From the NCBI RefSeq assembly GCF_040183065.1, contig NC_091120.1, forward strand, positions 14,810,708 through 14,874,707: DNA of 64,000 nucleotides, written 5' to 3'. This document shows positions 1 through 64,000 of the stretch, one piece after another. A program made the translations under genes and the position numbers. Position 1 is the first letter of the stretch; the number at the start of each line of letters is the position of its first letter. This DNA comes from Periplaneta americana (Eukaryota > Arthropoda > Insecta > Blattodea > Blattidae). Below the pieces are notes generated by a model. That model searched no databases, was not told the DNA's origin, and saw only the letters and a list, made by a program, of their open reading frames with translations.

Positions 1-1186
1 GGAACAGAGAAGAAAGTGTTAAGTGTAAGAAGATAGGGTAAGAGTGGAATAAGATAGACTATCAAACAATGAAGACAAAAATGTGAAGTGAAGTGAGAGA
101 GAAATTGCAAGTGTAATTAAGTGAATTAGGTGTTTCAATTTTTCAATGTTATGGGTTGGGAGTAGTATCAGGGGTACTACAACTGTAGGAGTATTATAGA
201 AATAAATATATGGAAAGAGATAATAAAATAGGAAATTTAGGAGTGAAGCGAAAAGAAAGAGATAAATATGTAAATAAACAGAGGATAGAAAAAAAAGTGA
301 TGTAAGAGTTGTAAATAAGAGTAAACAGAAAAGTCAGCAAGTAATGTAGGAGAAAATAGCTGGAAAACAATGATTAAAAGTAGGTAGGATTTGAGGATAG
401 AGAAGAAAATAAATAACGCAAATTATTAAGGAAGGAATATGCAATATTTAATAGGTGAGCGAGAAATGGAAGGGAGACAGTCTAGGTAAGAGGGAGAGAA
501 TAGAAGAGATAGAGGGGAAAGGACATATAGCAATTCAGTCATAACAGAACATTAGAAAGTAATCAAGAAATTCTCGGCAAAGAATACATTAATAGAAAAG
601 AGTTACATGTATTAAAGGGATGGTGGATCGAAAAACAGAAATGTGAAGGTCCACCATAACTGTGAATTGTAAAGTTGACTGACAAATATCATATCATATA
701 TCATGCTATCCTACTTGCACTTTCTTCCATAATTTGTTTACTCACATCATGGTATGTTACAAAATGTTTTCACTATTTCTAAAGCAGTAACAACGTCATT
801 AAAGGACACAAGATTGTTGGAGGCAAGCATGAGCAGCTTCGAATTTTTATGAATTTCATTCAAAATGGGTCGCATCTTGACATTGCACACATGCTGTATT
901 TTCACGGCAAACCTAATTTCGAGAAAAATTGATTTAGAGTGTATAAATGATATTTCGCATATGTTGGAGTTTAAAATATGATCATATAAGTGTAATAAAC
1001 GAAAAACATACAACCAAAATCAATTAATCTGGAAAGTATTGGAATTTTAAGGGTGAAAAATGTTTAGGTGCAAAAAATACTAAAGAAGTTTCACTGTACA
1101 TGCTTGTACTAGGACAATATTTCCAGTCTCATAAAACAAGCAAAGAAGTTCATATACCATTTGCTTGTAACAGGGGACAAAAGCCA
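1..1186. other. No gene seen; presumed intron upstream of the first visible exon
   Basis: The first 600 bases are strongly purine-rich (A and G) without a convincing reading frame. An 88-codon open frame on the minus strand (747-1013) has no recognisable motif. Because the exon at 1594 opens with a splice acceptor, this stretch is most simply the intron before it. Confidence 0.5.
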
Positions 1187-1188
1187 CT

Positions 1189-1340
1189 GGCTTAGCTCAG
1201 TTGACTAAGGCGCTTGCCTGCCGATCCAGAGGATTTGATCCTCACTTGGACTCATACCTGGTTGGGTTTTTCCGAGGTTATAAATAGCCTAGTAGTGGAT
1301 ACAGCATCGTAAATAACCAATTAAAAGGGAGGGGGGGACA
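1189..1340 (+). repeat. tRNA-derived SINE, short copy
   Basis: It opens with a tRNA-like A box (TTAGCTCAGTTGACTAAGG) and B box (GGATTTGATCCTC), followed by a body ending in the shared tail TCGTAAATAACCAA. The same head and tail occur in the copy at 6913-7719 and, reversed, near 36170-36350. It lacks the middle of the longer copies, so it is internally deleted. It is not a functional tRNA because the acceptor stem does not close. Confidence 0.8.
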
Positions 1341-1593
1341 GAACAGCTCTTGACTCTTAAACTAACCAGAATTAAGATTGATCAAAAACAGTACAAGTTT
1401 CTGTAAGCTAAACATAATTTAAAATATTTAGAAGTTAAGTCCATGAGAGGTGAATCTCTTAATCCTAAGGTGATTATCAGCCTTTGTGAAGAACCCGTAA
1501 TGATTTAACATATTTCAGTTTGTTGGATGACATAGCACTGTATTTTTAATGATTGAGTAACAATATTTCTAATTATTTGTCCTCTTTTTGCAG

Positions 1594-4500
1594 AAAATTC
1601 CAGAGAGTTTTAATTTTAAATCTGAAGAAAGGAAGAAAGAGTTGAGGGTTTCACCTATTGAAAAGGTGAACAGAAATAAGACTCCATCTAGTAAGGGCAG
1701 AAGAGGACGCAGTCTTGTTTCTAAACAGCCTAGTTCCCCTAAACTTGAAGATACAATTAATGTCTCTGGGATTGTGGAACTATTGGAGTCTCCAACATCA
1801 ATACCGTCCTCTAAGAAAGTACCTGTCACACCTTCCAGTGAAACTAAGCAGAAGAATTCTTCAAAGATAAGCCCTATTTTATTGTTAGAGAGAATATCTA
1901 CTCCTCGAAAGTCCCGCAGTTCAGAATTACAAAACCTCAGTTCCCACAGAAATACACGTAGAAAGAATATGCATACTTCATTCTTGAAAAGTGCAACAGA
2001 AGATACTGATGAAAATATTGAAGAAGCAGAAAAATCTGGAACCCTTATTATAACGCCCATCTCTGGGAGAATGTCAGCGAGAAAGTTGCAGAATAGGAAA
2101 TCAGTAATACGTACTCCTCTGTCTCCCTCTGGCCCATCAAATGTAAAGAAATTATCATCTACACCTAGATCAGCTACTTCCAGAGTATCATTTGTAGCTA
2201 CCCCACAATCTGGTAGAAAACTAAGATATTCAAGTCGTGGAAGTCAATCTCCAAAATCTCCTGTTATTGATGTTAGCCGAATGTCACGGTCATCGCTAAA
2301 ACTTGGTGATAAAATAAAGTTGAATCGTTCCTTAACCACACCGTCTTCAGTAAGAAAGTCGAAAGGATCAGCTGCGAAGATTGAACAAATGTCTGGCCAG
2401 CTTACACCATTGAGACATTCACCAGGAATTGAAGATATAAATATGTTTGTTTCCCATTCTGGCAGATCTAATGTCTCAGTTAGTACCAGAATATCCAAGG
2501 GTTCGGCAGTTGTGTCACCTAAAGATAATTCTAGCTTCATTGACTCTAATGACACTTCATTGTCTTCAAGAAAAAGACAGTCAACTACACCACCTTCAGT
2601 AAGAAGGTCAAGGAGTTCAGTAGGATCAGCTGTGAAGAATGAACCAGAATTTGGTCTGTTCACACCAAAAAGAAGTTCATCAGTAGGAGATACAAGTAGA
2701 TCAGTTTCTCCTTTAAGCAGATCAGGTCTCTCAGCCAGTACCAGAAAATCCAAGGGTTCGGCAATTGTGTCACCTAAAGATAATTCTACCTTCATTGACT
2801 TTAAAGATGATTCATTGTCTCCAAGAAGAGGACAGACAACCACACCATCTTCAGTAAGGCGGTCGAGTAGTTCAGTAGGATCAGCTGTGAAGAATGACAC
2901 ACCAAAGAGAAATTCATCAGGAGGAGATACAAGTAGATCAGTTTCTCCTTTAAGCAGATCAGGTCTCTCAGCCAGTACCAGAAAATCCAAGGGTTCGGCA
3001 ATTGTGTCACCTAAAGATAATTCTACCTTCATTGACTTTAAAGATGATTCATTGTCTCCAAGAAGAGGACAGACAACCACACCACCTTCAGTAAGAAGGT
3101 CGAGTAGTTCAGTAGGATCAGCTGTGAAGAATGACTCACCAAAGAGAAATTCATCAGGAGGAGATACAAGTAGATCAGTTTCTCCTTTAAGCAGATCAGG
3201 TCTCTCAGCCAGTACCAGAAAATCCAAGGGTTCGGCAATTGTGTCACCTAAAGATAATTCTACCTTCATTGACTTTAAAGATGATTCATTGTCTCCAAGA
3301 AGAGGACAGACAACCACACCATCTTCAGTAAGGCGGTCGAGTAGTTCAGTAGGATCAGCTGTGAAGAATGACACACCAAAGAGAAATTCATCAGGAGGAG
3401 ATACAAGTAGATCAGTTTCTCCTTTAAGCAGATCAGGTCTCTCAACCAGTACCAGAAAATCCAAGGGTTCGGCAATTGTGTCACCTAAAGATAATTCTAC
3501 CTTCATTGACTTTAAAGATGATTCATTGTCTCCAAGAAGAGGACAGACAACCACACCATCTTCAGTAAGGAGGTCGAGTAGTTCAGTAGGATCAGCTGTG
3601 AAGAATGACACACCAAAGAGAAGTTCATCAGGAGGAGATATAAGTAGGTCAGTTTCTCCTTTAAGCAGATCAGGTCTCTCAGCCGCTACCAGAAAATCCA
3701 AGGGTTCGCCAATTGTGTCACCTAAAGATAATTCTACCTTCATTGACTTTAAAGATGATTCATTGTCTCCAAGAAGAGGAGAGACAACCACACCACCTTC
3801 AGTAAGGAGGTCGAGGAGTTCAGTAGGATCAGCTGTGAAGAATGACACACCAAAGAGAAGTTCAACAGGAGGAGATATAAGTAGGTCAGTTTCTCCTTTA
3901 AGCAGATCAGGTCTCTCAGCCACTACCAGAAAATCCAAGGGTTCGCCAATTGTGTCACCTAAAGATAATTCTACCTTCATTGACTTTAAAGATGATTCAT
4001 TGTCTCCAAGAAGAGGAGAGACAACCACACCACCTTCAGTAAGGAGGTCGAGGAGTTCAGTAGGATCAGCTGTGAAGAATGACACACCAAAGAGAAGTTC
4101 ATCAGGAGGAGATATAAGTAGGTCAGTTTTTCCTTTAAGCAGATCAGGTCTCTCAGTTAGTACTAGAAAATCAAAGGGCTCAGCAGTTACATTGCCTGAA
4201 GATAATTCTGCCTTCATTGACTCTAATGACGTTTCATCGTCTTCAAGAGAAGAACAAGTTTATCGTTCATCAACCACACCACCTTCAGAAAGAAGATCGA
4301 GGAGTTCATCAGAAATTGGTGCTAGGAATAGGTCACTTTCTTCTTCAAGCAGAACCAGTGTCTCAGTTCGTACCAGAAAATATGAGCGTTCGCCAGTTCT
4401 GTCACCTAAAGACATTTCATTGTCTCCAAGAACAGGAAAGTTTGATCATTTCTCTACCACACCATCTTCGATGAGAGAATCGAGTTCAACAGGATCAGCT

Positions 4501-6645
4501 GTGAAGAACGAACCAGAACCTGGTTTATTTACACCAAAGAGAAGTCCATTAGGAATTGGAGATGAAAATACGTCAATTTCTCGTTCAAGCAGATCTTCTA
4601 ATGTCTCAGTTAGTACCAGAAAATCTGTAGGTTCAGCAGTTGTGTCACTGAAAGATAATTCTACCTTTATTGATACTAAAGAGGTTTCATTTTCTCCAAA
4701 AACAAGATCTTCAAGAACACCTGTTAGGAATACCAGGAGGTTTTCAAAAATTCAACCATTAAGGTCTTCTGAAAAACTTGAAATAGTAACTGAGAAATCC
4801 TCAATCTCAGGTGAGGCAACCCCAAATTCATTTGTATTACCCAGAAGTGTATTAGCAGGCTCTGCAGCGCGTGACCAGAAACCCTCGTCATCAAAGAAGA
4901 GGGTATCATGGTCTCAGACTCCAAGTTCTTTGAACACAACTTTCGATTTCGATTCTGTTCGAACTCCTCGGATTTCTTTAGAAGATTTTGTATCCCCACT
5001 CTCTTCCGCTAGGAAACGAATCAATGTGAGATTGGAATCCAAAAGTATGAGTGAGAAGAAACCTAAATCTGAGCCACCTTTTAAGAGAAGGCGTTTGAGT
5101 GAGCAAATCAAAGAGGATTCCTTCAGTGACATGAAATCAGAATCAAGTAATGAATCTTTCATTACTTCAGAAGTTCAGAGATGGAAGACAAATTCTCGTC
5201 AAGCCGTTTCATTGAGTGTTGAATATGCAGGTCAAAATGCGTCAATAGTAAAAGAGAATCATGTTGTTAGGAGGAGTTTTAGAAGTGCAATGTCGCCCAA
5301 TAATGTGCGTGGAGCTGAAGTGGTTGTGAAAAGTCTGAGAAGCACAAAATCTCCAAAAAATGACCTTTCAAATGTCCATGGTATAAAGCGTCTTATGAAA
5401 ACACCAAAATCTCCCAAAAATGACCTTTCAAATATTAAAGGTGTAAAACAGCTAATGAAGACACCAAGGAGCCAAAGGTCCCCTAAGAACGATTTGTCTG
5501 ATGTGCATGGGGTAAAACAGATTATGAAGACGCCAAGAGTACAAAAGTCTCCTAAAAATGATCTCACTAATATCCCTGGTGTGAAAAGGCTTATGAATAC
5601 TCCTAGAAGTCAAAAGTCTCCTAAGAATGATCTTTCAGATGTGCGTGGAGTAAAACAACTTTTGGGAACACCAAAAAGTCCAAAGTCTCCTAAGAATGAT
5701 TTGAGTGATGTTCGAGGTGTGGGGAAACTTATGAAGACTCCAAGGAGTCCGAAATCCCCTAAAAATGATTTGAGAGATGTTCGAGGTGTGCGGAAACTTA
5801 TGAAGACACCTAGGAGTCCAAAATCTCCCAGGAATGATCTTTCAGATGTGCGTGGTGTGAAACAACTTTTGGGAACACCAAAAAGTCCAAAGTCTCCTAA
5901 GAATGATTTGAGCGATGTTCGAGGTGTGCGGAAACTTATGAAGACTCCAAGGAGTCCGAAATCCCCTAAAAATGATTTGAGTGATGTTCGAGGTGTGCGG
6001 AAACTTATGAAGACTCCAAGGAGTCCGAAATCCCCTAAAAATGATTTGAGAGAAATTCGGGGTGTGAGGAAACTCATGAAGACACCTAGGAGTCCAAAAT
6101 CTCCTAGGAATGATCTTTCAGATGTGCGTGGTGTGAAACAACTTTTGGGAACACCAAAAAGTCCAAAGTCTCCTAAGAATGATTTGAGTGATGTTCGAGG
6201 TGTGCGGAAACTTATGAAGACTCCAAGGAGTCCGAAATCCCCTAAAAATGATTTGAGAGATGTTCGGGGTGTGAAGAGACTCATGAAAAGTCCAAGAATT
6301 CAGAAGTCTCCCAAGAATGACTTGACAAATGTTGAAGGTGTGAAGGAACTCATGAAGTCCCCTAAAGCTGCAGGGTTATATAAAGATTCTTCCTTAGGTG
6401 GCACAGATGTAAAATCACTTACTTCTCCAAAGAGCCCACAATCTGGACGTCAGACAGCACGAGCTCAGGTAAAGTCCAAGTCTCAAAGAAATGTGACTTC
6501 TCCAGAAAAAGAAGCACCACTTCAGAACTCAAGAACACGCAACAGAAGAGCAAACCTTGCACAACAGAGTCCGAAATCTGAAGCCGCTGTAGCAGAAGGA
6601 AATACGAGCAAAACACTTCTAACTTTAATACCACAGGAAGAAAAG
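1594..6645 (+). CDS. Ki-67-like protein, giant internal exon (partial gene, 5' end outside window)
   Basis: This 5052-base exon runs from acceptor ttttttgCAG (to 1593) to donor AAG|GTGAGT and is phase 0 at both ends (1684 codons). Frame use starts at the acceptor, not at an ATG. The product is rich in Ser, Pro, Lys and Arg with dozens of [ST]P-[KR] sites, as expected of a CDK1 substrate. Layout by exon residue: a degenerate Ki-67-type unit near 52-68 (VSGIVELLESP); RVSF at 197; tandem 79-residue-class repeats about 331-892; KKRVSW near 1103; fifteen short repeats about 1252-1590 with D-[VI]-x-G-[VI]-x-x-L-[ML]-x-[TS]-P. Vertebrate Ki-67 (MKI67) repeats centre on DLAG-x-x-ELF-x-TP and Ki-67 uses RVSF to dock PP1 at mitotic chromosomes. 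Homology is inferred from motif pattern and architecture; the FHA domain expected at the N terminus would lie upstream. Alternative: another repeat-rich chromosomal or cytoskeletal protein. Confidence 0.8.
2584..4269 (+). repeat. Coding tandem repeat, 237-base (79-residue) units
   Basis: Units begin with T-T-P-[SP]-S-V-R-R-S at 2584, 2836, 3073, 3310, 3547, 3784 and 4021. The five intervals from 2836 to 4021 are exactly 237 bases and the copies are near identical; the first unit (252 bases) and the last (249 bases) are longer variants, and degenerate relatives flank the block on both sides. Each unit carries SAVKN, PKR-[NS]-SS, SRSVSPLSRSGLS and SPKDNSTFIDFKDDSLSPR. Near identity at the base level indicates recent unequal exchange or gene conversion. 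The unit length matches no domain I recognise. Confidence 0.95.
5347..6366 (+). repeat. Fifteen K167R-like short repeats in the Ki-67-like exon
   Basis: Fifteen units of 20 or 23 residues (mostly 69 bases) follow the pattern SPKNDLSDVRGVRKLMKTPR. The third-position pair alternates between KQLLGTP (units 5, 8 and 12) and RKLMKTP-type units, giving a higher-order period of three to four units. Outer units (1-4, 14 and 15) are more diverged, as expected when homogenisation acts on the middle of an array. The invariant core D-[VI]-x-G-[VI]-x-x-[LI]-[ML]-x-[TS]-P lines up with the vertebrate Ki-67 repeat core. Confidence 0.9.
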
Positions 6646-6912
6646 GTGAGTACTATCTATACTTGTTATTAGGATTACATATTGGGGTCACATAGTTTCT
6701 GTGAACTAATGTGTATAGCAATAAACTAGTTTGTTTTTTCGTTGTATAATAAATGCAGTTCAGTTTCTGATACAACTGCTGTTTATAAAACTGGGGGTTG
6801 GGGGGGGGGGAATCCTAATTTATTTAGCTGCTAGATAATTTTGAAGTTAATGGATTTAAGTTGACAAAACTTTTGGGCTGTGATTTTTTATGACTTCAAA
6901 TTATCATTTTAG

Positions 6913-7719
6913 CCATTGGTGTAGCTCAGTCGGCTGAGGCGCTTGCCTGCTGGTCTGGACATGGGTTTGATTCCCGCTTGAGCTGATTGCCTGGTTTTGT
7001 TTTTTCTGAAGTTTTCCCCAATCGTGAAGCGAATCATGTAATCTGTGGGGAATCTCGGCCTCATCTCGCTATCACAAATTCCATAGATATTAAATAACCT
7101 AATACAGTAGAACCTCTATTATCTGAGATAATTAAGGGGGTGGGCTGAACGGTTAATCGGATAATCCATACCATAACCGATTTTCGTAAATTCAGTGAAT
7201 AATATTACACTTTGGTAATTTCCTCTATGGCCTTATATTTAACACGCTAGGTAATGGATCACAAGTTCACTAATTTAAGTCTCGTCAACGATAGGTCTTT
7301 AAGGGACAAGAGAACTTGTAATGCTGCCTGTGGAAAGATATGAATAGTGGAGGTCTCGTATTGTAGATTTACGTTCTTTATACAGTCCAAACTCGCGTTC
7401 TTTTGCGAGATGAGTCACAGTTCCTCTTTCCCGAAAACACACAATTATTTATGCTTTTTTTTTCTCGATACTTAACACAACAACATTTCTTTTGACACCG
7501 TAGAAGAAATTTTATATAGAAGTTACACAGTACCACAATTCGAACAATACATCATACTGTGTAAGGGAAAAGGCTTGTAATAACACTATTTAGAAAAAAT
7601 AACGTGCTAATACAATGTACAGTACTTCATATATTTCTGCAGGAAAAAAGCAAGAGAAAGACTGACGGATAATCGGGGTTCTACTGTAGTTGATAAGAGT
7701 CGTTAAATAACCAACTGAA
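6913..7719 (+). repeat. tRNA-derived SINE, full length but split by a MITE
   Basis: The tRNA-like head (GTAGCTCAGTCGGCTGAGG and GGGTTTGATTCCCG) starts at about 6915 and runs to 7104. It is interrupted by the element at 7105-7686 and resumes with the family tail GTCGTTAAATAACCAACTG and an A-rich end. Possible imperfect target duplications are TTATCATTTT before and TTATTATTTT after. It lies in intron 1 of the Ki-67-like gene. Confidence 0.85.
7105..7686. mobile_element. Pogo/Tigger-type MITE inserted in the SINE
   Basis: Terminal inverted repeats CAGTAGAACCTCTATTATC and GATAATCGGGGTTCTACTG flank 582 bases, with TA at 7103-7104 and again at 7687-7688. Removing the element and one TA restores a continuous SINE. 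CAGT termini, a TA target and the GATAATC theme match pogo/Tigger relatives. No transposase frame is present. Confidence 0.85.
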
Positions 7720-7844
7720 AAAATTATTATTTTCATCAAAAGAATTCATCCAATGGCTTCAGATAGTCACGGTTAATGCTTTGTGATGTAATGCCATTTG
7801 TTCACTGACAATCTGGAAAAAGTGCTTATACATTTGAGTCATAA

Positions 7845-8072
7845 TATCCTCTACCGTGACAATGCATCATCCTGCAGTGTGTGACAGGGGACTTTGCTAT
7901 CTCTTCAGGTGTGAATTTAATGATTCATCCACCCTACAGTCCTGATCTGAACTGAAACTATGATTGAGGCTTCAACAAACTGGTGTCTGAAGTGTCTCTA
8001 TAAAAGTTGGTGCAGTGCTTTGCTGACTGGTTCCGCCAAATGGACGAGTGCATTAGATTTACGGGGAAGTAT
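7845..8072 (+). pseudogene. Decayed mariner transposase fragment
   Basis: Reading across several frameshifts and stops shows DNASCHTA (second catalytic Asp region), then a piece with the sense of PYSPDL, and finally WFRQMDECIRFTGKYFEKQ and a stop. The latter matches the typical C-terminal end of mariner transposases. Inverted repeats are no longer visible, and the family differs from the mariner copies at 39894 and 63576. An old fossil in intron 1. Confidence 0.6.
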
Positions 8073-8561
8073 TTTGAGAAGCAATAAAGCCGAATGTAGA
8101 AACAGTTTGTTGCTATACATATCAGTTTGCAGAAACTTTCAGTGTGACCCATAGTAGTAGGAGTGTGATACCTCGGTGATCTTGTGTCTAGTCATACTTG
8201 GAATACTTTCCAGCATATCAATGTATGGTAATTAATTTTGACTTTGAAAAAGAACCTAACATTTGCATATCTTCATAAGGTTTGGCTGTATTTGTTCAGA
8301 GACTTGAATGTACCTTAAAATGTCTGAGAAAAGCAAACAGTGTTTGTGCTGGTTAGTTGAGAAAGTGAAGTTGCTATTGCCTCTGAATTAAAATTTGAAA
8401 ATAGCATTTCTCCTATTTGTTTTGTTGTTGAAATGTCTAGACGTTTGGCAATGAAGCCATTAGTCATCTTGCACTCCTATATTTTTTAGGTATAGAATAT
8501 TCTTTTTGTAGAGTTCTACATTCCTAACACAAGAGAAAATTTACTTATAAGAGAAAATCCA

Positions 8562-9462
8562 TTGGAATTATTGCAACCTACCTTCAGTTTGGAATTAACA
8601 GAGGAAATAAGTAAATCAGACACACCAAAAGAAATGCAAAAACTTCTAGCACTGGAAACGATCAATACTAGATACCCTACAGAAGAAGGGCTACACATAC
8701 ATACTGATGGATCAACCACAGAAAACCTTACTGGAGCTGGAGTTACATGTACACATTTTTCCTTTTATCATTCTGTTGGCAGAGACACAACAAATTATGA
8801 TGGTGAAATAGAGGCTATACACATTGCTCTCCGACAATTATTAAATCTTCCCTTAAATAAATATAACAAGACAGTAATTCTTTCAGATTCTAAAGCTGCA
8901 ATTCAGGGAATATGTTCCAATGCTACAAAGAAGTCAACAAAAATTAGAGAATGCTACAAAATGTTAACACAACTCCAAAAAGTTAATAAGATTGTCCGTC
9001 TCCAATGGATTCCAGCACACTGTGGAGTCATGGGGAATGAAGCCGCAGACACACTTGCCAAGAAAGGCACAACAATAAAACAAAAATCTAAACTTAATTT
9101 CTCATATTCCTCAATAAAATGCTTTATCACTACAAAATTTTCTCATTCATATGTACAAGAAATAGAATCAAATGCTAAAGACAAAAAATGGATTACACTA
9201 CTTTCCAACCCAGATATAATCTCCCAGAGACCAAGGAAAACAGCAGTTGCAGCCTTCAGACTATTGACAAATCATGACTGTCTAGCAAGTCATCTCTACA
9301 GAATAGGTATCTCAGCTTCACCAATATGTGTCCTGTGTAACGATCCAGCAGAAATGAATGAAGACCTGTGAAGCATTAAGATCAGAAGAAACTACAGTTC
9401 AAAAGTATTGGAAAGCACGACTGCTAATGGCTTCATTGCCAAATGCAAGGCACTAGACAACA
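8562..9462 (+). pseudogene. RNase H domain and 3' end of a non-LTR retrotransposon
   Basis: The frame 8562-9371 carries an RNase H fold with its acidic residues in order: HTDGS, YDGEIEA, LSDSKAA and GNEAAD. A following RLLTNH and CVLC half zinc-binding motif is usual for LINE ORF2 C-termini. A stop at 9369 is bypassed by a +1 shift, after which CEALRSEETTVQKYWKARL continues to the natural end MASLPNARH. The reverse transcriptase is missing (5' truncation). Short copies of the same 3' end lie reversed at about 8434-8480 and forward at 29070-29115. RNase H-bearing LINEs include the I, R1 and Jockey groups; I cannot choose. Confidence 0.85.
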
Positions 9463-10229
9463 ACATTTTCCTAAATGTTCTAAGTTTATGGGTTCATTTG
9501 AATTGCATACACACAAAAGGGAGAGTTAAGTATTCCAGTCCTGTGTAGATGTTCTGCCAGACAGTCATGGCCAGTAATTAGTCAGTACATTGCAACTGTA
9601 TATTTTTTTCGTATTTGAGGAACAATTCCTGGATTATATATAAGAATTTGTCACTTCTTGCCTTTAGCATTGTTTTTTCAGTTTTGCATGTACATTGATT
9701 GAAATTTTCTCTTGATTAGTAGTTTTACAGAATAGTAGGATAAATTTCGTTGAGTTTTTTTAAAGAATTTCTGTGCCTTTCTTAGTCTGTGGATTCATTT
9801 CCAATCAAACCACAATGTGATGGGATCCACTAAAGAATAATGTTTTGTTTTAATTTTCTTAGATGGTATATCATTTTACTGCATTCGTGTCTTTGTTGTG
9901 ATTTATATTTTGATATGGTTATATTGCAGATATTTTGTCTAAATTACAATATGGGGTGATAATGCTTGGTTTTTGATGGAAGATACTTTTATGAACAAAA
10001 CTCGCTTAGACTTAAGTAATTTTAATCAAAAGAAATTCCAAGTGTTTTTCTCGTTCTCCCAATGCACACCTTAGCTAGATTGTAAATTCTGAACCCTATA
10101 TATGACAATACTTCGTAATTGCACTTTAACCTGTGAAGTGTTTGTATGGAATTGTATTCTTTTAGTTATAGTTGAAATTTGCTTTAGTTATCAAAAAAAA
10201 TGAATGCATGACACTGTATTTAACATATA
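9463..10229. other. Intron sequence, nothing recognised
   Basis: AT-rich sequence between the LINE fossil and the Harbinger-like element, inside intron 1 of the Ki-67-like gene. No repeat boundary, reading frame or RNA gene could be supported. Confidence 0.4.
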
Positions 10230-11055
10230 GGCCCGGTTTCTTCAGCCTTTGTTATAATGCACCTAACATAGCGTTAATTAACTATAAGTTAAAAGTATGA
10301 ATTGCTGTTAAAAATATTGCGTTTCTTCGACTTTACATTTCACATTTTAACATTCTGTTTGTTAACTCTCTGTTAGGACCAGAGATTCTAGAGTTTAACC
10401 ATAACCTATAACCAAATATAGGCTCACTTCTGTTTTCTGAACTCTGACAATTGCGATTCTCGCTTGTTTTCGCTGTTTGATTCAGAGAGAATAGAAGTCT
10501 TTCTATTCTCTCAGGTTTGATTTCTGCTTCTTTCCTCGTCTGTATCACAATAGCGTGGAGCGGCATATTGGTATTGCTGTTATGAAATGGAAAACACTGG
10601 AACAAAAAGAAATGTTGGGACTAATTTCTCTTCTTTCGAAAGAAATCTTCTGCTGGAAATTATTTCCCAGTATAAACCAATTAATGAGAATAAACAAATG
10701 GATCTAAGTTGAAAGCGAAAAGTGAGGCTTGGAGAAAATAGCCTATACCTTTGTATGAACTTCTGGTCCGTCAAATCACAGAAATCATCCCCTCTGTTTA
10801 TATATTCATGGATATCATTTTCTAAATAATGCAGATATATAAGTTCAGCATCTAACGCACCAGCCATATTGGATACTTCTATGCTAACAGAGAGTTAAAT
10901 GATTGAACTGCATGAAATTGGGCAGTTAAATTAACATAGGTTTTAACAGCCTGTTTGTACTAACAGCAGTTGAAGAAATGCTTCAACTGTTAAGTTTACA
11001 GTTAAAATGGAATAACACACTGTTATAATTTAACAAAGGTTGAAGAAACCGGGCC
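10230..11055 (-). mobile_element. PIF/Harbinger-like non-autonomous element
   Basis: Inverted repeats GGCCCGGTTTCTTCAGCC and its complement at the right end bound 826 bases. Flanks are ATA (left) and TTA (right), an eroded version of the TWA target typical of Harbinger. On the minus strand, 10867 to about 10750 encodes a fragment ending in DLTDQKFIQRYRLF, matching the N-terminal region of Harbinger nucleases where a helix precedes the DDE domain. The rest of the transposase and the Myb-like partner are absent. Internal A+T-rich repeats of the TTAACT type lie near both ends. Confidence 0.7.
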
Positions 11056-11059
11056 TTAG

Positions 11060-11706
11060 TATGGTCGTGGTTGAGACTTTGGAAGTAGATACCTTTGAGA
11101 ATTTTTTTGTGGCAGAACTCTTAGCTTGCTACTTTTTTTTTTTTTTAATTGGTGGCACTTTATATGCCTGTTACAATAAGTTCCAGGTCTCTTATGGACC
11201 CTTGCCTTTCGCAGTCGTATGGAGAAATATGATTATGTTACATTGATGTTTTCATCTTCCTTAGCTTGCTACATATTATTTCCCCTGACTACAAATGTGG
11301 CTCATAGATGTCGCTAATGTCAAGGAGCATAGATCAGAGACTAGCCAGAGTGCACCACAGACAGTGGTTCTACATTACACTTGTAATGAAATTATGATGA
11401 TGTAAAATTATTAAGATGTAACAGGGGAAGTGGAGTATCCAAAGAAAACCTTGTGTTGCCTGGATCACTGGCTTACACAACACAAATTGTGTGATTCATG
11501 GTTTGTTTTATATAAAAAAAAATAATTTTTGTCGCTAGTGTATATTGTTACCTTGTGGTATCTCCCCTTCCCTTTTAAAAGAGTTGGCACATTTAATTTT
11601 CATTTTGTGTTGTAAATGGCAGATAGATGCGAGAGTTATGAAAAATTTAAAGGAACAATGTAATGCTTAAAGTAAAGATATTTTTCGCATCATCTTAATT
11701 TTGTTT
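11060..11706. other. Intron, with a T-rich repeat shared with 26070-26150
   Basis: The stretch around 11130-11215 (T run, then CAATAAGTTCCAGGTCTCT) recurs near 26070-26140 (T run, then AGTACCAGGTCTCTTTGGAC). This suggests a retroposed repeat whose poly(A) reads on the minus strand. Nothing else was recognised. Confidence 0.4.
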
Positions 11707-12243
11707 TAACAATAGGAGTTTTGCCAGGAACGTCAATGCTTATCTATATAACAAATATTATTAGTTTACAATAATTTGTCACATTTATTTGGTTTTTAAT
11801 GTTTTCGGCTTGATTAAACCATCTTCAGAAAAGTTTTATGCCTAAATACATGAAAGTGATACAAACAAATAAACCAATTAAATGAATCTCTTTAGAAGTA
11901 GGTGAACATAAAATAAAATAAAAACATTACAGTATTAAAACTGGGCTATGTGAGCCATGATCAAAGTTAATCTAATTTTAGTATTTAATAACTTTGATCA
12001 TGGCTCACATAGCCCAGTTTTAATACTGTAATGTTTTAATTTTATTGTATATTCACCTACTTCTAAAGAGATTCATTTAATTGGTTTATTTATTTGTATC
12101 ACACACACATGTACCACTTTCATGTATTTAGGCATAAACTTTTCTGTTAAAAAGCCAAATAAATGTGACAAATTATTGTCAACTAATAATATTTGTTATA
12201 TAGATAAGCATTGACGGTTCCTGGCAAAACTCCTATTGTTATT
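11707..12243. mobile_element. Long foldback (hairpin) element, 537 bases
   Basis: The left arm begins TAACAATAGGAGTTTTGCC, and its reverse complement (GGCAAAACTCCTATTGTTA) closes the right arm. Arms of about 260 bases pair almost perfectly around a loop of roughly 19 bases at 11970-11988. Differences include about 30 extra bases near 11800-11830 on the left and a short CA run on the right. There is no coding capacity. It ends about 62 bases before the acceptor of the next Ki-67-like exon. Class is uncertain (MITE or foldback). Confidence 0.9.
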
Positions 12244-12305
12244 GCATCAGCTTATCGGCCCTTATCATGCCTTTCAAATTTTTTATTTTGTTTGCTTTGT
12301 TGTAG

Positions 12306-13395
12306 GTTATTTCTGCTGTTGCTGATAGTACCACAGCTACAACTAGAAGCACACGTAACAAGAAAGGATCAACATCAATTGAAAGTAGTTCAGAACCACC
12401 AAAGAAACGAGGCAGAAAGGAAGAAAGTAAAATATATGCTGACGAGGATTTGCCCTCGCAGTCTAAAAGTGGTGCTAGAGTCCACTTCGACATCCCAGGC
12501 ACTCCACCTACACCAGTTAGATCTTCAAGAAGAAAGAAGGTTACTGATATCGTGACCTCTCCTGTTGAGAAGGGAACAAGAAAATTGAAGGGAAGCACAG
12601 AAGAAACAAAACCAGCTGATGGTGTGAGTGATCAGACAATTATTCCTTCTCCACCAGGCAGACGCACACGGGGAACTAAGGTTCCTGTAAAAGAAGCTAC
12701 ACCTACTAGAAGTAAACGAGGCGCAAAAAAGGTTGTTGAAGTAGATTCTCCACCTAAACAACAGCAGAACATCTCTGTGGTTAATGAAGATACACACCCA
12801 GCTAAGAGAAAGAGAGGTGCTACTGCTACAGTTGTGATAGATTCATCACCACTTACTAAAAGAAAACGGGTTGCTACTGTTGCTGCAAGTGCTGAGTCTC
12901 CTGTACCTTCTAAAAATCGAAGAGTTGCTGAATCAGCTGTGGAGGTGGAGGTTCCTCATTCACCAGTTGTAAGGAAAACAAGAGGTAGAACAGCTACCGT
13001 TGTAGCAGTATCAAGTTCAGCTGATGGAAGCATTTCTGATTTTGACACAACCAAACAGCAGAAAACGAAAAGTTCGGGATCTCCTGTGAAAAGAGGGAAA
13101 CGGGGTGCTAAGGTTGTCGAAGTTACTCCCATTATTGCTGAAAACAGTTCTGATGTCATCACTCCCAAACAGGCAGAATCAGCTTCAAGATCTCCTGTGA
13201 AAAGAGGAAAACGGGGTGGCAAAGTTGTCAAAGCTACTTCCGTTACTGCTGAAAGCAGTTCTGATGTCATCACTACCAGACAGACAGAAAAAGATTCTGG
13301 AACTCCTGTGAAAAGAGGAAAACGGGGTACCAAGGTTATTGAACTTTCTGTGACTCCAGAGTCTCCAAAAAGGTTACGAGGTGCTAAAACTTCAG
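12306..13395 (+). CDS. Ki-67-like protein, second visible exon (basic repeats, AT-hook-like)
   Basis: Acceptor tttgttgtAG (to 12305) and donor TCAG|GTAAAT bound 1090 bases, entering in phase 0 and leaving one base. The frame matches the previous exon (AAG|GTT) and the next (G|AA gives Glu). Visible features: PPKKRGRK near exon residue 36, AT-hook-like; ARVHFDIPGTPPTP at residue 57, a good RVxF PP1 docking candidate followed by TP sites; and repeated [ST]PVKRGKRG-[AGT]-KV units at about 258, 298 and 338, with looser RKRG/RKRVA relatives before them. Family knowledge: Ki-67 binds DNA through its C-terminal region, so a basic DNA-binding tail is in character. No enzymatic motif is seen. Confidence 0.85.
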
Positions 13396-15441
13396 GTAAA
13401 TTTAATATTCTTTACATCTATTTATGATAGAAATAAAATCTAAAAATTTAAATATATGGAATAAAGAATATAATTACAAACAAGAGAAATAGAAATAAAA
13501 TAATACAATCAATATAAAAAAGGAGATACAGTAGTATTACAAAATTTGAGACCGAATGAGCAGCGCTCGTGTTCGATCGCAGTTCAGATATAATATTAAT
13601 AGGCCTATAAGAGAATATAAAATAAAATAGGAAATAAAATTAAAATTACAGTTACAGAAATAGATTTCATATTTTCAGACTAGCATGCATAATAAGCAGT
13701 TTTGTCATTGGCAATCTGATGTTTACACACTGAGCTAGTGCAGCAGTCTGGCAGGCAGATTTATTAATCAATAAAATTGGCAAACTGTAACTTTTCCTGC
13801 CAGTAACTTGGCAGTCTGTGAGCATTGTTTGATTTGGCTTTGATGTACTTCATTTTACGTCATTAATTTCCATTGAAGACAGTAATGTCAAGATCCGTGA
13901 TCCCAAAAACTTATCCTCTTAGGATGCACTGTTATACTTGTTAGGAAACTTGCTTAACCCTTCCAAGTAAGCACCTCATGATGCACTGCATGTCTGCGTC
14001 ATTTCATAGCACCTCTGGAAGTGATTTTCTGTCATTTGGTCGAATTCCCTGGGGTTTCCCCCCCCCCCCCCCCCCCCCGTTGGAACATATTTTAACTTCA
14101 TTTTCAATCCAAGCAATAGCAAAAGAAAAGTCTGCAGTCAAAATTGTTTGACATGTACCATATGAAATACGTACTTGTTAGAATGGCTTACCCCCCCCCC
14201 CCACACACACACACATTTTTTTCAATTTGACTTGTGTGAGATGATCGATGGTCATCTTCTGTGGACTTTCTTCCCTCTTTAAATTGATTGTATCAAATAC
14301 GAACATTTTTATGGCTTGAACCTATTGGTTTTAAAAGCATTTGTTTTTTATTCAAAATTTTACATATGCTATTACTATGATGTACATATGCTCTTCATTC
14401 TTGTACAGTTAATTTTAACTGTGACTGCAGATTCACAACATTCTATCTTTAAAGAAAGACTGCACCCTATTGATAGAAGACTAGATGATAAAAGCTTCTC
14501 AACCGAATAATAACACGCATTTCCCATATTTATTCTGCATTTAATTTCCTCCCGAGTGTCATTTATATTTGTAGAAAGTAACTATCAGTTGTAGTATTTG
14601 TCAGTACCAGAATTCGAAACAGCTGACAAAAGAAAATTCAACCTGACAACTAAAAAAATCACTATAATGCACTAGCATATGTAGCAAGAAGGGAAAAATT
14701 GTTAGGTTTTACCCTTACAGTTGATGATCCCTGGTTGATATTCAGTAATAAACTAAGTTCACTTATAGTTATTCTCCTATTTTCTTGGACAAGAGCATCA
14801 ACATGTGAACATTGAATTTGGCATGATACCCTTGAGCACTTGCTCTAATCATGGATTGTCCTTTAGAGATGTTCGACCAGAACAAAACTGTGCACACCAA
14901 TCCTTTACACCTGTTTTCCCTAGGCATGTCTCTCCATATACTGAATTTCAGCAGGTGGATGCTGCTTGCAGTCAAAAAACCAATTGTAGCACTATTCATT
15001 TTCGAATACTTTTATCTTGCACCATTCGCTTTTTCTTTTTTTCATTTATTCAGAACAACAGTAACTAGTATGCTAACCACACCGACCAGTAGAAAGTATA
15101 TAACCATTGTTGCTAATACTCCTAAAGTGAACTCTGTTCTACACTCCTGTTGCACACAGTAAGCTTGTCCAACTTTTATTTGAACTAATCAAATATTTTA
15201 CTGTCAGGGAATTGCTGAACTTGTAATTTCACTCGCTGATAGTTTGTACGTATTTATATCGAGAAAAGCTAGAAATTTAAAAAGAGAGATATATCATGTT
15301 GACTTTTTTTTTCTCCTAATATGGATTAAAAGTTGTTTGACATTTTTTTATTTGACTTTAGAGGATAATTATGAATTCGCCATAGAAAATGCTAAGTTTC
15401 TTAATTTTTTATGGTTACATTTTAATTACCTTGAATTTCAG
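13396..15441. other. Intron of the Ki-67-like gene
   Basis: GT-AG intron with a C tract at about 14058-14080, a second at 14190 leading into a CA run, and a minus-strand LINE remnant (14470-14578). Small open frames here show no family signature. Some sequence around 13530-13640 has the look of a dispersed repeat but I could not bound it. Confidence 0.6.
14470..14578 (-). pseudogene. RTE-like LINE fragment
   Basis: Nearly identical to 53985-54080. On the minus strand it encodes the segment INMG-[NK]-x-x-YYSVEKLLSSS found in the larger copies at 26938-27426 and 53874-54131. Only about 100 bases survive. Confidence 0.75.
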
Positions 15442-15544
15442 AAGAAAATGTATCTGCAGACACGAAGACTAAGGGGAAAAAATCCAGGGTAGTTTCAAGT
15501 CCAGTGTCCAAGTCCAAGTCGCCATCCCCACTTGCCACAAGGAG
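15442..15544 (+). CDS. Ki-67-like protein, third visible exon
   Basis: Acceptor ttgaatttCAG and donor GGAG|GTATGT bound 103 bases. Joining the single base G left by the previous exon gives Glu, then ENVSADTKTKGKK, SRVVSSPVSKSKSPSPLATR, leaving two bases for the next exon. The residues are Ser/Pro/Lys-rich like the rest of the protein. RVVSSP is not a canonical RVxF. The alternative frame beginning with ATG inside the exon is rejected because it breaks both junctions. Confidence 0.8.
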
Positions 15545-15548
15545 GTAT

Positions 15549-16360
15549 GTGCATTTTATTTATTTATGCTCGAGCATGCCGAAATGTAGTAATTATACAC
15601 CTGGTAGCAGTCCTTTAATGCATGTCATTAAAGTACACCTATTTATTAAAGTTCAGGTTTTCGATTATTCTCGGATATGCAATCGAAAGACAACTAGCAA
15701 AATGTTACGCAGGCTGGAAATCCAATACTGTCGCAGAAGGTTATGTTCTGTGACAGTAGTTAATTATAAATAATATTCAAATAAATTCATTGTCATCTCG
15801 TTTTTCAATGTCTAAATCAATATCAAGGTTATATCAAGATTGTTTATTTTACTCTCTAGATTATATCAAGGTCGTCGACATTCGTTGCCCAGAAAAAATC
15901 AATGCTTTCACGTCAGCACACATCTCACAATTTACAAGATTGCACAAGATCAGTTCGCTCCCCAGTCACATAAGAACAACATGAATACTTATGAATAATT
16001 TCAAGTTAGAAATATGGTCGAGCATAAAAAGTCGTATGAAACTTGCCTATAATGGTACCGTAAAGTGGGGTGACTTTGAACAGTAATTTAGCTCCTTTCT
16101 AAATTAAATGCTGTAGCCAACTGCGAAAAAACTGTTTCAGTTGTCAATAAATTAGTTCAGTTTTTTCGCAATAGGGTACAGCATTTAATTTAGAAGGGCG
16201 CTAAATTACTGTTCAAAGTCACCCCGCTTTACGGTAATTAAGATGCTCGTATGAAAATTATGAAACTCACTTGCGCTCGTTTCATAAACATCCTCACGTC
16301 TTAATTACTGCCATTATAGGCTCGTTGCATAATGTACTATTATGGTCTTATTGTGCTAAT
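15549..16360. repeat. Unclassified dispersed repeat in the intron, palindromic end
   Basis: Sequence with low coding content ends in an outer palindrome (TATGAAACTTGCCTATAATGG at 16036 pairing loosely with CCATTATAGGCTCGTTGCAT near 16311). That palindrome is itself split by the MITE at 16056-16236. The left border is a guess. Confidence 0.4.
16056..16236. mobile_element. Palindromic MITE of 181 bases
   Basis: TACCGTAAAGTGGGGTGACT at the left end is matched by its complement at the right (CCCCGCTTTACGGTA), and pairing continues through GAACAGTAATTTAGC to a central AT-rich loop. TA sits at both borders, compatible with a TA target duplication. It lies inside a larger repeat. Confidence 0.8.
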
Positions 16361-16597
16361 ATTGCATCATTTATATGAAGCCGACAACATTATTCGAACT
16401 AAAGCCCTTACACATACTGCACTAGCCCATATAGGAGGTACGACTTCACTGATTGGCTGTGAGTGATTAATGAAGTAATATGACTGGCATGTCTCTGAAG
16501 AACTGTAATTCTGCATGCACATCTGCATGGAGTAGCTGTTCTCTGAAAAGAATGGTACGAGATATCCAGCTCAGTAGAAGCAATTCTGATAGATTTA

Positions 16598-18280
16598 GGC
16601 TGGTATTCATAGTCGACACTTTCGATTAAAGCAGGGCAGGGCACATTACGTGATTCTGAGAAATGAGCGCTGTGTGCTTTAAAGAACGCGTCTTGCGAGC
16701 GCTGCGACGTATGCATACTGTACGTCATTCAGTGTCGGTGCAGTGGTGACTCTGTGGCATGAAACACTCCAACTGATTAAGAGGTTCAATATCCAATGAC
16801 ATTATTCTCTACAACATGCTACTGAATATGACAAATATGTTAGTAATGAACGCCATAAATTAATACAACTTAAAGAAAATGTTTCTCAGGTACATTATAT
16901 TAGAATATCTATTTGATATTTACATTGCATTATAGGTTATTTAAGTTGTATTAATTTATGATCATATATCATATCACATTATATTATATTATATTATATT
17001 ATATTATATCATATTATATATTAACAGAATGACAATAATGCACTTAGTGAATCGGCTATGAGAATTAGCCACAAAATTTGCCACGAAATTGCAAAGGAAT
17101 TGAAAACATTCAACAAAGGTGAATTCATCAAGCGATGTTTAATTATATTGGCAGATGAACTCTGTCCACAGCAAGTAGGGGAAGTGGAAGCCATACACCT
17201 TCTCGTAGAACCGTGGTGAGGAGATTGCAGTATGTGCGTATGGGTTATGTAAATAAGCCTAATGATTTGTGTGTGTCTATAGAGCGAAGTTTATTTCATT
17301 AAATTAATAAGAGTGTTATAAATTCTGTACTGTACAATGGTTTGATGTAATATCCTTATAAACTATAATGTACTGACAGACTGAATGACTAGAACAACCG
17401 TGGCTCTTGTTATATTAATGCAGGGAAGGTAGCTGTAATGCGAGTCCGCCACTGCGTGAGCGTTCCGCTCTGGCTTGGAATTGAAGTGCCTTGCGGAGCG
17501 AGAGCAGCTCTGGCAGACTAAATGGAGCCACTCTCATGCTCGGTCCTGGATTAAAGTGTCCTTTGGAAGACACAAAGTATCACTTTTCCGTTGCACAGTC
17601 GACACTTTGGTGCAAAGGAACACTTTGGATGAAAGTGTACTTCCGACCACACTTTGAGCCGAAAGTGTCACTTTGTAGAAAAATGGCGGACGTCTTGGAA
17701 GTTGTCGAATTATTTATTAGAACGTACGGAAGAGGTGGCACAATTAGTGGACAATGTACGAAAGCGCTACATTAGGGATAGACCTAAAGACAATCCTGTG
17801 GAATTTTATAATGATATAGAATGTAAAAAAGCGGTTCAGATTCGATAAAGAAACTTATTGAGATTGCTCATCGACTACCTGTATTTTGAGATAAGATTTG
17901 TCTTGATGTTGATATAATCATTACTATTTTGATAATATATATTTTCATGCCAGTAAGCAATATATCTGATATGGCTGCTTCTGCTGAGATGCTGTCTCTA
18001 GTTCATGTGCAGTCATAACCTCACCATGAAAAGAGATCTCATACCATTAGGCCTATTTTGTTTTGCATTGTAGAAAAATGTGGTATTCAAAATATTCCTG
18101 AAGAGCAGCCAATAATGGAAACAAGAGAGAAAGAGGGAGAATAATAAAAATAATAATAATGTGTTTATTTCATTCTTTTGACTTCTATTCACTATTCACG
18201 AAAAAGACAAAAATGAAAACGAAAATAAAGGGAATAAAACGATATATCAATTAAGAAGATTCATATAGAACTTAACCTAA

Positions 18281-18313
<33 letters not shown>

Positions 18314-18867
18314 TAGGTTACGTTTCTCAGTCCAACTTAACCTAACTATATAAATCAGTGGAACGGATACATACAAAACCTAACTTAACGATATAAATCA
18401 ATGAAAAAGATATGTACAAAATGTAATCTAAATATATAAATCAATGGAGCAGCTATGTACTGTACAAAACCTAACCTAATTTCACCAGCAGTATCACTAC
18501 CTATTTAATAAAATATTTTATATCTGAACTGGCTGAAATAATCTAAACTATCGGCAACAAAAACTAAAAACTGAAATAAAAGAACTATAAACATATATTT
18601 TCGTTCTCGCGCGATCAATTAGGCTCCCAACTCAAATCATAAGCGTTATAATCTGTGGGTTACACATTAATTTGTTATTGTTTGTTCACTTGTTTTGAAA
18701 GGCATTGTGGGACTTCTGTTACCAACCAAATTGTAACTCTACACTTTGCTGGCATAAAGTGCACTTCTTCAATCGTCTATGAATACCACTAATATGAAAG
18801 AGCCACTTTCGTCAAAAGTGTCACTTTGCAAAATGGTGATATAAAGTGTCGACTATGAATACCAGCC
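16598..18867 (+). mobile_element. PIF/Harbinger-like element with decayed transposase
   Basis: Inverted repeats GGCTGGTATTCATAGTCGAC and its complement bound 2270 bases, flanked by TTA at 16595-16597 and 18868-18870, the classic Harbinger target. Subterminal AAAGTGT/ACACTTT motifs are repeated many times around 17540-17670 and 18790-18850. After ATGGCGGAC at 17681 a broken frame reads ADVLEVVELF, then (frameshift) VDNVRKRYIRDRPKDNPVEF and KKRFRFDKET, matching the start of Harbinger transposases. The catalytic domain is absent. An (ATATT)n tract at 16978-17012 and (AT)n at 18283-18310 lie inside. Confidence 0.8.
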
Positions 18868-19049
18868 TTAGTGGGACTTGGATACAAAGCGGCTCTTACA
18901 GCCTCTCTTGTGTGTGGACTGTGGTGTTACAGTATCTGTTTATCTCCAAAACATTGCCATCACTTTCAAATTTTGCAGCCAATCTATTCACTGTCTGCAG
19001 GGAGACCACCACGTACCAAAATAAAAATGGAAATGCTCCTGAGTACAGA

Positions 19050-20000
19050 TTCTCTCTTCTTCTTCTCATGGTACTACAGCCGTTTGCCAGCCTTGACCGC
19101 CCCAACAATTGTCCTCCATCTCATCCTATCACTTGCTGCTCTCCTCTATGCCCCCACACCACTCTTCAACAAGTCATCCTCTACAGACTGCAACCATCTC
19201 ACTGGAGGTCTTCCAACTCTTCGACTGCCATAAATAGTATTGAAGGTCAACTTTCTAGCTGGGTATTGTTCCTCTGTTCTGTATAAATGGCCCAGCCACT
19301 GTATTCTTCTTCTTTAATTTCTCTTACTATGTCAGGGTCGTTAAATATTTTATATAGTTCAGAATTGTATCTTATTCTCCACTTTCCCATTTCGCTCACA
19401 GGGCCGTATATTCTTCTCAGGATCTTTCTTTCAAATGCTGCTAGCTTATTTTCATCTTCTTTATTTATAGCCCAGGTCTCAGCTCCATACGCTAGCACTG
19501 GTCTAATAAGGGTCTTATATAATTTTATTTTGGTTTTCCTGTGTATATATCTGGATCTCATTTGTCTATTTAGTCCATAATAACTTCTGTTAGCTAAAGT
19601 TAGTCTATGCTTAATTTCTTGCTCTATTTTTCCATCATCAGTTACTTTCACCCCTAGGTATTTAAATTCCTTTACTCTTTGGAACCTATGATGTCCAGCA
19701 TCTAAATGGTCATTTTTTTTTTACTGATTTTTTTGTTATTTCCATGTATTTAGTTTTCTCTTTGTTTATCTGTAATCCCATCTTTTTTGCAGCTGTTTCC
19801 AATTTAATGAAAGTATCTCTTAGATCCCTCATTGATCTGCTCACTATGTCCAGGTCATCAGCATATCCTAATATCTGTGTTGATTTAGTGTAAATGGTTG
19901 CTCTTGTATCAATGTTTGAGTCCCTGATGACTTTTTCCAAAGCTATATTGAAGAGAAGGCAAGCCAGTGTATCTCCTTGTCCTGAGTCCAGATTACAGTC
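19050..20000 (-). pseudogene. LINE reverse transcriptase, 3' part, frameshifted
   Basis: Reading the minus strand from 19990: GDTLA with LLFNIALEKVIRDSNI, the catalytic YADDLDIVSRS, INKEKTKYMEI, then a shift, then LYKTLIRPVLAYGAETW, FERKILRRIYGP and RVGRPPVRWL, before a poor 3' end near 19060. The order of thumb and C-terminal motifs is that of RTE-like non-LTR elements. The 5' half (endonuclease and early RT) is missing. At least two frame breaks are visible. It is a different family from the copy at 26405. Confidence 0.85.
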
Positions 20001-20270
20001 TTTATTTTTTTTTTATTTTTTTTTATTTTATTTATTTATTTATTTATTTTTTTTTTTTTTTTGTAAAATAAGACCATTTTCATATTTGCTCCACCCTTGT
20101 ACTGCTGCTTCACAAACTGGACCAGGTAGTACCTCTCCTTTGTAACATCAAGTGCTGTCATATACCGAACCATGAATGAATAGAATTTGAAAGTTCTGAA
20201 TCCAAAATTATTCATTCTATTATACATTTTCAGTGTGTGTGGGCCACCCTGCATGTATTCTCCTCTCCTC
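20001..20270 (-). repeat. Poly(A)-tailed retroposed segment of unknown origin
   Basis: On the minus strand about 205 bases end in a long A-rich tail (seen on plus as T runs 20001-20062). The body has an open frame containing NNFGFRTFKFYSFMVRYMTA and YYLVQFVKQQYKGG, which I cannot assign. It could be a processed pseudogene or an unusual SINE or LINE tail. It abuts the LINE at 19050-20000. Confidence 0.4.
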
Positions 20271-20442
20271 CTCGCAGTTCTGTAGTCTCAAATGTATTAC
20301 TATGCAGGTTTCATGGAGTACTTTCAATGTGTTGATAGTCCATGAGCATACATAATACATTTTTCGTTATATGAGTTTGTCCACTTGTGAGATTTGCTGT
20401 CATAACAAAATTTGTATGCTTATTTGTGATGTTTAATTTCAG

Positions 20443-20530
20443 AACTGCCAGACAGACAAAGAAGAAAGAAGTGAGTAATGACAATGTAACACCAGATCGT
20501 AAAACACGATCAAGTCGAAGGAAGAGGTAA
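20443..20530 (+). CDS. Ki-67-like protein, last coding exon
   Basis: Acceptor gtttaatttcAG precedes 88 bases that complete the Arg codon left by the previous exon. They encode TARQTKKKEVSNDNVTPDRK, TRSSRRKR and TAA (20528-20530). The end is strongly basic with a bipartite nuclear-localisation character. Two donor-like sites follow closely: GAG|GTAATG at 20526/20527, which would remove the stop and extend the protein by four residues (CSLH) after RKR, and AAAG|GTATGT at 20544/20545, which would leave the stop and splice within the 3' UTR. The second has the better consensus. Confidence 0.75.
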
Positions 20531-20544
20531 TGATCATGTAAAGG

Positions 20545-22023
20545 TATGTAAATTGCTCTGATGTTAATATGTAAGAATGTTCTTAGAGATACGTCATGTC
20601 AAACATATGCCAAACATACACGTCCCTCGGCAGTCTTCAATTACAGATCAGCTGGGAAAACGTCACTGGGATGACCTATAAAGAGATGGCAAAAAAAAAA
20701 AAACTTCGTAGACCAGAATAGTTCTTCTAGCACTGTTACCTATTTAGATGATGATGATTTTTGACAGATATGTTCATGTTCACCTCAAGAAAGCTTTTTT
20801 TGGTAGAGGATATTATAATATTATGGCTATTAGAGGTAATTCATATTTTATCCTCTACTCTTACACTTTTTCTATACATTTGGTCATTCTAATATAGTTT
20901 AATTGCACTAAAAAGTGTTTCTTGTGGCAGCATAATACTTAGCAGCCGCGTGAGGTGTAGTTCTTGACAACATCTGTTATAGTGCATGAGAAATAAGGTT
21001 ATGATTGACACTGTAGAGGTGAGGTGTGATTTGAAGACCAGTGATTTTGTGACTGGTTCCGACTATGACTATAGTTAAAAAATCACAGCTCTGAGAAATC
21101 GCGATCTCTGCCCAATATGTGGACTCATAGCGATGATGACTGATGTACGTAGTGTGATGGCTCCAGACAGTTGCAAGTCAGAAGATTCATATCATATTAA
21201 CTTAGTGGACAACAAGATAACTGGTCTATATTCTGCATACTGCAGATTTCCCCATCCATCTCTTAAAGGGAATTGCCAGTATTATACAAGCTTTAGTTAT
21301 AGTAAATTAAATTACATTATGAAGTAAGAAAATACTGAATTGTATTAAATGATTCTAGGTTATATAAAATAATTATAAATACAGTTTTGACATGCACAGA
21401 AAACCAACAAGCTGGAGAATGTAATCAACTGTAGCATATGACATAATATGCCCTACAACATGTTGCGCCGCATGCAATGCTCCTGCCACCTAACACTAAA
21501 ACTTTGCATAAGATATCCCTATTGTTGACCAGCAGCAAGTAAAGGTACGGTCACACATCGCTACTTTTGCAGCGAAACTTTTGTACTGCAGCTGCAATTA
21601 CAAGGGCCGTAAAAAAATAATTTCACTAGGGACCATTAACAGAAAGAAAACACAATTTCATTGAGCAAATTTAATGGAACAGAAACAGCGATTGTTGAGC
21701 TATTTTTCAACATATTCCCCGCTGGAATTGAGACATTAGTCATATCATCAGATTGACAGATAGGTGCAGACGGCTGTGAAATGCTGCTGATTCCATGCAA
21801 TTGTGCTTTTTTTCTGTAAACGGCCCCAAGGAAAATCACTTCTTGGACGGCCTCGTAATTGTGGTATTGTATCCACTAGTAACAGAAAAACACAATCCAA
21901 ATCTTCATTTCATTTTCCATTTGTAGTATTTTATTTAATATGAGAACTAACATTTACAATGATGGAAGTTTTAGTTTTATTATTCTACTCCTGATTTATT
22001 TTATTTTATTTTTTTTTTTTCAG
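20545..22023. other. Probable intron in the 3' UTR of the Ki-67-like gene
   Basis: Bounded by GTATGT at 20545 and a strong T-rich acceptor (tttttttttttCAG) ending at 22023. No host frame is visible. Near 21541 a sequence beginning GGTACGGTCACACATCGC looks like a one-sided transposon end, and 21600-21850 appears to be a repeat remnant. Confidence 0.45.
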
Positions 22024-22950
22024 GTGCAGTCTTCATTGAATGTTAAATTAATGTTTGCGTGAGTGTGTGTGTATGTGGTAAAGACAGCAGAGTTAAGTGT
22101 GTGAGTGAATGTTGGATTCAAATTTAGTATGTTGGTACTATATAGTAACACTTTCTTCAAATTTAACATGGTTTGTGGTGTATTTTCGTGACCTGAGAAT
22201 ATGTAAATATCATAATCTAACTACTTTTTTTTGTACAGAATGTATTTTTATAAGGATACTTATTTCAACCATTTCAGTACAGAATTACTTGTGAAGCAAA
22301 ATTAGTTCTCTGAAATTATGGAGGAATATTCACAAATTTTGTTTCGTTTGTGGACATCTGCCTTAATAAGTTGCCTTGCCTTTTAATATGTGGTACAAAA
22401 AAAGTTACATAATGCAGTCTCTCACAATTTCCAGCTCATTCCTTGCCATTCTGAGCATACTACTGATTTTAGATCTGTGGTTTCAATAATTTAAACTTTT
22501 CATATTTCACAAAGTACAACATTTTCATGTAATAGACGGTAGTTTCTAGGAAAATCATTTTAGCAATTTTGAATAGCTTAGTTAACATCATAGAACTAGA
22601 ACTAATATTAGTACAGAATGTATTGAATAAATATTTTAATGTAACTTTTAACAAATGAAAAAAAAACTTGACCCTCCCCCATTGTATTTGTAATGACTAA
22701 AATTTAAGGGATTTTTATATACAGATGGTTGTATTTCAAGAATATTATTGCAATTTCATATTTTTTAAATTTACATTTATGTATTGTTTTCATGTTATTT
22801 TTGGAATGTCTGTAAATATGGAAGAGTAGTGATGATTTTCCATATTACAGCAACTCGATATTCTGAAAATATCATGATACACAGGAGTTTTAAGTGCATT
22901 GCAATCCTGTCTTACAAGAAAAAATTGAATAAAGTTGTTTGAAGTAAATA
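22024..22950 (+). other. Probable 3' UTR terminal exon of the Ki-67-like gene
   Basis: Starts after the strong acceptor at 22012-22023. It is AT-rich and non-coding, with candidate AATAAA signals at 22626 and 22928. This assignment is inferred from the splice sites and poly(A) signals only. Confidence 0.45.
22928..22933 (+). terminator. Candidate poly(A) signal AATAAA
   Basis: AATAAAGTTGTTTG is followed by a T-rich stretch. It is the most distal good signal after the last acceptor of the Ki-67-like gene; an alternative is at 22626-22631. Confidence 0.4.
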
Positions 22951-23020
22951 GTATTATTTTTAATATAGTCAGTTGACAGCTACTATATTGCTGTTCACTA
23001 GACCAATTTCCTACAAAGTT

Positions 23021-23256
23021 CTCTTTGCCTGTTATTGTATTTCCAGTTTTAGATGCTGCTTGCTAGATGATGTGTTATGCTGGAGTTATAATGAAGCATT
23101 TTTGAGAAAGATATGGGAGAATATTCCATAATGTCTTTCTCTTTGCCTGTTATTGTATTTCCAGTTTTAGATGCTGCTTGCTAGATGATGTGTTATGCTG
23201 GAGTTATAATGAAGCATTTTTGAGAAAGATATGGGAGAATATTCCATAATGTCTTT
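23021..23256. repeat. Perfect 118-base tandem duplication
   Basis: The segment beginning CTCTTTGCCTGTTATTG at 23021 is repeated immediately at 23139 without a visible mismatch over 118 bases. It is non-coding and lies just past the probable end of the Ki-67-like gene. Confidence 0.95.
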
Positions 23257-24163
23257 GTACAGAGGTTCCATTTTCATTTACATGATTTTAACCTGAGTGA
23301 AGTTCATTCTGTAGGACTTATTCGTAAGTTAATGGTACAGTTTGAAGGAAAGAAGGAAAAAAACTTGTAATATCCTTACTTCTAGTGTAGGAAGGTGAAT
23401 TTTATATGAGCGGGGAGAGGGGGTATTGTGTGTGTTTTTCTTTTTACACACCTTACAATCTCAGGGATAGTGACTTATGTTTACACCTGCCACTTGGCAT
23501 TTCTCGAGGGTTAAAGACGTCACCAGACAAGGAGTTGTATGGTCACACATTTGGTGATAAGTTCTCCAACTCGACTAGCTAATGTATCTTCCATTGTAAT
23601 GAATGATCACTTAATTTTCAGAAACTTTAATAATCTCATGCTTAAATTAATATACAAACATAAAGAGAAGTACACAGCGTAAAATGATAACAAACTTTTA
23701 ATTCATTTCATCACAATTATTATTATGTTAGAATGTAATACAAAATAGAATATCACAATGTTTAAAGTAGATGTTAGTATAATGGATATTGTTAATACAG
23801 TATGAGACACTTACATGAATATAAAATTAATGTAATAATTGTCATGTAGTAAGTAAATAATACATTTTCATTCCTCTAGATATTTACATTAGATTTTGCT
23901 TGGCATGAATTATTGCACAGCACTGGTATAAATTGTACTTATCCTAATATAACACTTAACTTTACTTATGTTCTGAAATACATTACAAAATGTACACTTA
24001 AAATATGAATTATATATATAATAATATCCTTCAACTTCAATACATCACTGTTAAATACTGTGCTAATATTTATCTAAAAATAAATTCCGTACATATGTAT
24101 GATATGTCATTCGGCTGAAAATGAAGAAAAACCTATGTTAATACATTTCTAACTTACACAATA
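23257..24163. other. Intergenic, nothing recognised
   Basis: AT-rich DNA between the end of the Ki-67-like gene and the first Tigger-like terminus. No frame or repeat border can be supported. Confidence 0.4.
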
Positions 24164-24337
24164 CAGTTGAACCTCCATACAACAAAAACCAATATAACAG
24201 TAAACTCTGTTGCAACGATAAATTTGATGGGTTGCAGCATATTTCCTATATTTTCAATATGTCTTATCATTACAACAATGGTAAAATTTTGTAGAAACTC
24301 CGATGGAACAATAAAACATAATATTTTTTTTTATTTA

Positions 24338-25309
24338 CAGTCTACTCTGGATATAGTGAACTCGGTTATAATGAACATTTGGCTATAGTGAACCTAAATC
24401 GTTGGTCCGACCCACATACATTAAAAAGTACATTAATATTTCCGTTTATAGTGAACCTTAAAATTGAAGTTACAAGAGTTGTATTCTGACAAATTCTTAT
24501 TTGAAGTCAGACCTTCTTGTATAAAATTGAAAGAATGTGTTGAGAACAACATTCCAAGTTTCTTACTCCTTCAGTCAAAGAACAAAGATAGGATTAGTGA
24601 TTCCTAGACAATGAGCTGTACTGTAAATGCAAGCAACGAGTGACGACCTTGCTTCACTCCACCGTCAAAGGGTTGCCATTCTGTTCTCAGGGAAACTACT
24701 CTACTGTTATTTCTAATCCTCACCATCAAAGAGTTGAATTTTGTTCTCAGAAAAATTTCCATTATGACGGATAGCATCGAAACAATGGAAAATGAAATTG
24801 CCTTTTTTTTTTATTAAAAGGGGACGGGCATTATGTCTAGAGCATAAATGAAAGTAAAATTCTGATGGCTTTGAAACTCCATCAATCCCCTCTCACTTTC
24901 CATTAAGTGACCCGGGAAATTCCAAGACTGAGTACGCAGTCACACCATAACAGCATTTGTCATTTCTACCTGAGCAGTCTGTTTCTAGTGTTCAGAATGT
25001 ACTGTATAAAAATGTCGAAGCGTAAAGTGTTTTCTTTGGAAGATAAAGCGAATATTATAAGTGACATTGAACGTGGTCTTTCGCAAGCAGACGTGGGTCG
25101 ACAGCATAGTTTAAGTAAATCAATTGTAACAGCCTATACAGTATAGTGTAATCCATTCCACAAAAATGAAATATTTTAATTTCTGTATAGTTTATTTTCT
25201 TGATCACAATTTCACTCATTCCTGTCATTTAAGGTAGGGGAGAGACACTTCGGATATAGTGAACGAAATATGCAAGTCCACAGAGGTTCACTATACCCGG
25301 AGTTGACTG
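24338..25309 (+). mobile_element. Tigger/pogo-like element, internally deleted
   Basis: CAGTCTACTCTGGATATAGT and the complement of CAGTCAACTCCGGGTATAGT form the ends, with TA on both sides (24336-24337 and 25310-25311). The GTATAGTGAAC motif repeats near both ends. A frame at 25012-25146 starts SKRKVFSLEDKANIISDIER, the CENP-B/psq-type DNA-binding helix of Tigger transposases, then stops after 44 residues; the DDE domain is gone. Confidence 0.85.
25012..25146 (+). pseudogene. Truncated Tigger transposase N-terminus
   Basis: 44 codons: SKRKVFSLEDKANIISDIER, then GLSQADVGRQHSLSKSIVTA, matching the first helix-turn-helix of pogo/Tigger transposases, followed by a premature stop at 25144. The rest of the gene is deleted from this copy. 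Confidence 0.8.
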
Positions 25310-25416
25310 TACTTGGTTTTCATATTCAATATTTCACTTTTCACTTCGTATTGCCATCTTAAAGATGTTTACCTTTTTTTGTCTCTCATATTTTTTTGTT
25401 GACATCTAGGTAGTCT

Positions 25417-25612
25417 GTGTAAGGAATGTTTTACAGTCCCCTAACTGCCCACTGTGCAACTCAAACCAAGAAATGGATTCGGAATACCTCAAAATCTGTG
25501 CTTCAGTGGTTGACCATGACAATATCTTTGAAAAATATTCGAGTGCAAGAGGTCAAATGACTATTGTCAAATGCCTGGCATTAGAAAACAACAACAATAG
25601 AACTCTACCTGC
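25417..25612 (+). pseudogene. LINE 3' end fragment (zinc-knuckle region)
   Basis: The coding remnant reads CPLCNSNQEMDSEYLKICAS, then DHDNIFEKYSSARGQM, the C-terminal CxxC...C segment of a LINE ORF2. A related piece is at 29786-29980 and ends MTLLSNAWH. The two copies show independent small changes. Confidence 0.65.
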
Positions 25613-26404
25613 TCCAAGGGCACAGGATTTGCCTTTATGGTTCTAGCGACTGTCTTCCTTCCACATTCGAATGTTACTTGTTAATGATAGGTGTAACATG
25701 AAAACAAATCAGTTTGGAGACTAACTTAGCTGCATTTAGATATGGGGTAGAAACAACAAAGTAAATGACATTACACATATTAATTAAAGCAGAGTGTTTT
25801 AGAGTTTAAAATTCATTTTTCTCTAAAGTTTGTTATTTGGACCCTCATCGTTCCTCCTGCCAATCCTTGAAATGTAAGGAAATAATGTTGCAAGTATTAG
25901 CATTTTATTAATCCTGAATGTAAGCGTTTAAAAACTATAGCAGCAGACATTTAAATTGCTACCTTGAAGTGATTTAATGTGTCCCATATACTGACAGACC
26001 ATCTAATTGTGCTCAAAGCAATAAGAAATAATACATTTGCTGCTGAAATACTCAAAAAAGACAAGAATACAATTTTTTTTTTTTTTTTAGATGTATTGTA
26101 ACTATAAGTACCAGGTCTCTTTGGACCTTTGCCTTTTACAGAAAACAAGATATTTCCTAGTACTCAGAAAATTGTTGCGAGGTTTGACTGTATCAGTTAT
26201 TTCCTGTCAATTATAATAATAAATATGTGCAGAGAGCTTTAGAGCTTTTATTTTTACATTAGACTAAGTATTGTGATGTTGCAGTCGTGACCATACTGCC
26301 TGTCTCTGTACAAACTATTTGTCGGATTGTGTTCATATTCAGTATTTACTAATCACGTCATGAGGGAATGGTGCACATGAAATATAATAATTTTAATAAG
26401 AAAA

Positions 26405-27556
26405 TAATGAAGAAAAAATGGGAGTATAAGGGTACAGTGCATCAGTTATTCATAGATTTCAAAAAGGCATATGACTCGGTTAAGAGAGAAGTTTTATATG
26501 ATATTCTTATTGAATTTGGTATTCCCAAGAAACTAGTTCGATTAATTAAAATGTGTCTCAGTGAAACGTACAGCAGAGTCCGTATAGGTCAGTTTCTGTC
26601 AGATGCGTTTCCAATTCACTGTGGGCTAAAGCAAGGAGATGCACTATCACCTTTACTTTTTAACTTTGCTCTAGAGTATACCATTAGGAAAGTCCAGGAT
26701 AACAGAGAGGGTTTGGAATTGAACGGGTTACATCAGCTGCTTGTCTATGCGGATGACGTGAATATTTTAGGAGAAAATCCACAAACGATTAGGGAAAACA
26801 CGGGAATTTTACTGGAAGCAAGTAAAGAGATAGGTTTGGAAGTAAATCCCGAAAAGACAAAGTATATTATTATGTCTCATGACCAGAATATTGTATGAAA
26901 TGGAAATATAAAAATTGGAAATTTATCTTTTGAAGAGGTGGAGAAGTTCAAATATCTGGGAGCAACAGTAACAAATATAAATGATACTCGGGAGGAAATT
27001 GAACACAGAATAAATATGGGAAATGCCTGTTATTATTCGGTTGAGAAACTTTTATCATCCAGTCTGTTGTCAAAAAATCTGAAAGTTAGAATTTATAAAA
27101 CAGTTATATTACTGGTTGTTCTGTATGGTTGTGAAACTTGGACTCTCACTTTGAGAGAGGAACAGAGACTACGGGTGTTTGAGAATAAGATTCTTAGGAA
27201 AATATTTGGGGCTAAGAGGGATGAAGTTACAGGAGAATGGAGAAAGTTACACAACACAGAACTGCAGGCATTGTATTCTTCACCTGACATAATTAGGAAC
27301 ATTAAATCCAGACATTTGAGATGGGCAGGGCATGTAGCACATATGGGCGAATCCAGAAATGCATATAGTGTGTTAGTTGGGAGGCCGGAGGGAAAAAGAC
27401 CTTTAGGGAGGCCAAGACGTAGATGAGAAGATAATATTAAAATGGATTTGAGAGAGGTGTGATATGATGATAGAGAATGGATTAATTTTGCTCAGGATAG
27501 GGACCAATGGCGGGCTTATGTGAGGGCGGCAATGAACCTCTGGGTTCCTTAAAAGC
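26405..27556 (+). pseudogene. RTE-like LINE, 5'-truncated, one frame with stop mutations
   Basis: A single frame reads [39 protein letters not shown], catalytic [55 protein letters not shown] and GKRPLGRPRRR. In-frame stops at 26896, 27424 and 27462 are each one transition from a sense codon. The 3' end finishes CTTAAAAGCCAGTAAGTAAG, a tetranucleotide tail characteristic of RTE-like insertions. Four more fragments of this family lie in the window (14470, 32524, 33427 and 53506). Confidence 0.9.
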
Positions 27557-28215
27557 CAGTAAGTAAGAAATGAATAGGTCTTTGCCATTTTGTGTTGTTT
27601 TTGATTTCAAATAATTCGTTTCTTGCATAAGATAATATAAATTAGGATTCCATACAAGTAACACAAAAAGTAGGGAATTGTGATGTGAGAAGTCTACACG
27701 TCTTTTCCACATATTGTAATAAATAATGAGAATATTAGGGGATATATTATTAGCACAACAAAATAACCTTAAACTGGATTTATTTTATACAGTTTAAATT
27801 TACATTAATGTTTTTGTGTGCCAGTCAGTCATATTTATTAGATTGGAAATTTTTTTAATAGAACATTCATGAGGTAATCATGAAATGCAATGTACAGGGC
27901 GAGCCAGGAGGGAAGGTACATGGTTTGAGGGTGATAATATTGGTAATTGTGAACAAAAAAGTTTATATGAACATATGTCCTGTTTTTAACAGTTTCGTAG
28001 AAAAGTAATGGAAACAATGAGGAACATGAACAGTGCAGGTGACAGTAAATTAAAACATTGTTATCTTATGTTCTGTTTGTGTACTTTTCTTTACAGAACA
28101 TGTTCAAAAAGTCCACCATCAACTTCAATGCATTTGGCAGGATCATAACTGTGTTTGTTGGGCACCAGTTTTATATTTTGGCAGTTACGTTGCCCATAAA
28201 AAACTCCCAATATGA

Positions 28216-28771
28216 ATGGAGGACCTCATCTGTCTCTGGTCATCGGGTCCCTCGGACCTAGCCGGGAAGATTACATATCCTTGGCTTCTGCCCCTATAGT
28301 GAGGCCCTTCGCAACATCCGTCACCATGCTGTGCATTCTATGCTGGCCGAGGCATTGAAGGAGGTAGGGTTTACAGTTCATCAAGAGGTGCAGGGACTAG
28401 CCATACAAGGAATTGTTCGGCGAATTGATATCATTGCCATTAAGAACAACTTGGCATACATTCTCGACTCCACCATCAGATTTGAGACACATGCAGATCA
28501 ACAGCATGAGGTGGACAGTGAAAAGAAACAGATCTATGAACCAACAATCCCGTTCTATAAAGATAAATATAGCCTGTCCCACATTGATGTAATAGGTCTG
28601 ATGGTGGGAGCACGAGGTACCATATCCTCCTTCTTTGTCAACAAATGTAAAAACCTGGGGCTAACACACAGCATTGTGAAAGAAATAGCCATTAGTGCCT
28701 TCAAAGGATCGGTTCAGATATTGAGAAATCATTTGTATGGGAGTGATAATGGAAATTTCAAGTTATCTTAA
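28216..28771 (+). pseudogene. R2-like LINE, C-terminal endonuclease domain
   Basis: A frame with one break shows HILGFCPYSEALRNIRHHAV (end of the zinc-knuckle region), then 147 residues with RRIDIIAIKNNLAYILDSTI, EKKQIYEPTIPFY and VIGLMVGARGTI, ending ILRNHLYG and a stop at 28769. These are the signature of the restriction-enzyme-like endonuclease of R2-clade elements. The reverse transcriptase is missing. A stop and frameshift near 28260 break the link to the zinc knuckle. A second family remnant is at 38370-38700. Confidence 0.8.
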
Positions 28772-29069
28772 CCGATGGCTGTTGATTAGTTTAGATATCA
28801 ATTCCAGTAAATCCATACTATTATTTTTCTCGTGGTATATGGCATTCAAATCATTCTAACCTATCTGATGATATTTTTTCCCCCCTTTCTTAACTGTAAA
28901 TGAGCACAAACGCTACTTAGGTGTAAATTTTTCTGACATTTTGTATATTCGATTTCCTAACCGTTTCAAATGTATATCATTTTACCTTTTAGGTTTGTTT
29001 CCAAATTATATGTAATAGCTACGCTTTGTCAGGTCTGGCAACCTTTTCATAAGGGAAGCTAAATTTATA

Positions 29070-29115
29070 TTATATATAGAGCACGAATGCTAATGGCTTC
29101 ATTGCTAGATACAAG
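29070..29115 (+). repeat. Solo 3' end of the RNase H LINE
   Basis: GAGCACGAATGCTAATGGCT and the following bases encode ARMLMASLLDTRH and a stop, the same terminus as the LINE at 8562-9462. Only the last 45 bases are present. Confidence 0.55.
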
Positions 29116-29785
29116 GCATTGAAACAGCTACTTCAGTGCACTTTGCAGCTCTTGTAGACAGCAGCTGTGTTGCTGATCTGAGCTGATTCGGACATTCTTT
29201 ACTTGAGCACAAGCATGTAAAATGTGAGTGAGAAGTTTCCACTTTGCACTTGTAGACTTCAGTCTTAAGCCAATTCCATGCACAGTAATCCAATGTAATG
29301 TCTGGTGACCTCAGTGGCCAAGAAATGACTCCACTGCGACCGATCCAATGCCCAGGATACATTTCATTGATCCTACTACAACCTAATGTCGTTTTGGTTG
29401 TGTCCGCATATGAGTGCTGATGAAGGACATGAGACTGATCCCCGTGATTTTCAAACAGCTGTATGTCAGATTCTGTTAAGAACAGGGCATATGTTCATAG
29501 AAACTTTTCTGTTCAGAATCACCAATATTATCATCCCTCACATCATGCACCTTTCCTCCTGACTCACCCTGTATGTAGTGTCTTTAAAATTATTTTATTT
29601 TACAGGCCACTTTAAATCTGTTCATTTATTCAGTCCATTGACTATTAAGGAAAAATTCCTTTCTACATTGGTGTTATGCCCAGGTAAACAAAATCTGAGC
29701 CAGTTTAAGCTATAATTCTGAATATTTCTCAGAATTCTTTCAAGTTTTAAAAATTGTAATTCACTTATCGGAGGCCGAAGCTGTC

Positions 29786-29980
29786 ATGTTTTGCTCCAAC
29801 TCTTGGGAGACAAATTTTCTTAACAGTGATTGTGTGAATGCCAGAGGGTCATCCACTTTACACTCTCTACACCTCAAAATCTGTGCTTCAGTGGCTAGTC
29901 ATGATAATATCTTTGAAAAATATTGGAGTGCAAGAGGTCAAATGACTTTATTGTCAAACGCCTGGCATTAGAAAACAACA
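29786..29980 (+). pseudogene. LINE 3' end fragment
   Basis: The end of the frame reads LHLKICASVASHDNIFEKYW, SARGQMTLLSNAWH and a stop, homologous to 25417-25612. The first part of the open frame is not related to the family. Confidence 0.6.
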
Positions 29981-29989
29981 ACTTTACAC

Positions 29990-31775
29990 TCTCTTTTCAG
30001 CAAGTTCTTCTCTCTTATATTTCTATATCACTTTGCAAAGAGTTAATACAAAAAAATTGATTAAATATGAATGTTACTTAACCTCCGAAAAAAAGTATCA
30101 CAGAGAGGAGCTCCAACTTTTTTTTTTTTTTTTTTTTTCAGTAATATTAAAAAATTCAGGTGGGATATCTTTTTTAAAGCTAAAATTCAGGATGTAAGGT
30201 AACCCTACATGAATGAAATGAGCAATCCATTGTGTCTCCAGACCTTTACGTTTCGGAGCATTATCATAATATGCAGAATTATTTCAATTTTTTTTTTTAT
30301 TGTGAATTATTTTAAAGCCTTACACTGACCAGATATGGAAGAGACAGAGACCCAGTTGTTAAGAGACATTTTCCCTCTGTTTGGAAATGCTTTTGTTACA
30401 TGTGGGTGAATCATTCAAAGAACATCCCGAAGGTTTAGAATGAAAAGGGAGAGATTTGTTCAAAGTCTAATAAACCACATTTAAAAGCGGTTTTTTTTTA
30501 ATGGAAACATAAAATTAGAATAGATTACAATATGCATAGCCTACAGCCATTTTATGTAAATTTGTAAAAAAAAAAAATATATATATTTACTTAAATCGTA
30601 AAATTGTGGAAAGCATGATCATCTGTAAATAGATCCAAATTATTGCAGAACTCGTATATATCTCACCACATGGTTGAAAAACTTAAAAGATTCTTGACAC
30701 TCCACCACTGAAGTCTTGACAACGTCATTTAATTTAAATCGACCCCTAGACTCTTTACATCTAGGGGACATACTATTTACATTTTATCTGCCCTGTACTC
30801 GGACTTTTATATTGGATTACATTTTATGTATTAATATTTCTGGACACCAGACTTTTTACATCTGGTAACGGTTTTAGTAACTGATTTCCTGGAGATATAT
30901 ATATATATTTTTTTTTTTGTACCTTTCGGTTTTAACACCGAGATTTTAATTGATGTCGATTTTACGTCTACCAGTTTTTAAATGAGTTGTTGTACATAGC
31001 CATAGATGCTGACGCGCCCTTTAAACACCATCAATCCATAATCCACTACTGAAGGCCTAAAATCTCATAAATAATTTGCTATGCATGGAATAATTCATAA
31101 GACGTATTAATAGCAGGGATCTTCAGCACACATTTAATATTATTGTAGGAGTTTGTTTTTTTAAAATGCAATTTAAATTTTTAATGTCATTTATCCAAAA
31201 CCAGTGGCTCGTAATGTAAATTGTGTCGAGGTGTTACAGATTTCTATAGAAGTATATTAATTTGGCTTCAGTTTTGTATTGAACACAAAGTTCAAAGCAA
31301 TAAAATATTCATGTAATTGTAATCTTAATTGTACAGGACTCCAAATTTTACATTCAAATTTGGTATAAAATGGCAATTCATAACATACTTAATAAATTGC
31401 ATTGAAACGTTATCAATAGTATTAGTGTAAGAAGGAGATTAGAAATACAGAGACTTGTGCATTTTCACATCACTAACTCTTCAGATTTCGCCTCTGTTCT
31501 TGGTGTCTCTCTTCTTCAGAGTCAATAAGTATATACTTGTGTTTTATGACTGTGGTGATATGCTATACGATCACAAGTGTTACTATAATTAGAGACTGAC
31601 ATAATATGAAGAAAAGTTTGCCAAAATATGAAATATTAATTCATTGGTAAAATATTTTCGTTCCCGAACCATACTTTATTTGCAAAATAAGCCTTTAAAG
31701 ATTCATAGTTTTGCCTATATTTAATAAACTATCAAATAAAATATAATAAGTCTGCATAATTAAATCTTTATTTGA
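29990..31775. other. Intergenic, nothing recognised
   Basis: AT-rich DNA with T runs at 30119-30138 and 30290, a short (AT) run at 30577, and no usable frame. No transposon ends could be paired. Confidence 0.45.
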
Positions 31776-32320
<545 letters not shown>

Positions 32321-32324
32321 TTAC

Positions 32325-32523
32325 CCCGATGATGTGATAGGATGATTATGATAATGTGGTGCCAGGAGAGGTCTTAAATCTAAACTTAACCTAAATTCCA
32401 GACCATGGATGAACACAGGAATAATCCCCTTTAAGGAAAAATTCCTGTGCTCTAACCGGGAATCGAACCCGGGACCTCATGAACTATAGCCAGAAGCTCT
32501 GACCACTAGACCATGAGGCTGGT
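32325..32523 (-). repeat. tRNA-derived SINE of a second family
   Basis: On the minus strand it starts CCAGCCTCATGGTCTAGTGG (A box) and has GGGTTCGATTCCCGG (B box), resembling a Glu or Asp tRNA, then a non-tRNA body continuing to about 32325. The acceptor stem is not closed, so it is a SINE and not a tRNA gene. Confidence 0.8.
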
Positions 32524-33180
32524 CGAAATTTATAAACTTGTATTTGCTATTTTGGAAAAGGAAATTGTACCAGAACAATGGAAGGAGTCCATAACTGTAC
32601 CTATTTTTAAGAACGGTGACAAGATTAACTGTAGTAACTTTCGAGGAATATCACTTTTGTTGACGTCGTACAAAATTTTGTCCAATATTCTTTTGAGAAG
32701 ATCGTACGTAGATGAAATTACTGGGGATCATCAGTGCGGTTTTAGGCGTAATAGATCGAATATTGATCCGATTTTTTGTATTCGAAAGATATTGGAGAAA
32801 AAATGGGAGTATTCATAAATTTCAACAAGGCATATGATTCGGTTAAGAGAGAAGTATTATATGATATTCTTATTAAATTTGGTATTCCCAAGAAACTAGT
32901 TCGATTAATTAAAATGTGTCTTGGTGAAACTTACAGCAGAGTCCGTATAGGCCAGTTTCTATCTGATGCTTTTCCAATTCACTGCGGGCTAAAGCAAGGA
33001 GATGCACTATCATTTTTACATTTTACTTTGCTCTACAATATGCTATTAGGAAAGTTCAGGATGACAGATAGGATTTGGAATTGAACGGATTACATCAGCT
33101 TCTTGTCTATGTGGATGACGTGAATATGTTAGGAGAAAATCCACAAACGATTAGGAAAAATACGGCAAATTTACTTGAAG
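32524..33180 (+). pseudogene. RTE-like LINE, central RT part
   Basis: Frames with shifts read [80 protein letters not shown] and then [11 protein letters not shown], where the first Asp-containing position of YADD is changed to YVDD. It is the same family as 26405-27556. The 3' half stops abruptly at 33180. Confidence 0.85.
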
Positions 33181-33426
33181 GGAAGGTATTGTTGGTTGGT
33201 TTGTTTCTAATGTACTCTATTTAGCAGATGATCTCTCCAGATTTTGAAACTAAGCTACTTTCTGAAGCAATGGCAAGGCAGGCTATCAAGTGCTCTTTGT
33301 CCATTTCATCCTGACAGGACACAAGATGGTGAGAGTCGGAAGTTAAGTTTGTTCAGGTATTTGGCCCGACTCTATTAGTGTTGTTGATTTTGTTTAGGTC
33401 TTCATGTAGAATTTCCTATTTTTATT
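33181..33426. other. Unassigned sequence between LINE pieces
   Basis: No frame or repeat similarity recognised; it separates a plus-strand LINE body from a minus-strand LINE 3' end. Confidence 0.35.
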
Positions 33427-34322
33427 TTCTATACTTACTGGCTTTTAAGGAAACCGGAGGTTCATTGCCGCCCTCACATGAGCCCACCATTGGTCCCTAT
33501 CATCATATCCCCTGTGAAACGAGGACTATGAACAAAAATAATGAACGAATTCTCCAGTGTTTTGAAAGAAAAATATTGCGCAGGTTTATGGCCCCGTGTG
33601 TGACAGGAGTGTATGGAGGAAAAGGTATAACCATGAATTGTATTCTCTTTATGAAGATGTGGAAGTCTCTAAATACATAATGTTAACCAGGCTAAGATGG
33701 GAAGGACCCCTGATAAGGAAGGAAGAGGCAGAGATCCCAAAAAGAGTAATGCTAACACAGCCGGATGGGACAAGAAGGAAAGGAAGGCCGAGATCGAGAT
33801 GGATTGATGGAGTGGATGGTGATGCGAGAGCTTTTTGGGTGAGAAATTGGAGGATGGTAGCTTTGGATCGCGATGGCTGGAGACGAGTCCTTGAGGAAGC
33901 CAAGACTCAGCAATGAGTTGTAGAGCTACTGATGATGATCATCATCATATCCCACCTCTCTTCCCATCTACGTCTCGGCCTCCCCAAAGGTCTTTTTCCC
34001 TCCAGCCTCCCAACTAACACTCTATATGCATTTCTGGATTCGCCCATATGTGCTACATGCCCTGCCCATCTCAAATGTCTGGATTTAATGTTCCTAATTA
34101 TGTCAGGTGAAGGATATAATGCGTGCAGCTCTGCATTGTGTAACTTTCTCCATTCTCCTGTAACTTCATCCCTTTTAGCCCCAAATATTTTCCTAAGAAC
34201 CTTATTCTCAAAAACCCTCAATCTCTGTTCCTCTCTCAAAGTGAGAGTCCAAGTTTCACAGCCATACAGAACAGCTGGTAATATAACTATTTTATAAATT
34301 CTAACTTTCAGATTTTTTGACA
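33427..34322 (-). pseudogene. RTE-like LINE 3' part, split by another LINE
   Basis: Minus-strand frame 34323-33943 carries VRIYKIVILPAVLYGCETWT, FENKVLRKIFGAKRD, WAGHVAHMGESRN and GKRPLGRPRRRW. The last part and the TTAC tail (33427-33511) continue on the far side of the insertion at 33512-33942. Order and orientation match the uninterrupted copy at 53506-54150. Confidence 0.85.
33512..33942 (+). mobile_element. LINE 3' fragment nested in another LINE, with target duplication
   Basis: Flanked by the direct repeat CATCATATCCC at 33501-33511 and 33943-33953. Frames with a shift read CFERKILRRFMAP, RYNHELYSLYEDVEVSKYIM, RRKGRPRSRWIDGVDGDARA and LDRDGWRRVLEEAKTQQ, then a GATGATGATCAT tail. It is a different RTE-like family from its host. 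Confidence 0.85.
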
Positions 34323-34329
34323 TATAGTC

Positions 34330-35039
34330 TGATTAATTCTGTATTCATTTAAGATGTTCTTTTTTTATTATTTATTTACAGACGCTTTAACTTCTATGGT
34401 CATATCGCGATTTTACTATGGATGGGACGTAATTTTGCCTGAAGTTCAGCATCTCTTTAACTCAAAGACATCTCACGCCCTGATATGAAGTGCTCTCTCA
34501 TCATGACACCCACTGCACTGGCTGGACACTTAAACCCCGACTCAAGCACCATCTATCCCTGGGCTGGGAATTTAAACTCTCACTTGACACATGCCATTTC
34601 GTGTATAATGTTGCAGCTACAGGGCCTTCAACTTAAGACGCAGGAACTGTTTGTAGCATAATAGAATTTTGGAACTTGTTTATCTACATTCCTCTTTCTT
34701 TTTTTCACTTGTTAAGACAACAAAGGGATTAAGCTAATTTCGCTTAATTTTCAGAGATGGTCTCTCAGTGGATAGGTATCCGTAACTAATGATCTCGTTT
34801 GTTTTGATACTGAAGGTGCAAGTAATGGACCTATCTCTAAATTTTTATTTTCATTGTCAGCTATTTGAGTAGGCCTATCCTATTTTTTTATGCTGTTACA
34901 TTTTTTAATATACAACTTCATTGTAACAACTAATCCCTGCATTTCTAGCCATAAGAATAAATACACATTTCTGAGTGTCTTGCTTCTCAGGGAGATACAG
35001 ATTGGCACCAAAGCACAGAAATATGAACGGCCTATCACA
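34330..35039. other. Intergenic, nothing firm
   Basis: A segment near 34381-34650 (GACGCTTTAACTTCTATGG onward) has the look of a dispersed repeat, but neither border nor class can be supported. Confidence 0.35.
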
Positions 35040-35047
35040 CATGTAGG

Positions 35048-35917
35048 CAGTGGCGTAGCGTCAATGTAAGCTAAAAAGCTCAGCTTTCCCAGTTAATAAT
35101 AATTTTATAACAAACCTGCAGTTTATGAACAAAATTATTTATTAATTTTAATACAATTTATATTTACGCGTTAAATATTGTGATGCGGTAGCTTAGGATG
35201 ATTTGTGATGCAGCAGTAAACATGAAGCCTGCACACACCAGCTTCCAATCCCCTCATTCTTCTGTATACCCTACTCGCAGATTTTCCATCCCTTTCTAAC
35301 AAAACTACCCTGGTCGCAAGGCTTGCAAGAAGCTAGCTTTAATATTAAAAAGAATTTAGTTTCCGAGTTATCCCTTTCGTGAGTTGTGTTTAGTTGAAGT
35401 GTTAGTGTGCATTGTGGCTGATATAATAAATAATGAGTGAAATAACAGTTGCTGACACTAATTTACTTGAATTTTTAGGACAATTCTATTATCAAGACTG
35501 ACTTATTAACAAAAGTGTGATTTAAAAAACAAACGACCGACTCCCTTGCTGTCAGTGAAGAACACAACCAAGACAGACGCATACTTACGTAATTACTAAT
35601 ACTGTATTTATTGACCGTTAATATTGTGATTTCTCTAAATATGACAGAGAGAGAGCTAGTGTTAAATTATATGTATACGTGTTTATTTGTTAGAGATATG
35701 TGTAAACCATGAAATCATATTTTAGACCTACCACATACTATTTGAGGTCATGTCTTATTGGTGTTACTTATGAGGTTCCAACCAATCTTCGGACTGCTGA
35801 CTTGACATTGACTACTATTTACTTTAAGTCTATAGTTTTTCACTACGTTATTTCATATGTACATGGAAGACAATTTGAGTTAGCTTCCTCTGCTCAAAAT
35901 TTCATGCTACGCCACTG
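35048..35917. mobile_element. hAT-like non-autonomous element, 870 bases
   Basis: Termini CAGTGGCGTAGC and GCTACGCCACTG are inverted repeats. A perfect 8-base duplication CATGTAGG lies at 35040-35047 and 35918-35925, the length typical of hAT insertions. No transposase frame is recognisable. Confidence 0.9.
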
Positions 35918-36169
35918 CATGTAGGGTGTTCTGCCTTAAAGATTTCATATACTTCCTGTATAGTGATGAACATGAATCTTTTCTATTTTTTTTTTTTCTG
36001 AAATATCCTTAATGGACATGAAATATTTAGCGTGAGGTCACTGCCAATTTATATCATCTCTTTGTAGAATTCTTTAACTGCAGGGAGTGTGGTCCGTTTT
36101 TCACTGGGTTTCGTACTTACAAAGGATATTTTCACCTGGTGGCAAGACTTGGAACTAGTGATAGCTAGA

Positions 36170-36350
36170 TGGTATTTGGCGAGATGAGGCCGAGGACTGA
36201 CTATAGATTACCTGACATTCGTCTTATGGTTGGGGGGGGGGGGGAACCCAACCAGGCAATCACTCCAAGCAGGGATCGAACCTGTGCCTGAGTGCAACTC
36301 CGGATCGGCAGGCAGGTGCCTTAACTAACTGAGCTACACCAACAGCCAAA
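36170..36350 (-). repeat. tRNA-derived SINE, reversed
   Basis: On the minus strand it reads GGTGTAGCTCAGTTAGTTAA, then a B box GGTTCGATCCC and CTTGGAGTGATTGCCTGGTT, the same family as 6913-7719. A G run interrupts the middle. The 3' tail of the family is cut off near 36170. Confidence 0.8.
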
Positions 36351-36359
36351 AGAGGATTT

Positions 36360-38369
36360 ATGAAGACCTCTGGAACAATTCAACATGAATTAGACTGCAT
36401 TCTAGATGTATGCTAGCATACACCACTGGTCCAAGCAGTGGCCTTGAGTACAGACCACATGACCAGGGACCAATTTTGGTTCTAAACAACGAGCACAGAA
36501 TGCATAGAGCAGACATGAACAGCTTGAAGGTGAAGCTGATTTTGTGGACAGTCGCCATTATGATGCTACCAAAACATTGGGCTCCCGGTTAGCATATGGG
36601 CAGTTGATTGTGATGTTGCATTGTTGTTTTAATTAATAAATGAACTAATTCCAATATGCCTACATGTGCTGCGTATGGCTGCACAAACAGGTTTTCAAAA
36701 AAAATCCTGGAATAACTTTTCACAGGTAAATATGCACGTGTGAAATGTACTTATTACCGGTAGATAATGAATGATTTAGCTTAGGTTAGTCGGTTAGATT
36801 CGTATTGTTCACGTATTTGTTTCATTAAGAGAAAGGATTAGTGTATTGATATTATTGTAATTAATTTTTATAATCACTAAATCAGACTTACGCTTTGTAG
36901 ACTTAGCATTTACGAGCAAAGCTAACCTAACAACCCATGTTGGAAGTTTGTGTCGCGTGCTATAGAAAATGGGTGTACCGAGATTTCTCTTCAACAGAAT
37001 GCACGTATTCGTTTGATGAAGAAAAAGAAATAGTGTATTAATATTATTGTAATTAATTTTTATAACCACGAAATCAGACTAATGCTTTGCAGACTTAGTA
37101 GCTTCATTAACTCGGTCATGATCTAACTTGATCCACTTGGTAATAAAACTTCACTTTTGTTCGCCGTAGAGTAATGTAATTATATACTATAAACGAAGAG
37201 CCTATCAAATATTGTATGTTTAAGAGCATTCCACTTTTTCTCTAAATAAATCGGGACATCTATACGAAATTCTGGCAAAAGGAAGAGAATGATAATTTGC
37301 TTTAAGAAGCAAGTTGCATTATTAAATTGAAGCAAATGGATCAACCTATAAAAGTAATTATTATAGGCTAGCATTTTTATTGGACTAGTAGCAAAATAAG
37401 GTCAGACTGTTATCTTCCTTTTTTATCATTATTGTTTGTTTAACCTTCCAGAGTACCTATTAAATACCATACTGCAATTTGAAGAGCTGTCATTTTAAAT
37501 ATGTATAGCCTATATGTGATTTATCGATGACAGTTTTGCAATTTTTGCTAAAAAAAATACGTGTCTAGTGATTCTGTATTACGAAACAAACAAGAAAGTG
37601 AGGGTCCTCCAGGAAATTAGGGACATATGGAATTCCTATTATCATAAGATCTTCTATAATGTAATAGCTATTTTGCAGTGTTTTGGTAGCAACAAGATGG
37701 TGTCAGGTCCATCAAACCGGCTTCACTCCGTCCAATGGTATTAAGATGCTAGTGTCTATATATTCTGTGCTCGTTGGTTCTAAATACTCATAAAAGTGAG
37801 TTCAGAAGTACCCAGACCTTCAGGCAGACGATGATACAGCCCTAATGGATATTACATCGCTCCTGAATTGTTATTGCAAAAATATTAGGCTTCTACATTA
37901 TAACATTTAGTAATTTTATACAGTCAATGCAATGATCTTTGTCACTTATAAAATGTTATTTATTATCGTTATGATGAGAGATATAGTAATTACAAAATAC
38001 TTTATCAAGTAACACAGAACTAACAAAGAGAACTGTGCGTAATTTTAGGGAAGAATTGCAAAAAAGAAAGTTTTAATCAAGTAGAGGAAAACGAGTTGTA
38101 TTGTACAATGAAGTTCCTGGTACTAATAAATGAATATTAAATAAGAAGGGGATGTCAACATTGAATGTCAATTTTTCTGTGGTTCAAGCAATTCCAGTCA
38201 GTCTCAAGATGGTACCTGGTGTAGACATGGCTGCCTAGAGACAGAAACCCTTAGTCATGTCTTGGGCAATGTGATTGTGGAGCTCTTCTAAGAAACGTTC
38301 GTCATCACTGTACAGTAGAAGATAGCTGCTACATTGAAAGATAAAGGTTGGACTGTGGAAGAAGAAGTG
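36360..38369. other. Intergenic, with one spaced direct repeat
   Basis: About 100 bases around 36808-36909 (TATTATTGTAATTAATTTTT and neighbours) recur at 37000-37100, a spacing near 192 bases. The remainder has no recognisable frame or element. Confidence 0.5.
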
Positions 38370-38700
38370 CACTGCATTGTGGAGGGAGAACCTGCTAGGC
38401 GAAATGACACCAGCTTGTTTTAATGACTCCAGGACTGGTTACATAATAGATCAGACCATTTGTTTTGGGACAGATAGCAGGCAGTCAATGAAGGTGAACG
38501 AGGAAGAAGGTCCATTTATATCCCCACAATTCCACATTTACGGACAAATACAACCTCAACAAAGTGGAAGTTTTGGGTCTTCTTGTTGGAACTCGAGAAG
38601 TAATTGTAAAGGACTTAGAAAAATTTAAACAACATTTCAACCTTCCCACAACTCTTTGTGATGATATTGTATTATCGACTATAAAAAAAAAGTATTAACC
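38370..38700 (+). pseudogene. Second R2-like LINE endonuclease remnant
   Basis: Across two frames it reads ACFNDSRTGYIIDQTICFGT followed by DSRQSMKVNEEE, then (shifted) VLLVGTREVIVKDLEKFKQH, FNLPTTLCDDIVLSTIKK. This parallels RRIDII...ILDSTIRFET and VIGLMVGARGTI in the fragment at 28216-28771. It ends in an AT-rich tail. Confidence 0.65.
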
Positions 38701-38730
38701 TTTATTGATTGTGTTTTAATTTGTATTTTC

Positions 38731-38762
<32 letters not shown>

Positions 38763-39893
38763 CCCCACTAACTACTGTAAATGTATAAGGTATACCGAGT
38801 CCTTAGGGGATATTATCACAGTTTAGTATATACAGTTGCGAAGCTCAATACTTACTAAATATGCAAACGTAGACAGTTGAAATATGCATCCATAGACAGT
38901 TGTTAGCACCAGGATCGCTACTATCGCCTCATCACAGACTTTCCCTAGCAGACGATAAAATGTATTGTACTTTCGATATCGTGTTCTTTTGAAAAATTAA
39001 CACCTTCCTTCTACTATTGAAATATGAAATACATAAGATTTATATATTATTTTCATAAAGTATATATTATATTTTATAAACTCACCTTCCTGGATCTTTC
39101 GGAAGGATAACTCTGACCTCTTTTTCTTAGAATTTATAGTGCTACAAACGTCTCCTTGTCCCATATTATTATTCAAATTATTGTATTTTAGCCATTTAGA
39201 GTTATTACAACCGATAACGAATATTTCACAGTTTACACAACTTTTCACAACAATGCGAAATACGGCACAGTCAATGCCTTTTCGATCTAGACCGTAATAT
39301 ATGTTCGGGTTTTCTATTTCAGTCTATGGAGCTCAGTGAATTATTATAACTTTATTGCGTATCATAGCTAAGTTTTATTTAGTGCAATGTGTCCATAAGT
39401 TCCCTTTACTTCTTGTTGCATAATAGCCTATGTTGCAGAAATAATTACAAAACTGTGTTATTTTAATGTGAAGAGAATTTTACATGTTAACATAATCTTT
39501 TCGCATCAACATTTTAAGTTTAGAATGGAAGCTATTTTGAGGTTTAATAAAAAATAATTTATATTGTGAATTTAATATAGCACATCTACCTTCCTTAAAG
39601 GAGCAGTCCGTGATAAAATTCTAAATTTTGATTATATTATAGGATGTTTACCTAAGTAATCCTTAGATTAACGGCGTTTGTCTCATCTCTCTACGCCTTT
39701 CAGTTTGTTAAATATTAAAGGTCTTACTGCAAGCTCTGACGTCATAACCACCGATCACTTTATAAAACTGCGTTGTAGTTCCGTTTAACATACAGTGGTG
39801 CAGGACGAGTAAATACAGATTCATATGTTACAGTCAGTTATTATTAACTCACTTAGGACCTATCACATGCATATACTGTAACAATAATACATA

Positions 39894-40985
39894 CTAGGTT
39901 CAAAAAGTTCCCGGAATTTGCTAGCATCATAGAAACAACGTACCTTAAACACTATTCTACAGCATTCCCTTCAAAATAGTTGCCTTCCGCAACAACACAC
40001 TTTTGCCAACGCGTGTAGAGTTCCTGGAAGCAGGCCTGGAAGCCATTTTGTGAAACCCGTCTTAGTGCTCTCGTCGCGTTTGCGATAACCTCTTCAGCAT
40101 TGAATCTCCGTCCTTTCAGATGACTTTTCAGACGGGGAAACAGAAAGTAATCAGGTGGTGAGAGATCAGGAGAGTATGGTGAGTGATCCAAAGCAGTTAT
40201 GTTGTGCCTGGCAAGAAAATTCTTTACAATAATTGCGCGATGAGCAGGTGCATTGTCATGCATAAGGAACCAGTTGTTTTCTACCCACTTTTCTGGACGT
40301 TTCCTTCTCACTGTGTCCCAGAGGCGACGGAGGGTTTCTACATAAAATTCTTTCGTTACAGTACGACCTTCTGGAATGAACTCATGGTGCATGAGACCCT
40401 GAGAGTCGAAGAAAACTTCCAAAATAACTTTGCTTTAAGTGTGCTTAAATGCGACAGGCTCATGTCAGTAGATTTACTGGCATATGAAAGAACTCCTGCG
40501 TGACAAAATTCCGGCACATCAGGCGATGCTGATATAACCTCTGCAGTTGCGAGCGTCGTTAAATAAAACATAACATTTAAAATAACTTTGCCTTTGGAAG
40601 TGTCCCTAGGAAATTTTTGCTTCCGAGGAGATGTTTTCGATTTCCACTCAGATGACTGTCGTTTAGGGACTGGGTCGTACAAGTAGCACCAGTTTCATTT
40701 TGTTTAAGAAATCACCATCTTCATCAGCCATACTGATCATGTCCCCAGCAAAACACAGAACTTGATGTTTGTACTTTGCTCTGTGGACATAATTACAAAA
40801 TGCGACGAACAAACAAAACACTATGATAAACAAATGCCTACAACTCAAAACCAATAATTGCCATTATCAACAAACTTTAAGGAAATGACATCATGAATGT
40901 TACCAACAAAACAAATGTATAATATCCCTTGTTATATATTAATATGAAAAATGGTAGTAAAATTCCGGGAACTTTTTGAACCTAG
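39894..40985 (-). mobile_element. Mariner element, N-terminally deleted, inside the Kolobok-like element
   Basis: Ends CTAGGTTCAAAAAGTTCCCG and its complement, with TA at 39892-39893 and 40986-40987. The minus-strand transposase remnant includes MHDNAPAH and SPYSPDLSPPDYF with the DD34D spacing of mariner, ending YFEGNAVE and a stop at 39952. The DNA-binding half is deleted, the first catalytic region is frameshifted near 40690, and a SINE interrupts it at 40434-40578. About 425 bases are nearly identical to the copy at 63576, so both inserted recently. Confidence 0.9.
40434..40578. repeat. SINE fragment nested in the mariner, 13-base target duplication
   Basis: 145 bases flanked by AAAATAACTTTGC at 40421-40433 and 40579-40591. 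Removing it and one duplicate rejoins the mariner frame (VIL to VFFDSQGL). The body contains CGACAGGCTCATGTCAGTAG and ends GTCGTTAAATAAAACATAAC, whose tail resembles the tail of the tRNA-derived SINEs in this window. Confidence 0.85.
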
Positions 40986-41343
40986 TAGTAATAATAACTT
41001 ACCCAAACTCTATCCCACTTTAAATCCCGTGTACAATCCATTCTGTGATTAGAACGACTGGTCTGGTAAGGGTTCAAACTGAAACGGTTTAATATTTCGA
41101 TCCATCATAATCTAAGTCAACGCCTTCACTGAGTGAGTGAATGTATGCAGACGTGAAATATTCGTAATGAAGGGACTACAGATAGGTGTTTATCTCACGT
41201 TAGCATTAAATCAGTACATGGTTTATATTATTTTATTGCACCATAGTTGTTGAGTCATACGGTTTAGGCACTTCCAACACATTTCTCTGTATATCTTCCC
41301 TCCACGTGTTTTCCTTCCTGCTGTATGTTTTCTTTTCCATCCA

Positions 41344-41637
41344 TCATTTAGTGACTTTCGAGTATTGGAGTCTGGAGCCAGTTACATCTCTTTTCACGTT
41401 GTAATTATGGTCATTACCGCAATCATAGTTCTTGTTTACCATTCCATCATATGGAAAGTGTTTTCTCTTAGGAGTGTAAACCAATCGGCCGTTATGATAT
41501 GATTCAAGTTTGCTGGTGTGACAAAACTGATTAGTCTGCTTTAAGTCTTTTAAAAGGGCAGGGTTACATACAACATTTTTCAGAGCATTATAATCGCTGG
41601 ATCCAGGTTCGATCCATTCCCAATAGCGGAATGACAA
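41344..41637 (-). pseudogene. Kolobok-like transposase, C-terminal piece
   Basis: The frame reads WIEPGSSDYNALKNVVCNPA, CHTSKLESYHNGRLVYTPKR and HFPYDGMVNKNYDCGNDHNY. A CHT...LE-[SV]-[YF]-H...PKR...F block is typical of a large uncharacterised transposase family in invertebrates that I associate with Kolobok elements. The catalytic core before it is mostly deleted. Confidence 0.6.
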
Positions 41638-42083
41638 ATATTACAGAAGAGAAACTAAATTTGTAATGCTGACCAGAATACAAAAAATACCTTTTGGCTT
41701 TCTATATTACTTTCTGTCTCATGTGCAGCGTCCTCGGAACCTGATCAATTAGAATTTGAAGTTTCTTCTTCTATTTGAAAAGATCTAAGTCAGTTTCTGG
41801 CTCACCCACATCTGATTCACCACACACATTTCTTGGTGTTTCGCACCCTATCTCACACTGCACACATTTCTTGGTGTTTCGCACCCTATCTCACACTGCA
41901 CAGCTTTGTTTATATTATGTTCCTGCGAATTTTCAGCCTCATCGAGAACTACACACACGTCCACATTTTCAGCTATAGGTGCATCACTGCAACTTGCTAT
42001 TACTTCTTCGACAACCTTCTTTCATTTATAAGCAGAGGAACGCGTAGTATCAGAACTGACTTGGCGAGATTCTCCTTTCAAAA

Positions 42084-42368
42084 CTAAGGAAGGGACAGCA
42101 TTTTCTTCATTTTCATAGCAGTTCTGTTGTCTTTCATTGAACGTCTTTTTAGTAGAGACGATTCCTCACAATCAATTTCATGGAAATGATTAGAACACAC
42201 AATAGCAGTTTTCAATGGTGTAAAACATTTCTGTTGATTGTCTTCACCCATGTTTTTAAATATTTGCGGTCACTTTTCTCTGCTCGGAAATACATGAAAT
42301 GATACCTCTTCTCCATGTTGTGCTTTTGTTGTTCCCTCTGAACACGAAAAACCACGACACCACGGCAT
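42084..42368 (-). pseudogene. THAP zinc finger of the Kolobok-like element, frameshifted
   Basis: From ATG at 42368: MPWCRGFSCSEGTTKAQHGE, VSFHVFPS, then (shift) KTWVKTINRN, then (shift) FTPLKTAIVCSNHFHEIDCE and a lysine-rich end. C-x4-C, the FP and W positions, and the closing C-x2-H of a THAP domain are present; two frame breaks abolish function. Confidence 0.8.
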
Positions 42369-43980
42369 TTTAAACTGTATTACGACATAATTTCTTCTGT
42401 TTAGTCTACTGTAGTTCAAAATCGTTCATATAAAGAAAAATAGCCCTACATAAAACCACAACGTAGGTATGTGCTGTTTTATGATTTAATGAAAAGCAAA
42501 ATATGACTTCACTCAATCACAACGAAGTCTGAAATTCTGTTCACGTGTACTACGGCGCGAGAAGATTATTTAATACAAAGCACTGCACTTGGAGATGTTC
42601 TCGGTCTACTACGCAATCACATCACTTCAGTGGCTATGACGTCATAAGTATTTGTGTAGAGTCAGTAAAACTCAAGAACCATGCCTCGCATTGACATGCG
42701 GCAAATTGCATTCTACTTAGATTGAAAAACGTGTTTGATTAAAGCCAACTTAATTTTATCGCGGACTGCTCCTTTAATAAAGACAGAAAATTTATCATAC
42801 CACTGCTATGAAATTAGTACGTGTATGTATGATTGTTACTTAGTCTCTTAGGTAGTACATAAATACAATAATTCAGTACTCAATTGTAATATTACAATAC
42901 AAATTGAATGTGTGGAGTATCATACATGACATTATGTTTAATTATAATGTATAATTGCGAATTTAAGAGTATAAGATATAGTAAAATAACCTATAATATT
43001 TCCATATGAATGGCAGGGCATTGGAAACCACTAAAATTAGTCAGAAAGGGGCAACTGGGACAGTAAACATAACCTATAATTTCAACATATCTAAATATCC
43101 GTGCGGTGCAACTGAAAATTATTGACTTGTGCATAAATGAATGTACAAGAATTTCGCAATATTTAAATGAAATAAAGGCAAGTATTACACATACGAACAA
43201 CGTAATTTTCACACCAAAAACAGTATTTCATCTTAACTCGCAAGTGATTTATGTCTGAAGTGTCTCATAATCATTGTTTTAAACTTTATTAATGCAACTA
43301 CACTACATTTTAGAGAAATATATGTTACTCTTTATGCATTCCAACTAATTTATATGGTTGAAATGCCGCCCTTCGTGATCGGGTTAAGCGAGTCACATGG
43401 TCTGCCTTACGGCCTGTATTAGATCACGATGGCAGTGACACAGTCTATTGTTCCTAGTATTCACAGCGCTTCAAGCGGCTAGCAACTATCGCGAAAAATG
43501 CAAAAAATTATCCCAAGCTTCGCAACTGTATATACTAAACTGTGATATTATCTTCATTGGAAGACAGTTGCTAATAAATAAATAAATTTTATCCCAACTG
43601 TTTTTAGTTCCTTGAAATATTTTTTATATAAAAATTGTTTATCTCTTAAGTACTATCTTTCAGAGTTTTATTAATCATTCACAGTTGAATCAGTCTTGCA
43701 GAGAAATGATTCTTATAGGATGTTCTCCTATATGTCTGACATTAGGCCACAAACCCAATCTCTCCTCCAGAAAAGTGACATATTTTGCCAGCATCATACT
43801 ACTTGGTATGAGACAATAAAAGTAATTAACTTACTATTAATTTCAATGTGCATTTTTATTTGAGGTGGGATAAAAACAAGTTGTAAAAAATAAAAAATTC
43901 ACAACACCAATTTCATATTTAATATGAATTTTCATGAGTTTATTTCGTTGCTATGTTATAAAACCACATTATCTTCTCAC

Positions 43981-44170
43981 CTATATAGCTTTGCTCCTTT
44001 TATTTGTTTGAGTGGCTGCACTATCAGGAAACTTAATAAGTATATTTCTTCCTCCGATGAGCTTTCCTTGCAAAGCTTTCATAGCCTTACCAGGTGCAAC
44101 ATGATCATTATAGTTGATAAATGCGCAATGGGTCGAGTAATAAACGTACACACTCAAAATCTTACCGTAC
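43981..44170 (-). CDS. TPR-RRM protein, last exon (RRM second half)
   Basis: On the minus strand acceptor tttactttCAG precedes 190 bases ending in TAG (43981-43983). The first base completes the Lys codon left by the micro-exon at 46638. The product reads YGKILSVYVYYSTHCAFINY, NDHVAPGKAMKALQGKLIGG, RNILIKFPDS and a short lysine-containing tail. CAFINYND corresponds to the RNP1 strand of an RNA recognition motif, and GGRNILIKF to its last strand. RNP1 here lacks the first aromatic (CAFINY against the usual [FY]-x-FV-x-[FY]), so RNA binding may be weak or the fold may serve protein contact. AATAAA on the minus strand near 43937 could end the transcript. Confidence 0.75.
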
Positions 44171-44550
44171 CTGAAAGTAAACACAAGTATCAGCGATGTT
44201 ACAGTCTATAGAATCGCCTAAAAAGTGCTTCATGCATAAATGATACTGAAGAAATTTGACTGAACAAGTTTCAGAATGTTAGATAATATCTTCTTCAATA
44301 AAACGTATAAATTCATTTATTTAATCTGGCAGAGCTTACCAACAATTATCTAGTGTCAACTGAAAATTACTACAGCTCCGAAAATCAACAAGAGCATTTA
44401 GTGTTCTATGTCATTTTCTTGTAATTAGTCAGGTTTTCCCCTCCAAACTACATATTTCAGCTACCAGATGACTTATACAGAGTGGAAGTAATATAACTGC
44501 AGATTTTAACAGCTTATTCCTTGGATAAAGTACAACAAAAAATTATAATA

Positions 44551-45692
44551 CAGTGAAACCTGTTCAAATCGGAACCTGAATAATCCGGAATCCTGTCTAT
44601 TTCGGAACAATTTATTGGTCCCGGCGAAATTCATATGTATTATGTGTAATGTTTCCTGAATAAAACGGAAAGTGTCTGCTACTGTTCAAAATGGAAATAA
44701 TATTTTGGAAACACTACTTTAATGTAAACTGTATTTTGAAACATTATGTGCTTTCAAGGAATGTACGAAATACGTAAGTCACTAAGATAAAAACAAGTTT
44801 TCTTTGTAAAATTTTTGAGGGTGCGAGGGTGTGTTGGCCTGGTGATCATAAATTTTGTTACCCTATTGACTAGGCAGACGACTCCCTTCAAAGATGTTCA
44901 ATGCTTCACTCCTGTATAAGCTGCTGTTGTAGCTGGGTAGAACGCAAGTGTATTAGTGATAAAAAAAAAAGTTGCGTAATAATGTTGCACTATCATTAAT
45001 TGATGAAGTAAAAGTTATCGAGGAAAATGAGAAACGAAGAGTATGGAAAATAATGTTGAAATTTATGAATGGAAAACTCACGTGTAACTTAACACTTTAA
45101 AAAATAAAGGCCGTATCATGATTGAGTGGCTTGGGGTCAATAATGGTGACATAAAAGGAAACAGAAAACAACTGGTTACATAGAAATAAATGAACTGTTG
45201 TGGGAGTGGATTGTTCTTGCCCTTTCAAAGATCATGCGAATTTCTGGACCTATTCTGCAAAGAAAACCCTTGAACTGGCAAAGAAATTAGATAACCCAGA
45301 ATTCAAGACCTCTAGGCTCCCAGTCCAATTAAATAATGTGCTGTGATATACAGTACAGTATTATAGTGTAGTGTTAGATATTAAATTTGGTGTAGGCTAA
45401 TTAATAAACTTTATAGTGTTTAATGATGAGGTATGGTACAATTTATACAGGAAATAAGATTTTCATCAAGATCATTCTCCAATTAAATAAGTGACAGGAA
45501 GCTGATTTAATGTCAGTAGTGTTAAACGGAATATTTTGTAATTCCTACAATTTGCGGCGTGCCATTTTGTTTTTCATTTATACAAATGATAAAATATTCC
45601 ATTTTAACTTCACACCTGAATAACACGGAAACCTGTCCATAACGGAAAAAAAATTAGGACCATGTCACTTCCGTCTTGAACAGGTTTCACTG
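44551..45692 (+). mobile_element. Tigger/pogo-like element, degenerate
   Basis: Ends CAGTGAAACCTGTTCAAATC and complement of CAGTGAAACCTGTTCAAGAC, with TA at 44549-44550 and 45693-45694. CGGAA motifs recur near both ends. Fragments LIDEVKVIEENEKRR (about 45000) and LELAKKLDNPEFKTS (about 45270) match the DNA-binding region of Tigger-type transposases. The DDE domain is absent. It lies in the last large intron of the TPR-RRM gene. Confidence 0.85.
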
Positions 45693-45941
45693 TACCATAT
45701 TATTCCCAAATTATTTTCCCCTAATTTTAACTCTCTTTATCTCAGTAAGTACTATCCATACGATTCTGATTTTTTACTGATAAAGAAATGATTTATCCTT
45801 TTGCAGTTTTTCAATAAAATGGACTATTTTCTTCCAAATTAATTAAAAATATTACCACCCACCTATCATTATTTCCTGCCATTATACGAGGTCTGGCAAT
45901 CCTACCGGAGTGATTAAGGTACGGAACTCTACTATTCAGAC

Positions 45942-45943
<2 letters not shown>

Positions 45944-46000
<57 letters not shown>
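45944..46000. repeat. (TG)n microsatellite
   Basis: 57 bases of uninterrupted TG repeats; the apparent poly(Thr-His) frame on the other strand is an artefact. Confidence 0.99.
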
Positions 46001-46002
<2 letters not shown>

Positions 46003-46637
46003 TCGTATATGAACCAGCAATGCTTTGGTGCCAAACTACATAGACTTATGCACTTAATTACAAAACTCATAATAGGTTTTTTATTTATTTTAATGTATTC
46101 TACTGGCTCCTTCAACCTGCATAGTTATATCGCTTCCACCTTGTATATACAGTCGACGCCCGATAATTAGCGTTAATTAATGCACGAACTTCCGCGAAAT
46201 ATCCGCAGGTTTTTTTTATTATTATTTAAAGTCCTGTAAAACTTACTCTGACAGATACAGTCTGAGAAAATTCGCAAACAAGAGGTAAAAATTCGGATAA
46301 TCACTTTCCTCAATGATTTTTTTTAATTAATATCTGTACACAAATTCACACAGTGCGTGTGGCTATCCTGGCAGTAATTCTGAATACAGGATAATCAGTT
46401 TGCGCAATAAATAATAATTTTTGTATCTTATTTTGGAAACAAGGACTTTCAGAAATATACTTTCTCGTATGTTGAACTTGCACATATACTAGTTGTTTCA
46501 TTAATAAAATTCTTTCGTGAATACCAATCAAGTTTGTGGACTTCAGATTTCGATTTGGGGGGGGGGGGAGAGCGAGAGAAAAAAAATAAATGAAAAAATG
46601 ACAAATATATCGGTAATTGTTATTTTCGAATACTTAC

Positions 46638-46677
46638 TTAGAAAACAGCTCTTTCAACATTTTTTCGGAAACTCCTT
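46638..46677 (-). CDS. TPR-RRM protein, 40-base micro-exon (RRM helix 1)
   Basis: On the minus strand TTTTATTACAG precedes 40 bases followed by TAA|GTAAGT. Read with two bases joined to a preceding single base, it encodes GVSEKMLKELFSK, the first helix of an RRM. The last Lys is completed by the first base of the exon at 44170, giving ELFSKYGKILSV, an ideal RRM helix-to-strand transition. Splice sites, phase and structure agree. The preceding exon must end with one spare base and carry the RNP2 strand; I did not find it between 46678 and 49227. Confidence 0.75.
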
Positions 46678-46841
46678 CTGTAATAAAACCGACCCATAGA
46701 GAGCTGCTCTTCAAAGGATTTGAAGGGCTGGAAAATAAGTGAATAATAAAAAGATTACTTTAAGAATAACTGCACAGTACTTGATAATGTGTTCAGAAAT
46801 AATACGAAACTGCATTAAAAAACGCAGCTAAGAACAGAATT

Positions 46842-47515
46842 ACAGGTAATTGTACAGAAGAAGTAGATCAAAGGAAGCACTATTTTTTTTTTCTTTAATC
46901 ATTCCGTACTACGAATATAATAGTATACTAAGCACATGATTTTATTTTCCGGCACCCAATGTTTTCCAAGTAAAAGAATTTGGTACACGAAAATTTCATT
47001 ATTAGATGTCTCTTCTCCCTTATTCTCTGTCGTATCTTCTGTATGTCTTAGCTATATTCCAAAATCACAACATACAGTACATTTAACCCCAAATTTTTAT
47101 TATTTACCTGATATAGTCTCGATCCAGTGTCCTCTCGAACTAGTGCTGGATATGTTAGCCATTCACCTAACAAGGCTCTATTGATATTTAAATTTGGACC
47201 ATAAGTCCAGGTGAATTACTTTATGATGTAACGGAAGTGAATTATGGGTAGGCAGTATAATATTACCCCTTTGGGGGCCTGAACTGCAGCAGAAGAAAGC
47301 ATGTACACTGCAATGATGTGGACAATATGGCAATGATACATCGTTCATTGCTATGTACAACAGGTGAATAGTTGTAGGTTATTCTGTGGAAAGTATTGGG
47401 TGCCAAAAAGTAAAACAACGTGTTACGTACTCTATAATATTTGTAGTACACAATAGTAAAAGAAAAAAACAGTGGTGCTTCCTTTGGTCTAGTTCTTCTA
47501 TAGAATTACCGACTC
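46842..47515. mobile_element. MITE with long imperfect inverted repeats
   Basis: The left arm (GGTAATTGTACAGAAGAAGT, AGATCAAAGGAAGCAC, TTTCCGGCACCCAATGTTTTCC) pairs with the right arm (TTGGGTGCCAAAAAG, GTGCTTCCTTTGGTCTAGTT, GAATTACCG) over about 130 bases with mismatches. There is no coding potential. It lies in an intron of the TPR-RRM gene. Confidence 0.75.
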
Positions 47516-47740
47516 ATGAATAATATAAGCAAAAACACTACGTGCAATAGTGAACACTTGTGAAATGTGTACCTAAATAAATAAAAGAGTAAGTAATACA
47601 ATACACATCAAAATTATAGCTAATTCTTTAATTTCGAATTTTTTATAGGAAGAGAAAGTAAACAGCAACACCATACCATATATTTGCATAATTCACTGCA
47701 AATATACCATATATACGCGAATAATCCGAGCACACTAATT

Positions 47741-47773
<33 letters not shown>

Positions 47774-47794
47774 TATTTAATCTAGCAGAACTAA

Positions 47795-48047
47795 GGTCAA
47801 TTGAAGGGCTCAGAGCCAAAGGCGACTAACCCACAATTACAAACTGGGTAAATAAGAGTTGAAGTTAAGAGAATCCTGACAAAAATGATTGGTTTCACAA
47901 TTTATTTTAATTGGTCTACATTGAATAAATACAAAAAAATATCATGAATCTATAATAACAATGTATAGTTTTGAAAAAAAAGGCTTAATAATGAACAATA
48001 CAAAATTGTGGGTGGGTCGCCTTTGGCTCTGAGCCCTTCAATTGGCC
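47795..48047. repeat. Inverted repeat, arms about 43 bases
   Basis: GGTCAATTGAAGGGCTCAGA, continuing GCCAAAGGCGACTAACCCAC, is matched by its complement ending GAGCCCTTCAATTGGCC at 48047. An (AAT)n run precedes it. It may be a foldback element or part of a longer repeat. Confidence 0.8.
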
Positions 48048-48122
48048 TTCTCTCCTGCCTGACCAGACTAATTCTGATTGAATACAATAGACTTACAGTA
48101 GTGATTACATCAATATCTAGAT

Positions 48123-48284
48123 CAGTGGTCGTCAGCATTCACTGAAATGGGTAATAGGTAAGAAGTGTATTGCAATATGCACTGTCGTGCAGAAGGGAGA
48201 GGGATGAAGCATACCCGCCAGTGCAATGTCTTATCTGCGGGTAAAAGACGCTAGCCCGAGGGTGTTCTGTGCTGACGACCACTG
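48123..48284. mobile_element. hAT MITE, 162 bases
   Basis: Inverted ends CAGTGGTCGTCAGCA and TGCTGACGACCACTG with a perfect 8-base duplication ATCTAGAT at 48115-48122 and 48285-48292. Non-coding. Confidence 0.95.
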
Positions 48285-48292
48285 ATCTAGAT

Positions 48293-49227
48293 CTTAAAAC
48301 AACATGAAAGTGAATAATGAAAGTTAGATAAGTAATATTAGTGAGGCAATAATAAGCATTGACAAAATAGTAATAATAATAATAGTAATCATGAGATAAT
48401 TTAAATATTTATTCTGTAATAACCATTAAACATTGAGAAACTTGTAACAGCTACTATTGTTAACAAGAATTTGTTAGAAAGATATTTCGTTAGTCTATTC
48501 TTAAATTGGTTTGATGTCTGACAGTCCCTGACATTACTCGGTAGGGAATTCCAAAGTCGAGGAACAGCCATAGTGAAAGAAGATGAGTATGAGGAGGTTC
48601 AGTGGGAGGGAATGAATAATATTGAGGAGTCTGTGATCGTGTGTCTAGATTATGGTGGGTAGATAAATTTTGAAAATGAGACGTGAGATATACAGGAGTG
48701 GAGAAATGCAATATATGAAAAAGGAGATTAGAAGAGAGAGAGAGAGAGAGAGAGAGAAAAATTACTGTAATTTATGTTTTATTTACGAGAAATTAATCCT
48801 AAACTAAATGAAATATCAGTTTATTTTTAAAAACGCGTCATAATCTTCACATGCTGTTGTAGAAGCATCTGAGTATCTTAAAAAAAATCCCAAATGACAA
48901 TTTTTATAAATTTAATGTTAATATGGAAGAATCATTGTTATTGTCTCCATCTTCCCATTAAGCGTCATCTTCAGTTCCATCAAGTGAATTCATTATACCG
49001 TGAAGCGGTTTCGACCTTATTTCAAATAATGTGCGCACTCCAGTTTTTTTTTTTTTTTTTTGCTAAATTCCAGAAAAAATATGCATGGAGTATTTGCATA
49101 TGTACGGTAATTAGAATTTAATTATTTGCCTTAACGCAATTATATTAACCATGGTACCAAACCCTCCCCCCCCCCCCAAAAAAAAACCGAATTGGTATGA
49201 AATCCTAATACATTTGGGGTAACTCAC
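48293..49227. other. Intron of the TPR-RRM gene, repeats not resolved
   Basis: Contains an AG run (48737-48757), a T run near 49046-49061 and a sequence at 48530-48720 that looks like a dispersed repeat. I looked for an RNP2-bearing exon here and in 46678-47794 and found none with good splice sites. Confidence 0.4.
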
Positions 49228-49376
49228 TCAGTCAGTGGATCATTAATATTATGATCCTGCTTAACGAAGTTACTGCAGCTATTTTCATCATCCGAGTAAT
49301 AAACGTCATCAGCATCCCCATCACCATTTTGATTATATAATTCCAAAGTTCCATGTCTCAAAATTTTCTCTGCATC
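49228..49376 (-). CDS. TPR-RRM protein, acidic linker exon
   Basis: On the minus strand acceptor cccttttaCAG and donor ACTGA|GTGAGT bound 149 bases (phase 0 in, two bases out). Product: DAEKILRHGTLELYNQNGDG, DADDVYYSDDENSCSNFVKQ, DHNINDPLT. It is Asp/Asn-rich, probably a disordered linker between the TPR and RRM regions. Phase 0 fits the TPR exon at 51770. The two spare bases do not fit the micro-exon directly, implying one unseen exon. Confidence 0.7.
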
Positions 49377-49399
49377 CTGTAAAAGGGAAAAAAATCAAT

Positions 49400-50126
49400 G
49401 TCACTGCAGTTTTACGTATTTCACAAACATTCAGTTCCTTTTTCAAGCTACGAATCTTGTCACAGTTTACTGTTTATTTATTTTAATTACCATTCAAATA
49501 ATATGGATGTTTGTTCATTTTCAATGAGAGAATCTTGAATTGCACATCATTCTCTTTCTTGCTTCCCAGAACAAACTTTTGATGTTTTTTATACATAACA
49601 ATAGCCTTTTTTGCATTCGTGACAGAGTTTGGACCTTTGCATATATCTCACACACACAAAGCTAGGCTATTAAATCATTTACTGTGCACGCAAATGAGAT
49701 AATGCACACAAAAGCATTCTCTAAGTTATAATGTCAAATATACAGACATCGTAACACCAAAATTTTACATTTTCTTCAGTCTACAACTTATAAAATCTAT
49801 TGTAGTACGAAAAGTTACATTTGTTCGAATAAAATTTCTGCACATTTAAATGACAAAACTAAAATTTATTCTCATGATAGGGCCTACACTGCTCTCTTAA
49901 ATTGACTGATCATATTGGCAATTGAGTCAATGGTTTCCCAAAACATGCTACGAAATGTTTCATATAAAACCATTTTTATCTCGAAAAAGAAAAGAAAAAC
50001 CAGCAAAATTGTATTAAACTTTTTTGTTTGAAATTTCTCAAAGAATACCCTCCCTCAAATTAATGACATTACTTATAGTCCACCCTATATAAATACCGTC
50101 ATTTTTTAAATCACTCTCGCATTATA
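49400..50126. other. Intron, nothing recognised
   Basis: AT-rich sequence between the linker exon and the Tc1 element; no frame or element end was supported. Confidence 0.4.
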
Positions 50127-51461
50127 CAGTAGCGTGCAAATTAATCCGAACGTAATTACTTATGCAAAAACACTCAAACAGGATAAAAAAAGGATCTAAG
50201 ACATACCTCAGTAATCTATGTGGCCTCCCTTGTGCCTAATAACAGCTCTGAGACGATTTGGCATGGATTCCACTAATTTCCCACAAATATTCATTTCTTC
50301 ATCGCGAAACCATACACCAATGATGGCAGAAATCATCTTCTCCTTTGTAGAACAATCCATTTTTGGCATTCTTCTTTTGCAAATTGACCACAAGTTCTCA
50401 ATGGGGTTGATGTCGGGTGAGTTGCCTGGCCAGGGGAGTACCTGAATATTCTTCTTGTTGAAGAATTCTGTAGTTTTTCGAGACGTATGGCATGGTGCCA
50501 GGTCTTGTTGGAACACACCTCTGCCATCCGGAAATGATTTTTGCAGCTGGGGTACGATTCTGGTTTCCAATAAGTGAATATATTTGTCAGAATTCATCAT
50601 TTCCTTGATAGGTATTAATGCTCCAGGCCCTTCATGTGTAAAACAACCCCAAAACATTACTTTAGGGGGGTATTTGGGTGCTTGTTGGAGATGAGCTGCC
50701 GTTACTTTTTCGGATCCTTTCCGTACGTAAGAAACACGGTGGCCGTGGACCTCGAAATGAGACTCATCGGAAAAAAGTACATTCTTCCAGTCATTCACTG
50801 TCCAGTGTTGATGTGATTTTACCCACATTAAGCGTTTTTTGCACATAACAAGGGTTAGCAGTTGCTTCTTAATAGGCTTACGAGCCCTTCGTCCAGCTTC
50901 CAAAGCCTACGCCGCACTGTTGTGATGTGAATATTCGCCCCAGTGGTAGCCATTAACTCGCGGGTTAAGTCGACAGCAGTTAGTCTAGGATTTAATTTAC
51001 TTTTCCTGACAATTAAACGATCATCTGCAGGTGAAGTCTTCCTTTTCCGGCCACAGTTTCCTTTTTTCTGGGGTGTGATGGATCCAGTCTCCCTGTATCG
51101 TTTTATGATCGAATTAACAGTAGCCAAACCGATGTGACATTCTGCAGCACTTTGCCTCTGTGTCATAGAAGATTGCTCTGCTAATGTTATAATTTTAAAC
51201 CGTTTTCATGGAGTTGTATCCATTTGTGAAGACGACAGAATGTACACAGGATTGCAGTATTAAGTCTTTAACACAACTGAAATGCTTATAAGTACAAAAC
51301 GACAGGCAAAATGTCACATATAAAAAAAATAATGACAGACCTTCAACAATGGAATTACACGTACTACAGATGTCAATTAAAGCGCTATGAGCAGCTGTGA
51401 GGCCAACAATGACAGAAAATGTAAAAATATGTTCGTGTTTGGATTAATTTGCACGCTACTG
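50127..51461 (-). mobile_element. Tc1-like transposon, complete ends, frameshifted transposase
   Basis: Ends CAGTAGCGTGCAAATTAATC and its complement with TA at 50125-50126 and 51462-51463; the length of 1335 bases is normal for Tc1. The minus-strand transposase has FSDESHF, QQDLAPCHTS and SPDINPIENLW with exact DD34E spacing and a normal end (HKGGHIDY). The N-terminal half (51166-50903: GLATVNSIIKRYRETGS, CGRKRKTSP, TTVRRRL) is in another frame, consistent with a one-base loss near 50900. A second break lies near 51200, after the initial MKT. Otherwise well preserved, so moderately young. Confidence 0.95.
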
Positions 51462-51769
51462 TATGTAAAAATAGTACATAAAAACTACAACTGCAGATGT
51501 TGATAAACTGTACAGTAGCGTTTCTCATAGCTCTTCCACTTGCTAAATGCTACTGCCCTTATTGTCAGTTTTTTAAAGTATTTTCCAACTTCTGCTCTCT
51601 AACCTAAAAGATCCTTCTATCTCTTGACCAGAGGAACGCCTTCTTTGTACCAAGATCAAAGCTCACCGACTGGGAATGCTATGGCTGAGGCTACTGTATG
51701 CCCATTAACTTTCACTCATTTCTTGTAACGCTATTTTATCTGTAACTTTTGTATAGCTGCTGTACGTAC

Positions 51770-51955
51770 CTCTACATCGGCAATAAGTGTGCTATCGTTT
51801 AAAGCAAGGTTGAGTGCTTTCAGTGCATTTTTTTTATTGTGACCTCGTTGACAGAGTTGATTTGCTTGAACATCTAATAACTGTTGACGTGCGTCTTCAC
51901 ATTCCGGGTCTAACATTAAAACGTGTCTATAAGATTCTTCAGCTTCAATATAACG
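51770..51955 (-). CDS. TPR-RRM protein, third TPR exon
   Basis: Acceptor ccttaatttCAG and donor GAG|GTACGT bound 186 bases, phase 0 on both sides. Product: RYIEAEESYRHVLMLDPECE, DARQQLLDVQANQLCQRGHN, KKNALKALNLALNDSTLIAD, VE. YIEAEESYRHVLMLDPECEDA has the spacing of a TPR second helix; the remainder may cap the TPR domain. Reading on through the donor adds only 12 residues before a stop and is less likely. Confidence 0.8.
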
Positions 51956-52055
51956 CTGAAATTAAGGAATAACATTTTATAAATAATGAGTGAATCAAAG
52001 TGTAGAGGATACAACAAACTGTTGATACCTTTTCTGGAGAGTATACCCAGCGAAT

Positions 52056-52773
52056 AGGGATTATAAAGAATGGACACTGAGCGAATTTTCCTGTGTTTTG
52101 TTTCTCTATGCGCCAGCGGCTAGTTCCACTTTCAAGCGCTAGAGGTAGTGTAATCGAGCATACGCTAAGATAATAGAGTTGAGACACAGGATCCAAACAT
52201 CGCCTACCTCATTGCATAATCCAGTAACGCTTTGCTTCAAATAAATTCAAGTTAATAGCTTTTCCTTATTTCTCAGTGACAAACTAGTTGTAATAATAAT
52301 ATTTTATATTTCAGATATCATAAGTTATATTATAAAATAATATAATACATTATAAAATTAAGTATCGAATTCGTTTAATATTTGTATATAATATTATATA
52401 GGTATATGGTTTTACTTCTCGTAAGAGTTTTGTTTTTCCATTTTCAGCGCTATCAAATCATTACATATTTTAATTGTTGTTGGGGTCAACGTCTCAACTC
52501 TCATTATAAAGGAACTCTAGAGTCTAGATATTACAGTTAATGAAGGATTTATTATTTTATGGATCCATTTTATTTTATTTGAGTACATAATGTACCTAGA
52601 TGTATTAATTATATGTATTATATTTCCGCTGTGTCGACTGCTAGCTGGTGTGATGTCAGCGCCAACTCTAGGGAGAAAGCAGAATCTGACGCTCTAGCTG
52701 GCTTGAAGGTCATTGAAATCGGTCCGGCTACATCAAAGGTACCGACGCGAAGTGCCCATTCTTTATAATCCCT
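52056..52773. mobile_element. MITE-like element beside a host exon
   Basis: GGGATTATAAAGAATGGACA at the left and its complement (TGCCCATTCTTTATAATCCC) at the right, with TA on both outer sides. About 718 bases, non-coding. It ends only 36 bases from the TPR exon at 52810, in the adjoining intron. Confidence 0.85.
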
Positions 52774-52809
52774 ATTACCAATCAAGATGGCATATATTCA
52801 TTCACTCAC

Positions 52810-52900
52810 CTTTACAGCTGCGAGAACTTCACCTTTGCGGTAATATGATTTGGGATGACTAGGAAATAATTTAATCATTCGATCTGCATCTTCCATTGCC
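52810..52900 (-). CDS. TPR-RRM protein, second TPR exon
   Basis: Acceptor ttcgatACAG and donor AAAG|GTGAGT bound 91 bases. The first base completes a Lys codon; then AMEDADRMIKLFPSHPKSYY, RKGEVLAAVK. Together with the flanking exons this gives two TPR units (A-x-x-DADRMIKLFP; YYRKGEVLAAV; YIEAEESYRHVLML), with the conserved small residues at A, Y/G and A positions. Such TPRs commonly bind chaperone C-termini, but nothing here shows the partner. Confidence 0.8.
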
Positions 52901-53389
52901 CTGTATCGAACATAGAACACTCAAAAATAAATCATACAAAGTGCATATTAAACTCATTTATATAGTCTTTTGTAAAGATTTTCTTTGCTAGAGACTGTAA
53001 AAACTGAAACTTCTCTCACAACGAGGAAATAATTTTTCCTTTGGTACAAACTATCCCCCTTTCATTTGTTTCTTTACCGTATGAAATAAAAAATGGTTTG
53101 CTATAATTTCGTGTGTGTACTGGTAATTCTGAGTAAAGACCTATTCATTTCTTAATACACTTCATGTGCAACAGTCCCTGACATATTAATTCACATATAG
53201 CCTATGGAATATGAACTAAATCTGATAAAGAGTTTAAGAGAAATCACTTTACATGAACAATCTTATCCAAAATATTTTTTATACTATCAAAAGAGCTGTT
53301 AAGAAACTCATGTCGAAACATCCCTTCAAACTGCACACATAGTTACGACCTTCACAGCAAATAGAGGAATACAAGAAAATTAGCTGCCC

Positions 53390-54170
53390 TTATTTTTTTT
53401 ATTTTACGACACTTTATCAACTGCGATGATTATCTATTGTCTGAGTCAAGTGAAGGTCGTAATGCCAGCAGGCAAAATTAGTCCAGGGTCCAGCACCGAA
53501 AGTTAGTTACTTACTTACTGGCTTTTAAGGAACCCGGAGGTTCATTGCCGCCCTCACATAAGCCCGCCATTGGTCCCTATCCTGAGCAAGATTAATCCAG
53601 TCTCTACCATCATATCTCACCTCCCTCAAATCCATTTTAATATTATCTTTCCATCTACGTCTCGGCCTCAGCAAAGGCCTTTTCCCCCTCTGGTCTCCCA
53701 ACTAACACTCTATATGCATTTCTGGATTCGCCCATCTCAAACGTCTGGACTTAATGTTCCTAATTATGTCAGGTGAAGGATACAATGCGTGCAGCTCTGT
53801 GTTGTATAACTTTCTCCATTCTCCTGTAACTTCATCCTTCTTAGCCCCAAATATTTTCCTAAGAACCTTATTCTCAAAAACCTTCAATCTCTTCCTCTCT
53901 CAAAGTGAGAGTCCAAGTTTCACAGCCATACAGAACAACCAGCAATATAACTGTTTTATAAATTCTAACTTTCAGATTTTTTGACAGCAGACTAGATGAC
54001 AAAAGCTTCTCAACCGAATAATAACTGGCATTTCCCATATTTATTCTGCATTTAATTTCCTCCCGAATGTCATTTACATTTGTTATTGTTGCTCCAAGAT
54101 ATTTTAATTTTTCCACCTCTTTGAAGGACAAATCTCCAACTTTTATAGTTCCAGCACCGAAAGTTAACCA
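53390..54170 (-). repeat. SINE fragment split by a LINE
   Basis: TTATTTTACGACACTTTATC to CCAGCACCGAAAGTTA (53505), resuming after the LINE at 54151, matches the central part of the SINE at 54809-55155. The tRNA-like head is absent. Confidence 0.75.
53506..54150 (-). mobile_element. RTE-like LINE, 5'-truncated, 16-base target duplication
   Basis: Flanked by CCAGCACCGAAAGTTA at 53490-53505 and 54151-54166. The minus-strand frames read EVEKLKYLGATITNVNDIRE, INMGNASYYSVEKLLSSSLL, VLYGCETWTLTLRE, then (shift) FENKVLRKIFGAKKD and IKSRRLRWA. The 3' tail is a TTAC run. It is the cleanest insertion of this family in the window. Confidence 0.95.
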
Positions 54171-54808
54171 AGGAAAATATGGAGCGATAATTTATACATA
54201 AGATGAAAACAGGTAAATACTCGAGGAAAGAGGCTTTAAGCATAGGAGAAAATAAAGAAGAAAAAGAAGAAATCAATCATCCTCAGCCAGGATTCATACC
54301 CCAAATCTCCAAGTTTGAAGGCAGGCATGGTAGACAGCTGAGACTATGTAATAGCAGTTTGAAATTTTTTTTTTGTCTTAGCTACATTGACACAACAATG
54401 GCTCAAGTAACGTTATATGTATTCTATATATTTATCACTGTCGTTTCTTAATAGTTTCTTAAGCACGAAGCTCAGCCCTAACCTAATCTAGTCTAAATGT
54501 AGAAAAATCAGTATAATTAATAGCAAAATCTACAATTCGAAATTTAGATGTAAGTATGAAATTGTGTGCACACAAGATTCCTCATGTTGCTGGGTTTTAA
54601 TATACGAGATTTTTATTGTTCCTAACAGCATAAAGGACTGTTGACCAAAAGTAAGGTAAAATCTTCGTCATGTTATAATGTCCAGAATTTCTGGAAGGCA
54701 AATCTTTAACACTTTTATCACATCTAGCCACTAGCAACTTCCAACATAGGATTTGTAAACATGCCTGCACACTCTGCGTAATGAGTTCCAGTCACAACTC
54801 GGATGCTA

Positions 54809-55155
54809 TTTTTTTTTTTTTATTTTAGTAGGTTATTTTATGATGCTTTATCAACATTTTAGGTTGAATAACTCACCTGGCTGAGAACCTGAGAAGAGTT
54901 ATTCTACATCAAACGCCGGGAAAGCCTCAAGTCAAACATTTTAGGTTATTTAGCGTCTGAATGAGCTGAAGGTGATAATGCCGGTAAAATGAGTCTGGGA
55001 TCCAGCACCGAAAGTTACCCAGCATTTAGTCACATTGGGTTGAGGGAAAACCCCGGAAAAACCTCAACCAGGTAACTTGCCCCGAACAGGGATCATACCT
55101 GGGCCACCTGGTTTCGCGGCCAGACGCGTTAACCATTATTCCACAGGTGTGGACA
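54809..55155 (-). repeat. tRNA-derived SINE, third family, 11-base duplication
   Basis: On the minus strand: CCACACCTGTGGAATAATGG (A-box region), GGTATGATCCC (B box), a body with CCGGGGTTTTCCCTCAACCC and a T-rich plus-strand (A-rich minus) tail. CTCGGATGCTA (54798-54808) and CTCAGATGCTA (55156-55166) flank it. A 70-base foreign piece (54866-54935) lies inside, bordered by ACATTTTAGGTT on both sides. Confidence 0.85.
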
Positions 55156-55166
55156 CTCAGATGCTA

Positions 55167-55799
55167 CATAATGAGTGGAGTCCTATGAGTCATTTAAAAC
55201 TATGTCAAATCTATGCCAGCCTTAGTTAATGCTGTACTAAGCGAAGTTGCTTTTATTAACATTTTCATTTTGTCAGACATTATATAGGCCTATGCACTTA
55301 TATGTATGCTTGTCCTTGCAGTTGTATCGTACAGTATTAAATTTCTGGTGCTGTGGAAGAGAATGCCTGATGGCCTTAACTCCACCAGAATAAATAAATA
55401 GTAAACAATAAGCTGGTTCTTCTTTTGAGAGAGCTATAGTCAAGTGATCGAATTATGTTTTATAACAGGCAAGTTGGAATAACATTCCTTAAATACTGCA
55501 TAGATTTCGAGCAAATATAGCTCAATTAAGCTATCAGAGGAACGTGGTAATGCTGAATTACTGCACAGTCATTTTTTATAACATACATTTTATATTAAAA
55601 AGTAAAGTTATTTTACACTGCTGTGAAAATATGATGATAAAGAGTAGTAATATTTCTGAATATCTCGTAGCTTAATATGTTACCAGAATATTTATGAAGC
55701 CTTCATTTTCAGTGTAAAATAAAGTAAAAACATGTTTTACGTGTTAATTTTCAAATTCGTCAAAAATCCATGCCACATCTGTTACAGAAAATAGCATTC
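55167..55799. other. Intron of the TPR-RRM gene, nothing recognised
   Basis: AT-rich sequence with no frame, element ends or RNA gene that I can support. Confidence 0.4.
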
Positions 55800-56130
55800 A
55801 TTCATTCGTGTTCTGCCCAAGGGCAGGTCTTTCACTGCAAACACAGCATTCTCCAGTCTTTCCTATTTTCTGCCTTTCTCTTTGTCTCCTCATATGATCC
55901 ATATATCTTAATGTTGTCTATCATCTGATATATTATTCTGCCCCGAACTCTTCTCCGTTCACCATTCCTTCCAGTGCATCCTTCAGAACGCAGTTTCTTC
56001 TCAACCAGTGACCCAGCCAATTCCTTTTCCTCTTTCTTATCAGTTTCAGCATCATTTCCGAAATAGCTTCGTTTCTTATTCTGTCTGTCCATTTCACATG
56101 TTCCATCCTTCTCCATATCCACATTTTAAT
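55800..56130 (-). pseudogene. LINE 3' end, third family
   Basis: Minus-strand frames with one shift read MWIWRRMEHVKWTDRIRNEA, LIRKRKRNWLGHWLRRN, ALEGMVNGE, then RRVRGR, YQMIDNIKIYGSYEETKRKA and DWRMLCLQ with a stop. It ends in a TGAA-type tail (CATTCATTCATTCG on plus, 55798-55811). The GH-x-LRR and GxRxRGRxxYQ order is typical of LINE C-termini. Confidence 0.8.
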
Positions 56131-56838
56131 TAATGCTTCTATTTGCTTCTCTTCACTTCGTCATAATAAAATAACATTATTAATGTTAACTAAAATAAAG
56201 TCATGGAACTTATCAACATAGATAACTTAGTTAATGTCATCCTTTAGGTACTAGTGAAAAATTTTTAAGGTAAGTCAAGGATAAACGGATTTTAAGTTAA
56301 TTCAAAATTAAGTGTTGATGTGGGTGACAATTTTGCCACATCTGTTACAGCGCAAAAAATGACGATGAAATGAAAATCTTCAAAGCAATAATGATGAAAA
56401 TTCGCATAATTCTAAGAAAGACCATAAAGTGATGAGGTGAGAATGAAACAAAAAAAATCTACTTTTATTTTAAAAATTAACTTCTAAAACTGTGTGTATG
56501 TCACATCTGTTACTAAAAGAATAGCTGATATATTTAAAATATAACAAACGATAACATGACTCTGTTATAAACAAGAGCGAGCTGTGGACTTTACAACATG
56601 GAAAATACTTTTAAGCAACAGTTGTATAATAAACTTGGATCAATTACAGACTCATATAAACTCATTATTACACCTACCTGAATGGCCAGGACATTAACCA
56701 TTAGATAAGATGCTATGTTCAAATTCTAATATTTATGGGGCAAAGATAATGTTTGTGCAACTGCAATGATTGCCCATCCATAACAAATATTCCTAGAAAC
56801 GTTATGTCTATCAGTACATGACTTCTTAAGGTACTTAC
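56131..56838. other. Intron of the TPR-RRM gene, nothing recognised
   Basis: AT-rich intron adjoining the donor of the first TPR exon. No further exon could be supported, and the phases of the flanking exons join directly. Confidence 0.4.
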
Positions 56839-57005
56839 TTTTTAAAATCTTTTAATTCAATGTAACATAAACATCTGTTATTAAGAGGTCTTGGGTCTTT
56901 AGGATACTTTTTTATGGCTGTATTATATATATTTACGGCTTCCATATATTCACCCCATATTTGCTTTTGGTATGCCTTCCTTCCAAGTTCTTCTAGGTTA
57001 TCCAT
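56839..57005 (-). CDS. TPR-RRM protein, first visible coding exon
   Basis: On the minus strand the exon runs from acceptor ttgtttatAG (57015-57016) to donor AAAAA|GTAAGT at 56839. The likely start is ATG at 57003-57005, nine bases into the exon, giving MDNLEELGRKAYQKQIWGEY, MEAVNIYNTAIKKYPKDPRP, LNNRCLCYIELKDFK and two bases of the next Lys. This is a canonical TPR (G-x-x-AY...Y-x-x-A...Y-x-x-AI...P; NR-x-x-CYIEL). The frame is open through the acceptor, so coding could continue into an upstream exon; a 5' UTR intron is the simpler reading because ATG falls right at the TPR start. I do not recognise the ortholog. Confidence 0.75.
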
Positions 57006-57014
57006 TAGGAAGTT

Positions 57015-57893
57015 CTATAAACAAAGAAAATATATTCTTAAAAATATGCCCATTAACAATGAGAATAGTAAAATGAAACCAACAAAGTTAGAATACCTAT
57101 ATCACTAGAAATCATACATTTAGACCTACCAAATTTCCTTCCTTAAGATCAATAGATTGCTCTACATTTACTTACAAACTGAATAATCAGTTCAACTCAT
57201 ATTATAATGGAAAATCTTGTCATAAGAAATAGTACTGGAGCGTATTACAGATACAAATAAGTTAAAAAGCTTTCAATAGAAGAGGAAAATCATAATAGGC
57301 TATATGAAAATACGGTGTTCGGATAATATCTGACGCAATAAATCGCAATTTCCTTAAGACTAGGCCAAATTAATATATTTTAAATATATCTTTAGATACC
57401 AATTTTCCCTCAAATTCCTTCTGCTAAATATTTCAATGTTACAAAACATTCATCTAAGCAGTTTCTATACAGCAGTAGCTTATACATTTTCACTTAAACT
57501 CGGCAATTCAGGCTGGTTATTATACAGAAAATTGACAAAGAACTTACCTTCCTAAAAATAATAATAAAAACAATAATACTGTTCTTCCCCTTTCTGTATG
57601 TGAAACGTCAAATGAATTGTTCCCTAGTTGTTTCCTCGTATTATTGAAGAGTATGTATGTATGTATAGATAACTACAATACGACACAATCAATAATTTCG
57701 TAAGTCTACTTAGAGATAAGCAAATTATATTAGAAATTAACAAGATAATTAATCCAAAACAACACCTTATCCGTCTTGACACCACTCCCGTTCCCCACCA
57801 AACAAACATCAAAACCGAACGACAGATTAGATCACAGACAGATGATCAAAGAGTCTGTTCCGCTATCTGTTGTTGAATTTATGAACTACGGAA
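57015..57893. other. Upstream region of the TPR-RRM gene
   Basis: Should hold the 5' UTR exon and promoter if the start at 57005 is right. Nothing specific (TATA box, initiator) can be singled out in this AT-rich sequence. Confidence 0.35.
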
Positions 57894-57900
57894 ATAATAT

Positions 57901-59231
57901 CACAGTCTACTATATACAGTCGCGAAGCTCAATATGTAGTAAAAATGCAAACATGGGTAGTTGCCCACCACTAGGATCGCTACTATCGCCTCATCATCGC
58001 AGATCTCTCTCTCCTAGCAGACGATAAAATATGTTACACTTTCGTTGTCGTGTTCTTTTGGAAAAATTAACACCTTCCTTCCATTATTGAAATATTAAAT
58101 GCATAAAGTTAATTTATTATTTTAATGGAGTATATTAAATTCCACCATAAACTCGAACATACCCGCAAGAAATAAGTAATATAATTTTTGTTTGTGCAAA
58201 ACGAACTGAAATTTACTATAATAGCTTCACTCATTCAGGATTATAGCGATAATTAACTATGAAACCAATAAATATTAATTTGCATTTCCCTTTACAACAA
58301 TAATAATGGAAATGTGAATTAATGGAGTAACTTACGCGTACCAGTACTTGTAGTGTAGGCTTACGTAGTTAACAAAGTGGGATGAGGTTAAGCAATAATA
58401 ATCACACCAGAATTGGAAATAAAACGTGATCAATAAATTTTATTGTAACAGACTTTTTCTACGTCTCTAGTAAAGCAACAAATAAAAATAACAACAAAAT
58501 TAACAGCTATAATTAAAAACATATACTTTGAAAAAAAATAAGCCTAAGCAATAATAATCCCACCAGAATTGAAAATAAAACGTGATCAATAAATTTCATT
58601 AAAGCAAACTTAATTTTTCTACGTCTTTAGTCAAATAACACATAAAAATAATAACAAAATTAATAGCTACAATTCAAATATATCCTCTGAAAAAAAAAAA
58701 GTAGACCTAACCTTTATTTCTCTGGAAATTTAGCAGCCTAAGTGACAGAACTTTAACCGGTATCTAATGTCCTTTCGGTTAGACTGAAACATTTCATTGT
58801 GAAATTTAAGGATATAATGTATTCTAACAGTCACAAAGAACTTCAAAATTAAGAGTTTTGTTTCTGCACAGCATTCTTGTGGAAACCCAGGAACCTTTCT
58901 GAATCTTTCGGAAATCGGACAAAGGATAACTCTGGCCTCTTTCTCCTACTGTTGCTACAATTTATAGCACTACAAACGTCTCCTCCTTGTCCCATATTAT
59001 TATTCCAATTATTATATTTTAGCCATTAACATTTTCATTACAACCAATAACGAACATTTCACAAGCATCAATGTGAAATACGCAACGAGCTAGCACTCGA
59101 TAGAAATACGACACAGTCCAAAGTCGACCATGGGCAGTCTATTGTTTCTAGTTGCTAACCGTTTGGAGCGCTTTATCACGTGATTTGCAAAAAAACACCT
59201 CAAGCTTCGCGACTGTATATAGTAGACTGTG
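57901..59231 (-). mobile_element. P-like (THAP) transposon copy B
   Basis: Ends CACAGTCTACTATATACAGT (continuing CGCGAAGCT) and its complement; direct repeat ATAATAT at 57894-57900 and 59232-59238; 1331 bases. On the minus strand from ATG at 58995 it encodes MGQGGDVCSAINCSNSRRKR, PELSFVRFPKDSERF: C-x4-C and F-x-RFP-K of a THAP zinc finger, better preserved than in copy A (38817-43544). The frame then decays and no catalytic domain is seen. Same family and orientation as copy A. Confidence 0.8.
58393..58705. repeat. Tandem duplication inside P-like copy B
   Basis: AAGCAATAATAATCACACCA at about 58393 and AAGCAATAATAATCCCACCA at about 58547 start two similar units of roughly 150-165 bases sharing AAACGTGATCAATAAATTT and TTTTTCTACGTCT. 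Several substitutions separate them. Confidence 0.8.
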
Positions 59232-59238
59232 ATAATAT

Positions 59239-59829
59239 CTCACACATAATTTTATTATGCAAATATAATAATCATAATATTATATGCTTTATTGAAATAT
59301 TCTGTTCGCATGACAAACAAATTTGCAATTTAGATTAATGTATGAGATCGCTATGAAAATATTCTACAGTTACTTCTCCCATCTACCGTAGCGTTTCGAG
59401 AAATACTAGATCTTCAGGCAAAGAGAAAGACTTGCGTCTAGAGCCTAACATATTTTTAAATTTATCACTGTTCCGTATTCTCTCCGCAATCATATTGTAT
59501 TTTTAATTTAACCTCTGCTTTGTATTCTGGATCCTAGTGGTCAGCCGTAGATTTCGGCATGTCCCAACGTCCAAAACGTGCGTGTGCGTATCAAAAGCTT
59601 GAGTAAGTAGTTAGAATGTCACTCGCCAGGTGGCAGTGGTGTTACAGTTTTCGTATTAATAGAATATTTTGACGCTAGATGACGGCAACACAAAAGAGAA
59701 AAATAGTGATGTGTATTATTTTATTAAGCCTTGCTGCTTTACACACTATTCCCTAAGGAACATTCAGTAAATATGTTAAAGGGTAAATAATTGGCAGAAA
59801 ATATTAATTTACAAGCTGTCCGACAGGGA

Positions 59830-59898
<69 letters not shown>

Positions 59899-60140
59899 TC
59901 AGTTTACGGATTCCCCAGTTTACAATGCCTTTTGACATTTTCCGACATCCAAGTATTAATTTACAGTCACTGCAGTGCGATACATTTATCAGTATGTTTA
60001 TTGTACTTGATTGTACTATACTAATAAAATTCCGCTCTTAGAATATGTTGTCATGTAAACAAAAGCACGTGTATGAATAAAATCCCATTGGCTGATGGAC
60101 CCACGACCCACGGCTACCACCACAAACTCTGCAAGACCCA
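59239..60140. other. Intergenic; (TA)n microsatellite at 59831-59896
   Basis: Apart from a 66-base TA run, nothing was recognised between P-like copy B and the foldback element. Confidence 0.5.
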
Positions 60141-60145
60141 ACACT

Positions 60146-60876
60146 ACTAAAAGCCAGGTTATGAACCGATTAAACAGGAAGTATGTATGATTTGAGGCTT
60201 TCTCGGCGTTGGTTCGCTAATATGTTTTCGCGGGATATCAGCCGAGTTAAGATTTTGGAATGCTCCAAGCTTTCGACTGCTATCTCTGCAGCCATCTTCA
60301 GGGAAGTGATGTCCGAACAGAAAGTCGAAAGGTTATATAGATGTGGCTGTCTCAGGTGAAACGGGATTGGCCGATCCGCCAACCAATCCCGTTTCACCTG
60401 AGACAGCCACATCTATATAACCTTTCGACTTTCTGTTCGGTAGTGATAGGCGAAGTTGTTCTTTTCCCGGAACAGTTCCGACGGTTCCGGTTCCGAAAAA
60501 ATACTATGTTCCAAATAACAGTTCCGAAATAACAGTCACCAGTGGTGATGAGTCGGAGTCGTTGAGTCGTTCAAACGAACGGTACAGTACCCTCCCTCTT
60601 CACCATGCAGCTCACACTGGAGCACTCATAGGCATGACATAGTACACATTCTTATCTATAGATGGCACTGCAATGCACATTCGAATCGATTTTGGAAAAT
60701 TGCTGTGCATGCGGACAGAACGCAAAAGCTTAATGTTAGTAATTACACAGCTGTTGACTACAAGGACAGAATACAACACTTTGTTTTCGTACATAAAGTT
60801 ATAAAGATATGGTAGCCAACTAAAAAAAAAAAAAAAAAATCATTAATTTTTATTTTTACTTTTCTTAATGCACAGT

Positions 60877-60929
<53 letters not shown>

Positions 60930-62348
60930 TTACAATTTCATAAATAAAAAAAGATATATATTGGTAGTACTGAAACCTGGAAACCCCGCAGTGGGTTAGT
61001 AAAATGTTGGAATCGCATCTTTACCAAAGTGTAATTTAAACTTCGCATTAAACATCGCTCTCCAAATCAGTACTTATATGGGTAGTTTCCAACAAATAAT
61101 GCTACAACATTTTTGTCGTTCTTTGATAACAGAGAAGATAGCACAAAAACTTGTGCTTGTCAGACTTAACCTCAACAAACGACATACAGACATTGTAACT
61201 AAACCACTCATTACCATTTACGACTTTAACCTTTGTATAGAATCAGCTGATCAATGAATTAATAATAGTATGCGTACTTTATGACTTTGTAGAATGTTTA
61301 TAAAACAGAATTAGTCAACTAATGGTGAAATAAACCATAAAGCGGGAATGAATATTACAGATTATTAAATACTTACTATAACATTACAGATGATTGGCCA
61401 GTCTTAACAAATGTTGATATTAAAAGTTCGCGCCACCGCAAGGATTTCAATTTCCATGCGCCCCCCTCCAACCACGTGAGAGTTTCAAATACCAACTTCA
61501 TCCAACGAAGTTCCAAGTACAACATAAAGAACAACGAGAACAGTGGAACTGCTGCTGTCGTTGGTTCATCGGAACAAGCTCCGACGTTCCGACTGTTATC
61601 TCGGAGTCGGAACATACCTTGTGCAACGCGGTACTGCGAGCCCGCAACAGCTGGGCAAGTGAGCAGCTCGGAGTCGGAACACTGTTATTTCGGAACAGGA
61701 GGTTCCGACCTACTGTTCATTTTTGCAACAGTTCCGAGACCGGAACAGTTCCAAAATAACTGTTGTGTTATTTTTTACCCATCTCTACTGTTCGGACATC
61801 ACTTCCCTGAAGATGGCTGCAGAGATAGCAGTCGAAAGCTTGGAGCATTCCAAAATCTTAACTCGGCTGATATCCCGCGAAAACATATTAGCAAACAGGA
61901 AGTAGTTTGCTTTGTGGGAGGAGAGTGCGGGTTAGAGGGGTAGCCTCTGCAGCGATGACACGTTGAATGTGGTGGTTTGGAGGGGGAAAGGAGTACGGAG
62001 CTTTTCATTAGACCTCACGTGAAAATGTCGCCTGCTAACGAAAATCTGGCAACGGAATCACGGAGACAATGTAGCCAAACTTCCCAGCCCATTTGCAGTA
62101 CCACTTGCATTACGAGTCGCATTACGTACCAGCGTCATTAGCTCGTCCTTTCTTAAAAACAGTAATTTTAATTACTAATATTGTTGATAGTGTTATCGAG
62201 AACTATATACAGTAATTATTTTAAACATATCAGTGACAATCGCTGAATACGCTTTGAATCTGGCGCCAATCTGTGGCAACAGAGCTTATAAGGAGAGGAA
62301 CAGAACGTTGCTTCCGGTTTAGTCGGGTCATAACCTGGCTTTTAGTAT
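60146..62348. mobile_element. Foldback element split by a hAT-like insertion
   Basis: Outer inverted ends: ACTAAAAGCCAGGTTATGAA on the left and TCATAACCTGGCTTTTAGTA on the right. The inner palindrome is centred near 60378 (GAAACGGGATTGG, then CCAATCCCGTTTC). Left-arm sequences from 60208 to 60374 reappear reversed in 60384-60440 and again in 61798-61895, on the far side of the hAT-like element. Non-coding. Confidence 0.75.
60441..61797. mobile_element. hAT-like non-autonomous element with GTTCCG clusters
   Basis: Flanked by the perfect 8-base duplication CTGTTCGG (60433-60440 and 61798-61805). Ends TAGTGATAGGCGAA and the complement of TAGAGATGGGTAAA are short imperfect inverted repeats of hAT type. 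Both ends carry clusters of GTTCCG/CGGAAC, likely transposase-binding subterminal motifs. An (AAT)n run lies at about 60880-60926. No transposase frame is recognised. Confidence 0.85.
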
Positions 62349-62382
62349 AGGCGAGGGGATCCAGACGGTGGTGGCATCAAAG

Positions 62383-62415
62383 CAACGAGTTAGAAAGAGA
62401 ATTTCTAACTCGTTG
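62383..62415. repeat. Perfect small hairpin
   Basis: CAACGAGTTAGAAA and TTTCTAACTCGTTG flank a five-base loop (GAGAA); GCATCAAAG occurs on both outer sides. It may be a footprint of an excised or tiny foldback insertion. Confidence 0.85.
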
Positions 62416-62419
62416 CATC

Positions 62420-63573
62420 AAAGACGTTTTATAGTTTAGTGGCATGGCAGCCAACACTACACCAAGAGGAGAGTATATGAAAAGCCAACTGTTGACCAAA
62501 TAAATTATTACCCGGGTTCGATCCCCGTATAAATGTAATTTCTTGAAACATGTATGAGTACAACAGAAATGCAAGTAATCGTAAAATTAGAATATATAAT
62601 GATCCAATGACAGTCAATAATTCCTTTGCCGTACGGTTTTCCTGAGCTGGAGGCATCGTGTCAATGCGTCTCTGGTGTTCTGTATATAAACTACATGCAC
62701 TATTTCATACAGTTACAACATGGGCTTTTCCAGAGCCCCTTTCAAATACAGTACATGATAGCCTAGGATACAGCAACCTTTCTCTTATCGCTATGTATAT
62801 AGTGTAGTGTTGGTTGTCATGCATACATGCATAATTTGAGTCACGTAGTGGCCTTGCGCTCATCCGCCATGACACTTCGCAGCACATACCGCGTGTCTTA
62901 GAAAAGGCGAGTTTTCGTAAGGTAAAATGAGTGATAGGTTAGATTAGGCTTTTGGTTTGTCTCGGAAGAAAGGGCACATTCTTAGACAATTGTGAGTATA
63001 TGCAAAGCATAGCAAAAGCCCAAACCAACCTGTCGACCAAAGCCAGTTATCGTAAGTTTAAAGCAGCGTCAGGTTAGATTAGTTTTGGCTTTTGGTATGC
63101 CTTGGAAGAAGGAGCAAGGAGGAGGAGTCTGCAAGGAAAGTAGCTAGTTGCACGGTAGGTGCGGTGGAGGTAGAGGGGAAGGGTGCAATCCATGTTCTGG
63201 ACTTTATCCGCAAATTCATAGATATTTGTGAGTACCGGTATATGCAAGGCACTGACTATTTCAGTAAGAAGTATGATATTTGTATGTGTGTATGTTGGAG
63301 AACTTCCCATCTATAATTTTGTGATTTTGTTCAGACCAAGCGTTTATTTGTGTTATAGGTTATACTTTTTATGTACAAGCGTCAACACATATTTTAACGA
63401 CAATGGGACTCATTGGAAATGAAAAGAGTTTTCCTAGAGGTGGCAAGAAGCCAGTAATTACTCTGCCTAAGAAAGGGAGTTTCAATGTAAGTACAGAGTT
63501 CTTTAATGCTGTCATTCTACATGTTCGAGGGAAAACACCTTTCATTTGCTGATTTTTTTTCAAGGGAAAGTAA
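62420..63573. other. Intergenic, nothing firm
   Basis: GGGTTCGATCCCC at 62514 looks like a tRNA B box, but no matching A box or stem was found. Sequences near 62935-63110 (GGTTAGATTAGGCTTTTGG and TTAGATTAGTTTTGGCTTTT) are related to each other, suggesting an old direct repeat. Confidence 0.4.
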
Positions 63574-63575
63574 TA

Positions 63576-64000
63576 CTAGGTTCAAAAAGTTCCCGGAATT
63601 TGCTAGCATCATAGAAACAACGTACCTTAAACACTATTCTACAGCATTCCCTTCAAAATAGTTGCCTTCCGCAACAACACACTTTTGCCAACGCGTGTAG
63701 AGTTCCTGGAAGCAGGCCTGGAAGCCATTTTGTGAAACCCGTCTTAGTGCTCTCGTCGCGTTTGCGATAACCTCTTCAGCATTGAATCTCCGTCCTTTCA
63801 GATGACTTTTCAGACGGGGAAACAGAAAGTAATCAGGTGGTGAGAGATCAGGAGAGTATGGTGGGTTATCCAAAGCAGTTATGTTGTGCCTGGCAAGAAA
63901 ATTCTTTACAATAATTGCGCGATGAGCAGGTGCATTGTCATGCATAAGGAACCAGTTGTTTTCTACCCACTTTTCTGGACGTTTCCTTCTCACTGCGTCC
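63576..64000 (-). mobile_element. Second mariner copy, cut by the window end
   Basis: Begins CTAGGTTCAAAAAGTTCCCG after TA (63574-63575). Minus-strand transposase from the edge to 63634: MHDNAPAHRAIIVKNFLARH, then PPYSPDLSPPDYF and the end YFEGNAVE. About three differences in 425 bases from the copy at 39894. No disruption is visible in the part shown; whether the copy is intact cannot be judged here. Confidence 0.95.

Follow-up and report, generated by a model that had tools for sequence, protein, structure and literature searches.

A probable Ki-67 ortholog with compact KI67R-like repeats and Ki-67-type FHA exons upstream

Results

Exon structure of the locus

The window analysed was a stretch of 64,000 nt (C4:14810708-14874707) of a 3.23-Gb genome, and 120 kb of sequence upstream of it was also examined. 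The window part of a Ki-67-like gene is located on the + strand at 1594..20530 and consists of four exons. The large exon (1594..6645, + strand, phase 0/0) encodes 1684 residues in an open frame with AG/GT borders, and both repeat arrays described below lie inside it. It is followed on the same strand by the exon of the basic C-terminal region (12306..13395) and a small exon of the basic tail (15442..15544), both with AG/GT borders, and by the last exon of the model (20443..20530), which has an AG acceptor and terminates at a TAA stop. As described in the initial annotation, these four exons are phase-consistent: with their AG acceptors and GT donors they form a single frame of 2110 residues in which the only stop is at the end. 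ATTAAA was found at 21306 and 21344 and AATAAA at 22626 and 22928, all 3' of the last exon. The gene exceeds that description, as two further exons were located upstream and perhaps three more, which are predicted, link them to the window.

Other elements were seen in and around the gene. The basic C-terminal exon contains a 37-residue repeat (2.3 copies, 13078-13337). The introns hold two retrotransposon pieces, one encoding RNase H (8496-9371, + strand, E = 3.2e-17) and one encoding reverse transcriptase (19710-20012, - strand, E = 1.1e-12). A 43-bp minisatellite at 18334-18479, with a unit starting AACCTAACCTAAC, resembles TTAGG, the telomere repeat in insects. Another reverse transcriptase piece of a mobile element was found at 26353-26898, and the frame at 33907-34332 resembles, by eye only, the terminal part of such an element. 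Two transposase frames lie at 39952-40434 and 50208-50906. Likely exons of one or more other genes are located on the - strand at 56838-57014 and 49227-49394; one is TPR-like (E = 2.2e-5, below the cut-off) and one is acidic. Upstream of the window, the - strand carries an open frame of 524 residues (-48009 to -46438) with repeated DSSSVIVLDSDN-like stretches, perhaps encoding a nuclear protein. Among exons examined as species markers, two of a sodium channel had no PDB match at 1e-5 and a para-like one matched sodium channels broadly; two lipocalin hits were also obtained.

FHA exons upstream of the window

The absence of an FHA exon upstream of the window, together with a lack of profile similarity, had been named beforehand as refuting the Ki-67 reading. 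An FHA domain was found there, in two in-phase exons whose best match in the PDB is human Ki-67. FHA exon 1 (C4 14775645-14775818; window -35062..-34889) was recognized by FHA hallmarks in the 120 kb upstream, and FHA exon 2 (C4 14777736-14777845; window -32971..-32862) continues it 2 kb later. They lie about 35 and 33 kb upstream of the window on the + strand, the same strand as the window exons. The intron between them is canonical and in phase 0, and the joined product has 95 residues.

The joined exons matched the Ki-67 chains 2aff (E = 9.8e-20) and 1r21 (E = 1.2e-19) among PDB sequences, and the next protein after Ki-67 followed at E = 9.8e-6, a gap of 14 orders of magnitude. The Pfam FHA family was matched above its cut-off (E = 2.5e-13). 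Identity to the human FHA domain was 51% over 47 residues and 53% over 38 residues, and the alignment to Ki-67 retained the G-R, S-x-x-H and N-G residues, which we take to be the FHA signature. When the whole genome was searched with the FHA profile, these exons accounted for two of the 22 matches, each weak singly (E = 1.26, over the cut-off, and E = 2.45, under it). With human FHA as the query, 27 loci were compared: E was 7.5e-13 for one of the two exons and 1.2e-6 for the other, against 1.2e-4 for the best locus elsewhere, in a comparison that covered 15 of the 22 FHA matches and the locus of the two exons themselves, with the other five left out. The sequences thus point to an N-terminal FHA domain of Ki-67 type, presumably belonging to the same transcript as the window exons.

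The array of 15 KI67R-like units

Near the end of the large exon, 15 KI67R-like units, each 20-23 residues long, form an array (5347..6363, + strand; consensus KSPKNDLSDVRGVKKLMKTP) that was characterized by Pfam search for KI67R, decoys, motif permutation and pN/pS. All 15 units are inside this one exon, and their core starts span exon residues 1261-1580, with a spacing of 20 once and of 23 thereafter. The motif D-[VI]-x-G-[VI]-x-x-L-[ML]-x-[TS]-P, initially ascribed to all fifteen, holds exactly in nine of them only; in five of the others the leading D is replaced by N or E, and in the sixth I takes the place of L. The number of repeats stands, as every unit fits the relaxed form [VI]-x-G-[VI]-x-x-[LI]-[ML]-x-[TS]-P.

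Similarity to the K167R/KI67R profile, which had also been proposed, was borne out on the isolated array (5347-6369), where four stretches gave 43.6 bits against a cut-off of 32.4 (E = 4.8e-11). The first four units alone stayed below the cut-off (E = 1.6e-4), and KI67R was called neither in the Pfam scan of the whole exon nor in a six-frame search of the genome with KI67R. Decoys matched in period and composition were scored in the same way. None of the nine reached KI67R, but three exceeded the cut-off of some unrelated family, with E-values as low as 4.7e-13. As such E-values are inflated for repeat arrays, that of KI67R was not taken at face value. Because the decoys match other families, the result rests on the identity of the family, named beforehand as one among 24736.

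The 22-residue human repeat motif (from PMC8354752) aligned without gaps to TPKSPKNDLSNIKGVKQLMKTP, with 9 of 22 residues identical. Its score was reached by none of 20000 permutations, and by 4 of 20000 when the TP ends were held fixed. Outside the array this motif gave no match better than chance (for the part before the array, 319 of 5000 permutations; 381 of 1000 shuffles). Together these comparisons argue that repeats of the KI67R type, carrying the Ki-67 motif, are present at the locus.

Among the array units, pS was 0.594 and pN 0.163 (pN/pS 0.27), which suggests an old array whose protein sequence is conserved. When the array's first 109 residues were used to search the genome, four matches fell below 1e-25, all in the exon at 1594-6645. 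Among the candidates scored, which were the best ones only, no similar array turned up in the rest of the 3.23 Gb (best E = 0.098).

A stray unit, VSGIVELLESP, had been reported near the start of the exon and is indeed present at exon residue 57 (1762..1794, + strand). Its likeness to Ki-67 units is weak: 61 of 1000 shuffles reached its score with the human first unit, and 381 of 1000 did so with the 22-residue motif. As a Ki-67 unit it is suggestive only.

A second array of 79-residue units

The same exon contains a second array, missing from the initial annotation, of an S/T-P-rich 79-residue unit in 6.7 copies with 96% match (2661..4248, + strand). Among six of its units pS was 0.041 and pN 0.034, and the array is young. 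The sole Pfam match of the whole exon, to bPH_4 (E = 3.5e-7, above the cut-off), was read as a chance match to this 79-residue repeat and rejected.

RVxF motifs, S/T-P sites and the basic tail

Three candidate PP1 docking sites were located on the + strand, RVSF at 2182..2193, RVSW at 4900..4911 and RVHF at 12477..12488. The RVxF motifs of the initial annotation are therefore present, with three strict matches against 0.30 expected, a number reached by 4 of 1000 shuffles. A looser PP1 pattern showed a weaker, marginal excess (five overlapping matches against 1.93 expected; 60 of 1000 shuffles reached five). The RVxF PP1-binding motif can thus be listed as a short candidate motif of the predicted protein. 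The segment around RVSW had no match in the PDB at E up to 10. A genome search with the profile of the extended PP1_bind region (PF15276) gave five matches, none of them above the cut-off (best E = 1.26) and none at the locus. Likewise, the human PP1 segment did not match the locus protein, its score being reached by 188 of 1000 shuffles. The missing PF15276 is not decisive, because a review names the RVxF motif and not the extended region as conserved in all orthologs (PMC8354752).

Another 22-residue motif, that of the conserved domain, is said to be present in all Ki-67 homologs (PMC4841783). The one human segment compared scored against the locus protein at a level that 625 of 1000 shuffles reached. 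A genome search with the profile of the Ki-67-binding domain of NIFK gave six matches, none over the cut-off (best E = 1.18).

SP/TP sites numbered 133 in the 2357-residue model described below, 39 of them in the KI67R-like array. The tail had been described as basic and AT-hook-like. It is basic (pI 11.1 for the last 300 residues), but no GRP core of an AT-hook occurs in the model protein. Its composition, with 10% Arg and 1.3% Leu, is basic and not Leu-rich. The Leu/Arg-rich C-terminal chromatin-binding region of Ki-67 has been called weakly conserved (PMC4841783).

Linking exons and the joined model

FHA exon 2 is closed by a good phase-2 donor (GTGAGA), and three candidate exons on the + strand complete a phase-consistent chain from it to the exon at 1594. 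Two of them, at -7827..-7587 and -3393..-3257, fit in phase and pass strict exon-finder criteria (a strict donor, a length of 40 residues or more and a polar composition not below 0.6). They were the only candidates on the gene strand in the 34-kb gap, where the other strand gave one. Outside the gap the strict exon finder gave no candidate in 127.7 kb of the + strand (84.7 kb upstream and 43 kb downstream), and on the - strand one downstream and 14 upstream; another gene seems to be located at the latter. Exon 3 (-15137..-15059) fits in phase and has a weak donor (GTAATG). It was selected by eye among nine candidates sharing the phase pair, for its FKY start (FRY in human Ki-67). Adding it raised the Ki-67 FHA score from 73.8 to 75.6 bits, a small gain that is partly circular because the exon was chosen for the likeness of FKY to FRY. 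The resulting nine-exon model is open throughout its 2357 residues.

From these sequences we infer that the upstream exons and the window exons form one transcript across about 34 kb. As the FHA exons are that far from the window and the linking exons are only predicted, two adjacent genes might have been joined wrongly, of which the upstream one would be a short FHA gene and the other would encode a basic nuclear protein rich in repeats. FHA exon 2, if unspliced, does run into a stop directly after GDR. That stop would, however, truncate the FHA domain before its last strand, at a point where the good donor GTGAGA is available, and the candidate chain fits the phases as far as the repeat exon. 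In addition, two independent hallmarks of Ki-67, the FHA domain of its type and KI67R, adjoin on one strand. We consider two separate genes improbable.

Discussion

Identity of the gene

The reading of the gene as a diverged Ki-67 ortholog, put forward in the initial annotation, gained support from the Ki-67-type FHA domain upstream and from KI67R on the isolated array. On sequence evidence, the locus is very probably the Ki-67 ortholog of this animal. Nearly as probable is the full explanation, in which the ortholog combines a Ki-67-type FHA domain, a long body that is rich in S/T-P and carries RVxF motifs, an array of 15 minimal Ki-67 motifs, and a basic tail.

Ki-67 has been named the metazoan homolog of bridgin, a fungal FHA protein (PMC7794384). 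Like the predicted protein, bridgin has an FHA domain and a basic domain; it differs as a fungal kinetochore linker, and KI67R repeats are unmentioned in its description (PMC7794384). The gene might instead encode another FHA chromatin protein from this broad family, with KI67R-like repeats acquired by convergence. Such a bridgin-like protein would suit the failure to find PP1_bind and a Leu-rich tail, the statement that the basic regions of bridgin and Ki-67, though the two are described as homologs, are not evidently similar (PMC7794384), and the three of nine decoys that reached an unrelated family above its cut-off. Since KI67R, named before the test, was nevertheless the top family and the 22-residue motif aligned over its full length without gaps, we regard convergence as a little less probable still than two wrongly joined genes. 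A decaying or unexpressed Ki-67 copy, which the retrotransposon pieces in the introns might suggest, is the least probable of all, given a nine-exon model open over 2357 residues and array units with an excess of synonymous change.

Comparison with known Ki-67 proteins

The predicted ortholog shares with vertebrate Ki-67 (MKI67) an N-terminal Ki-67-type FHA domain, here in the upstream exons, together with RVxF motifs, S/T-P richness and a basic C terminus. KI67R repeats within a single large exon are also common to both (PMC8354752). It differs from vertebrate Ki-67 in its extra, young 79-residue array, in the extended PP1 region, which was not detected here, and in a tail that is not Leu-rich. 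Repo-Man (CDCA2) shares an RVxF motif; it is not known to have an FHA domain or repeats. The PP1 region common to Ki-67 and Repo-Man, as given in PMC4032110, was not detected here.

The repeats had been put at a fifth of the vertebrate length, and this holds for units of 20-23 residues here against about 120 in human Ki-67. The difference is less striking than it appears, because the core motif of the human repeat also measures 22 residues, chicken repeats have about 60 residues and zebrafish Ki-67 has four shorter repeats (PMC8354752). The number and size of Ki-67 repeats are described in the same review as varying greatly.

A Ki-67 relative outside vertebrates is to be expected, as Booth and others have already listed Ki-67 for Ciona, Saccoglossus, Hydra and Trichoplax (PMC4032110, section 6). 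These non-vertebrate proteins are shown aligned at the PP1-binding region (PMC4032110, Fig. 1 legend), the region undetected here. The locus adds a new member, with a compact repeat, to a family already known from Hydra, Trichoplax and others (PMC4032110). Flies are not known to have Ki-67. No insect Ki-67 was found in the literature among titles and abstract openings, a scope that left most subscription journals outside and does not prove absence.

Proposed function

If the protein acts as vertebrate Ki-67 does (PMC8354752, PMC4841783, PMC4032110), its basic tail would bind mitotic chromatin, and the long S/T-P-rich body, probably disordered, would extend outward as a coat of the chromosome surface. 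CDK1 would phosphorylate many of the 133 SP/TP sites at mitotic entry, the RVxF sites would recruit PP1 at mitotic exit, and the FHA domain may bind a phospho-threonine partner. A role at the chromosome surface is likely on this analogy; for PP1 recruitment the balance is about even.

The function of the Ki-67 repeat motif has been described as unknown (PMC4841783), and the way in which the repeats combine conservation with variability has been called an unanswered enigma (PMC8354752). We tentatively suggest, as a possibility we hold to be rather unlikely, that the unit of 20-23 residues represents the Ki-67 repeat reduced to its functional core, without a spacer, this lineage having retained the motif alone and selection having preserved its SP, DL, G, L and [TS]P positions, and that spacer-like bulk was amplified separately in the young 79-residue array. 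If this were true, a docking motif and the bulk of the coat, mixed in the vertebrate 120-residue repeat, would be split here into two arrays.

Human Ki-67 is the protein stained to mark dividing cells. The motif-sized repeats of the present gene, with old, protein-conserved units beside a young bulk array, point to the residues that matter. The two arrays offer a natural separation of motif from mass and could help to show what Ki-67 repeats do. If the host is an arthropod responsive to RNAi, it may also provide a new non-vertebrate system in which to study the chromosome periphery.
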